Below are positions 1 through 64,000 of a DNA stretch of 64,000 nucleotides, piece by piece. Made by a program: the position numbers and the translations under genes. Source of the DNA: Liolophura sinensis (lineage: Eukaryota; Mollusca; Polyplacophora; Chitonida; Chitonidae); assembly GCF_032854445.1 (NCBI RefSeq), contig NC_088296.1:24373604-24437603 (forward strand). Reading direction: 5' to 3'. The notes beneath the pieces were generated by a model, which saw only the letters and a program-made list of their open reading frames with translations, was not told the origin of the DNA and did not search any database. Each line of letters opens with the position of its first letter. The first letter of the stretch is position 1.

Positions 1-488
1 TAACATCTCTGCATTATTTGTCAAGATACAAAGGTGCATGTATATGTAAAGAAATACATCCAGACAAGTGGGGAATACATACCCTAATTCCTCAACCTTT
101 TCTCAAATGAAAGAGAAACTTTCAGAGCAATTTTTGCATGTTTATGATTTTGGAGATTTTATTTTAAAGACAAAACTATATAAGTTGAATTGGCCCTTTT
201 CAGGGCTTCACAAAAAGTATAATTTTATCAGTCTACTCAGAATAATGCCTTCAGAATATGCTTGAATAAACACCTTGCAAACATTGGAAAAGGTTGAAGA
301 GTTACAATAAGCAAGGGCCCTTTTACTTAAACAGTCTTAAACAAAATGTGCATGAAAAAATTACAATTTTGACAACAATTGGTGTTTTAGGAGTAAGGTA
401 CAGTATTCAGCTTCAAAGATTTTATTTTGTACTGAAGATTAAGGCTTTGGACTTCAAATTGAACATATTTTCTTTTTTTCTTTTTCAG

Positions 489-600
489 TCCGTTGCAGTA
501 TTCAAGCCGTTTATCCGTGTTTTAAGGGGCCCATTGATGTCAGAGTTCAAGGTCATGCTGTCTAATGTTGAACATGTGGTCAGGCTACAGAACTCACCAG
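489..600 (+). CDS. MAN2A-like exon (phase 0 to 1)
   Basis: The acceptor follows a T-rich tract ending in cag at 486-488, and the donor is gtaaag at 601. The exon encodes about 37 residues including RVLRGPLMSEF and NVEHVVRLQN, part of the beta-rich C-terminal domain of alpha-mannosidase II. The final G forms a split glycine codon with the next exon. Confidence 0.75.
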
Positions 601-1593
601 GTAAAGGGTCTTTCATAAATATCTGCCAGGAAATCCACAGAGTATTTGGTTTTGTGTTCATATTGGCTACTCTTACACCTTAATATTTCTGGGGAAATAC
701 TGATGTTTCACCCAGGATAGAGCCTATTGTAAGATGTACCAGGGAAGTATAAAAATACAATAATATCTTTATTTATCAAAGGTAGCTCGGTCAATTTACA
801 ATGAAATTGTTCTTCCCCAAGACTTTCACAGAGAAAACAGTATATAGGAAACATGTATTTCAGAGTGCAAGGGAAAAAATACAAAAATATATGTAAAACA
901 AGATAAAGCATTGTGTAGTTTGAAAAGAAAAACTACATACGTTCATACATAGAAGAGCAACAAAGTGGTGTTATGGTTGCCCTTCAAATTTAAATCGGCT
1001 ACAGGGATAATAGAGACATTCAAAATGAAGTCATATTAACTCAGGAAAGTTTCAGGGGCAAATGTCTGGGGGAAAAAAAGATGAAAGTTTCATATTTGTC
1101 AAGTTATAGTATGAAGGTCTTAGGGGTTATTTCTTTCAAACCTGTGCTGCGTTATACCCCTATAGCCAAGCTAACTGTACAAATATACTGACCCCAGAAA
1201 TATCTATATCCAGTCCCTGATCAGCTGTGTGACTACAGGTTGTAATACAACTTCTTGTATGGATCAATCCTGATATAAATATTTACAATACACCTCCCCC
1301 TCATTACCACACCCTTCCGCTATGAGACGTGCTCCATTAGAACACAGTTATAAATTTGTCCCCCAGATATTCACAAAGCTGTTTCTGTGCTGACATGTAT
1401 ACACTTGCAAAAGTCGCATTGTAGAAAACCTTCAAATTTTGTATCATTTTAACATTCAGGGGCTTCCAGGGTTTATATATCATTCTGGTGTTCATGTAAT
1501 TAATCAATGAAAAGCATGATATTAGCCTGATATGGCTTACAGCTAACATCCAGCATCAACCCACATCTGTCACTTATGACACTTATGACACTC

Positions 1594-1628
1594 ACCCCCA
1601 CCCCCAACCCCAACCCCAACCCCAACCC
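1594..1628 (+). repeat. CCCCAA-type simple repeat
   Basis: A short run of cccaac/ccccaa units in the intron of the mannosidase-like gene. It is six-base periodic and telomere-like only in a loose sense, being too short to mean more. Confidence 0.8.
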
Positions 1629-1686
1629 ACTGTTCCCGCCATTGTAATGAGGGACCTCATTCTTCTACCTTTTTACAGGTACAAAT

Positions 1687-1903
1687 AGGGCCTATAAACT
1701 AAGGCCTATAAGCTCAGGCCTATAAGCTCAGGCCTATAAACTAAGGCCTATTAGCTCAGGCCTATAAACTAAGGCCTATTAGCTCAGGCCTATAAACTAA
1801 GGCCTATAAACTCAGGCCTATAAGCTCAGGCCTATAAACTAAGGCCTATAAACTCAGGCCTATAAGCTCAGGCCTATAAACTAAGGCCTATAAGCTCAGG
1901 CGT
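1687..1903 (+). repeat. 14-bp minisatellite, unit ggcctataagctca
   Basis: About 15 tandem copies of a 14-bp unit alternate between two main variants (ggcctataagctca and ggcctataaactaa). The array ends some 40 bases before the acceptor of the mannosidase-like exon at 1942, so its length sets the distance to that splice site. Confidence 0.9.
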
Positions 1904-1941
1904 ACGGTCTAGCTTATTATTCACCTGGCCCCTGTTGACAG

Positions 1942-2078
1942 GTACAGATGGTTCTAGTGTGGAGATTCACAACATTGTTGACATCAAGTCACAGCAGAAC
2001 AAAGAGCTGGCCATGAGGGTTGACACAGATGTCTCCAATCAGGATAGAGAATTTTTTACTGATTTGAACGGATTCCAG
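1942..2078 (+). CDS. MAN2A-like exon (phase 1 to 0)
   Basis: Encodes GTDGSSVEIHNIVDIKSQQ through FFTDLNGFQ, with acceptor ag at 1940-1941 and donor gtaagg at 2079. The pattern of VE-NIVDI followed by an acidic stretch and FYTDLNGFQ is a well conserved signature of the Golgi alpha-mannosidase II family. It is open and well formed, unlike the next exon. Confidence 0.8.
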
Positions 2079-2535
2079 GTAAGGGACATAACTTTGATCA
2101 AGGTAGTCATTAAAGGGCAAAGAAAAACACTAGCAGAAAGCATAGGTCAAATTGAAACCGTTACACTCTGTCAAGGAAAATAATTTGTCAATTGAGTAAG
2201 TTACTTTTAACAATCAAGATTGTATGATGGTCTGTTGTAACGGATTGAGTACCGGTGATGTCACATTAGTAGTTTTGATTGGAATTATTGTAAAAGACCT
2301 AAATTCTAAATTTCACATGAAAAAGTGAATAATTTAGAGCCAAGTAAGTGTCCTACCATACTTTTTTTGGTGCAGAAACTTTTTCAACAAGATACTATTA
2401 TACCTTCTAGACAAATCTCGAACACTTTTCTAAGAACAACAGAACTCTCAGAATCATGGAAAAATTAGCAACTTTGTCAAGAGTGGAATTTTATTTTAAT
2501 GCATCCATAACTGGATAATTTTCTTTTTACTTCAG

Positions 2536-2674
2536 GTGCACCAGTGCCGCATGCTTGACAAGCTGCCTTTACAAGCTAACTACTACCATGCCTACAATGG
2601 TATACCTGGAAGATGACGTAAAAAGTGTTACCATGGTAACAGCACAAGCTTTGGGTGTTGCTAGCTTGAAATAA
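2536..2674 (+). pseudogene. MAN2A-like exon with frameshift and stops
   Basis: The acceptor is ttcag at 2531-2535. The first 17 codons match the family (DKLPLQANYY). The frame then shifts by two missing bases near 2587 and stops at 2614-2616; the family-like continuation lies in another frame and also stops at 2672-2674. No GT donor that avoids this second stop is evident. Confidence 0.7.
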
Positions 2675-5560
2675 GGTATTAAATATTCATAGATTCATTT
2701 TGCTCATTTGAAAAAATGTCTAAGCCTTATAACGTGCAATTACTACATATACTGTAAATTACAGATCAGGTTTAGATTTTTTCTTCATTTCTTCTTTAAA
2801 TTGGTTGGAGGGTGGCGCTGAGGGGAAAATCTTCCACATCCAGTCAGAGATATTATACGTCGTTTTGTTTACGTTGTAATGCTGTTCTGTTTTAATTGAA
2901 TTTTTGACGTGATGAACATTTTGAAATAAAAAATTTAGGTCAAGAACACCAAATACCAGGCATAAAAGATTGCCAGCTGTTCTTCCTTGGTACATCTATG
3001 AAGTAACCGTTGACAAACATTTAATGCAGCATGGCCTGATGTTTTCGCATGTTTTTCCTACAGAAGCCTTGTACAGTCTGTGTGACCCCCATATGCTGAA
3101 TTCATACAGCCGTGATTAACAGATGCTTTATCTTCTGTCATAGTATCATAGTCAGGGGATCAGTGCATTTGATTCCTGTTATGACAGACATATTTACATT
3201 GAGCGCATCAACTCCCTCGTGATAGTTTCCCTGTAAGAAGCTAAATACTGTCATTAGTGTGATAATGATAATCTCCTGGACACGTGGAGATCTGCACGTA
3301 TACGCTCTTCCATGATAAGATACAGCAGATATTTTGATCACCCTTCAAAACGCTGATCGATAATGGCTTCTGGGAATAAGTAGATCTGTTCTCAGCCCCC
3401 TCTGAGCATTGTCCTACTGTTTTACGGATGCCCGGATACAAGTAATTTCAAGTATCACCCAATTTCACGAGAATAGATACATTTTTCATGCTTTGTTTCT
3501 GAAACAGAAGTTGTGAGTACGTCCTCTGATAAATATGACGCCAGTCAAAGGGATGTATTTTATTAGTGAGAATTTACAGATTAAATAAAGCGTGAGAGTG
3601 AGCTCAACAAGATACAGTTGATAGTGTTGTGACATTTTTCACGGATAATTTCAGTGATGATTCAAACCTGTGTTAGGTAGATGGAATAAATGGTTGTAAG
3701 TATGAAGACACATGTAAAAACATCATACCTAAGAATTCCCCATACATGTGCATATGCCCTGTCTACAAAGCACTGTGTATAAAGGCATTGTTTTATTGGC
3801 AGTAAGACAGTTAAGCAAGAGTGTATACCATACTGGTGGGGTGGAGTATTGACTTTTGTTACACATGTATGTCCACAAGCATTTGACCTCTAAGGTCAGA
3901 GGTTCAAATCCACTACTGGCTAGCTGGGCTGTGTATTTTTATCTGGGGTTTTGTCTGCAGACATCGGTCTTTGTATGATTGATTCCGCATAGGTTTGATT
4001 TTCCTGACCTCTTTGTCATTCAAGCGAAATATTCTTAAGTAAAAGACCATACACCTGGACCAGGTGTAAATTTGTCAGTGACAACATGCAGTGAAACAGT
4101 ACATCACCTGTAATGTGTAGTACGTGTATTTATCGTCTTTGACCTTTGCCCCCCAGGTCAGCTTTTCTGTAACATTTGTCACTTTTGACCTTTATTCCCT
4201 TAGGTGTCCTGGCCTGTAATAGTTGTCACATTTGGCCTTTTAGTAAACTGTGTCGCCTGGGTTTGACTGTTACCTAATAGAACAACTAAAATTCTGTATT
4301 TATAGACCCACGAGTATACGATTTCACATAAACTTCCTCATGTCAGTGGAAAACCATGTACACATAAAGTCATCTACTGATAACGACATGATTTGCTATT
4401 TGGATAAATAAATATATACTTGTTATAATATAAGGGTCAGACAGAACACATTCTGTTACTACAAACAGACTAAAAGTTTTAGCCTTTCCTAATAAACCAT
4501 TTGTTAAATCGTGATTCCGATGATGTATGTGATGATGACAAAAACACAATGACCGAAATATATTTTATGCAAAGCTGATCTGTGAAATCACTGGATATAC
4601 AGGTATGGATCCAAGATTCACAGGTATGGATCCACGTCTTTCCCCGCTGAAATCACAAGTTCAAATTCAGCTCTCACTAAATGGTTTAAGTGGGAGTAGT
4701 TTTCAGCGAGAGAAGATTCCCATAGCTAGGTGCACCAGTTTCCTCGATTGAGAAATCTATATAACAATGGTTCCTCTTGATGAAATAATTAAATATTACA
4801 TCTTTAACACACAACAGAAATACTGAAACTTATATGATATCATAAAGATATCTACAGTTCAGAATTATAAACTGTTTATGTCTGAGATCATTATGGACAT
4901 TTTACATATACACATGGAGACGTAAGTGAGTTCGAATCCGACTGTCGCTGATCCACCGCTCAGATTATGTGTCCGTTGGCTGCTGCATGGAACTTGTACA
5001 CCCAAAGTGAAGTAAACAACAAAATGGCGAATTGGACATTTAAAAAACAGCGAGAAGAACAGTTATTTATTGCCAAAAAATCTTTCATTGAAGACAATTA
5101 AATCTGTCTTTTTATCTAATGTAATCAGTGATCCTCATTAAATTACACCACGTGAATTTGAGCGTTAGCTAATTACACAATTAGAATTCTATTTTTGTAG
5201 AAGCAGAACTATACAACTACACACGAATTCCTTATGTCAGGTGAAATCCCGTTACACACCAAGTCACCCTCTGGAACTTTCTTTGCAGATTAAATATGTA
5301 TTAACCTTGTTGTCAAACACAACACATTGAGTTAACATACACATCAGCTAGGACAGCTTCATTTACAGAGTTTTTTGACATGAATCATTGGTCAGTACAC
5401 TGATCCAATAATTGCATACACCGTGATTTTTTTATTTTACTCTAATAAATGGAAGGTTATCAGACAGTCACACAGGGGCACCTTCAAAACAAAGCCCCGA
5501 AACAATGATTTGAACGTGTAACCTGAAGAAGTTGGATGAGAGATATTTCTCTGGAGACTT
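2675..5560. other. Intergenic, no gene recognised
   Basis: Only short unsupported frames were found here. Two weak tRNA-derived SINE remnants are present: about 3870-4060 (B-box-like ggttcaaatcc at 3900, then a Ty-rich body and gaaatattcttaagta), and about 4925-5010 (gagttcgaatccgac). Nothing resembles missing mannosidase exons. Confidence 0.5.
3870..4060 (+). repeat. tRNA-derived SINE remnant
   Basis: Contains a pol III B-box-like ggttcaaatcc near 3900 and, downstream, gcgaaatattcttaagta, which matches the body end of the better SINE copies at 9905-10156 and 16648-16783. The A box and the tail are eroded. Confidence 0.4.
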
Positions 5561-5564
5561 ATAA

Positions 5565-5976
5565 AACCTCAATACAAGTACACCCAATGCTTACTAGATT
5601 AAATGTGTGACAATCAATACAAGTACACCCAATACTTACTAGATTAAATGTGTCACAATCAATAGAAGTACACCCAGTTCTTAGTAGATTAAATGTGTCT
5701 CAATCAATACAAGTACACCCAATACTTACTAGGTTAAATGTGTCTCAACCAGTACAAGTACGCCCAATATTTAATAGATTAAATGTGTCTCAATCAATAC
5801 AAGTACACCCAATACTTACTAGATTAAACATGTCTTTATCAATATAAGTACACCCAATACTTACTAAATTAAATGTGTCTAAATCAATACAAGTACACCC
5901 AATACTTACTAGATAAAATGTGTCTCAATCAATACAAGCACACCCAATACTTACTAGATAAAATGTGTCTTAATCA
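5565..5976 (+). repeat. 45-bp minisatellite
   Basis: About nine copies of a 45-bp unit built on caatacaagtacacccaat followed by acttactagattaaatgtgtct. The period is a multiple of three, so frames stay open through several copies, but I see no start, splice or domain evidence for coding. Confidence 0.9.
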
Positions 5977-7880
5977 AAGCTGACTGAGCTAAATAACGCC
6001 TCACATTTGAATCTGGGGACATTCAGTCAGTCATCTGAGCGGGCATCAGTGAGTAAGGACATGGAAACTAGTGGGGCTAATATATACGAGTAATTACCAA
6101 TCGTCCACAGTGGACGCTACCAATCTCAGCACACTATTTTTAGTTTGTGTTTTTAACATTTTTCAAACAAGATACAGTGCTTCATCGTAAACAATAGGGT
6201 TTATAAATCATTCTTCCTTTGCCTTCTTTTTTGGTAGCTTAATCAGTTCTGTTTATGTTGATACACTGTACCAGAAAAATACCATTCAAATGATATCATC
6301 TTATGTACAGGCGACAACATCAAGTTGTAGTACAGCTAAAGTCATGTTCGTTTGAACTCTCACTCAGTGTATGTACTAAGTTCCGAACTTCAACCTGCAA
6401 TAAACTAGAAAAAATGACACGTGCAACCAGGAGCTGGTACAAATAAAAAATGCACCTCACGAAAGGGAACATCTCAGTACTTTTCCATGAGAAGTGTACA
6501 AATGGCTGGGGGAGATAAATGTACAATATAAATAGGCATGCTCGTATACTAACTGAGTACTCTTATACGGATATGAAAATAACAGTACGTTCAGTTGTCT
6601 GTTTAAAATGAAACATTACAAACATCTTCAAGTATGATATACGAAAGAAATAAAATTATTTTAATCAGAGCAAAATATATGACATAAAATCAAAATATAA
6701 AATCGTGTTCAAGCGAAATCCAATTGATATCTACTGCTTTTTGTAAAAGCAAAGGCGATCAAATATTGACATTAATTTCAGCTGATATTTACATACTCAT
6801 CATCAGTGCTTAATTGATGAGTTAAAACAACAATATAAAAGGCTTACGTAAGACACATGGATTGTACATGTATCTTTTCCATCATTACAAAATTTTAAAT
6901 GTGTAGCGATGCTTTACAAAGTTACACACACATTCAAGAGTCACTGAATTCACATTATTCCAGAAGCACCCTTGAAAATGTTAACTACTGTACACACATC
7001 ATATCACATGCACTGTTGTTCTAGCCATTTCCTATCCCTCACAAGTCTTTTTCTTTCCTACTAAAACGATCTTTTTTTCTTAAACGTACTTGAATTTTGC
7101 AGCCAATTACACACGGGAAAGAAATCATAAAAATGAAGAAAGCATCAGTAGAAATAGCTTTGAAACTGTCATAACAAGCGACGCATGCGCACTGAAAAGA
7201 AAAACTCACGATGGCGAAGAATGGTAGGCCCCTACCATCCTCTACAACTACAACAACAATCCTTAAAAAGGGTAGAGCTGCTCGTGCTAGCTAAGGACGT
7301 AAGAATCTCCTGGGAGCATCAGTATTTTCCATGAAGACTATCAATGATCTGGGCCGAGTTGTTCCAAACTGTCTTAAGACTTAATACCAGATTAAACTTT
7401 ACGTCAAGTCTCCAGTTTTGTACCCTGTCCAAAACTTATTTTGTAATAGTATAGTAAATATGAACTAAATCTGCTGCTGTTCCATTTGGCCTCAATGTGA
7501 TAGCAGGGTTTTGTTTAAATCGTAAATATGTAATATGAAATAATACCGATATTAGCTAATATACTTTTAAACAACCGAACCCAGGAGTATATATGTGCAA
7601 CAGAAAACAAAAGGAAGGCATAGGCCTATGTATGCAGTAACTTCGTGAGATCATGTAACAATATGAAAATTTTTAAAAAATCTAGGCGAACTGATTTGCA
7701 AAATAAAACATTAAAAACATGTAGTGCGTACAGTAAATGTACCAGCATTTCAATCAGAGCTAAACAGAAGATAAATCGAAAAATAAAAACGTATCAAAAC
7801 GACATACAGGTTGTATATGTTTTTTCCATGGAAGACAATAGTACGATTTTAAATAATACTAAAAGTAAAGAATATCCAGC
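5977..7880. other. Intergenic, no gene recognised
   Basis: AT-rich sequence with only short frames on both strands and no domain, splice or RNA signature that I can support. Confidence 0.4.
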
Positions 7881-7884
7881 TGAG

Positions 7885-8295
7885 TGACAATTACATCTTT
7901 GGTGCTAGAGTTTACATCCAACTGAATGACATTTACAGCTTCGGTGTTAGAGTTTACATCCAACTGAATGACATTTACATCTTTGGTGCTAGAGTTTACA
8001 TCCAACTGAATGACATTTACATCTTTGGTGTTAGAGTTTACATCCAACTGAATGACATTTACAGCTTTGGTGTTAGAGTTTACATCCAACTGAATGAAAA
8101 TTACAGCTTTGGTGTTAGAGTTTACATCCAACTGAATGACAATTACAGCTTTGGTGTTAGAGTTTACATCCAACTGAATGACATTTACATCTTTGGTGCT
8201 AGAGTTTACATCCAACTGAATGACATTTACATCTTTGGTGTTAGAGTTTACATCCAACTGAATGACATTTACAGCTTTGGTGTTAAAATTTACAC
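7885..8295. repeat. 42-bp minisatellite
   Basis: About ten tandem copies of a 42-bp unit containing gagtttacatccaactgaat and gacatttaca(t/g)ctttggtg. On the minus strand it translates to repeats of VNVIQLDVNS(N/S)TKD, open for 153 codons. The period is a multiple of three, so the open frame is expected; variants differ mostly by one or two bases. Confidence 0.9.
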
Positions 8296-8450
8296 AAAAA
8301 CAGTACATATATATAGACACGTGATATTTTCAACTGTATGTTTTCAGCATGAGCGCTAGAACTGACGAGTTGAAATGACAATATAAAATTAAAAGCTCAT
8401 TCATCAGATCCATCATTACAAACTTTTAAAAGTATAACAGTACTTATAGA

Positions 8451-8634
8451 TATTTTCCATGCTGGCTTCCTCCCCGGTTGTACGTTGGAAAGTCTGCCAG
8501 CAACCTGCGGATGGTCGTGGGTTTCCCCCGGGCTGTGCCCGGTTTCCACCCACCATAGTGCTGGCCGCCGTCGTATAAGTGAAATATTCTTGAGTACGGC
8601 GTAAATCACCAATTAAATAAATAAATAAATAAAG
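8451..8634 (+). repeat. SINE body and tail (5' truncated)
   Basis: Contains gccagcaacctgcggatgg, a proline-rich-looking middle, ccaccatagtgctggccgcc and the end gaaatattcttgagtacggcg followed by aataaataaataaataaa. The tRNA-related head is missing. It belongs to the same family as 9905-10156. Confidence 0.75.
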
Positions 8635-9450
8635 ACATTTTCCAAGAGTGACTTGGAAGGTTAAATTTAATCTATAACACGCAATGAAAGCGTGACGTCG
8701 CAAGCCTGTCAATTTCCATTAGATTAAAACGTTTTTTTGTGTTGAAAATGTTTTTCTTAAACGTACTTAAATTGTGCAGCTAGTTCATGGGGACAAAACC
8801 GTAAAAAACGAAGAAAGCATCAGCAGAAATACGATTCGAAACTGTGTTTGAAAATAACCTTACCTATTGTTTTCTTCTTTAGATTTCTTTTCCACCAGTG
8901 AATTAAATGAAGTCAAGTGCTTGATTGTAAATCAAGTGAGCTTTGTGGGCCACGTTCCGTGGCCATAAAACAGGCACTGATTGTCAGATTTGCTTTTCCC
9001 ATTCATGGAAACATTGAGAACATTGTAAACTTTAATTCAGAGCTGAATACAACAGTTTATAAAACGTTCCGGGAGGTAATGGCGTCACGCATCATCAATG
9101 TAGCCATTAAGGCCCAATAAATTCAATGAAACCCACAGACTACAAACATTTAATCTGTTCATTTTGTCTGAGTGATGCGAGAAAGTATTCTATTATTGCA
9201 ACAGATTATTACTTTGTTAAATATAACGAACATATTTTATTAATTTAACATAAAGACTCTATTAAACTGACAGGATATCCTGTTGAATACGACACAGTAT
9301 TACGTTATAATAACAGAACACATTCTAGCACCAATCAGACAAACGACAAAAAGTGTACTGCTTTTAGTTCAGTTAAAAAATGTGAAAGAATATGTAAAGC
9401 ATCTTTAAATATAGACTACAGTTTGCAAAATTTCATCTAGTGATGTAGAA
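8635..9450. other. Intergenic, downstream of gene A
   Basis: A 67-codon plus-strand frame at 8917-9120 has no recognisable domain. Otherwise AT-rich sequence without supported features. Confidence 0.4.
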
Positions 9451-9456
9451 TTTATT
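9451..9456 (-). promoter_or_regulatory. Candidate polyadenylation signal of gene A
   Basis: tttatt on the plus strand reads aataaa on the minus strand, about 112 bases beyond the gene A stop codon (9568-9570). This is the nearest canonical hexamer noticed. Confidence 0.45.
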
Positions 9457-9567
9457 CTTAGAGACCCCTTTCTGGAAGGTTGGACAGATCGGCACACAGA
9501 GACTTACGGATTTAGATCAGGCTAAGAGATGAACCCTCTTATTCCAGATTAGCCTTTTTTCAATTCT

Positions 9568-9732
9568 CTACACTCTGCTTTTCTTGCCCTTCCCTTTACC
9601 CTTCTTTATCAGTCTGGTAGAAGCATTGAAGTCAATCTGTGCATATACAGTAGGCTCCTCGCTACGTCTGATTCCCGAGGTTCCTGCGACTTCCGGATCA
9701 AACCAGATGCTGGCGTAATGACCCTGCAGTTC
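9568..9732 (-). CDS. Gene A exon 7: tyrosine-motif tail
   Basis: 165 nt including the stop, acceptor attttcag, phase 0. It encodes ELQGHYASIWFDPE, then EEPTVYAQIDF, and ends with a Lys-rich stretch. TVYAQI matches the ITSM consensus TxYxx[V/I]; GHYASI is ITIM-like in the Y+3 Ile but has Gly rather than a bulky residue at Y-2. They are 24 residues apart, within the range seen for paired SH2-binding motifs. Confidence 0.85.
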   Translation of the reverse strand, partial: ELQGHYASIWFDPEVAGTSGIRRSEEPTVYAQIDFNASTRLIKKGKGKGKKSRV

Positions 9733-12700
9733 CTGAAAATTTAACAACCTTTTTTAGGATATAAAAACACGTACATTTACAATACTGAGCAGTATGCAGT
9801 CAATTTAGGTTTTATCACCATTATTATAACTATGTGGATTGTTGCTGTTGTTGTTTTTGTACGTATTATTGCTGTTATTTTTGCTGTTATTATTATTGGT
9901 AGTGAGGGGCTCGGTGGCCGAAGGGCAGACGCGGTACAATGCCCCAGAAGTCTTTAACCAATGCGGTCAACGAGTAGGCCTAAGTCCAGCTCATGTTAGC
10001 TTCCACGCCCACAGAACGATCTGCCAGCAACCAGCGGATTTTCGTGGGTTTTCCCAGAGCTCTGCATGGTTTTTTTCTACCATAATGCTGGCCGCATGTG
10101 GTATACGTGAAATATTCTTGATTACGACGTTAAACACCAATCAAATAAATAAATAAATTGTTGGCAATATTAGTAGAAGGGATAGCTTTAGTATTAGTGG
10201 CTGACTTACATATAGCATTTAGGAGGTACATGTAGTACTGTCAGTAGTACTAGCAGCAGTGTAGTAGAAGCAGTAGTGAAAACACCAGTACATTTTGCAG
10301 ACACAGAAGTACATGTGGCAGAATTAGTACCCATGGAAGTGGTTACACCAGAAGTAGAAGTAGGTATTAGAAGTAGGAGCGCCAAGTAGAAATGAATGTA
10401 CATGTATAAACCTATCGAGGATGCATTTTTATACCACGTTTATACCACTTTAGCTATAGACCGTTTTGTGTTGTTCTAGTGTTTGTACTTACAGGCCTTG
10501 GAGTTCCGCCAACTGCTCCCTCCTCAGTTTCACCTTCTCTTTCAGATCCTCCGTCCATTCCAATTGCAGCCACATTTTCCCCTTCGTTAGACATCTTCGA
10601 AGTCACTTTGTCTCAAAATAAAAGGAAATAATCATATATGTAGCAACAGTATAAAGCTAGTCTATGCTGATAATGTATTCACGTAGTCACAGGCCAGTAT
10701 ATGGAAGAGCTAGAAGAGATCCAACTTCTGGTAAGACTGTGACGAGCTTGGGCAATATCAGTTAATCTACGGTTAGTAAGTGATAGGCCAACATTTGGAA
10801 AAGCTACATGTAAAGGAGATCCAACTTTGTTAAGACTATGACGAGCTTGGGCAATATCAGTTAATCCACGGTCAGTAAGTGACCGGCCAACATTTGGAAA
10901 AGCTACATGTAAAAGAGATCCAACTTTAAGACTATGACGAGCTTGGGCAATATCAGTTAATCCACGGTCAGTAAGTGACAGGCCAACATTTGGAAAAATG
11001 CTACATGTAAAGGTGATCCAACTTTGTTAAGACTATGACGAGCTTGGACAATACCAGTTAATCCACGGTCGGTAAGTGACAGGCCAACATTTGGAAAAAT
11101 GCTACATGTAAAGGTGATCCAACTTTGTTAAGACTATGACGAGCTTGGACAATATCAGTTAATCCACGGTCAGTAAGTGACAGGCCAACATTTGGAAGAG
11201 CTACATGTAAAGGAGATCCAACTTTGTTAAGACTGTGACGAGCGTCGGCAATATCAGTTAATCCACGGTCAGTAAGTGATAGGACAACATTTGGAAAAGC
11301 TACATGTAAAGGAGATCCATCTATGTTAAGAATGACGAACGTAAGCAATACTGGTAAGTCCATGTTCAGTAACTGACAGACCAATATACGGATGAGCTAG
11401 AGGAGATCTAACTTTAGTAAGACTATGACGAGAACGGGCTAATATTTGGAAGTCTTCATGTCTTACCTTGATCATTTGTTTTCTCTGACCGTAGGTAACA
11501 TACAGTAGCAATCAATCCCAGCATGCCTAGACCAACAACCGGAAACACAACCTGTTCCCAAGAAGGAAGAGATGCACCCCACTTTTCTGCTGAATTAAAA
11601 AAAAATAAACAATTTAGACTTCCAGATAGAGGTCTTGGAGTTAAATACTATAAATATGATAATTATCCCAATGGATCAACATACTGCAATGAACAGTTCA
11701 ATCGCGTTATAATTTTTATGAAAAGGGTATTTCCATTCATTGTCAGCTTCACATTGTTTTTGTTTTATCAAGTTTAATTTTAGACATTCCCCTTGATCTG
11801 TTTAAAAATATTCTTCATGAAATTTGCATGAAAGAACTCATTACTGTAGCAAAGGATAAATATAATGGAAACAAATTTTAGAAAATGTTCTTCCTCGAAT
11901 GTGCATGATAAATCTCATTATTACAGCAAAGGATAAAAACAATAGAAGCAAAATTTGTATTTTGGCCTCTGGTGGCATTAGTTAACAGAGAAGTTGATTG
12001 AATTGACTCACGTTTTATTGGGGTAAGTGTCAGACTTTTGGACGCTGTGTCATTCCCTTCAGAGTTGACGGCCAGACAGCTGTAGGTTCTTGTTTGGGAT
12101 TGGTTCACTCGGCCAATACGTAAAATGTTCCTGTCTGAAGTGTCATGTGTGAAAAGCTTGTCTTCGAATCTCAAGGTGATGACAGGATCTGGATAGCCAT
12201 CAGCTGAGCACGTGAGGTTTACCTCGTCGCCATGGTAATACTCGGTAGGTGTCATATTGATGTCTACCGTCGGTTTATCTACAAACGTGAAATACACAAA
12301 CCTACTTGTTTAAGCTGAAAACAGGAAATCTTCTGGTTGACAATGTGTGAGTGTTTTACTTCAGGAATTACCACATCAAAGAAATCATCAACGGGTGAAC
12401 TGATTGAAGGATTTACCAACCTGCTAGCTGCTGGAGTTCCTGGTCGGGTAGCATTCGAATGAGTGACCAACACAATTAGGCTACTACAAGTTCCATAAAG
12501 GTGGAGATGCTTGCACAAATTACTTACAGATGACAAATCTTTTATCCTTACAAGACTTTAACAGGTATAACGCAAATAATCGTGCCTTATGTTTCAAATG
12601 TTTCAACAAATGTTTCCAGTGTAAGTGACGTATACATACACTTGACGTTAAGCTTTATGGACTCCCTCAGAGTTCTCTCCCTTTGCTGTGCTGTACAGAG

Positions 12701-14925
12701 CAGCTCCTGGTTGTTCATGTCCTTGGTGAGAGTCAGTGATATCTGGCTGCTGGTATCAGACACGGTTGGTTCCGGCTGAGTTGACGCCCCTGGAATCTCC
12801 CAGGTAATGTTCGGGGCGGGAATCCCGCCCTCAGCCTCACAGGTAAATGTTATCTCCGTGTTCTCTGGCACCGGGAAGTCAGGGTCAGACGAGACAGTGA
12901 GATTCTTAACATCAACTGTAGTACAAATAAAAACATATTTCTTATTTATATATTTCTTTGGTGTTTTATGTTGTACTCACAAACAGATTTGTCACTGTTT
13001 ATACGAATTATATTACGGAGAGTCTATACATAGATGACCCATACCTCATTCAGATCGACACTGTTAGGATTCTGGCTGTACTGTTGGTCCGTGCTGACTG
13101 GTGGTTTACGTTTAAAGTTTTACGAGTTGTCCATAACCCAATCACGAGCTCACGGCAAATCAGTATGATTGTACCGCGCTGTAATTGTGCACGTCTATTC
13201 GCGATTTTATAGTGGTGAGAAACGCTGTGTCTACTGTGATGGTTGCGGATTATTCGACCGATGAAGATTAGACATTATCACAACTGAATATCCCAAAAAG
13301 GTATATTGTGTAAGTATAGTCATTTCTTTCTAGCTTTCTGTAAGATAATTGCGCTCTGAAAGTTACTTTTAGTGTATTTTTCCGGATGCACAGTGGGGCT
13401 CGTTATGCGTGCCCTGGATTCTGTGTGACGACTTGTGTGTTAAGGGTTTTGGTCAGTAGGACTGAATGAATCGGTTATTGTAATATATACCATAACCTTA
13501 AAATATCTTTAGAACAAGTAGGCCTAATTATAGTCAGCTGAAACATGGAAATCATTTAAAGGCCAAGATGCCTCAAAGGGCAAAATTATGGTTTACCCTT
13601 CATCCTGCTGAGGTCCAAAGGTTTTTTTTTCACACACCACGCTAATATTAGCAGGAGATAGTTTATACAAACTTGATGTAATCGATGTGGTAATTCTAGA
13701 ATCCAAAAAGATATGAAAAGTTTTTTTCTTCTGTGGTTTGATCAGAACCCAACTAAATATATCGATATGCCTACAGATGATAGCACGTGATGTATACGAC
13801 ATGTATGCTGTTCCTCTTATATTTTCAACGAATCATCTTGGATCAGAAATATCTATTTTTCCCTTCAAAATAAAAAAAAACGTCCATGTGATACCTGAAA
13901 GACCATCGGTTATAACTGGCAATGTATGTTTACTGACTCGTGGCGTCCCCTCTGGTTATACGCGAGAAGGTCCTCCAGCAACTTCTGAATGATCGCTGTC
14001 TGTCCGGTTTCCTCCCACCACAAATTGGTACTCGCTATTGTATAAGTGAAATGCTCATCAGTAGAACGTAAAAATCAATCAAATAAACAAATAACAAATA
14101 ATTACTCCACTAACAGTTACGACAATACTTTTTTTTACGTTTTTATACCAGAAAAAGAGAAAGACTCGGTGCAAATGCTTGCTCTCTTTGTGGTGTCATT
14201 CCGATGGCCATGGCAGAGAGCAATAAACTTTCGTCTACAAGTAGTTTTCACCACATGAGATACATATAGATCGTCAACACATCATCACTTACCAAAGACG
14301 ACAAGCTCCATAGATTTGTCAACCTCACCAGAAGAACACTGAAAAGTGCCATTGTCTCTTGGATACGATGCTGATGTAATGTATAAAGAATTTCCCTCTA
14401 CAAATTTCACATCTGCAGCAGTCCAAGGTAGTTCTGTGACTGTTGATGAATTTTCACTATATAGGAATGTTTTGCAGGTCATATTTGCGTACTTCTTACA
14501 CCATGTCGTGAATGGGTTGACAACAGACTTCCCAATTCCACATTTTAGAACAACTGTTTCTCCTTCCCATACAAAATATGCGCAAGTAGCACAGGAAACT
14601 AGAAACCGAAGTGCTGCAAAAGAAAGAAACGGCGGGGATAAAAATCTGGGCTATTCATATAAGATTTGCTCAAGTCTGAGTTATGTGGACTCAGCCTGGT
14701 TCTCTCACAATGTGCGGTAAATATACTGGTCAATAGCTTATAATCAGATATTAAGAGAGCCTAACCACCCTGTTCTCTCACCAAACAGAGCAATGCGTCT
14801 GAACTAATCAGCCTGGTCAACACACACGGTGGCATGGTACCTTTAAATGTACACAACTGCACAAATAACACACATAGTTCATACTTACCAACTATACACA
14901 AGATCAATTTCCTTGCTATATCCAT
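9568..14925 (-). CDS. Gene A: three-Ig transmembrane receptor with ITSM-like tail
   Basis: Seven exons join in phase: 14889-14925, 14293-14613, 12640-12915, 12012-12278, 11467-11589, 10493-10611, 9568-9732. All have GT-AG borders and the phases run 1,1,1,1,1,0. The product is 435 residues. It starts MDIARKLILCIV, a signal peptide that continues into exon 2. Ig domain 1 (about residues 20-120) has C, then WCKK with an extra C (NMTC), and DNGTFQC, a pattern reminiscent of CD300/pIgR V domains. Ig domains 2 (about 120-212) and 3 (about 212-300) each have a clear first Cys (FTCEA, LTCSA) and second Cys (LLCTA, YSCLA). One transmembrane helix (VVFPVVGLGMLGLIATVCYL) follows, then an acidic tail and a final exon with GHYASI and TVYAQI. 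Several N-glycosylation motifs lie in all three Ig domains. It is likely a cell-surface receptor that signals through phosphotyrosine; adhesion is an alternative. Ligand unknown. Confidence 0.88.
9905..10157 (+). repeat. Near full-length tRNA-derived SINE
   Basis: A tRNA-like head (ggggctcggtggccgaaggg), a weak B-box region, the body gatctgccagcaaccagcgg, ccataatgctggccgc, and the end gaaatattcttgattacgac followed by a caaataaataaataaa tail. It lies in the intron between gene A exons 6 and 7, antisense to the gene. Confidence 0.8.
10493..10611 (-). CDS. Gene A exon 6: acidic cytoplasmic linker
   Basis: 119 nt, phase 1 to 0, acceptor tttgag, donor gtaagt. It encodes a low-complexity, Glu/Gly-rich linker (SEREGETEEGAVGG) between the membrane helix and the tyrosine-motif exon. 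Confidence 0.8.
10690..11450. repeat. About 99-bp minisatellite in gene A intron
   Basis: About 7-8 copies of a 96-101 bp unit containing ggccaacatttggaaaagct, ggagatccaactttgttaag and tatcagttaatccacggtca. It fills most of the intron between the transmembrane exon and the linker exon, so copy number sets that intron's length. Confidence 0.9.
11467..11589 (-). CDS. Gene A exon 5: transmembrane helix
   Basis: 123 nt, phase 1-1. EKWGASLPSWEQ precedes the hydrophobic helix VVFPVVGLGMLGLIATVCYL, followed by the basic/polar LRSEKTNDQ, which puts the C-terminus in the cytosol by the positive-inside rule. Confidence 0.85.
12012..12278 (-). CDS. Gene A exon 4: Ig domain 3 (I/C2-set)
   Basis: 267 nt, phase 1-1. 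KPTVDINMTPTEYYHGDEV leads to NLTCSADGYPDPVI; RTYSCLAVNSEGND gives strand F and the G-strand turn. This is a canonical membrane-proximal Ig domain with four N-glycosylation motifs. Donor gtgagt. Confidence 0.88.
12640..12915 (-). CDS. Gene A exon 3: Ig domain 2 (C2/CD80-like)
   Basis: 276 nt, phase 1-1. It reads DFPVPENTEITFTCEAEGG, then PNITWEIPG and NNQELLCTAQQ, with the second Cys in LLCTA in place of the usual YxC. This style is common in CD80-like C2-set domains of nephrin- and BCAM-type adhesion receptors. Donor gtatgt. Confidence 0.85.
13935..14098 (+). repeat. SINE fragment in gene A intron
   Basis: Diverged body (cagcaacttctgaatgatcg, cggtttcctcccaccacaaa) and tail (aagtgaaatgctcatcagta, caaataaacaaataac) of the same SINE family as 9905-10157, antisense to gene A, between exons 2 and 3. 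Confidence 0.65.
14293..14613 (-). CDS. Gene A exon 2: Ig V-like domain 1
   Basis: 321 nt, phase 1-1, acceptor ttttgcag, donor gtaagt. It completes the signal peptide (LRFLVSC) and encodes one Ig domain. VVLKC gives strand B, TTWCKKY strand C with an added Cys, NMTCKTF the possible partner Cys, and SYPRDNGTFQC strand F. The WCK...C spacing is what suggests the CD300/pIgR-like V subtype. Confidence 0.85.
14889..14925 (-). CDS. Gene A exon 1: signal peptide start
   Basis: ATG at 14923-14925 opens MDIARKLILCIV, a basic start followed by a hydrophobic run; donor gtaagt at 14888. The first in-frame Met with this profile was taken as the start. The frame is also open a little upstream, but no convincing upstream acceptor was seen. 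Confidence 0.75.
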
Positions 14926-16640
14926 GTCTTCGGATTTAGGTGAGAAGACAATGTAATACTGATAGCTGTATGATATAATACGTATACAAAATAGTTGTGG
15001 CGATATCGAACACTACAACTGGCAGAGTAAAACACAACGCCTTGTGTTGTGTTGTGAACTATTCAGTCGCTGTAGATGGCCTCGAATGTGTATAAACATG
15101 CATGTGCATGTATATATTGAGTCCTTCATTTAAACAATTATAATGTAAAATAAATATTCTGTACTTTACAATTAAGACCATACAAATTTGCTTATCTGTG
15201 TATGTCAAATATGCTTTTGACCAACTTCCCGTTTTCGTCACGGATACACTGGAAATGCACCTGACCTTGTCCTTTTATGTCAATGATTAGTGATGTGGTG
15301 CGCATCAAACTATGAAGGAAAGGATGTATGCACATGTGTGTGTATGTGTATACATATAAGGGGACTTTATCAATGATGCCGTATTTTCTGTGTGTGGGAT
15401 TCTATCCACGGAACAATGGGTTTAACGGTGTGCATGTCGCTCCAAGCGCTTACATAAAAGACGTGCAATGTATACCTCTGTTTTAAGATCAATTTTAACC
15501 CGACTAATTTAATCGGGTGTTTTCTTGATGTTTATTCACTGGCAACGAATCTTGAAAAAAAACACTAACATATCTTTAACATGAATATTGTATCGGCCAA
15601 ACATACATATTTGTTTTCAGGCCATTGATATAAAGGGAGATCACTGCGTAACATGTTGACAGCCGCTTGGTAACATGGTTTGCATCTACTTGTAACCGCA
15701 TCGTTCGCTCAGCTAAACGGAATCGAAGGGCAAACGTATGTTATGTGGTGAGTTAAGTAATCACTTATATTACAGATAATTTTGCGAATATCTTGTTTCA
15801 TAAACGGCGTCAATAAGTTGTAAGTGTAAGCCGCTAATAGCTGACTTTTTTGCTGAAATTATGTTGCGAATACAGATTGGGTAACGTTGTCTTACCAGGC
15901 TGTATGTTTCAGGCCATAATTGCAATGTGCGATGTGCACTGGGTTGAATGGACCTCATAAAACGGCGAACAATTTCCGCCACCAATATTTTGCACTAGCT
16001 TTTTTTAAGAAAATGATAGGCACCGAAGACGTAATAACCACAGATAATTGACAAAACCAGTTAAGGTGTGCGCTGCAGAACACACAGTTTGTTCAAAGGC
16101 TGATAATGACTGGACAATGAAATAAAACTTCATACTGAAGGACATCGTGACTCTAATGTGGGGCGTGCGAGCCATTTCAAATGGTTAACTGTTTACGGGG
16201 AGTAGCCGTTGAAACGTAAAGATCATACAATCAGAACAGAAAGTAATACTGATAATTTCCAACATCATAACAGCATACTCGCTTCCATGAATTCTATTAC
16301 CGAAAAGTGGTTTACGCAACCCCAGCGTAGTGTTACAAGTTTGTGTGAATGCAAGATAAACAGTCAACCGAATGACAGTGCATCGCGACTTCCAAGTCAA
16401 AGAAATCTTCGAATTTCACCAACTGCCGATCTAATTTGTTCACGCTGTGTAGGAAAGGGCCAGAAAAGTACCAAGCTGGGTGCACGAATTGACCCCATGA
16501 AGAAGACAGAACAAGTTTAACTGGAAAACCTTATCCTGAGGTTACAGGAAGAACAGTTGGACATCCACGTGGTCCTGATTATTGTCTTCACAAAATAAGC
16601 ATTTATTTGGCTGGTGATAATTTAACGATCTCGAGTATGT
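14926..16640. other. Intergenic, upstream of gene A
   Basis: No coding or RNA feature supported. This interval should hold the gene A promoter, but no TATA or initiator element could be assigned with confidence. Confidence 0.35.
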
Positions 16641-16647
16641 AAGGCGG

Positions 16648-16786
16648 GCCTCCGTGGCTCAGTTGGTTAGCGAGGGTTTCCCCAGGACTCTGCCCGGTTT
16701 CCTACCACCATAATGTGGTAACGTCGTGAAAGTGAAATATTCTTGAGTACGGCGTAAAACTCCAATAAAATAAATAAATAAATCAG
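16648..16786 (+). repeat. SINE with internal deletion
   Basis: A clear tRNA-like A-box head (gcctccgtggctcagttggt) runs directly into gggtttccccaggactctgc and the usual body end gaaatattcttgagtacggc plus an aataaataaataaa tail. The B-box part present in longer copies is missing. Confidence 0.8.
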
Positions 16787-16884
16787 TGTGTAAGTTTCGG
16801 ACTAAGGGACATAACTCTTAGAGAGTATGCAGGCGGGGGATCCGAACATGTGCTTGATCGATCTCACTAGTTGATTTGAAGGGT

Positions 16885-19015
16885 AAGGCTGGTTGTCCGC
16901 CATCTTCCATTAAGACAAGTAAGGCCGCTAAACTAATTTCCTTCCGTCTATTCGTCTTTCGGGTAAGATTTAGAGGCCATCTGCCGCTGGGTACCACGAA
17001 ATTTATCTTGTTGTATTGTAGTTTTCATTCCATGGATTCCATTCCTTGTATACAACGTCCGCCATCTTTCATTAGAATAAGAAATGCCGCTAAACTAATT
17101 TCCTTCGGTCTATTCGTCTTTCAGGTAAGATTTAGAGGCCATCTGCCCCTGGGTAACACGCAATTTATCTTGTCGTATTGTAGTTTTCATTCCATGGATT
17201 CCACTCCTTGTATACAACGTCCGTCATCTTCCATTAAAATAAGTAATGCGGTTGAACTAATTTCCTTCCATCTATTCGTCTTTCGGGTAAGATTTAGAGG
17301 ACATCTGTCCCTGGGTAACACGCAATTTATCTTGTCGTATTGTAGTTTTCATTCCATGGATTCCACTCCTTGTATATAACGTCCTTCATTTTCCATTAAA
17401 ATAGATAATGCGGTTGAACTAATTTTCTTCCGTCTATTCGTCTTTACGGTAAGATCTAGAGGCCATCTGCCCCTGGGTAACACGCAATTTATCTTGTCGT
17501 ATTGTAGTTTTCATTCCGTGGATTCCAGTCCTTGTATACAACGTCCTTCATTTTCCATTAAAATAGATAATGCGGTTGAACTAATTTCCTTCCGTCTATT
17601 CGTCTTTCGGGTAAGATTTAGAGGCCATCTGCCCCTGGGTAACACGCAATTTATCTTGTCGTATTGTAGTTTTCATTCCGTGGATTCCAGTCCTTGTATA
17701 CAACGTCCGTCATCTTCCATTAAAATAAGTAATGCGGCTATACTAATTTCCTTCCGTCTATTCGTCTTTACGGTAAGATTTAGAGGCCATCTGCCCCTGG
17801 GTAACACGCGATTTATCTCGTGGTATGGTAGTTTTCATTCCATGGATTCCATTCCTTGTATACAACGTCCGCCATCTTCCATTAAAATAAGTAATGCGGT
17901 TGAACTAATTTCCTTCCGTCCATTGGTCTTTCAGGTAAGATTTAGAGGCCATCTGCCCCTGGGTAACACGCAATTTATCTTGTCGTTTTGAAGTTTTCAT
18001 TCCATGGATTCCACTCCTTGTATACAACGTCCGTCATCTTCCATTAAAATAAGTAGGCCTAATGCGGTTTACCTAATTTCCTTCCGTCTATTCGTCTTTA
18101 CGGTAAGTTTTAGAGGCCATCTGCCCCTGGGTAACACGCAATTTATCTTGTCGTATTGTATTTTTCATTCCATGGATTCCACTCCTTGTATACAACTTTC
18201 GCCATCTTCCATTAAAATAAGTAATGCCGCTGAACTAATTTCCTCCCGTCTATTGGTCTTTCAGGTAAGATTTAGAGGCCATCTGCCCCTGGGTAACACG
18301 CAATTTATCTTGTCGTTTTGAAGTTTTCATTCCATGGATTCCATTCCTTGTATACAACGTCGGCCATCTTCCATTAAAATAAGTAATGCCGCTGAACTAA
18401 TTTCCTTCCGTCTATTCGTCTTTCGGGTAAGATTTAGAGGCCATCTGCCGCTGGCTAACACGCAATTTATCTTGTCGTATTGTAGTTTTCATTCCATGGA
18501 TTCCACTCCTTGTATACAACTTCCGCCATCTTCCATTAAAATAAGTAATGCGGTTGAACTAATTTCCTTCCGTCCATTGGTCTTTCGGGTAAGATTTAGA
18601 GGCCTTCTGCCCCTGGGTAACACGCAATTTATCTGGTCGTTTTGAAGTTTTCATTCCATGGATTCCATTCCTTGTATACAACGTCCGCCATCTTCCATTA
18701 AAATAAGTAATGCCGCTGAACTAATTTCCTTCTGTCTATTCGTCTTTCAGGTAAGATTTAGAGGCCATCTGCCGCTGGCTAACACGCAATTTATCTTGTC
18801 GTATTGTAGTTTTCATTCCAAGGATTCCACTCCTAGTATACAACTTCCGTCATCTTCCATTAAAATAAGTAATGCGGTTGAACTGATTTTCTTCCGTCTA
18901 TTCGTCTTTCACGTAAGATTTAGAGGCCATCTGCCCCTGGGTAACACGCAATTTATCTTGTCGTATTGTAGTTTTCATTCCATGGATTCCACTCCTTGTA
19001 TACAACGCATTAAGA
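16885..19015 (+). repeat. 162-bp tandem satellite
   Basis: About 13 copies with an exact 162-bp period (for example the catggattcc motif at 17031, 17193, 17355). The 54-codon unit stays open in one plus-strand frame and repeats IQRPSSSIKISNAVELISF and RVRFRGHLPLGNTQF. Each unit also carries ttcg/ttcaggtaagattta, which looks like an acceptor fused to a donor. No start, signal peptide or known domain is seen; treated as non-coding satellite. Confidence 0.9.
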
Positions 19016-21785
19016 TGGTCTGCCATCTTTCATTAAGGTAGTGCGGCTAAACCAATTTATCCGTGTTATATTGAGCCGACCAAAGAAGGGCAACAATTAA
19101 GGCCGACAGTCCCAAGGCACCAGATGACTGGGAACTCAAACAATGAGTGAGAGGTCTAAGATCGAAAATGGAGAGAATCCAGAAAATATAGAGTGCTACA
19201 AAATCTCCATAGCCTACCTCATCAGCAAGAGATTTGCCGAGTTGGTACCAAATTGAGAGCTGGTAAAGGACTACGGCAGGGTTTGGTATTGTGACGACAA
19301 TTCATGGACAATCTGTTATGTATATCAGATTAACTGAAGTTACTTGGAAGTACATGTAATCTGACTGACTGGTGTTAAATGTACACTGGAAATGTAAGCT
19401 GTGGTTGCCGGACTGTGCGGAATATTTGCATAGGCCTATGTCGAGTTCTAAAACCCTGACAGAACTGATTATTCACAGAAAAATTTGAGTGGACTGAGAC
19501 AGAAAATGTAAGCGTTTAATGCCTGTCTGACATTTTATTGTTTACAAAAATGAAAAATAAGAAAAATTTCACGGGGTTATTTTTGATACAGGCATGTGTT
19601 GTTGACGACTGATTACAACAACAACAGTCAAATATCAGTGACCGATTGTCGCAGAATTCTGGTATAAAAGTGTACTCATTGTTGGTTTACAACTCATAGA
19701 TTATAAAACAGGTATAAATTACTGGAGTTTTAATGATCTTACCTCAATTAAAAGCCATTAAAATATTTATTTCCGAACGAAATTGGTAGAAATTTCAGCA
19801 CATATACCTGTCGAAATATTTTTAAATTGCGAAAGACTGGTTACCGGGTACAGCCTTGTCAGCAAGCCGGCCAGAGTTAGTCCCCCTGAAACTCACTCAA
19901 ACGGTATGGATTATGCTGGTGGAATATTTGATGATTTGATTGTATATATGTGAATAAATGGTTTTCACTGTTTACTGCTCGAACTGAAAGACAAATATTC
20001 GCATCTTCTATTATGCTGTTCTTGCTGGATCACTGATATAAGTCCCAAGACTGAGTTTTTCTCCAAGAGCTATATTGGAACAATGCAGACTGATGATGAA
20101 TGTGGTGTTATAAATGGAATAACAGCATCAAACAACTGGATGGAGTATTGAGAGTAAATCCACATGTAGTGGAGTCTCAAGATACCCGAGGTAAATATCG
20201 GTCTCTTACGCCACCAAAAGACTTTACCTCAGGGTCGGTACAGATTAACTGGTGATAAACAGAAAACAGAGTATAGCTTATATTCTTGATCTCTACAGGT
20301 TATAAAAATCCGCTATAGTATGTGACGGGTGACATTCTTACAAGACGATGGGTCCAAAACTGGATTGTGATTGCCTACGATTCATGTGGTCGCCTGACAA
20401 TGACTGCAACCGAGACCGGTCTGTCATTCAGGCAATAAGGTAAAACTGAACCAAGGTCCAGCATCTAAAATAGTTCCCGATCACGGATTTTCGTTCGACA
20501 TTGGAAACAGTATCCTAAAGGATAAATCATGTTTATCATTTCAATACTGAAGTTTTCCCAATCATGTTGTTTTTCTGTGGTCATTTACCCTTTGATGTCA
20601 GTTGTTTGCTGCGTATTTAAGCTTGCAACTTAAAGCCGTGTGTATACGTTCAAATAATCTAGGCCATAGGGCCAGCTCTGGGTCTCAAACAGCTATAACG
20701 TGTTACGTGTGACCATTTGCCAGCTATCACACGATCCTCGATGACAGAGCACTCTGTTAAAAAAAGCTTCCGCGGAAAACACTGCAACGCCCACCTGCTG
20801 AAGATGCGTCAAGGCCGTAAGTTTTCTTGCCGTAAGGGTGTTCAGAGTGACATACAGCTTTGTCGGGAGTGTGGTACAGATGAAACTCGATCCAGGCATA
20901 TAGCTATTGAGTAAAGCAGCGATTTCAAATGATTTTAGAATAATTCAGTGTGCCCTAAAAACAGGGCCAATGCATATCAAACGCCCAATGAGAGAATCAC
21001 TGTAAGTTATATACTCTTTCAACAACATAGCTACTACGGATGAACGCATCGACCAAATGTTGGCCGAAATGCCACACAACCAATCAACCTTCCATGATGT
21101 GACTAAACATCCGGGGTGAGCTGCTTCTGGAGGAAATAAAGAAGCGCTTGCTAAACTCCTTAGCCTACTATCGGAAAAAACATCGACCTTCCCCTCTCCC
21201 ACCCCACCTCCTGGCAAAGCAAAAGAGATGAGAAGTAAGAGAATAGAAAGTGGGTGGGATCCGACACTCATCATCAGGCTAAGAACAATTCAGGATTATC
21301 GACAAGAAACGCTAGACTTGTTGTCGTCGTTGGCGACACAAAAAGCCAGGAAACTTTCTTGGACACGCCATGGGTGATCGGAAATTTCGTGCGGGGGTAG
21401 CAGATGGGTGTCCCCAGTGGGCATCCGCTCAATATAGATGGAATGGCTTCGTTAGAAGGCAGCGCTCAAGACCGGCGTAGGGGCCTATAGGCCATTTTAC
21501 AAGATCATCTCTAATGTGCATAAAACTTGCCTAATAACTTTGCAGTAATGATATGAGATAAACCTGACCAACGCTCATTGTTCACATTCACGATTGCCAT
21601 TTGGGATACATCCAATACATCCAATGGGAAGATAACTTCTGTGAGTTTTATGTTTGATTTCTGGACAGAAATTTAATCATGTTTGCCATTTTAAAAATTT
21701 AATTAAATTAGAAATTTTAGAAAATTTTTAAAACGGTGGTTTTAAAATTTCCATACTTATTTCCATAGTTATTATCCTTGGTCTT
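19016..21785. other. Intergenic, no gene recognised
   Basis: Contains short frames on both strands (for example 20693-20899 and 20945-21274, minus) without family signatures. Nothing here could be supported as a gene. Confidence 0.4.
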
Positions 21786-21787
21786 GT

Positions 21788-22058
21788 CACACCAAAGACC
21801 TTAAAAGAGGAAGTTGTACCTTCCTCACTAGGCGTTCAGAAGGGGATAGTGCACCGACTGGTTGACCCGTATCAGTAAAATGGCTCGGGCGGGGTGACTT
21901 ACTTGCCTTTGGTGAAGCAACACTTGATAAAAGAGCGGTGGAAATCCGTCCTGCAACAAGGAGGCACATTACATGCACTCTAAGGATTCCTTCGTCGTCA
22001 TATGACTAAAAAATTGTTAAGTACGACGTTTAACCCCCAGCTCTCACTCACTCATAGT
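21788..22058 (+). repeat. Second SINE family, near full length
   Basis: Contains gttcagaaggggatagtgca, gactggttgacccgtatcag and the tail cgtcatatgactaaaaaatt then gttaagtacgacgtttaacc and ctcactcactca. This tail style is one I associate with molluscan SINEs. Related pieces occur at 22745-22905 and 36238-36296. Confidence 0.7.
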
Positions 22059-22744
22059 TACTATCTCCTTGATTATTCTCATTATCGACTGATCATTTCA
22101 TGTTTAAACCACACTTCGTTAAAGGGCTGCTAAGTCATGTACTTGTGCCTAACTTACATATATGTACGATGTATGAAGTCACTATGTGTTCTATCCACGA
22201 AAACTAATCGAACAAATCCATTCAATCCGATATTCTGCATTCTTGTAGTCTAATATACATTGTCGTAAAATGTGTAGGGCCTATGTTGTTGTTGTTTCAA
22301 TGAAATGACGATCGTGATGAGTGACGTACGCTTATGTAATATTTCTGGGGCTGTGGTGGCAAACTGCTGTTGGGTTAGTCAAATTGGTAAGTGCGATCAT
22401 TACAGAATAAAGATTTACTTACAATTTAACATGTTTAACTGTATTTTTTGCTTTAATGTGACCGATGGCAATATCGGGATTCCCCCTAAGCTATGTCAGA
22501 GGCGACACCTGGTGGCCAGACCAGCCTCCGTCTGACTTGAAAATACTGGAGCCAGAAATCGTAGTTAAACTATGAAATGAAGTTTAAGGTCATTAAAGGT
22601 GCGAAGAACTTAACTCTGAGTTTTTCGGTCGAAGCCATGTAAGGACTGCACTTCGTGAATTTTCTTCCTTTTTTTCATGTTTAACAGTTTCGTAAGAAGT
22701 AAGAACCGGCATTGGTTTTTGTGAGTTATAACTGGGATATAGGG

Positions 22745-22905
22745 CTGGTTGGGTCATACCAAATGCTTTAAAAATGGCACATGTTACTGCCTCTCTTGGC
22801 TCTCAGCACTGTCAGGTGAGAGCAAGAAAACATGATTGGTTGGACCCGGTGTCAGCATGACGTTTGTACCACTACCGCTTTCTGGGCTCAGTCTGTAGAG
22901 CTGCC
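22745..22905 (+). repeat. Fragment of the second SINE family
   Basis: Shares a ctctcagcactgtcaggtga-type segment and gattggttggacccggtgtc with the element at 21788-22058; the tail is absent. Confidence 0.5.
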
Positions 22906-24086
22906 ATCATGAAGCTAGCTGAACGAAGAAACAACAGTTTTCGTTTGCGATACAAAACTTGAAGTCAAAAGATTTACATGTTAAGACATAGTTAAACAGT
23001 TAGACGCGTAAGAATTGTGTAAATTATACCAGGATTGTCGGACACAAAATTCCTATCACGGACTTTATTTTCATCATACACAATAACGGAAATAAAAGAT
23101 AAAATTACGTGGTAAAATCCATATGTACGGTAAAATGTCCAGTTTAGAAAAGCATAAACATGACCGACTCCGCAGACGATTAATATGGCTTAGTCTGTCA
23201 AACTGTACCGATTGGGTATTCCATCTACACTTCTATCAAAGTGGGTTAATATACAACTAGAATGGATTCGCGAACAGCAGATCCTAGGCCGGGATCCCAG
23301 ATCCAAGTACACGGTCAGTATAACAGCAAGTTTATACTTCCACATCTCAATCCACGACCTGCCATGCACAGACTGATTGCTCTACTGATAGCTTGGCCGT
23401 TGTCAAAAAGCCAACACCTGGACCACGACACATGTGGATATCTGTCAATCACCCTGGCCTGGTTAGCGTATAGTAAAGAAGACAAGGTCTGCGCAAAAAA
23501 AGCTAACTTTTGGAAATACATACACAAGAAAAACTGGTTGAGCCAATCGGTACTGCAGTGCAAACCAAATAATTCGGAGAACATATATATGAGACCCACT
23601 GTTCGCAGCCATTGTATTACACTACATAGCTTGTATATGTAAATGTGCCAAATGTGGTAAATCTGCCTTTGGGCATTATTTGAAAACGTGACACAGATCA
23701 ACGATTTTCAGCACACATAGAGTACATTTGTAGCGTTTTGCACTCAATGAATTTCACCTTTACAGTTAGGACGGTTTTCTCTCACCAGACCTCCAAATAT
23801 GGTGGAAAATACGCTTTTTCGCATTTTGATCGCAATTTGCGAAAAAACTATACGCCTCCGGAAAGGAATCAGAACATATTCATGATCAGGACGTCAAGCT
23901 ACGTCGTGAACCTTGCTTATAAATAATAATAATAATAATAATAATGATAATGGTAATGATAATAATAAACAGAACGATTACAATAGGTGTCCCGTTCCGA
24001 GAACATGTCTACCCGTTGTTTCAGAATACATGCATATTTAGTTGATACATTATATCCTCCATAAAGACTGTTTTAGTCCTGACACA
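22906..24086. other. Intergenic, downstream of gene B
   Basis: Overlapping frames at 23262-23642 (plus) and 23315-23701 (minus) have no recognisable domain. An (AAT)n microsatellite sits at 23925-23967. No convincing aataaa for gene B was found close to its proposed stop. Confidence 0.4.
23925..23967 (+). repeat. (AAT)n microsatellite
   Basis: Runs of aataataataat with interruptions. Confidence 0.9.
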
Positions 24087-24173
24087 TCACACGTTGTTAC
24101 AACTGGGAATTGTCGCTGGTTTCTGTACCACAGGGCCGAAGTGTGGCAATGGGTTTTCACACATTGGAACAAG
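24087..24173 (-). CDS. Gene B candidate terminal exon
   Basis: The acceptor tacattacag and phase 0 fit the previous exon. It encodes 28 residues beginning LVPMCENPLPHFGPV and stops at TGA 24087-24089. No motif is recognised. Another terminal exon further downstream cannot be excluded. Confidence 0.45.
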   Translation of the reverse strand, partial: LVPMCENPLPHFGPVVQKPATIPSCNNV

Positions 24174-27100
24174 CTGTAATGTAAAACACAAATATCCCTT
24201 CACTCAATCACACAAATCTGTTGATGGTTGCACATATTATATATAAAATAAAACTGACATTATCAGTCTCATAAACCACCACTATAAACATGTACACCAA
24301 GATAGGGGAAAGAGACCACTTAAAAGTATGCTCATATGCAAGGTCTCAATATTTGGGTACTTTCTATACATTGTATTTCAGCAAACTACAAGCATGTATG
24401 TGTTCCACACAGAGGGTTAGCCTGCATCTATGCACCTGCTGTTCTTAATGAATAAACCTGCTTGCAACATACACATTTACACATATACGGAATGACTATC
24501 AAGAGACTGATTTTAGCCAGTCAGCTGTATTTTCCAGCAACATTACAAATATTCCTCATCAAACTTTGGCCAAAACCTCCATATTTTCTGTCAGCTATGT
24601 GTATCAACATGTAACGATTGGGTTTCCATGACATTTGAACAAGGTGGCCTAGATGTTGGTAAACTTTGGGAGGTTGGGTACTGAGATAACAGTTTTACAC
24701 ATTCCAGAAAATTGGCTTACTGTACAGAATAAGGGTGCAAGTAACGTGTATACTGGTTTACACCTTTGCATATATAGTCAAATTTTAAGAACAGTTTTGA
24801 AGCCTATAGAAAATGGGCTCTTGAGCACTATACTAAACCATGTCCCCATGACTACGGCGATCATGTAGACTTTATTTTTGTTCTTATTTTTCATTTAAAA
24901 TTAATCAAATGTTTTGTAGATTCATCCCTGCCAACAACTAAAGCAACTGCTTTCCGTTTTATATCAACTAACCACCTGAAACATTTGTGCATAAGAGCAA
25001 ACATATCCATATATATTACAAATTTACTTACGGTTTCAGGCATTTCATCAACACTGTGTACGTTATTGCGATTTGGGCGTCTTCTGAAATTTATTTGGAA
25101 AAAAAATCCCTCATTCCTAAATTGCAGTATAATATATGCAAAACAAATTTGGTTACCGAGATTATTTGGGTTTAACTGCTTATGACAATATAGCTTTTAA
25201 AAAACACTTTCGGGTATTATTGCAATTATTACTATTACGCTGCTATGATTTTGATAAACCTTCAATGTTTGTGAAAACAAATGTTTTTTCGTAAATCGCA
25301 ATGAAAATAGCAAAGTAATGGCAGATACTTTCCCTCAATTTTACATTACAAACCTTCTGATTCTCCTCACACAAGCAAGACGTTACATTCTGTATTCACC
25401 TGGCACAAACGGTGTGAAAAGATGACGTCACAGTCACGTCGGTGATGAGGAAAGGTTAGCATTGTATCTGTCCAGTCAAAAAACGCCTTTGATCGATAAA
25501 CCTTTTGAAAATGGCTTACACACCCGTGAAGTATGACTAAGACGATCAATTTACCTTTTGATCCTACAGTAAACAAGGCCAGTACAAACCACCAAGAGCA
25601 CACTGACCACTGGAACAATGACCCACCATGGCTTGAACTCTTCTGAGTCTGGAGGTAAATTTAATAGGCAAGGAGCTATTAGTAAGGATGATATATATGT
25701 AGCTGAACTTACGTCTGGAAGTAAGATTGCCTGAATCTTGTTAATCTACAACCAGTTTATGTCCGTCAAAGAACACAAATTCCTTACAAAAGCAAGATTT
25801 CCACCACATCACAATTAGCACTCTAAAATATTTGACACAAAGCACTGGGCTTTTATCTGCTTAGCACTAAACAACGTCTAGTTATCTGCTATGGAAACAT
25901 CTGCTGCAAGCGCCAGTTTATGGTCCCGAGATCTCTGGTCGAAGCCTACAACATATTATGTTGTTTATAGGAATCAATGGCCATCCAAGGAAAGTCATGT
26001 GCTGCTGGCAAACCAATCAAAATAAAATGCCAGTTTTCCGTGTTTATTTCAATGGGAAATAAACTTCAATCAAATGATCATATAAATATTTTTATTTTTA
26101 GTATCATTCTTTTTCTGTTTATAACTCACCCCTATATGAAGGATATGGGCTTGTCGCTTTGTCATTATCGGTGTGGTTCACTGTTTTCATTTGAGGAGTC
26201 ACTAGTCAATGAAATTGAAATAAACATGAACAGGAAAATAAAAGTCACAATTTTCTGCAATGTAGAATAATCCAACAGTTTTTACCGTGGACACTGCTGT
26301 TTGCTTTGCGTGAGAAATACGGTAACGTTACAAAAATGCTATGTGTAGTTTTCCAAGCGTAGACTGTTTTAAAAAGTCCATTATGTTTTCATTTAGAACA
26401 GAACACCCATAAACAAATGGCTGCTGACTGTGGGGAAAGAAGCATGCGGCGCCTCAGACACATGAAATCTCCCAGGTATCAAACTCTAGCTGTATTTTTA
26501 CTTACCGCAGCTTTCACGAGCAATTGGTACTTTCGAGTGAAAAATAGCACACTGACGTGTTTATCGGTGATATACTCACCCGACGGTGGGGGCCAAACAT
26601 TCAGGCAAACTTGAGCCTCAACCACGGCTTGTTCCTCGGGTACAACAACAGTAACGGAGTAGTTGTCGCTATATTCTGGTTTAGGGTCAAGGAGAACCAA
26701 GGAGCAGTCGTCTCCCAGGGAAGCCGTGTTATTAAACTCAGAGGCTATGAATGTTTTCCCGGTTAAAAGTCTGTTGAGCAATCTTTTGCTGTTCGTCTTC
26801 TGGGAGCGCCATAACACAGCATATGTGGCATTGGGGTTTTGTGTTGTAATGTTGCATGGCAAAGTAACGTTAGGCCTAGGAAGCTGAATGTCAACTCTGG
26901 GGTTTACCAAAACTGTCAAGGGACTAATGTCTGAATAACAAAAGACAAAACAAAAACACAGCTTATATTGAATGTGGAACACTTCAACCTTTCAGACAAG
27001 GCTTAACCTGGGATAAAATTATCAAATGTTATCGAGGTGAACTGATGACTTCATGATGCACAAGTAAACAAAATGAATGATCTGGTATTGTACTGATATA

Positions 27101-27395
27101 TGCAACCTTGCACTGAATGTAAGCTTATTCTTCAGGTTTTTACAGGTGTTTGTGTACATTTATGCATTATACATTTATTTATTACCTTTATGCCCGCCCC
27201 ATGTGTGATATTATTTAGTAAGGCACTACACACTGAGTGGCATGCTAACTGGCTGCTTTACTGGATACATGCATGGCGTATAAAAGACCAGTACTTACTG
27301 TGTACAAGACACACAAGGAACACCCAAACACAGACCAGACCAACTGCTAGAGCTCCATACTTTGAGTATGACATTTCCGTTGAGGTGATATCAAT
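24087..27395 (-). CDS. Gene B 3' part: TM - Ig - TM - short tail
   Basis: Five exons join in phase: 27299-27395, 26580-26930, 25555-25648, 25032-25083, 24087-24173 (phases 0-1, 1-1, 1-2, 2-0, 0-stop), giving 226 residues from 27395 or 219 from the ATG at 27374. Order: a first hydrophobic helix (GALAVGLVCVWVFLVCLV), one Ig V-like domain rich in N-glycosylation motifs, a second helix (WWVIVPVVSVLLVVCTGLVY) followed by the strongly basic RIKRRRPNR, and a short tail with no tyrosines. Two readings exist. Either ankyrin exons upstream splice into 27395, making helix 1 a true membrane span, or the ATG at 27374 starts a separate Ig protein and helix 1 is a signal peptide. The first three exons are well supported; the terminal exon is the weakest. 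Confidence 0.7.
25032..25083 (-). CDS. Gene B exon: basic juxtamembrane tail
   Basis: 52 nt, phase 2-0, acceptor aaatttcag, donor gtaagt. It encodes RRPNRNNVHSVDEMPET, continuing the basic stretch after the helix in phase with the previous exon. Confidence 0.65.
25555..25648 (-). CDS. Gene B exon: second transmembrane helix
   Basis: 94 nt, phase 1-2. DSEEFKP precedes WWVIVPVVSVLLVVCTGLVY, then CRIKR. Basic residues follow the helix, placing the C-terminus in the cytosol. Confidence 0.8.
26580..26930 (-). CDS. Gene B exon: single Ig V-like domain
   Basis: 351 nt, phase 1-1, acceptor ttattcag, donor gtgagt. PNVTLPCNITTQNPNATYAV gives strands B-C with Cys, and VLWRSQ carries the core Trp. Strand F reads PEYSDNYSVTVVV: the D-x-Y core is present but the usual second Cys is Val. 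Other Cys are in DDCSLVLL and AQVCLNV, so the disulphide may be rearranged. NVT, NIT, NAT, NNT and NYS are potential N-glycosylation sites. Confidence 0.8.
27299..27395 (-). CDS. Gene B exon: junction and first hydrophobic helix
   Basis: A strong acceptor (gttgttgtttccttcag) ends at 27396, and the frame is open from 27395 at phase 0: IDITSTEMSYSKYG then the helix. The ATG at 27374 lies inside the exon with G at -3. The donor is gtaagt at 27298, phase 1. The splice creates ...CLVHN-ISPL, and no clean small-residue -3/-1 signal peptidase site is obvious next to it, which mildly favours a membrane span. Confidence 0.75.
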
Positions 27396-27519
27396 CTGAA
27401 GGAAACAACAACGAAATTCTTTCAGCTTTAGAAAACAGTCACTTCCACATGTATACTTAGAAAAATGATCAGATAGCCAGTCTGAACGTTATCTTTTCCC
27501 CATAACATTTAGAACGTAC

Positions 27520-27618
27520 CTCATTCTGAGCATTGCCCGTGGCCCCATTCTTCACCAATAGACGAACGAGTTCCACATCATAGTTCTTCAGTGCCAGATC
27601 TAAGGGCGCAACTCCATC
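27520..27618 (-). CDS. Ankyrin-repeat exon ank1 (most 3')
   Basis: 99 nt, phase 0-0, acceptor ttcccacag, donor gtacgt. It encodes DGVAPLDLALKNYDVELVRL then LVKNGATGNAQNE, one 33-residue ankyrin repeat. It is the last ankyrin exon before the gene B membrane exon, 124 bases downstream, and has a working-looking donor that needs a phase-0 partner. Confidence 0.88.
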
Positions 27619-27924
27619 CTGTGGGAACGGAATTGAATCAAACATGACGAGAGTTTGTGGGAAGTACATTTTTGGCATTGTGGATGTCCGGTGTCACGAG
27701 AGGTCAGTCACAATGGTACAAAGTATAATTTGCAGCACATGCTTTATTATATTGTCACCCTTTACTTCTACGTTTATTATGAACCAAGTAAATTTTACTT
27801 TTTAACGATATTATACATTAAATGACGGAAAAATAATTTGCTCTTCGAATAAAGGCCGTTAATGACATTGTTAATCACCCGACGCCCTCAGCTTCGCCCT
27901 TAATTATATTTGTGCACCACGTAC

Positions 27925-28023
27925 CTTATTCTGCACGTTGACACTAGCCCCGGACATTACAAGCAGGTTTACAAGGTCCTTATTGCCTCTCCGTACCGCC
28001 AAATACAAAGGAGCCTCTCCTTC
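27925..28023 (-). CDS. Ankyrin-repeat exon ank2
   Basis: 99 nt, phase 0-0. EGEAPLYLAVRRGNKDLVNL then LVMSGASVNVQNK. Acceptor ctcacag, donor gtacgtgg. Confidence 0.9.
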
Positions 28024-29630
28024 CTGTGAGACATCAAAATTCAATGTCCTCAACAATTCTTTTCATCGTTCTGTGAAGGTTGTCAAAGATTAAGTGAATC
28101 TATACAAATACTCGTAGTTCAGTGGAATTTATTGAAAAGTGCTAAACACTATAAGTGCTATATACTACATGTATACCACATGTGTACTGCTGGTCGCCGA
28201 ACTCATATATGCAGAAAACTTGATTCCAGCAAAGAAAATACGGCCTTAAAAATCATAGATAATGAAAAGTTAGGAATTGACACTCTTTTAATTTGCTTCT
28301 GGAAAGAGAGAAGCAGGAACAGAGAGTTAAACAAACGGTAATGTACACTTGTAAATGAAAATCATTGTCTAACTGCGTTTTGGCCTCGTATCTACATTTG
28401 TCTCAAAACTGCGCTATTATCATGTAACTTGTAAAACTGCCATTGTTGACCATATGACACATGTTTTTTTCTGGCAAAATCCGTGTATCATTCATTAGTA
28501 CTTATTCATATGTTTGGAGAGTTACATGTAGTTCTGTTGACGAATCAAGGTGAATTCTCTGGAGTAAACCATCGATGTTTATTGTGTTACTTTCGAGTTA
28601 TTCTACCATGTCTGAGATATTGTATCTCAATTTGGCGAAAGGCGAGTGGTCGCCAGCAAATGATAGTGTGACGGCGAGCAGTCTCCGTCTAGAACCTCCT
28701 TCGTTTAGATCCTCCTGTTGTTTTAACGACATGTAACTTGTATGTAAAAGGTTTACGGTAGTCAGTGGCAAGATGTAAACACGGGTTGTTGTCGAATACA
28801 AAGTTTGAAAAACTATAAGTTAATTTGCTCAACTTGATGTGAATTACTTGACCATTACAAGTGGTATCAGAAATCGAATCAAGGTTGAAGTGACATCGAT
28901 CAAACGTACAGGAGAGACCTGTACAGCACTAAAACCTTAAAACCAGTGTCAAAAGGCTACGGGGAGTAGAGTGGTCTTAGGGTGATGAAGGGTCCAGTTT
29001 TTGCGTTCAATTTAAATTGAACCGCTTGGACACAGCTGTTGAACAGACCCGAAAATGACCATCTGAAAGCGTATGCTAACAGCGTTCAACGTACACCGAA
29101 CAATCATACCCTTACTTGCATGCTACGAAATGCATCAGAATGATGGTAAGCGGACTTTCATCTGTGTTTACGTGAATAAATGCAATTCTGAAAAAGACTG
29201 TCAATTGACGATATAATCTGATAAGAAAATCCCATTAGGTTAGAGTGGCCTTTTGTGCATCCGTCTAAATTTCACGTGGAGTAGGTGGAAAAAAGAGAGT
29301 CCTGGCCTAAGAGAATTGGAAAGGGTGCAAAATCAAACAGATGGGGCTTCGATAGAAAGGAAGAATTGCTACCTGCGTACCTAAGAGACAGAGTAGCAGT
29401 AAAATTACGTCTGTCAGCCACACCCTGACAATTTTTGACCAAAACTGTCACAAAAGGCCTACTACTCAGATTTGTTTCAAAGGCATCTGTTACCTGATTT
29501 ATGTGTTCATGATTACTGTCATGCAATACTGACACTGTCATGGTGAATACATTCTGATTTACCGAGAGAATATGTTGATAAACTGGCAATGGACCATTTG
29601 ATTCAAGACATACATATGGAAGCCGGATGA
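28024..29630. other. Intron between ank3 and ank2, distal part
   Basis: No exon supported. A 163-codon minus-strand frame (29272-29763) runs from here into the GC-rich island; it has no family match that I know. Confidence 0.35.
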
Positions 29631-29639
29631 GGACATCTC

Positions 29640-29840
29640 GCCCAGCCGCTCGCGGTCCGCGGCACCGGGGCGGTGCAAATTGCGCGCGAATGGTACCGTT
29701 CTCGTGTCGCGGCTCGCGACTCGCACAAATGGTGACCGTCCTCGTCCCGTCGTCTCGCGGCACGACGACGTAACAAATCCGGCGCGATCGGAACCGTCCT
29801 CGGGCCGCGGGGCGACAGGACGAGGACGGTCACCGTTTGC
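29640..29840. repeat. GC-rich island with inverted repeat
   Basis: About 200 bp of strongly GC-rich, CpG-rich sequence in an AT-rich intron. Degenerate tandem copies of a (g)accgtcctcg-based unit occur. A 22-bp arm at 29731-29752 is matched by its reverse complement at 29813-29834 with one mismatch, with 60 bases between. Confidence 0.8.
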
Positions 29841-30454
29841 AACCACGTGAATAGATCAATGTTAGCTATCTGGAGCGAAGTCCGCTGAAAGACATGTGCT
29901 TGGGACATTTTTAAACGTTGCACTACACTCATGAAATGGACAAAACTTCGTTGTATGTACGTGGGCAGACAAACCAGCAACCTGCGGATGGTAAGCACTG
30001 ATTCCCCTCTTCGTGTAGTGTTTTTCCAGCATCTTCCTATATCCTCCAATATCTATGTAATATCTATCCATCCATGACTATGTGTCTGTGTCCCATCTAT
30101 CCTTCCATCTGCACCTACAGTGTATTTAATAATGAGACAACCCCAAAATCACAATGTTTACAAACAAATAAACAGAAGTTTTTTTTCTCTCGCCATTTTC
30201 TAATATGGAATTAAAAATGACCACTTCATTGTGTTCATTTAACTGTCCTAAGGAAGTATATTGCACACCACAGGCCCACTTCCGAGCTCTACGCGAAATA
30301 AACAAGTCTAATTTTAGGCTCATTGGCAGAAACTGCATATCGTGAAACTTGCATCTAACAGAGACACAGGAAACACCTTGCTGCATGACTTACTGGCCTG
30401 AGGTGGCTCGAAGTCTCGATTCACATTAGTGCTAGCTTACGGGATAAGGAAATG

Positions 30455-33015
30455 AAAATATGCAGTTGGTGATCAGGTTGATCTCACAGAATCTAATTTG
30501 GAGTTAAAAGGGAAAGTTGGGTGGGAAAATCTGTTGAATGAATACAGTGACATTCTGTTCATAAGGATGGATTCTAGGCAGAACCAATTTGACACAACAT
30601 GAAATAAACACCAAAGGGAACGATCCAATAAAGCTGCGACCATATCAGGTACCAGCAAGCCAGAGAGATATGGTTGAAAGGGAAGTAGATAAAATGCTGT
30701 ATAACGGGGTTATGTCCCCATCTACTAGTCCCTGGTCAGCTCCTGTTGTGTTGGTTCAAAGGCCAGATCAGTCATGGCGCTTTTGTGTCGACTATCGAGC
30801 CATAAACTCAATCACTAAGAACTATGTGTACCCAATACCGTTAGTGGATGATATGACCCAGGCTTTTGAAGGTGCCCATTAATTCACCACCATAACCTAC
30901 TCTCGGGATACTGGCAGGTGGAGATAGGGAACAAGCTTTCTCAAAATTTTGTTGTCAATACGAATTTAATGTGAAGTGCTTCAGCGTATCCGTGAAGCAA
31001 ATCTGAAGACAAACTTGAGAAGTGTGTATTCTGTCGGCCAAGTGTTAAGATTCTACGTCACACTGTTGGTGCTGATGGTATACGACCTGATGCGGAGAAA
31101 GTAAGTGTCATTAGAAACTTTCCCCTACCAATCCAATGTGACTGATCTCTGCAGCTTTCTTGGCGTTGTGTCGTATTATCAAAAGTATATACGTAAGTTT
31201 GTGTACATATCATCCCCTTTGCATAATCTCTTGAAGAAAGATCTAAAATTTCCATAGTGTTAGGGGTGCGAAAACGCATAAAACCAAATGAGAGACGCTC
31301 TTTGTTCTACTGCTATTTTACACTTTCCAAATTTTTCTCTGCCACAGACATCAGCAAGCACGGACTAGGTGTTGTATTGGCTCAGCTTGATGGTGAAGAA
31401 GAGTAAACAATTGCCTATGCAAGTCGGCAGCTGAAGAAAGCAGAACAGAATTAAGCGACCATTAAGAAGGTATCTCTCACCATTGTTTGGTGTATAAAGA
31501 GGTTCCGCTATTCTCTTTACGGTCGCCATCGTGACGAACCACACCCCACTCAGATGGATGATGATTCGGTAAACCACGTTGGAAAACTTGTCAGATGGTC
31601 ACTGCAACTCCAGGAATATGACCTTAAGATCGAGCACAGGTCAGGTGCAAAGCATGGCAATGCTGACAGCCTGTCGCGTTGACCGTATGTTGCTGCTCAA
31701 GTGCAACAATCTGATGATGTTGTTGGCTTTCGAAAGATGCCATTTTGGTCATCCCAAAGCATGAAAAGATGTGACCTTTTCACATCTACTATGATGGGGT
31801 ATCTAGAAGATGGTATCCTATTAGCAACGTCTACAAAGGCTAGAAAATTTGTCGCAGAGTTGGGAGACGGTTTACTGGAGGATGGTGCCTTGTATCACCC
31901 CTAAAGTGCAGGCTCACGGAGACGCAGAAAATATACCCGGAAACAGCTAGTGGTTCCGCAGTCACTTATCGACGATGTTTTGTTTATGTGCCACGATGGT
32001 CAAATAGCTGGTCACCTTGGCTTTAATAAACCTACGAAAAAAAAAAAAAAAAGAGAACCAATATTCCTTTAAAGGGATGTATTCGGGCACAGGCCACTGG
32101 GTGAAGTCTTGGATCTCCTGTCCTACTAAGAAAATTCGGAGACCAGCGCCTCTTGTACGAATTCCAGTGGAAAGACCATTTGATGGTATCACTGTGCATG
32201 TGTTAGGTCCGTTCCCGCCGATGGATGAGGGTAATTGGTATATTGACGTGTTAAGCGACTACCTCACAAAATGACCAGAAGCATTAGGAATAAAATCCCA
32301 GGATGCATGTACATGTGCCAAGTTATTTGTGAAGGAAATATCTGCTCGTCATGGAAGTCCTAAAGTCCCCCTATGAGACAGAGGAACAAACCTCTTATCC
32401 AAGTTGTTAAAGGAAATTTGCGAAATCAGGAACACTACCAAAGTAAATATTTCAGACCAGTGGGCTCGAAGAAAGGTTTAAAAATACGTTGGCAAAATTG
32501 CTGTCCATGTATGATATTAACCATTACCGTGATTGGGATTGTATGATACCATTCGCACTGTTTCCCTACAGAACAAGCATGAAAGAGAGCATTCAGGAAA
32601 CGCCTTTCTATTTACTCTGTGGTAGAGAACTCCTGTTATCAGTGGACACCACACTCCTTTTGAGGATTCCAGCCTTGAGGATGGAGCTGATTACAAAGTT
32701 GAAGTCACAGTTCCTATACAAGAAACCCTTGAACTGGCCAAAGCCAACATAGACCTGGCTCAGCCGAAGTAGAAGACCCACCATGATGTCCATTCTCGTG
32801 GATCTCTGTTCCAGGAAGGCGATGAAGTGTGAGTGCATAATGGCAAACCCTCTCCGGGACTATGCAAGAACTTTCTTCATCCGTGGACGAAGCCATATAG
32901 GATTGCCCAGACGATTTCGATGGTGAATTTTGAAGTTGTTTACCCTGAAGGAAAGAAACAGAGCAAAAATTTTCTTGTCTAGACTAACAGGTTAAAGCCT
33001 TTTGTGACCCAGAGC
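30455..33015 (+). mobile_element. Decayed Ty3/gypsy-type LTR retrotransposon (pol)
   Basis: Pol domains appear in order on the plus strand, antisense to the ankyrin gene. Reverse transcriptase is at about 30,590-31,250 with PSTSPWSAPVVLVQR and RFCVDYRAIN. RNase H is at about 31,340-31,680, ending HRSGAKHGNADSLSR. The integrase core is at about 32,100-32,760, followed by a C-terminal part to about 33,010. Many stops and frameshifts interrupt all domains, and an A-run sits at 32,037-32,053. RT-RNaseH-IN order identifies the Ty3/gypsy group. No gag, protease or LTR pair was recognised, so the ends are uncertain. Confidence 0.85.
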
Positions 33016-33770
33016 AGAGGCCCAAATATGATATTCATTTGTCTGGGGAAGATGATCTTGTGGAATGTCGATTGGACCTTTCCGGGAGATGGTCAGCTTG
33101 AACTTCTCGATTTGTGTTCTAGAACAACGACTAGGTGCACCTGTCCTGGAAAGAAGTATTAACTGAGCGCCATTTTAGGGTGCTCAACCGTGTGGGTAAC
33201 CACACATTAACTATTTGATGTGTCCATACCAACGAAACTGCCCTTGTTTCACTGTAACCTTCACAGCATTATGTTGTTTCAGCTGTTACACATTACCATT
33301 AAATGAACAATGACGAGGTGAAGACCTGCTACTTCATTGTAACTGTTTAATTGTAATTGTTTAATTATGCCTATCCGGCAGGTTACTTTCATCAGTAAAA
33401 GCAAAGGAAGTCTGATATTCCTTTGCACGCTACATAGATACACTCTACATATAGGAAAAAATGCATCCAGTGATGTCACAAGATTAGTGTTGTACAGCGC
33501 TGGTTTTATAGTTTGCTTTCAGCATTCCCATGGGTTGATGAAACATGACAAACCGAACACTGTATGTATATCTACTTTCTGTTTATTTGAGAGGTTGATG
33601 GGGAAACCTGAATATCATAGAGTTAGCATGTACAAGTCAATCAAACTATTGGAAACTATCATTAAGCTGGACATGAGAAATGACTAAGCGAAACAACATC
33701 AACGTGAGTACGATAACCTATAGAACTAGCTAGGCCAATCGACACATCGACTAAGCCTGCGGAACTAAGT
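33016..33770. other. Intronic, no feature recognised
   Basis: A 106-codon plus frame at 33367-33687 shows no domain. It may hold the 3' remains of the retrotransposon, but no LTR could be identified. Confidence 0.35.
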
Positions 33771-33774
33771 TTCG

Positions 33775-34305
33775 CCCCAGTGACGCTGTCAAAATTTATA
33801 ACAGTCTAGCCCCAGTTGCGCCATTGCAGACTGGGCGGCTCCAGTGGCACCTTCGCGGACTGGACCGGCCCAGTGGGGCTCTCCCTGATAGTGGATGACA
33901 GTTCTGTTCCAGTGGCGCCGTCATGTTGGATAACAGTTGCGGCCCACTGGCACCATCGCCGTCGCGATGTACGACAATTTCGCATCACTGGCGCCATCGC
34001 GATGTGTTAAGCCCCAGTGGGGCCATAGCGATGTGTGAAAATTACGCCCCAGTAGCGCCATTGTGATGTGTGACCGTTAAGCCCCAGTCGCGCCGCTGCG
34101 ATGTATGACAGTTCAACTCCAGTGGCGCCGTTACGATGTATGACCGTTCTGCCCGAGGGGCGCAGTCGTGATGTAGGACGGTTCCACCTCAGTCGCGCCG
34201 TCCCGATGCATGACAGTTCCGCCCCAGTAGCGCCGCTGCGATGTATGACAGTTCCACCCCAGTGGCGTCGTCGCGATGTATGATAGTTCCGCCTCAGTGG
34301 TTTTC
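33775..34305. repeat. 35-bp GC-rich minisatellite
   Basis: About 15 degenerate copies of a 35-bp unit built on gccccagtggcgccgtcgcg then atgtatgacagttc. CpG-rich compared with its surroundings. Located in the ank3-ank2 intron. Confidence 0.9.
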
Positions 34306-34986
34306 TCTGCAGTCGGCACACAAAATTTGGTTGATAGTCCGGACAACAATAATATAGGGTATCGCCCGGAGGGTGTATGCCCTAAATATTGCTCCATGAC
34401 ATAAAGAGCATGTCACACCTGGACACTCCTAGCATCTTTCCTAGACGGGCAGAATTTCACAGGTTGTTACCAAACTAGGCGATGCCGTATATTGCGCAGC
34501 AGTGTCTTGAAAATGTGGGGCAAATGTGGTTACGTGGTTTTTCGGCCATATGGGTTTTGTGACATTTATATTTTTTAAAATTAGAACAACTGATAAAGCG
34601 AATGTTGTAAAATGTTATCTTGTTGTACACTGAACTTAAGTGCATATATATAGTTAAAAAAGGCGTCAAAATTCACTCACAACTTTTAAAACTCGCCATT
34701 GGTCCAAAACATGAGGTGAAAACTGAAAAGGTTTTGAATGTTGATATAACCTGATGCATTCTGATGTATTTCAGGTCATAGCAAAAAAAATAATATAATT
34801 TTTGTTAGTACCATACCTAATATTGTGTTTACGCCAGGGGTAGCAAAATATAAACTATTCACGCCTGAGGTCAACAAGTTTCCATCTTTGACTTTTGTTA
34901 CTAAATGTGTTTAAAGGTAAAGCTAACTTATTAAAATGATTCTTCCTCCAACATGCTCTCGTTTTAAATAACCATACAGTACGTAC

Positions 34987-35085
34987 CTTGTTCTGTACGT
35001 TGACATTGGCTCCGTGCTTTATCAACAGACGAACAAGGTCCATATCATCTGCCCTCAACGCCCAAAACAATGCCGTCTCAGCCTC
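34987..35085 (-). CDS. Ankyrin-repeat exon ank3
   Basis: 99 nt, phase 0-0. EAETALFWALRADDMDLVRL then LIKHGANVNVQNK. Donor gtacgt. A 7-kb intron holding a decayed Ty3/gypsy element separates it from ank2. Confidence 0.9.
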
Positions 35086-35454
35086 CTGTGGGATGTCACA
35101 ATAATATGTCATTTATATACTTGTAACACGCTTTTGTTTTTTAATTACTACTAGTCCACAAAACAGTATCTCCTTTATATGGATCACCAGGATGTTATAC
35201 TGGTTGAGGGTAGATTAAACAAGAGTTCATGTGAACACACAAACGCCCCAACAAATGCATTTGTTTGAAATGTATAAAAGAATACCAGCAGCATTGTGGT
35301 GTGTATAACCCTTGGGGGAGGGGGGGGGGGATTTTTATCGCAAGCTGGCAAATGTGTTCACCTGAAACCCAAACATTATGCGAATGTTGGAATTGTAGCC
35401 CGGGCTCGAAAATCAAATCTATGTATATAGTATATATAAGACAAATCTCATTAC

Positions 35455-35830
35455 CATGACAACTGCGAAAATAGATAAATGTGTGTCGTAAAAACATTGT
35501 CACCTGCGTATCTATGTATCCACCAAAAAATAAAACTCTATGTAGAATACTGTGGGAGGAACAACTCGGATTTGAAAATTATATCTATGTGTATAGCACA
35601 TTTAAGAAGAGTGGTTATCTGGAAATAGACAAGTGTGAGTCGCGACACATCATACATACACTCATCTGTGTATGTATCCACCAAAATCAAAACTCTACGC
35701 AGACAACTTTTGGAGTTATAGCCCGGACACGAATACGGACGGTCACACGGACAGACGGACACAATCGCTATAACATAATACGCCCCCATAGTGGCGATGC
35801 GTATAAAAACTACTGAGCGACCATTGGCCA
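35455..35830 (+). repeat. Diverged mobile element 3' end
   Basis: Two imperfect copies of a roughly 180-base segment (tctatgtatccaccaaaa and gtatgtatccaccaaaatca) lead into cggtcacacggacagacgga and cataatacgcccccatagtg. This terminal signature is one I associate with repeats common in molluscan genomes; the class is not assigned. Confidence 0.5.
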
Positions 35831-36064
35831 TAACTACCTAATGAAGATACATATGCAGGTATTGTATACTATTATGTTAACAACGTTTTCCACAGGGTTT
35901 TTAGAGTGAATCTATTTTTGTTTGTATTTTGTACCCCCTATGTTTACACAATTTAGACTGTATGCCTGGAAATAAACCTAAAATGAAACATGTATTTTAG
36001 TGCTGGTCTTATTTAGTCTAGAATCAGAGAAAATGTGAAAATCATCGTACTGTACACCACATAC

Positions 36065-36163
36065 CTCATTCTGTACATTGACACCAGCGCCTCTCTCTAC
36101 CAAGAGACGAACAAGATCCAGATTACTTGCCCTTAGGGCTAAAAGCAATGGCGTCTTCCCATC
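36065..36163 (-). CDS. Ankyrin-repeat exon ank4
   Basis: 99 nt, phase 0-0. DGKTPLLLALRASNLDLVRL then LVERGAGVNVQNE. Acceptor ttttacag, donor gtatgt. Confidence 0.9.
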
Positions 36164-36237
36164 CTGTAAAAGTTAAAAATGGTATTTTTTGTCATGTCGC
36201 TAACGAATTGTACATTCCATGACAGTGTTACCAGTCA

Positions 36238-36296
36238 CATAATTCGTCGTCATATGAGTGCAAAATTGTTAAGTACGACGTTAAACTCCAAGCATG
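36238..36296 (+). repeat. SINE tail fragment
   Basis: cgtcgtcatatgagtgcaaa then attgttaagtacgacgttaa matches the tail of the element at 21788-22058. Confidence 0.65.
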
Positions 36297-36728
36297 ATTT
36301 CCTTTTCTCTCCAGGGCACGGACATGTATGTAAAACCAAAGTTTGATACAAGAGCATGACGCACGTGGTAACTGTATTTCTGTACATATATCTTGGATTT
36401 TTTCTGGTAAATTACCCTAATTGACGTCATATCTGCCTCATTTAAGATGACATCAGGAATGTATTCTCGTCAAATGAACCAAGCTGTGGTATACACCGTA
36501 AAAGTATTTAGCAATGGTAGCAATTTTGCTCTACATATTCAAGGCTTCCTCAATATATGTTTACAAATTCAGCTCAGATTTCCTCGAGTCTACAATTAGT
36601 TTTGAAACCTTTTAAACATTGTTTACCCAGTTAACATTAAAAACCGTGTTTGAGGATAATTGAAACATAAATCCTTTGTTTATATTGTCATAACTAGCGT
36701 GGTCTTTGATCTGTGGATAACGTTCTAG

Positions 36729-36826
36729 ATCCTGAATTTTGACATCAGCTCCATTCCTGAATAGGAGACGAAGGCGATCCAGATTATTTGCCTCCGATGG
36801 ACCAGGAATAATGGTGTCTTACCCTC
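36729..36826 (-). pseudogene. Dead ankyrin-repeat exon (ank5)
   Basis: Starts EGKTPLFLV after a normal acceptor, then a 1-base deletion shifts the frame; the remaining repeat (NNLDRLRLLFRNGADVKIQD) is readable in another frame. The donor GT is gone: ctagaac follows where gtacgt is expected. An older, fully disabled exon between ank4 and ank6. Confidence 0.85.
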
Positions 36827-36829
36827 CTG

Positions 36830-38527
36830 TGTACTGTAACAATACTATACAAACCACGACCTTATCTCCCGACAAGCAGGACGTCCGCCGATTCACACCT
36901 ACCACGCAAAACTTCATTTTTGCCAAAGTTTTAAGTTCAAATATATTGCAATAAAAAACGAAGTGCAACTAACATCACCCTACACTTTTACCTAATTCTC
37001 CTTAAACCACTATGCCAAGGGGAACGCAATTTGGTACCATTTAAGCATTTACACGAACAGTTTGTTTCACAGGTGATACATTGCCAACCATCACACTGCT
37101 GTTACTCTTTGCTGTGTGATTTATTATACTGTATTCTTATATAAATTACCAGGATTCTGCTGGTGGACTAATCATTGAAAAGGCCTGGTTACTTTGCATT
37201 CTTTCAATGGTGCCTTGTGTTAAAGGTGATGACAGCACAGCATGTTGAGTCCTTCTAGGCCAGTGACGTCAAAGTAATTGCAAGTAACCTTACCTTTTGT
37301 TTACTTAATTCAGCCTGAGGCCGGATGTTAGCGACGGTGTAATTTCCTGCTATTTATGCATTTACATGAATAGACAGATCAATACATAAATGACAATATA
37401 ATGTGGTGATACCCGATGTAGTTAACTTCTTTTGTCGGGTTTACTTGCGCCGGAACAAAACAATTTATGACGAAAAGGTTTCTGGAGTACAAACCAGAAT
37501 ACAGTATACGTCTTTTATAAACAATACACAGAGTCCAGCTGCACCAGGAGTACAATTAGGCTACCTCAGGCTTTCATATTTATATGATAACGTTTTAATC
37601 GAATAAAAACCACCTCCACAATGGAACGTAAGCAAAAAAACAGCTTTGAACAGGGACATGTATGACATGTAGGCTTTCATTTGTAGTGGATTAAAATTTG
37701 GTTAACACGAAGATAACTGCACAAAGTACTTGGGGGCTCAGGATTGTGTATTCAGGAGTTCCGCTATGTCTACTAAACTAAACCTAGTCAAAATTCTGTT
37801 TTAGAAAAAGAGTGTATTATACAAACAGCTTTGTAACATTAATTTCATTTAAAAGAAAAGAACACATTTATACAACTTATAACAAAGAGCTATACCTAAG
37901 GCTAAATAAAATATCTCACTTTTCTGCCAGCAGTTTTGTTGTCTGAGTAGGTAACAGTTAAACATCGGAGGCTTAGAAGTCTTTTTAGGCTACCATTTCA
38001 ACAGATTACATACGTCATGGACCTTAGCTTTACCCAGTAGCTCTTCAGGGCATGGCATTCCAGACACAATTTGGCAGCCTACAGCCACGAATGTAGGCAT
38101 GGTGTGCCTTTTAGTGCGGTCCAGCTTCTTCCTTTATCTAAACACATTAATATCCACGATTATCACGATATACTTACGTATTTAGCTAATACTGGAAATG
38201 CACGTTATTTATTCATCAGGAGTAAAACCTTCAGCACAATGACGTCACAATTAGCATTCAGGAGGATGAAATGGGGCTTTCATTGGATAAGCCTAAAGCA
38301 TGCCGGGACGTTCAATCTTTCTCTAGTCGGTGGATTTTGTAGAAAATAACGATGTTTATACCGCTTTTCTTTCAGACGAAAACTTAAAAAAAGAGAATTC
38401 CATAGGCCTACAATTTGTATAGCTCTGTTATTTAAGGTATAAATTGTATAAATGCGTTTTTTTAAGACCACAGGGATTTCACAATGTTACATGTAGATCG
38501 TCACGTATGTCAACAACAACAACTCAC
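36830..38527. other. Intron between ank6 and ank4
   Basis: Apart from the dead exon at 36729-36826, no further ankyrin-like exon, SINE or other feature was supported. Confidence 0.4.
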
Positions 38528-38626
38528 CTTATTCTGAATGTTGATGTCCCCGCCCAGATCCACAATCTGACGGACAATATCCACATTATTTTTACGCACT
38601 GCCCAGTGAACAGCCGTCTCTCCTTC
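38528..38626 (-). CDS. Ankyrin-repeat exon ank6
   Basis: 99 nt, phase 0-0. EGETAVHWAVRKNNVDIVRQ then IVDLGGDINIQNK. Acceptor ttcaacag, donor gtgagt. Confidence 0.9.
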
Positions 38627-38734
38627 CTGTTGAATGTCACAATAACATACACGTAGCAGGTTCATTGACATCAGTGGTATAGATGTATCTCCCGATTGTT
38701 AGTGACCAAAGATGTGTTGTGATAGTCCGCAGTG

Positions 38735-39110
38735 CCGCAATCACACTGTCCCACATTGCCGCGGTCACACATAACAACACAGGCCCGGAGCGATGTACTA
38801 CAGTGCCGCGGTCATACACTGCAGCACGTCACCTTAGCGATGTACCACAGTGCCGCAACGACATTGTACCACAGTGCCGCACTCACACGTACCACAGTGC
38901 AGCAATCACACAGTACCACAGTGCCGCAATCACACTTTACCACAGTGCCGCAATTACACTGTACCACAGTGCCCCAATGACACTGAACCACAGTACCGCA
39001 ATCGCACTGTACCACAGTGTCGCGGACATACACTGCACTGCAACACCGTAGCGATGAACCGTAGTGCCGCAATTATACTGTACCACACTGTCACACACAG
39101 CACCACAGGC
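38735..39110 (+). repeat. 24-bp minisatellite
   Basis: A degenerate array with unit cacagtgccgcaatcacact plus g/ttac, clearest at 38,850-39,025. The period is a multiple of three, which leaves overlapping open frames on both strands. Confidence 0.9.
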
Positions 39111-41822
<2,712 letters not shown>

Positions 41823-41921
41823 CTGATCCTCTGTTGTGAGACTCACTACTTTCTTCACGAGTAGATGAACGCTCTCAATATCACCGTTCATTACTGCCTT
41901 GCGCAAAGACATCTGGCCTCT
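41823..41921 (-). CDS. Divergent ankyrin-like exon ank7
   Basis: 99 nt, phase 0-0. RGQMSLRKAVMNGDIESVHL then LVKKVVSLTTEDQ. The TPLH motif is replaced by MSLR and the Gly-Ala turn by VV, but helix spacing, length and splice phase match the family. Donor gtatgt. Confidence 0.75.
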
Positions 41922-42625
41922 CTGTGGATTGTCATGACTATGTGTCAGTTACGACATAAATTTGTAATTACCACATCAGTTTACAATATTTAACTCCTCT
42001 GCACATATCTCCGGTATACAGTAGATAGCTTAACTTCACCGTTACATATTTATCCTGCTCGCTGTTTACACATTTACTCACAGTCTCCTATCGAAGATAC
42101 TGCAAACATTTAATGTCAGCTAAAACTCCATATCCAACTAGCACATTTCAGTATGTATGCACGACATTATGGACAGCGACATTTACGCACACGACAGTTC
42201 GACATACCCAGCATTTTAGCCAGCGACATTTTGACACTAAATATTACTCTGGCTCCATGTGTCAGTGTGTATTCAGTTTGTAACAAAATGCCCCGACACC
42301 AGGCTTCATGTAAATTATAAAATGATATGCAAACGTTATTTACATCAAATTAATGACTAAATGAACGACCCGAAGTCCTGGATAGACTTAATGGACCGTG
42401 AAAGCTCAACTTGGAAGGGAACGCTCACCCTTAGTGCTACATGATATAGCCTAGAATGGTCCAGGTATGTTTCTCCATATAGCACATGAACACGTGACCA
42501 GGCCATGTGCCACGGTTCAAATTAATGTTGTCTTTCGACGTATTTAAGCTAGATAATTCTGTACCATTCGCCGTCACACACCGTAGTTAATTTCATAAAA
42601 CATGTATAGACGTATTATAACATAC

Positions 42626-42718
42626 CTTATCCTGTATACAGGCGTCCTCACCCTTCAGCAAAGAAACAACGTGCGCATGGTTTAATGTTGACGCGACGCG
42701 CAAAGCCGTCCTCCCGTC
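42626..42718 (-). CDS. Ankyrin-like exon ank8 (93 nt)
   Basis: 93 nt, phase 0-0, two codons shorter than its neighbours. DGRTALRVASTLNHAHVVSL then LKGEDACIQDK. Donor gtatgt. Still in frame because the loss is six bases. Confidence 0.8.
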
Positions 42719-45325
42719 CTGAATAATGACCAAGACAGTTAAAAATTAGTGTAGTTTACATTAAGACTCCAAAGGTCAATAAGACTCAGAATTACAGCCG
42801 ATTTTGCAAAAACTATTAGAGCAAAAAATTCAATATAACATAATAATGGCAAAAAACAAAGCCTTCGGAATAAACAGAATAGGTCAAAGCGCTCTGTAAC
42901 ACATCACTATAAGATACACATGTGCTCATATACAGAATATAACTGATGTAGAGCTTGGTGTTTGAACAGGATTTTAGTTCATTAAAAATAGAGGACTCCA
43001 TGGCTCAGTTGGTTAGCGCGCTAGAGCAGCGTAATGATCTTATTAAACCAAACATTGTCTCTATTTTTACAGTTTGATTAACATGTTTGGGTTTTCAGAA
43101 GATGAAAGTTTCAACTATTTGTACAAGGCTTCAAACGAACATGACAAAGAAGCATATGCTGCAGAGGATAAATAGAATAAACAGGTAAATACAAATGTAT
43201 TTAAAAAATCCCTTTATTCAAAGAATATGTCAAAGTGACTTAATCGAAGTGCACTTAGGAAGGCTGAAGGTAATGATAAGCAGTATGAAGACGACTCAAA
43301 TTCGGTCCATTTCATAAGGAGATTACAGGACATCAATTATCTAAAACTTTACAGTACATAGGTATATGGCATGGTTAAATTTCTGTCCTCCGCCAATGGA
43401 TACATTTTGCGTACAGTTGCCATATGGGAACAATCTTATAAAGCATAATTAACTGTTCATGTCCTAAGTAAGACGGAGTTTAATTTTGAAAAGAAAATTC
43501 CTGACTTTTTGGCTGTGTGAAGTGCTAGGTTGAGGCGTATACACGAGCTCGTAGATACAATCAGAAATGTACATCCGCACGGCAAACCTTTTGCATCAAC
43601 ATTGTTACTGGGTGTTAGCTGTATTCATATAGCTTGGAATTCAGATTTTAATAATGATAAAATACCTATTATTCTGTGATGTTAAAACCATTTACAGAAT
43701 GTATTTTTACTCGAACATTGATGGCTTACGTGAACAATAGTTGTATAAGAAATGTTAACGATCATTCCTTGTATTATCATCATAGATTCAAATTTCTATG
43801 GTAAGCCGGCTAAGCTATAGACAGATTTAATTTAGTGAAAAGTCTAGTCAATTTTTTCGTAGCCTGTTTACGATAGTCGGCTAAATGACCCTTAGCCGAC
43901 AAACAGACTTTCAACAGCTACAGAAGTTTTGTGAAAGAGGCGCACATTTTTGTCTTGGACCATGAGTTCGTTTATATTGATTTTTTTATACTAATTTTTA
44001 ATACTTTCATTAGTCCGTTTTTTTACACCTGTTTTATAAGGTCACATTTCTTTAAGTCGTGTACACTGTTATAAGATTAAAAGTCAAATGCTCTTTGAAA
44101 GTTGATTCCCTTAAGTGCGAAAATGTCAAGGTCAATGTACAACAACGACACATGTTTTGATATGTGTAAATGTTGAATGTTACTGCGAGTTGTGACAGCA
44201 TATAACCGATACACATTGATATCGATCTCATTTATTAGGAAATGATGTGTAAGACGATTTGTAAAACGTAAGCAATAATTTGCACGTTTTGTAATTTAAA
44301 TACCGATCGCTTAAAGTAAGTAATGATTGCACTTTTATTGTTGTTGCAGCCAATCTCTGTCTCTGAATAAACTGAACTTCAATCTCCAAATAGAAAACTG
44401 AACTCTAAAATCATAACGTTGGAATAAAACGAAGACAGTGATTTGGCGGAGATTTTGTACTTTACAAAATATTAATATAATAGTACAAACACAGATGCCA
44501 GATGAAAACATACTTAAAATGCTACTTCAGTAAAAATGCTATTAATATCAAATTCACTAATAATCAGCGTAACTACGCTTATTCATACGGGGAATGTAAA
44601 CATCACACGAGTATGTATGGGTTATGCCCCTTTAATACACGTACCTATTATTGAATGTACTAACTCATATTGTCAATAGTCACACAGTAACAGCGCTATT
44701 TGAATCCACAAAATCAACCCAGGAACAGATTGTTTACCTTTAGGAATACTTCCTTAACTAATTTTAGATATTCTTCGCAAACATATTGGCAGATCTGTTG
44801 ATGAAAGATGACATTTTAGCCCCATGTGACTTGGGAGAGGGGTGTCAAAAGTGGCGAGAAGGACTGCATCAGCAAATTTCTTTGCAGCCAGAAAATAACC
44901 AAAGACATAAATTTTATGTTTTGTAACATTTTAGGGCATTCTATGGTGGTTGTGTTAACAATTAACTGTTGAAATCAAGTTTAAAGGTCTATTCAAAATG
45001 CCACACAGTAGGGGTTTTCCATGACCCCGAACACCAAAGGAAACTGGGAGATTTTTGAATTTTTTGTTTTACACTTCCATTTATCTGTCAGAGGGTGTCA
45101 TGGATGTTTAATTAGCATTTTTCTTCTTAATTTGATGTCTTAATTGCAGCGTTTTTCATTGTTCCTTTTCATTACCTGCTGCAGTTTATTTTTGATTCTG
45201 CCCTGCATTACTTTTGGCTTAACGCCGCCTTTTCTGGAGGAAATCCGCTCTTTGTGTAGAATTTAGAATTTCTAAAGCAAACTGTAGAAAGAAGGTCTCC
45301 TTTGTGTAGGGCAAAGATTCTTTGG
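42719..45325. other. Intron between ank9 and ank8
   Basis: Contains a SINE head at about 42,988-43,028 and otherwise AT-rich sequence with no supported feature. Confidence 0.4.
42988..43028 (+). repeat. SINE tRNA-like head
   Basis: gaggactccatggctcagtt then ggttagcgcgctagagcagc, the A-box end of the family at 16648-16786, without body or tail. Confidence 0.7.
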
Positions 45326-45329
45326 TCAA

Positions 45330-46020
45330 ATTTTTGGATTGGTGTTCTAAGCATGGTGCCATCTACACCAAGCTAAGCAAATTTGTTAGGAGGCCAAGTT
45401 TTTCCTTTCGTCCATCAGAAAACAACTGCATCTGCATAATAACCCTTGAGACGTCTTGCCTAATTTACTGTTGGGATAGTGTGCACTCACAATTTTACCT
45501 CCTAACAGAGATTATCTTGAGATCTATTAAACAACGTTTTGTGTGGAACGCTCTGGAAGTGGTTGGTGTATCCCTGGACAATCTACTATAAGTGACAGTT
45601 ACTTGTTAATCACAAGGACCTTTGGACAGCACAGTCAACGCTTCATACTACCACTGAACTGGCAGTCATGTGACACTTCTCTAATTTGTCCATGCTCAAG
45701 TCCTGTTACCTAATGTAGACCGCTCATAGTAGAATGTTCCACTCGACATTCTTCTCGCGATATCAAGGATCCAGAGTCATCATCAAAACAATGAATGAGC
45801 TCTGGCTTCTCCATAGCATAGGATCGTCTTCATCAAAGAAAGCTACATCCATTAAGAAAGCATTTTCTTCAGGTTCCATTCTGTTAATGTATTTATCGAA
45901 GAAGTGCATTTTAATGTAGTAGTTTAGCAGTCTCCAATTATCAAGTGGCAAAAACCATATCTGATGTCATTGTTTACAATATGGTCAGAAAGGGCCACTG
46001 AAAGAGCCAGAGTTTATAAA
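45330..46020. repeat. Locus-specific repeated element, copy 1 of 3
   Basis: This segment (from ggtgccatctacaccaagct to aagggccact) recurs at about 51,170-51,850 and 61,880-62,560. It contains a minus-strand frame at 45763-45951 (NRMEPEENAFLMDVAFFDED ...) that I do not recognise. It carries no ankyrin exon. Confidence 0.75.
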
Positions 46021-47235
46021 ACCGTTCAATATATTATAAAAATTTGAAATTTCTTGTTTTTTTACATTACAGTAGACAGTTACACTCTGCAAAGAGTATT
46101 AAGGATTAATTTGGTCTATAATATTTGTGTTTTGCGGCTACTTATGTATGAGTATTCTTTCCTGTGCAAAGGAAAAATAATGTTATACTTGAAATGCTAC
46201 TTCAGTAAAAATTCTCTCAATGGCAAAGTCACGTATAATGAATCTGATCAAAGGTTTGCTATGACGTAGTTTTCGGGCATGTAGATCTCAGGTAAGGAAA
46301 TGACACGAAACTTTACTTACCTCAGATAATCTATCTAACTCGCTGAAATAATGGGCGTGAATAAAAAATTACACACCAGAGAAATTAAACTATTAATGCA
46401 CGGTTATCAACTGAGGTGAAAACCTTGAAGATCTTACAAGTAAATGTACAGGCCAACCGAATAATGACCTAAATGTGTACAAGAAATGGAGACAAAATGT
46501 GGATTGCTAAATTTTCTTTGCTTCATCAGTAATATAAACCATCGTTTTAAATTGGTCTCCGTAAATTAAACACGATATGCTGAGTTTTCTCTTGCTTTTT
46601 GTAAACAAGGCTTTATACATGTTAAAAGGTGATTATTCATTTGATGAAAACGTGTTAGGAAGCTACCATTGCAGAAAGGCTATCACGTCTTAATTTACTT
46701 CTACTGATCCTATAAACATGTTCATATTTTGTGAGTTCGAATACAGACCTGGCGTTGCTGACATATATAGGCGGCTGGAAATGGGCAGAGGCGTGTTCAT
46801 TTCATTGCTCAGTGTACTGATTTTCCAGTTCGCCTCTTGTATTTACAATGTCTATGTGTCTGTATAGCACAGGCACTCATAAACACTGGCCTTATTTTCT
46901 ACAGTCGTCAAGCGGAAAAACACCTTTCTTCGCTGTATAATGTCACCATACAGCATTTATCCAAGTCTAAAGTTTGATTTAGTGAACAGTAAATTAAAAT
47001 AAACTCATGTCAAGCGGCTATTTTATATTCATGGATATGTCTTGGCTTTAATAGCTTAATAACACTATACACAACAAAATACTCAGCAATTATTATATTC
47101 TGTGTAGAGCATTTTTCTTAGTTTGGGCCAGTGGGTTTGATGCTTAGTATAGATTTTAAAACACAACGTGCAGTTGTCCAGAGGACCATCTCTGGTCAAG
47201 TTTTGTGGGTGGTCTAACATTAGTATATCACGTAC

Positions 47236-47334
47236 CTTATCCTGTACACTGACATCAGCACCCTTCTCCAGCAGGAAACGAACAACATCTTAATTGTTTT
47301 TCCCAGCGGCAATGTGCAAAGGGGTCCACCCATC
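47236..47334 (-). pseudogene. Ankyrin exon ank9 with in-frame stop
   Basis: Acceptor and donor (gtacgt) are intact and the sequence matches the array consensus (DGWTPLHIAAGKNN ... DVVRFLLEKGADVSVQDK), but codon 15 is TAA where the relatives have GTA. If included in a transcript it would truncate the protein before the membrane exons. Confidence 0.85.
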
Positions 47335-48013
47335 CTGTGCAAATTTAAAATAATGTAATACTTGAGCGGCTACTTCAGTAAAAATGCTATTAATGACAAA
47401 TTGACTAAAAATTAATGTAACTACACCTGTTAATACGGGGAATATAAAAACAAAACGAATGTAAGCTTTTTAGGTGGCGTATAAATATAAGCGTTAAGTC
47501 CGACATTCCTATAAGGCATTGGAAATAAGCTTTGTACTTGCTGGGCTGGAATATGTAAACTACAGGGCCTGTTCATTTCTGTTGCCATGCTACTGATTTT
47601 CCAGTTCGCTATTTGTATTCACTATGTCTATTTATCTGTATATCACAGGCACACATACACACTGGCCTCATTTCCTACAGTCGCCAAACGGAAAAACACT
47701 TTTCTTCGCTGTATAATGTCACCATATAATATTTATCCAAGTCAAAAGTTTGATTTAGTGAACAGTAGATTTAAAAAAAAACTTATGTCAAGCGAATGTT
47801 TTATATTCATTAATATGTTTTGGCTTTAATAGCTTAATAACACTATACACAACAAAATACTCAGCAATTATTATATTCTGTGTAGAGCATTTTTCTTAGT
47901 TTGGGCCAGTGGGTTTGGTGCTTAGTATAGGTTTTAAAATACAACGTGCAGTTGTCCAGAGGACCATCTCTGGTCAAGTTTTGTGGGTGGCCTAACATTA
48001 GTATATCACATAC

Positions 48014-48112
48014 CTTATCCTGTACACTGACATCAGCACCCTTCTCCAGCAGGAAACAAACAACATCTACATTGTTTTCCCTGGCTGCAATGTGCAAAGG
48101 GGTCTTCCCATA
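48014..48112 (-). CDS. Ankyrin-repeat exon ank10
   Basis: 99 nt, phase 0-0. YGKTPLHIAARENNVDVVCF then LLEKGADVSVQDK. Donor gtatgt. It lies 778 bp from ank9, the same spacing as in the main array. Confidence 0.9.
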
Positions 48113-49005
48113 CTGTGCAAAGTAAAAATAATGTAATACTTGAGCGGCTACTTCAGTAAAAATGCTATTAATGACAAATTGACTAATAATTAATGTAACT
48201 ACACCTGTTAATACGGGGAATATAAAAACAATACGAATGTGAGCTATTTTGGTGGCGTATAAATATAAGCGTTAAGTCCGACATTCCTATAAGGCATTGG
48301 AAATAAGCTTTGTACTTGCTGGGCTGGAATATGTAAACTACAGGGCCTGTTCATTTCTGTTGCCATGCTACTGATTTTCCAGTTCGCCCTTTGTATTCAC
48401 TATGTCTATTTATCTGTATATCACTGGCACACATACACACTGGCCTCATTTCCTACAGTCGTCAAACGGAAAAACACTTTTCTTCGCTGTATAATGTCAG
48501 CATATAATATTTATCCAAGTCAAAAGTTTGATTAAGCGAACAGTAGATTAAAATAAACTCATGTCAATCGGATGTTTTATATTCATGGATATGTTTTGGT
48601 TTTAATAGCTTAATAACCTTATACACAACAAAATACTCAACAAGTTCGCAGATGGGTGAAATATTTCCAGATCTTTTGAAGAAGTCAAAGGCATTAAAAT
48701 GTGCCCGAGCTCTAACTGTGCCTGCCCAAGAACTAACACGGTAAAATATTAATAAGTAACGTAACTTACATCGCCGTTCTACAAAAAACAGATAAAGTAT
48801 GCCTCGTCATTCCAAAGATGGAAGTTTGAAATATTCACAGTTATTATATCCTGTGTGGAGCAGTTTTCTTAGTTGGGGCCATTGGGTTTTTGGCCTAGTA
48901 TAAGCCTTGAAATACAAAGTGCAGTTGTCACAAAAGTAAACTGCATGACAAAGCACCATCTCCCGTCAAGTTATGTGGCCGTCCTCCTGTCAGTATATAA
49001 CGTAA

Positions 49006-49104
49006 CTTATCCTGTACATTGACATCAGCACCCTCCTCCAGCAGCAAACAAACAACATCTACATTGTTTTTCCAAGCTGCATAGAGCAAAGGGGTCCACC
49101 CATC
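49006..49104 (-). pseudogene. Ankyrin exon ank11, splice donor lost
   Basis: The open repeat is intact (DGWTPLLYAAWKNNVDVVCL then LLEEGADVNVQDK), but the donor reads ttacgt instead of gtacgt. Its close paralogue at 59732-59830 keeps gtacgt. Probably skipped, which would keep the frame. Confidence 0.8.
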
Positions 49105-50518
49105 CTGTGCAAAGTTAACATAATGTAATACTTGAAAAGCTACTTTAGTAGAAATGTTCTTATTGCCAAAGTCAATGAAGTATAATGAATCTGATCAAAG
49201 GTTTGCTATGACGTTGTTTTCAAGCATGTAGATCTCAGACAAGGGAATGACACGAAACTTTACGTTTCTCAGCTAATCTACCTTAACTCGCTATATTAAT
49301 GGGTGTAAATAAAAAAAGTACACACAAGAGCAATTAAACTATTCATTAACTCTTATCAACTAAGCCGAAAATCTTGAAGATCTTACATGTAAACGTACAG
49401 GTCCACCGAATATTCACCTAATAGCGTACAAGAAATGGAGACAAAATGTGGACTTTTGAATTTTCTTTCCTTCATGAGCAATGCAAACTATCCTTTTAAA
49501 TTGATCTTACTTAAATTATTAACTGGGAGCTCACGATATACTGACGTTTTTCTTGGTTTTTCAATTTTGCGCAAATCCTTATACATGTTATGAGCTGATT
49601 TTCATTTTATAAAGATGAGTGAGAAAGCTATAATTGCAGACAGGCTATCACGTCTTAATTTTCTTCTACTAATCTATAAAAAAAAATGTTCATATTTTAT
49701 GAGTTGGAACAAAGACCTGATCGTGTAAGGCGTTGTTGACATTTGTATGCGGCTGGAAATGGGCAGAAGCGTGTTCATTTCACTTCTCAATGTACTTGGC
49801 TTTCCAGTTCACCTTTTGTATTCTCTATGTCGATGTATCTGTATTTCACAGGCACACATACACACTATGCTTTTTTCTACAGCTGTCAAGCGGAAAAACG
49901 CTTTTCTCAAATGTATAACGTAAGAGTGTAACACTTATGTTAATCTACAGTTTGATTTAATGAACTGAAGTTAAAGATAAACTTAGGTCAAGCGGCTGTT
50001 TTATATGCATGGGTACGATTTGACATTGATAGCTTTTGGCTTTTATAGCCGAATAGGAATATAGACGAAAAATAGTCAGCAATTAATATTGAAAAGACTC
50101 ACATTATAAGTTTTAAATCAGTAGATAGATTTTCACTATTTTTTTTAAATTTTGTAGGACGATGAAATTTTGTCAGGGGTTTTCGAGAAAATGAAGTCAT
50201 TATAATCTGCCCGAGCTCTAAATAAATACTCCGCCTGCTCAAGAACTAACACTCTAAAATATCATTAAATTACGCAAGTTACATCTGCGGACTACAGAAA
50301 GACGTTATAAAATATGCATTGTTTTTCTAAAGATGGAAGTTTGAAATATATACACTTATATCCTACGTGGAGGAAACTTATTTACTTTCAGATTTGGCGC
50401 ACAGAACAGGTCTTGAAATTCAAGGCTCAATTTACACGTGAGTAAAAGAAGTTAACATTGCACAATCTGCCCTAAACCTCACATCACATCACCGGCCTCA
50501 CATCAGTACATCATGTAC

Positions 50519-50617
50519 TACATTCTCTACATTGACATCAGCACCCTTCTCCAGCAAGAAAAGAACAATCTCTACATTGTTTTCCTGAGCTGCATACTGC
50601 AAAGGAGTCCGCCCATC
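50519..50617 (-). CDS. Ankyrin-repeat exon ank12
   Basis: 99 nt, phase 0-0. DGRTPLQYAAQENNVEIVLF then LLEKGADVNVENV. The acceptor is aag rather than cag and the donor gtacat is weak, so inclusion may be inefficient. Confidence 0.75.
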
Positions 50618-51169
50618 CTTTGCAAAGTAAACATAATGTAATACCTGAAATGCTACTTCAGTAAAAATGCAATGAATGACAAATTCACTAATAATTAATG
50701 TAGCTACACCTGTTAACACGAGGAATGTAAAAATAATGCAAATGTAAGCTAATGTGGTGGCGTATAAGACATTTGGGGTGTGCTTTGTACTTGCTGGCTT
50801 GGCGTAAGTAATATACAGAGCCTGTTCATTTCTGTTCCCAGTGTACTGATTTTCCAGTTCTCCTTTCGAAATGACCATGTCTGTATGTTTGTATATCACT
50901 GGCACTCATACACACTCCATGATGTTATTTTCTACAGTCGTCAAACGGAAAACCACTTTTCTTGGCTGTATAATGTCACACTGTAAAATTTATCCAAGTT
51001 AAAAGTTTGATTTAGTAAACATTAGATTTAAATAAACTCATGCCAAGCGGCTGTTTTATATTCATGGATATGTTTTGGCTATAGTAATTTAATGAACTTA
51101 TATAAAAAAATGCTCAGCAATTCTTATCAAAATGACTAATATTATGGTTTTAAAACCCCTCTAAGTACT

Positions 51170-51850
51170 AAGTATGGTGCCAACTACACCAAGCTAAGTA
51201 AACTGCATAGGAGGCGCTTTATTGTTTCTTTCGTCCATCACTGAACAACTGCATCTGCATAATAATCCTTGAGACATCTTATCTGATTTACTGTTGGGAT
51301 AGTGTGAGCGAACAATTTTACCTGTTAAGGCCGAATATCTTGAGATCTATTAAACAACCTTTTGGGTGGAACGCTCTGAAAGTAGCTGGTTATCCCTAGA
51401 CAACCTTCTACAAGTGACAGTTACGTGCTAATCACAAGGACCTTTGGACAGTACAGTCAAGTCTTTGTCAAGTCCTATGAAAGTGCCACTGAACTAGCAG
51501 TCATGTAAGATTTTTCTAATTTATCTATGTTCCAAGTCCTGTTGCCTGATGTTACCTAATGTCCACCGCTCATAGTAGAATGTTCCACTCGACATTCTTC
51601 TCGCGATATCAAGGATCCAGAGTCATCATGAAAACAATGGATGAGGTCTGGCTTCTCCATAGCATAGGATCATCTTCATCAAAGAATGCTACATCCATTA
51701 AGAAATAATTTGCTTCAGGTTCCATTCAAGTATTCATGGAACGAGTGCATTTTAATGTAGTAGTTTAGCAGTCTTCAATTATCAAGTGGCAAAAACCCTA
51801 TGTGATGTCACTGTTTAGAATATGGTCAGAAAGGGCCACTAAAACAGCCA
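51170..51850. repeat. Locus-specific repeated element, copy 2 of 3
   Basis: Matches 45330-46020, more diverged, and 61880-62560, close. The minus-strand frame seen in copy 1 is interrupted here. Confidence 0.75.
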
Positions 51851-53353
51851 CAGTTTTAAAAGGCGTTTAATAGATGAAGAAAATTTGAAAAAAAAAAATG
51901 ATTGTGTCTGACAGGCACTTCAAAGTGTGCGTTCTTTTTGTTTTCTTTAACTTTTTAGTAGACATTTACACTCTGCAAAGAGTATTATGGACTAATTTGG
52001 TCTGTAAACTTTGTGATTGGCTGGTACTTTCAATTAACAGTATTTTTGAATTTAAGTCAAAAAGATGATCAAAAGTTTGCTATGACGTAATTTTGAGACA
52101 TGTAGATCTCAGGTAAGCAAATGACACCAACGTATACTTACCTCAGCTAATCTACCTTAACTCGCTGTAAAAATGGGTGTAAAATAAAAACGTACAAACC
52201 CTAGCAATTAAACTATTCATGCACTGTTATCAACAGAGCCGAAAATCTTGAAGATCTTACAAGTGAATGTACAGGTCAACCGACTATTCACCTAATACAA
52301 GAAATGAAGACAAATTGCGGATTGCTGAATTTTCTTTGTTTCATTAAAAATACAAACAGTCCTTTTAAATTGGTCTCCTTAAATTAAACACTGGGCAGTT
52401 CACGATATACTGACTTTTTTCTTGCTGTTTGTAGGTTGCGAAAAACCTTATACATGTTATGAGATGATTATTCATTTTATGAAAATGTGTTAGAAAGGGA
52501 CCATTGCAGAAAGGCTATAACATCTTAATTTACTTCTACTGATCCTACAAACATGTTCACATTTTATGAGTTCGAATAAAGACCTAAGCGTGTAAGTCGT
52601 GGTTGACATTTATATGCGGATGGAAATGGGGAGAAGTGTGTTCATTTCACTTCTCAATGTACTGATTTTCAAGTTCGCCTTTTATATTCACTATGTCAAT
52701 GTGTCTGTATATCACGGGCACTCATACACAATGGCGTTTTTTTTCACAGTCGTCAAACTGAAAAGCACTTTTCTTCGCTGTATAATGTCACAATATAGCA
52801 TTTATCCAAGTCAAAAGTTTAAGTAGGTGAACAGTAGATTAAAATAAACTCATGTCGCGTGGATGTTCTATATTCATGGACATGCTTTGGCTTTAATAAC
52901 TTAATAACTTTACACTCAACAAAATACTCAGCAATTCTTATCGAAAAGACCCATATTATGGTTTTAAAACCGTACGTGGTTTTTCTCGGTTTTTTTTTTA
53001 ATTTTGCAGATGGGTGAAATATATTCAGAGGACATTAAGAAGTGAAAGTCATTAGAGTAAGCCCGAGCACTAACTAAAATACTGTGTCTGCCCAAGAACT
53101 AAGGCGGTAAAAGGTCATGAGGTAACGTGGCTTACATCGTCCTTCTACAAGAACTGGTAATAAAATATGCGTCTACCTTCTAAAGATGGTAATTTGAAAT
53201 ATTCACACTTATTATTTGCTGTGTAGAGCATTTTTCTCAGTTGGGGGCCACTGGATTTGGTGCTTAGTACAGGTGTTAAAATACAAAGTGCAGTTGTGCA
53301 GAACACCATCTCGTCAAGTTTTGTCGCCGGCTTCACATCAGTAAATCACGTAC

Positions 53354-53452
53354 CTTATTCTGTAAACTGACATCAGCATCCTTCTCCAGCAGGAAACGAA
53401 CAATATCTACATTGTTTTCCTGAGCTGCATCGTGCAAAGGGGTCCACCCATT
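53354..53452 (-). CDS. Ankyrin-repeat exon ank13
   Basis: 99 nt, phase 0-0. NGWTPLHDAAQENNVDIVRF then LLEKDADVSLQNK, with Asp in place of the turn Gly. Donor gtacgt. Confidence 0.88.
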
Positions 53453-54108
53453 CTGTACAAAGTAAAAATAATGTAATACTTGAACTGCAACTTCAGTAAA
53501 AATGCTAGGAATGACATATTGACTAATAATTAATGGAGCTACACCTGTTAATACAGGTAATACAGGAATGTAAAAATAATAAAAATGTGGGCCATTGTGG
53601 TGGCGTTTAAGACATTTGAAGTGTGCTTTGTACTTGCTGGTTTGGAGTAAGTAAACTAGAGCCTGCTCATTTCTGTTCCCATTGTACTGAATTTCCAATT
53701 CACCTTTTGAAATGACTATGTTTATGTGTTTGTATATCACAGGCACTCATACACAATGGCCTCATTTTCCACGGTCGTCAAATGGAAAAACACTTTTCTT
53801 CGCTGTATAATGTCACCGTATAATATTTATCCAAGTCAAAAGTTTGATTTAGTGAAGAGTAGATGTTAAAAAAAAACTTATGTCAAGCGAATGTTTTTTA
53901 TTCATTGATATGTTTTGGCTTTATTAGCTTAATAACACTATACACAACAAAATACTCAGCAATTATTATATTCTGTGTAGAGCATTTTTCTTAGTTTGGG
54001 CCAGTGGGTTTGGTGCTTAGAATAGATTTTAAAATACAACGTGCTGTTGTCCAGAGGACCATCTCTGGTCAAGTTTTGTGGGTGGCCTAACATTAATGTA
54101 TCACATAC

Positions 54109-54207
54109 CTTATCCTGTACACTGACATCAGCACCCTTCTCCAGCAGGAGACGAACAACATCTACATTGTTTTCCCCAGCTGAAATGTGCAAAGGGGTCC
54201 ACCTATC
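54109..54207 (-). CDS. Ankyrin-repeat exon ank14
   Basis: 99 nt, phase 0-0. DRWTPLHISAGENNVDVVRL then LLEKGADVSVQDK. Donor gtatgt. First of seven units spaced 778-781 bp. Confidence 0.9.
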
Positions 54208-54886
54208 CTGTGCAAAGTAAAAATAATGTAATACTTGAACGGCTACTTCAATAGAAATGCTATTAATGACAAATTGACTTATAATTAATGTAACTACACG
54301 TGTTAATACGGGGAATATAAAAACAATACGAATGTAAGCTTTTTAGGTGGCGTATAAATATAAGCGTTAAGTCCGACATTCCTATAAGGCATTGGAAATG
54401 CGCTTTGTACTTGCTGGGCTGGAATATGTAAACTACAGGGCCTGTTCATTTCTGTTGCCATGCTACTGATTTTCCAGTTCGCTTTTTGTATTCACTATGT
54501 CTATTTATCTGTATATCGCAGTCACACATACACACTGGCCTCATTTCCTACAGTCGTCAAACGGAAAAACACTTTTCTTCGCTGTATAATGTCACCATAT
54601 AATATTTATCCAAGTCAAAAGTTTAATTTAGTGAACAGTAGATTTAAAAAAAAACTTATGTCAAGCGAATGTTTTATATTCATTGATAGGTTTTGGCTTT
54701 AATAGCTTAATAACACTATATACTACAAAATACTCAGCAATTATTATATTCTGTGTAGAGCATTTTTCTTAGTTTGGGCCAGTGGGTTTGGTGCTTAGTA
54801 TAGGTTTTAAAATACAACGTGCAGTTGTCCAGAGGACCATCTCTGGTCAAGTTTTGTGGTTGGCCTAACATTAGTATATCACGTAC

Positions 54887-54988
54887 CTTATCCTGTACAC
54901 TGACATCAGCACCCTTCTCCAGCAGGAAACAAACAACATCTACATTGTTTTCCCTGGCTGCAATGTGCAAAGGGGTCTTCCCATACAA
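54887..54988 (-). CDS. Ankyrin-repeat exon ank15 (102 nt)
   Basis: Phase 0-0 but with one extra codon at the 5' end: LYGKTPLHIAARENNVDVVC then FLLEKGADVSVQDK. Donor gtacgt. The three-base insertion keeps the frame. Confidence 0.88.
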
Positions 54989-55667
54989 CTGTGCAAAGTA
55001 AAAATAATGTATTACTTGAACGGCTACTTCAATAGAAATGCTATTAATGACAAATTGACTAATAATTAATGTAACTACACCAGGTAATACGGGGAATATA
55101 AAAACAATACGAATGTAAGCTTTTTAGGTGGCGTATAAATATAAGCGTTAAGTCCGACATTCCTATAAGGCATTGGAAATGCGCTTTGTACTTTCTGGGT
55201 TGGAATATGAAAACTATAGGGCCTGTTCATTTCTGTTGCCATGCTTCTGATTTTCCAGTTCGCTTTTTGTTATCACTATGTCTATTTATCTGTATATCAC
55301 AGGCACACATACACACTGGCCTCATTTCCTACAGTCGTCAAACGGAAAAACACTTTTCTTCGCTGTATAATGTCACCATATAATATTTATTCAAGACAAA
55401 AGTTTGATTTAGTGAACAGTAGATTTAAAAAAAAACTTATGTCGAGCGAATGTTTTATATTTATTGATACGTTTTGGCTTTAATAGCTTAATAACACTAT
55501 ACACTACAAAATACTCAGCAATTATTATATTCTGTGTAGAGCATTTTTCTTAGTTTGGGCCAGTGGGTTTTGTGCTTAGTATAGGTTTTAAAATACAACG
55601 TGCAGTTGTCCAGAGGACCATCTCTCATCAAATTTTGTGGGTGGCCTAACATTAGTATATCACGTAC

Positions 55668-55766
55668 CTGTTCCTGTACACTGACATCAGCACCCTTCTC
55701 CAGCAGGAAACAAACAACATCTTTTTTGTTTCTCACAGTTGCAACGTGCAAAGGGGTCAACCCATC
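55668..55766 (-). CDS. Ankyrin-repeat exon ank16
   Basis: 99 nt, phase 0-0. DGLTPLHVATVRNKKDVVCF then LLEKGADVSVQEQ. Donor gtacgt. Differs from neighbours mainly at repeat positions 3, 8 and 10-14. Confidence 0.9.
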
Positions 55767-56445
55767 CTGTGCAAAGTAAAAATAATGTAATACTTGAACG
55801 GCTACTTCAATAGAAATGCTATTAATGACAAATTGACTAATAATTAATGTAACTACACGTGTTAATACGGGGAATATAAAAACAATACAAATGTAGGCTT
55901 TTTAGGTGGCGTATAAATATAAGCGTTAAGTCCGAAATTCCTATAAGGCATTGGAAATGTGCTTTGTACTTGCTGGGCTGGAATATGTAAACTACAGGGC
56001 CTGTTCATTTCTGTTGCCATGCTACTGATTTTCCAGTTCGCTTTTTGTTATCACTATGTCTATTTATCTGTATATCACAGGCACACATACACACTGGCCT
56101 CATTTCCCACAGTCGTCAAACGGAAAAACACTTTTCTTCGCTGTATAATGTCACCATATAATATTTATCCAAGTCAAAAGTTTGATTTAGTGAACAGTAG
56201 ATTTAAAAAAAAACGTATGTCAAGCGAATGTTTTATTTTTATTAATATGTTTTGGCTTTAATAGCTTAATAACACTATCCACAACAAAATACTCAGCAAT
56301 TATTATATTCTGTGTAGAGCATTTTTCTTAGTTTGGGCCAGTGGGTTTGGTGCTTAGTATAGGTTTTAAAATACAACGTGCAGTTGTCTAGAGGACCATC
56401 TCTGGTCAAGTTTTGTGGGTGGCCTAACATTAGTATATCACGTAC

Positions 56446-56544
56446 CTTATCCTGTACACTGACATCAACACCCTTCTCCAGCAGGAAACAAACAACATCT
56501 ACATTGTTTTCCCTGACTGCAAAGTGCAAAGGGGTCCACCCATA
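56446..56544 (-). CDS. Ankyrin-repeat exon ank17
   Basis: 99 nt, phase 0-0. YGWTPLHFAVRENNVDVVCF then LLEKGVDVSVQDK. Donor gtacgt. Confidence 0.9.
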
Positions 56545-57223
56545 CTGTGCAAAGTAAAAATAATGTAATACTTGAACGGCTACTTCAATAGAAATGCTAT
56601 TAATGACAAGTTGACTAATAATTAATGTAACTACACGTGTTAATACGGGGAATATAAAAACAATACAAATGTAAGCTATTTTGGTGGCGTAAAAATATAA
56701 GCGTTCAGTCCGACATTCCTATAAGGCATTGGAAATGCGCTTTGTACTTGCTGGGCTGGAATATGTAAACTACAGGGCCTGTTCATTTCTGTTGCCATGC
56801 TACTGATTTTCCAGTTCGCTTTTTGTTATCACTATGTCTATTTATCTGTATATCACAGGCACACATACACACTGGCCTCATTTCCTACAGTCGTCAAACG
56901 GAAAAACACTTTTCCTCGCTGTATAATGTCACCATATAATATTTATCCAAGTCAAAAGTTTGATTTAGTAAACAGTAGATTTAAAAGAAAACTTATTTCA
57001 AGCGAATGTTTTATATTCATTGATAGGTTTTGGCTTTAATAGCTTAATAACACTATACACTACAAAATACTCAGCAATTATTATATTCTGGGTAGAGCAT
57101 TTTTCTTAGTTTGGGCTAGTGGGTTTGGTGCTTAGTATAGGTTTTAAAATACAACGTGCAGTTGTCCAGAGGACCATCTCTCATCAAATTTTGTGGGTGT
57201 CCTAACATTAGTATATCACGTAC

Positions 57224-57322
57224 CTGTTCCTGTACACTGACATCAGCACCCTTCTCCAGTAGGAAACGAACAAAATCTTTATTGTTTTTCACAGTTGCAA
57301 TGTGCAAAGGGGTCCACCCATC
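57224..57322 (-). CDS. Ankyrin-repeat exon ank18
   Basis: 99 nt, phase 0-0. DGWTPLHIATVKNNKDFVRF then LLEKGADVSVQEQ. Donor gtacgt. Confidence 0.9.
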
Positions 57323-58002
57323 CTGTGCAAAGTAAAAATAATGTAATACTTGAACGGCTACTTCAATAGAAATGCTATTAATGACAAATTGACTAATAAT
57401 TAATGTAACTACACCTGTTAATACGGGGAATATAAAAACAATACGAATGTAAGCTTTTTAGGTGGCGTATAAATATAAGCGTTAAGTCCGACATTCCTAT
57501 AAGGCATTGGAAATGCGCTTTGTACTTGCTGGGCTGGAATATGTAAACTACAGGGCCTGTTCATTTCTGTTGCCATGCTACTGATTTTCCAGTTCGCTTT
57601 TTGTATTCACTATGTCCATTTATTTGTATATCACAGTCACACATACACACTGGCCTCATTTCCTACAGTCGTCAAACGGAAAAACACTTTTCTTCGCTGT
57701 ATAATGTCACCATATAATATTTATCCAAGTCAAAAACTTGATTTAGTGAACAGTAGATTTAAAAAAAAAACTTATGTCAAGCGAATGTTTTATATTTATT
57801 AATATATTATGGCTTTAATAGCTTAATAACACTATACACAACAAAATACTCAGCAATTATTATATTCTGTGTAAAGCATTTTTCTTAGTTTGGGCCAGTG
57901 GGTTTGGTGCTTAGTATAGGTTTTAAAATACAACATGCAGTTGTCTTGAGGACCATCTCTGGTCAAGTTTTGTGGGTGGCCTAACATTAGTATATCACGT
58001 TC

Positions 58003-58101
58003 TTTATCCTGTACACTGACATCAGCACCCTTCTCCAGCAGGGAACGAACAAAATCTTTATTGTTTTTCACAGTTGCAATGTGCAAAGGGGTCCACCCAT
58101 C
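58003..58101 (-). pseudogene. Ankyrin exon ank19, splice donor lost
   Basis: The repeat is open (DGWTPLHIATVKNNKDFVRS then LLEKGADVSVQDK), but the exon end AAG|gtacgt has become AAA|gaacgt, removing the GT. ank20 carries the same change, so it was probably spread by duplication or conversion. Confidence 0.8.
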
Positions 58102-58781
58102 CTGTGCAAAGTAAAAATAATGTAATACTTGAACGGCTTCTTCAGTAGAAATGCTATTAATGACAAATTGACTAATAATTAATGTAACTACACCTGTTAA
58201 TACGGGGAATATAAAAACAATACGAATGTAAGCTTTTTAGGTGGCGTATAAATATAAGCGTTAAGTCCGACATTCCTATAAGGCATTGGAAATGCGCTTT
58301 GTACTTGCTGGGCTGGAATATGTAAACTACAGGGCCTGTTCATTTCTGTTGCCATGCTACTGATTTTCCAGTTCGCTTTTTGTATTCACTATGTCCATTT
58401 ATTTGTATATTACGGACACACATACACACTGGCCTCATTTCCTACAGTCGTCAAACGGAAAAAACACTTTTCTTCGCTGTATAATGTCACCATATAATAT
58501 TTATCCAAGTCAAAAACTTGATTTAGGGAACAGTAGATTTTAAAAAAAACTTATGTCAAGCGAATGTTTTATATTCATTAATATATTATGGCTTTAATAG
58601 CTTAATAACACTATACACAACAAAATACTCAGCAATTATTATATTCTGTGTAGAGCATTTTTCTTAGTTTGGGCCAGTGGGTTTGGTGCTTAGTATAGGT
58701 TTTAAAATACAATGTGCAGTTGTCCAGAGGACCATCTCTGGTCAAGTTTTGTGGGTGGCCTAACATTAGTATATCACGTTC

Positions 58782-58880
58782 TTTATCCTGTACACTGACA
58801 TCAGCACCCTTCTCCAGCAGGAAACAAACAACATCTACATTGTTTTCCCTGGCTGCAGTGTGCAAAGGGGTCTTCCCATA
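58782..58880 (-). pseudogene. Ankyrin exon ank20, splice donor lost
   Basis: YGKTPLHTAARENNVDVVCF then LLEKGADVSVQDK, intact, but the donor reads gaacgt as in ank19. A cryptic donor downstream could rescue it; none stood out. Confidence 0.8.
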
Positions 58881-59731
58881 CTGTGCAATGTAAAAATAAT
58901 GTAATACTTGAACGGCTGCTTCAGGAAAAATGCTATTAATTACAAATTGACTAATAATTAATGTAACTACACCTGTTACACGGGGAATATAAAAACAATA
59001 CGAATGTAAGCTTTTTTGGTGGCATAAAAATATAAGCGTTAAGTCCGACATTCCTATAAAGCATTGGAAATGCGCTTTGTACTTGCTGGGCTGGAATATG
59101 TAAACTACAGGGCCTGTTCATTTCTGTTGCCATGCTACTGATTTTCCAGTTCGCTTTTTGTATTCACTATGTCTATTTATCTGTATATCACAGTCACACA
59201 TACACACTGGCCTCATTTCCTACAGTCGTCATACGGAAAAACACTTTCCTTCGCTGTATAATGTCACCATATAATATTTATAATAAAAAAAAAAATGATG
59301 TTTTATATTCATGGATATGTTTTGGCTTTAATAGCTTAATAACCTTGTACACAACAAAATACTCAACAAGTTCGCAGATGGGTGAAATATTTCCAGCTTT
59401 TTTGAAGAAGTCAAAGGCATTAAAATGTGCCCGAGCTCTAACTGTGCCTGCCCAAGAACTAACACGGTAAAATATTAATAAGTAACTTAACTTACATCGC
59501 CTTTCTACAAAAAACAGATAAAGTATGCCTCGTCATTCCAAAGATGGAAGTTTGAAATATTCACACTTATTATATCCTGTGTGGAGCATTTTTCTTAGTT
59601 GGGACCATTGGGTTTTTGGCCTAGTATAGGCCTTGAAATACAAATTGTAGTTGTCACAAAAGTAAACTGCATGACAAAGCACCATCTCCCGTCAAGTTAT
59701 GTGGCCGTCCTCCTGTCAGTATATAACGTAC

Positions 59732-59830
59732 CTCATCCTGTACATTGACATCAGCACCCTTCTCCAGCAGCAAACAAACAACATCTACATTGTTTTTCCA
59801 AGCTGCATAGAGCAAAGGGGTCCACCCATC
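59732..59830 (-). CDS. Ankyrin-repeat exon ank21
   Basis: 99 nt, phase 0-0. DGWTPLLYAAWKNNVDVVCL then LLEKGADVNVQDE. Donor gtacgt intact. Paralogue of ank11 at an offset of 10,726 bp. Confidence 0.9.
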
Positions 59831-61225
59831 CTGTGCAAAGTTAACATAATGTAATACTTGAAAAGCTACTTTAGTAGAAATGTTCTTATTGCCAAAGTCA
59901 CGTATAATGAATCTGATCAAAGGTTTGCTATGACGTTGTTTTTAAGCATGTAGATCTCAGAAAAGGGAATGACACGAAAGTTTACCTACCTCAGCTAATC
60001 TACCTTAACTCGCTATATTAATGGGTGTAAATAAAAAAACTACACACAAGAGCAATTAAACTATTCATTAACTCTTATCAACTAAGCCGAAAATCTTGAA
60101 GATCTTACATGTAAACGTACAGGTCAACCGAATATTCACCTAATAGCGTCTAAAATGTGGACTTTTGAATTTTCTTTCCTTCACGAGCAATGCAAACCAT
60201 CCTTTTAAATTGATCTTACTTAAATTATTAATTGGGAGCTCACGATATACTGACGTGTTTCTTGGTTTTTCAATTTTGCGCAAATCCCTATACATGTTAT
60301 GAGCTGATTTTCATTTTATAAAGATGAGTGAGAAAGCTTTATTTGCAGAAAGGCTATCACGTCTTAATTTTCTTCTACTAATCTATAAAAAAATGTTCAT
60401 ATTTTATGAGTTGGAACAAAGACCTGAGCGTGTAAGGCGTTGTTGACATTTGTATGCGGCTGGAAATGGGCAGAAGCGTGTTCATTTCACTTCTCAATGT
60501 ACTTGGCTTTCCAGTTCACCTTGTGTATTCTCTATGTCGATGTATCTGTATTTCACAGGCACACATACACACTATGCTTTTTTCTACAGCTGTCAAGCGG
60601 AAAAACGCTTTTCTCAAATGTATAACGTGAGAGTGTAACACTTATGTTAATCTACAGTTTGATTTAATGAGCTGAAGTTAAAGATAAACTTAGGTCAAGC
60701 GGCTGTTTTATATTCATGGGTACGATTTGACATTGATAGCTTTTGGCTTTGATAGCCGAATAGGAATATAGACGAAAAATAGTCAGCAATTAATATTGAA
60801 AAGACTCACATTATAAGTTTTAAATCAGTAGATAGATTTTCACTATTTTTTTTAAATTTTGTAGGTCGATGAAATTTTGTCAGGGGTTTTCGAGAAAATG
60901 AAGTCATTAAAATCTGCCCGAGCTCTAAATAAATACTCTGCCTGCTCAAGAACTAACACTCTAAAATATCATTAAATTACGTAAGTTACATCTGCGGACT
61001 ACAGAAAGACGTTATAAAATATGCATCGTTTTTCTAAAGATGGAAGTTTGAATTATATACACTTATATCCTACGTGGAGCAAACTTATTTACTTTCAGAT
61101 TTGGCGCACAGAACAGGTCTTGAAATTCAAGGCTCAATTTACACGTGAGTAAAAGAAGTTAACATTGCACAATCTGCCCTAAACCTCACATCACATCACC
61201 GGCCTCACATCAGTACATCACGTAA

Positions 61226-61324
61226 TACATTCTCTACATTGACATTAGCACCCTTCTCCAGCAAGAAAGGAACAATCTTTAAATTGTTTTCCTGAGCTGC
61301 ATACTGCAAAGGAGTCCGCCCATC
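61226..61324 (-). pseudogene. Ankyrin exon ank22, splice donor lost
   Basis: DGRTPLQYAAQENNLKIVPF then LLEKGANVNVENV. The acceptor is aag and the donor position reads ttacgt. Paralogue of ank12, offset 10,707 bp, which keeps a GT. The repeat also has a Pro inside the helix (KIVPF), suggesting relaxed constraint. Confidence 0.8.
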
Positions 61325-61879
61325 CTTTGCAAAGTAAACATAATGTAATACCTGAAATGCTACTTCAGTAAAAATGCAATGAATGACAAATTCACTAATA
61401 ATTAATGTAGCTACACCTGTTAACACGAGGAATGTAAAAATAATACAAATATAAGCTAATGTGGTGGCGTATAAGACATTTGGGGTGTGCTTTGTACTTA
61501 CTGGCTTGGCGTAAAGTAATATACAGAGCCTGTTCATTTCTGTTCCCAGTGTACTGATTTTCGAGTTCTCCTTTTGAAATGACTATGTCTGTATGTTTGT
61601 ATATCACAGGCACACATACACACTCCATGATGTTATTTTCTACAGTGGTCAAAAGGAAAACCACTTTTCTTCGCTGTATAATGTCACACTGTAAAAATTT
61701 ATCCAAGTTAAAAGTTTAATTTAGTAAACATTAGATTTAAATAAACTCATGCCAAGCGGCTGTTTTATATTGATGGATATGTTTTGGCTATAGTAGTTTA
61801 ATGAACTTGTATCAAAAAATGCTCAGCAATTCTTATCAAAATGACTAATATTATGGTTTTAAAACCCCTCTAAGTACTA

Positions 61880-62560
61880 AGTATGGTGCCAACTACACCA
61901 AGCTAAGTAAACAGCATAGGAGGCGCGTTATTGTTTCTTTCGTCCATTACTGAACAACTGCATCTGCATAATAATCCTTGAGACATCTTATCTGATTTAC
62001 TGTTGGGATAGAGTGAGCGAACAATTTTACCTGTTAAGTCCGAATATCTTGAGATCTATTAAACAATCTTTTGGGTGGAACGCTCTGAAAGTAGCTGGTT
62101 ATCCCTAGACAACCTTCTACAAGTGACAGTTACGTGCTAATCACAAGGACCTTTGGACAGAGAGTCAAGTCTTTGTCAAGTCCTATGAAAATGCCACTGA
62201 ACTAGCAGTCATGTAAGATTTTTCTAATTTATCCATGTTCCAAGTCCTGTTGCCTGATGTTACCTAATGTCCACCGCTCATAGTAGAATGTTCCACTTTA
62301 CATTCTTCTCGCGATATCAAGGATGCAGAGTCATCATGAAAACAATGGATGAGGTCTGGCTTCTCCATAGCATAGGATCGTCTTCATCAAAGAATGCTAC
62401 ATCCATTAAGAAATAATTTGCTTCAGGTTCCATTCAAGTATTCATGGAACGAGTGCATTTTAATGTAGTAGTTTAGCAGTCTTCAATTGTCAAGTGGAAA
62501 AACCCTATGTGATGTCACTGTTTAGAATATGGTCAGAAAGGGCCACTAAAACAGCCACAG
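61880..62560. repeat. Locus-specific repeated element, copy 3 of 3
   Basis: Close match to 51170-51850, as part of the larger 10.7-kb-offset duplication. Confidence 0.75.
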
Positions 62561-64000
62561 TTTTAAAAGGCGTTTAATAGATTAAGAAAATTTGAAAAAA
62601 AAAAAATGATTTTGTCTGACATACACTTCAAAGTGTGCGTTCTTTTTGTTTTCTTTAACTTTTCAGTAGACATTTACACTCTGCAAAGAGTATCATGGAC
62701 TAATTTGGTCTGTAAACTTTGTGATTGGCTGGTACTTTCAATTAACAGTATTTTTGAATTCAAGTCAAAAAGATGATCAAAAGATTGCTATGACGTAGTT
62801 TTGAGACATGTAGATCTCAGGTAAGCAAATGACACCAACGTATACTTACCTCAGCTAATCTACCTTAACTCGCTGTAAAAATGGGTGTAAAATGAAAACG
62901 TACAAACCCTAGCAATTAAACTATTCATGCACTGTTATCAACAGAGCCGAAAATCTTGAAGATCTTTCAAGTGAATGTACAGGTCAACCGACTATTCACC
63001 TAATACAAGAAATGAAGACAAAATGCGGATTGCTGAATTTTCTTTGCTTCATTAAAAATACAAACCGCCCTTTTAAATTGGCCTCCTTAAGTTAAACACT
63101 GGGGAGTTCACGATATACTGACCGTTCTCTTGCTGTTCGTAGGTTGCGAAAAACCTTATACATGTTATAAGATGATTATTCATTTTATGAAAATGTGTTA
63201 GAAAGCGACCATTGCAGAAAGGCTATAACATCTTAATTTACTTCTACTGATCCTACAAACATATTCACATTTTATGAGTTCGAATAAAGACCTAAGCGTG
63301 TAAGTCGTTGTTGACATTTATATGCGGCTGGAAATGGGCAGAAGCGTGTTCATTTCACTTCTCAATGTTCTGATTTTCAAGTTCGCCTTTTATATTCACT
63401 CTGTCAATGTGTCTGTATATCACAGGCACTCATACACACTGGCGTTGTTTTCCACAGTCGTCAAACGCAAAAGCATTTTTCTTTGCTGTATAATGTCACA
63501 ATATAGCATTTATCCAAGTCAAAAGTTTAAGTAGGTGAACAGTAGATTAAAATAAACTCATGTCACGTGGATATTATATATTCATGGATATGCTTTGGCT
63601 TTAATAACTTAATAACTTTACACTCAACAAAATACTCAGCAAATTCTTATCGAAAAGATCCATATGATGGTTTTAAAACCGTACGTGGTTTTTCTCGGTT
63701 GTTTTTTTTAATTTTGCAGATGGGTGAAATATATTCAGAGGACTTTAAGAAGTGAAAGTCATTAAAATGTGCCCGAGAGCTAACTAAAATACTGTGTCTG
63801 CCCAAGAACTAAGGCGGTAAAAGGTCATTAAGTAACGTGGCTTACTTCGTCGTTCTACAAGAACTGGCAATAAAATATGCGTCTACCTTCTAAAGATGGT
63901 AATTTGAAATATTCACATTTATTATATGCTGTGTAGAGCATTTTTCTCAGTTGGGGGCCACTGGATTTGGTGCTTAGTATAGGTGTTAAAATACAAAGTG

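Follow-up and report, generated by a model that had tools for sequence, protein, structure and literature searches.

A candidate single gene for an ankyrin-TM-Ig-TM membrane protein, repeated in eight units of the genome of the chiton Liolophura sinensis

Results

Exon anatomy of the locus

The exons described here, on the minus strand of the window (the whole stretch of 64,000 nucleotides that was analysed), very probably belong to a single gene for an Ank(n)-TM-Ig-TM protein, which is, as a whole, the best explanation of the sequence. Adjacent, frame-compatible and conserved exons for such a protein were found in all eight close paralogous units of the genome. In the window, the penultimate ankyrin exon (27925..28023; 99 nt, phase 0-0, EGEAPLYLAVRRGNKDLVNLLVMSGASVNVQNK) is followed by the last ankyrin exon (27520..27618; 99 nt, phase 0-0, donor gtacgt), an intron of 124 nt (27396..27519) and the TM1 exon (27299..27395), which leads from phase 0 to phase 1 and carries a putative signal-anchor helix, YGALAVGLVCVWVFLVCLV. 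Next come an Ig V-set-like exon (26580..26930) and a linker exon (26130..26201), both of class 1-1, the TM2 exon (25555..25648; phase 1 to 2), in which basic residues follow the helix, the first cytosolic tail exon, ct1 (25032..25083; phase 2 to 0, RRPNRNNVHSVDEMPET), and a terminal exon (24087..24173) that opens at phase 0 and closes with the stop codon TGA at 24087. The six-exon model from the TM1 exon to the terminal exon is open throughout and all exons have GT-AG ends. A preliminary description of this DNA had named these exons, the donor and the gap of 124 nt, and had noted that none of the six downstream exons but TM1 and the terminal one opens at phase 0; all of this was found as described.

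The same array holds 20 more single-repeat ankyrin exons (34987..61324, minus strand) and runs past the window end; a stretch of 4 kb that starts at the uppermost listed ankyrin exon and extends above it contained, besides that exon, one further partial ankyrin exon and no gene start. Splice sites and frame are intact in 14 of the 22 ankyrin exons of the window. The last two repeats, when joined, match Pfam Ank with an E-value of 2e-13 and score 50.2 bits against PF00023, and two others joined score 63.5 bits, the gathering cut-off for this 33-residue repeat being 21.1 bits.

Eight paralogous units

The eight units (A-H) all lie on one chromosome-scale contig, C2. The Liolophura sinensis assembly is the one published under the name L. 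japonica. In every unit the TM1 exon lies 123-133 nt downstream of the last ankyrin exon on the same strand, with frame and splice sites kept. When the genome was searched for the two exons joined, 74 matches reached E<=10 and all 78 candidates were scored; they comprise eight last ankyrin exons and eight TM1 exons, all of them paired and neither one alone. As the pair recurs in all units and neither exon has a gap column, the pairing is not a matter of chance. The absence of gaps extends to the Ig and linker exons (last ankyrin exon 0/99 columns, TM1 0/97, Ig 0/351, linker 0/72), whereas four introns have gaps in 11/134, 21/376, 79/438, and 108/490 columns (the first being the intron between the last ankyrin and TM1 exons, the last computed from seven copies). 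The ankyrin matches upstream of the last ankyrin exon, taken from the best 150 of 445 candidates, span at least about 48-90 kb in seven units and at least 17 kb in unit E.

The remaining exons are more variable. The penultimate ankyrin exon is intact in A, D, F, G, and H, has lost its acceptor and is degraded in E, and was not found at the corresponding place in B and C. At the aligned place, copies A-F have a terminal exon that keeps the frame and ends with a stop codon. The TM2 of copy C carries an 11-nt deletion, the AG of the linker is missing at the aligned place in H, G is without ct1, and in both G and H no terminal exon is seen where the alignment places it, a candidate for it being present further on in G. 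Due to this damage in the 3' exons of C, G, and H some copies may be pseudogenes. It is nevertheless unlikely that the units are mostly decaying and that the architecture is a relic, even with eight ankyrin exons of the window failing the test of intactness, as no copy has a gap in its last ankyrin, TM1, Ig, or linker exon, dN/dS is 0.31 in the last ankyrin exon and 0.49 in the TM1 exon, and phase-0 ankyrin exons can be skipped with the frame preserved.

It is also conceivable, although we would not favour it, that the locus makes two products, the ankyrin array being joined either to the TM1 exon, giving a membrane protein, or to the terminal exon at 24173, giving a soluble cytosolic one, or that the Ig exon is skipped. 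The phase 0 of the terminal exon, the 1-1 class of the Ig and linker exons and the combined length of 666 nt of the five intervening exons, TM1 to ct1, would all allow this, and copy B has a second TM2-tail cassette. On the other hand, the TM1 and Ig exons are gap-free in all copies, which argues that the membrane form is not dispensable. A second product would supplement the ankyrin-TM-Ig-TM protein rather than replace it.

Search for an independent start

The same exons could be divided between two neighbours, an ankyrin gene and an independent gene for a type I Ig membrane protein. The Ig gene would then start at the ATG at 27374 in its first exon, and its first helix would be a cleaved signal peptide. 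In the window copy this ATG is indeed present and a stretch resembling a signal peptide comes after it; weak PDB matches (phmmer, best E 0.03) align the exon with an antibody leader plus V domain. However, the ATG, which is the sole possible in-exon start for an Ig gene of its own, is found in the window copy only and is replaced by Ile in the other seven, and TM1 as a cleaved signal peptide was for this reason rejected. Copies C, D, E, G, and H have an in-frame ATG above the TM1 exon, but these lie within the intron or, in another frame, within the ankyrin exon, at places not common to all, and between the last in-frame stop and the end of the TM1 exon copies B and F contain none at all. No independent start is shared by the copies. 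The intron between the last ankyrin and TM1 exons has a mean pairwise divergence of 0.132 vs. 0.099-0.113 in the other three introns; as it is not more conserved than these, no promoter or 5' UTR is visible in it. In favour of two genes is that the TM1 exon alone has no codon signature, neither upstream of the helix nor in it (7, 7, and 8 variable sites at codon positions 1, 2, and 3), and that its first 21 nt diverge by 0.124, i.e., like an intron. The case that this exon is coding rests on the absence of gaps, the kept splice sites and the kept helix. With acceptor and frame also preserved in all eight units, two separate genes are very unlikely. A search of the genome for a retrocopy of the spliced message detected none, as each of 62 matches lay within one exon to within 2 nt.

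Divergence and selection

The last ankyrin exon has a mean divergence of 0.043, and together with the TM1 exon a pN/pS of 0.44 (0.20-0.98). The Ig exon diverges by 0.131, which is as high as the fastest of the four introns (0.132) and exceeds the other three, and its dN/dS is 0.85. In the pN/pS analysis Ig is not significantly above 1 and its faster evolution is marginal, being reversed in 6.0% of bootstraps. An Ig exon that changes at about the rate of an intron, next to a conserved ankyrin exon, points to a function in recognition. The distance matrices agree in part only: Mantel correlations were 0.50 for Ig and the last ankyrin exon (47 of 2000 permutations as high), 0.53 for Ig and intron (6/2000), 0.32 for Ig and TM1 (365/2000), 0.27 for the last ankyrin exon and TM1 (300/2000), and 0.35 for the last ankyrin exon and intron (85/2000).

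The Ig domain and its relatives

The Ig sequence of the window copy scores 17.1 bits with Pfam V-set PF07686, below the gathering cut-off of 26, and PF07686 matches 11 of the 12 members of the Ig family at E<=1 (best 4.1e-7). A profile of the 12 relatives matches solved V-set Ig structures, i.e., CD276 (E 4.5e-6), VSIG4 (E 7.6e-6) and CD80 (E 1.8e-5), and this similarity favours the Ig superfamily fold. Cys25 and Trp40 are invariant in all 12. The second invariant cysteine is Cys75, directly before an SLVL stretch, and no cysteine is invariant across the 12 at the F-strand place, so that the family departs from the V-set pattern of B-strand Cys, C-strand Trp, and F-strand Cys. With strand names as we infer them, Cys75 is taken to sit in the E strand. 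A single-sequence AlphaFold2 model of the Ig exon consists mostly of strands, with a mean pLDDT of 47.4, which is too poor for a fold search.

N-glycosylation sequons number 3-6 per copy in the Ig and linker exons (five in the Ig exon of the window copy) and zero in the other tabulated exons. Kyte-Doolittle values of 2.15-2.57 for TM1 (eight copies) and 2.22-2.65 for TM2 (given for six copies) indicate two strong helices. The placement of the sequons and the contrast between gap-free coding exons and gapped introns, along with the exon pair in eight units and the missing in-exon ATG in seven, support the joined gene proposed in the preliminary description.

Four of 31 distant Ig matches (28-32% identity) were read for ankyrin exons over 4 kb each, ~2.1 kb of it upstream. 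Among the matches listed, the best domain reached 6.2 bits and the best complete reading frame 9.1 bits, the two of them in a low-complexity stretch downstream of Ig in L045, compared with 53-59 bits for the last ankyrin exon in the eight copies. From the low scores near these four of 31, the ankyrin link seems confined to the eight close copies.

Discussion

If the exons are joined as proposed, a long cytosolic ankyrin-repeat solenoid, built from single-repeat phase-0 exons, would be followed by TM1 as a signal-anchor helix, one extracellular V-set-like Ig domain, TM2 as the second helix and, finally, a cytosolic tail that is short and basic, so that both ends of the protein would be cytosolic. 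The TM1 exon would act as a phase adaptor between the 0-0 ankyrin exons and the 1-1 Ig exon, and the unit would have been multiplied to eight close copies on one chromosome-scale contig. Splicing in vivo, topology and function are what we infer for this protein. It is probably a surface recognition or adhesion receptor, in which the variable Ig loop may meet a ligand while the ankyrin solenoid would dock partners directly inside, receptor and scaffold being one polypeptide.

Several known systems resemble parts of this arrangement. L1-type Ig cell adhesion molecules have extracellular Ig domains and are bound in the cytosol by separate ankyrin proteins. An extracellular Ig module is thereby coupled to a cytosolic ankyrin-repeat solenoid, as in the proposed chiton protein, but through two binding proteins, whereas in the chiton both parts apparently belong to the same two-pass chain, which has only one Ig. 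In NF-kB p100/p105, CAMTA, and FANK1, ankyrin repeats share a protein with an Ig-like or FN3 fold; unlike the predicted chiton protein they are soluble, their ankyrin repeats come after the Ig-like fold and they are without membrane helices. In TRPA/NOMPC-type channels a long N-terminal cytosolic ankyrin array leads into the membrane part. The order is alike; the chiton protein would, however, have two helices flanking an Ig domain in place of a six-helix channel. The very long ankyrin array of NOMPC, which the upstream spans of the eight units recall, brings up the idea of a mechanosensory tether, with the ankyrin solenoid as a spring that links the two-pass Ig protein with the cytoskeleton. 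We consider this quite unlikely, as Pfam revealed no channel domain in the Ig product and the fast evolution of Ig fits recognition better.

The VIgL/FREP molecules of gastropods form families that have divergent Ig domains, poorly detected by automated domain searches, and that are implicated in immunity (PMC9334734). They pair Ig with lectin-type domains, whereas the chiton protein would have two helices and ankyrin repeats, and a scan of the Ig product with Pfam at E<=1 detected no lectin-type domain. From CD276, VSIG4, and CD80 the chiton Ig differs by its shifted second invariant cysteine. No description of the Ank-TM-Ig-TM order was found in a search of an open full-text library; PMC5094078 treats ankyrin and Ig as parts of separate proteins.

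It is tempting to speculate, and no more firmly than that, that the chiton has a class of self-scaffolding recognition receptors, two-pass proteins with a diversifying Ig ectodomain and an ankyrin scaffold, multiplied on one chromosome among single-Ig genes that share the shifted cysteine, perhaps as a repertoire for immunity or allorecognition. Should the junction prove real, one protein would unite ankyrin repeats with a surface Ig, and what is elsewhere a receptor and a separate adaptor would here be one gene. The phases, 0-0 in the ankyrin exons, 0-1 in the adaptor and 1-1 in the Ig exon, illustrate an exon-shuffling route to such a fusion, and the contrast between Ig and ankyrin suggests a role in recognition in a little-studied class of molluscs.

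Ankyrin and Ig exons in the paralogous copies

The TM-Ig-TM exons claimed for the minus strand proved to be six exons with GT-AG ends and compatible phases, i.e., the TM1 exon (27395-27299, phase 0-1), the Ig exon (26930-26580, phase 1-1), a linker exon (26201-26130, phase 1-1), the TM2 exon (25648-25555, phase 1-2), a first tail exon, ct1 (25083-25032, phase 2-0), and the terminal exon, ct2 (24173-24087, phase 0-stop). The reading frame is open through all six, from 27395 to 24087. When the genome was searched with the Ig product, eight close copies (A-H, including that in the window) were found, all on contig C2 and with 60-94% identity over the Ig, the next best match having 33%; about 29.4 kb around each of the seven other copies was fetched and compared with the window. 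In all eight the last ankyrin exon (27618-27520 in the window) lies 123-133 nt upstream of the TM1 exon, and the acceptor, frame and donor of the TM1 exon are common to all. A genome search with the two exons joined returned eight of each, every one paired, and no unpaired exon of either kind (78/78 candidates scored).

If the Ig part were a gene of its own it might start at the ATG at 27374, which is present only in the window copy and is ATT in the other seven. Upstream of the TM1 exon five copies (C, D, E, G, H) have an in-frame ATG, located either within the intron or, in a different frame, within the ankyrin exon; the extension upstream contains none in B and F. As these ATGs differ among copies or are absent, there is no start common to the eight. 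No retrocopy of a spliced message was found in the search of the own genome. Two observations on the TM1 exon count against a single gene: variable sites are evenly spread over codon positions in the TM1 exon (7, 7, 8; 0, 6, 7 in the last ankyrin exon), and its first 21 nt have an intron-like divergence of 0.124. On balance, the ankyrin and Ig parts very probably belong to one gene. Gene structure and evolution uphold the ankyrin-TM-Ig-TM chimera proposed in the preliminary description, through the exon pair in 8/8 copies and the lack of a common start. The open full-text library that was searched yielded no account of such an architecture.

Divergence and decay

Four exons (last ankyrin, TM1, Ig, linker) contain no gap column when the eight copies are aligned, and four introns contain 11/134, 21/376, 79/438, and 108/490 (the last in seven copies). 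Mean pairwise divergence is 0.043, 0.087, 0.131, and 0.068 in these exons, respectively, and 0.125 in the 300 nt upstream of the last ankyrin exon. A promoter inside the 124-nt ankyrin-TM1 intron would be expected to make it more conserved; its divergence of 0.132 is no lower than that of the other three introns (0.099-0.113).

The dN/dS values are as follows: last ankyrin exon, 0.31; penultimate ankyrin exon, 0.33 (five copies); TM1, 0.49; Ig, 0.85; TM2, 0.60 (six copies); tail exons, 0.50 (seven copies) and 0.80 (six copies). The 2.58 of the linker comes from a short exon with few changes. Windows above 1 occur at the middle and end of the Ig. The bootstrap ranges overlap (0.44 [0.20-0.98] for the last ankyrin and TM1 exons together, 0.87 [0.62-1.22] for Ig); it is likely that the Ig evolves faster, and these values do not demonstrate positive selection on it.

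Signs of decay also weigh against the single-gene reading: the 3' exons are damaged or missing at aligned places in C, G, and H, many ankyrin exons are decayed, and copy E has lost the acceptor of its penultimate ankyrin exon. Copy B (L035) carries an extra TM2-tail cassette and copy D (L037) an extra terminal exon, each downstream of the first; both are possible alternative 3' ends.

The ankyrin array

Within the window 22 single-repeat ankyrin exons lie upstream of TM1, between 61324 and 27520, and the array extends past the window end; neither its start nor the 5' end of the gene was found in the 4 kb at and above the uppermost of the ankyrin exons listed. By splice-site and frame test 14/22 are intact, and two of the eight that fail (42718 and 54985) would, judged by eye, also be usable if a splice site were moved by a multiple of three. 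Between 36728 and 61324 several have lost the donor GT, gained a stop or been frameshifted. As ankyrin exons are of phase 0 and of multiple-of-3 length, decayed ones can be skipped. Gypsy-type (by eye) reverse-transcriptase-like reading frames lie on the plus strand of an intron between ankyrin exons (30454-33355), and several of the other copies have matching DNA somewhere in the stretch fetched for them. An ankyrin intron also holds a 35-bp tandem repeat (34012-34300, 8.3 copies), and a minisatellite of 13 162-bp units (91% matches) is found at 16895-19007.

Among the matches listed, arrays of the same type occur at C2:498305-571210, at the C2 end (C2:28373064-28392431), at the C11 end, and on C30; in the genome searches neither TM1 nor close Ig matches fell next to these arrays, which is a further point against the single-gene reading. 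Those on C2 and C11 lie near contig ends, and arrays at such ends may be cut off.

Source of the genome

The window occupies C2:24373604-24437603 of an assembly that comprises 609 Mb in 632 contigs. TGA is read as Trp in its mitochondrial COX1, in agreement with an animal source; this gene has ND3, ND2, COX1, COX2, and ATP6 as neighborhood (genes named by eye), an order that we take to be chiton-like among mollusks. Contig C99 holds seven COX1 copies (one partial) about 15.5 kb apart and is a mitochondrial concatemer within the assembly; one more copy is on C632. A chiton assembly of 632 scaffolds, 609.5 Mb and an N50 of 37,343,639 was published under Liolophura japonica (PMC11068029), a name later corrected to L. 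sinensis (PMC12441733).

Ig family, topology, and function

Distant Ig matches number 31 at E<=10 (our own count of the search list, many weak), 24 of them on C2. Four of the 31 (L042-L045), each a single-Ig exon on C2, share the shifted Cys pattern of the eight copies, and among the matches listed no ankyrin exon lies within about 2.1 kb upstream of them. Cys25, Trp40, and Cys75 are common to the eight copies and these four, and all twelve are without a Cys at the presumed F-strand place. The family profile matches V-set structures (CD276, 4.5e-6; VSIG4, 7.6e-6; CD80, 1.8e-5), and Pfam V-set is matched at E<=1 by 11/12, the window copy falling below the cut-off; the structure predicted for the Ig exon is of low confidence (pLDDT 47.4).

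TM1 and TM2 are both strong helices, and basic residues follow TM2. Each copy has 3-6 sequons in the Ig and linker and none in the other exons that were tabulated (the two final ankyrin exons, TM1, TM2, and the tail exons). Some rows of this tabulation are shifted or misaligned stretches: B and C in the penultimate ankyrin exon, C in TM2, G in ct1, and both G and H in ct2. Sequon placement and the basic residues fit a protein that would have its N-terminus inside, the Ig outside, and its C-terminus inside. A mechanical tether seems an improbable role for the protein; tentatively, its most likely function would be that of a recognition or adhesion receptor.
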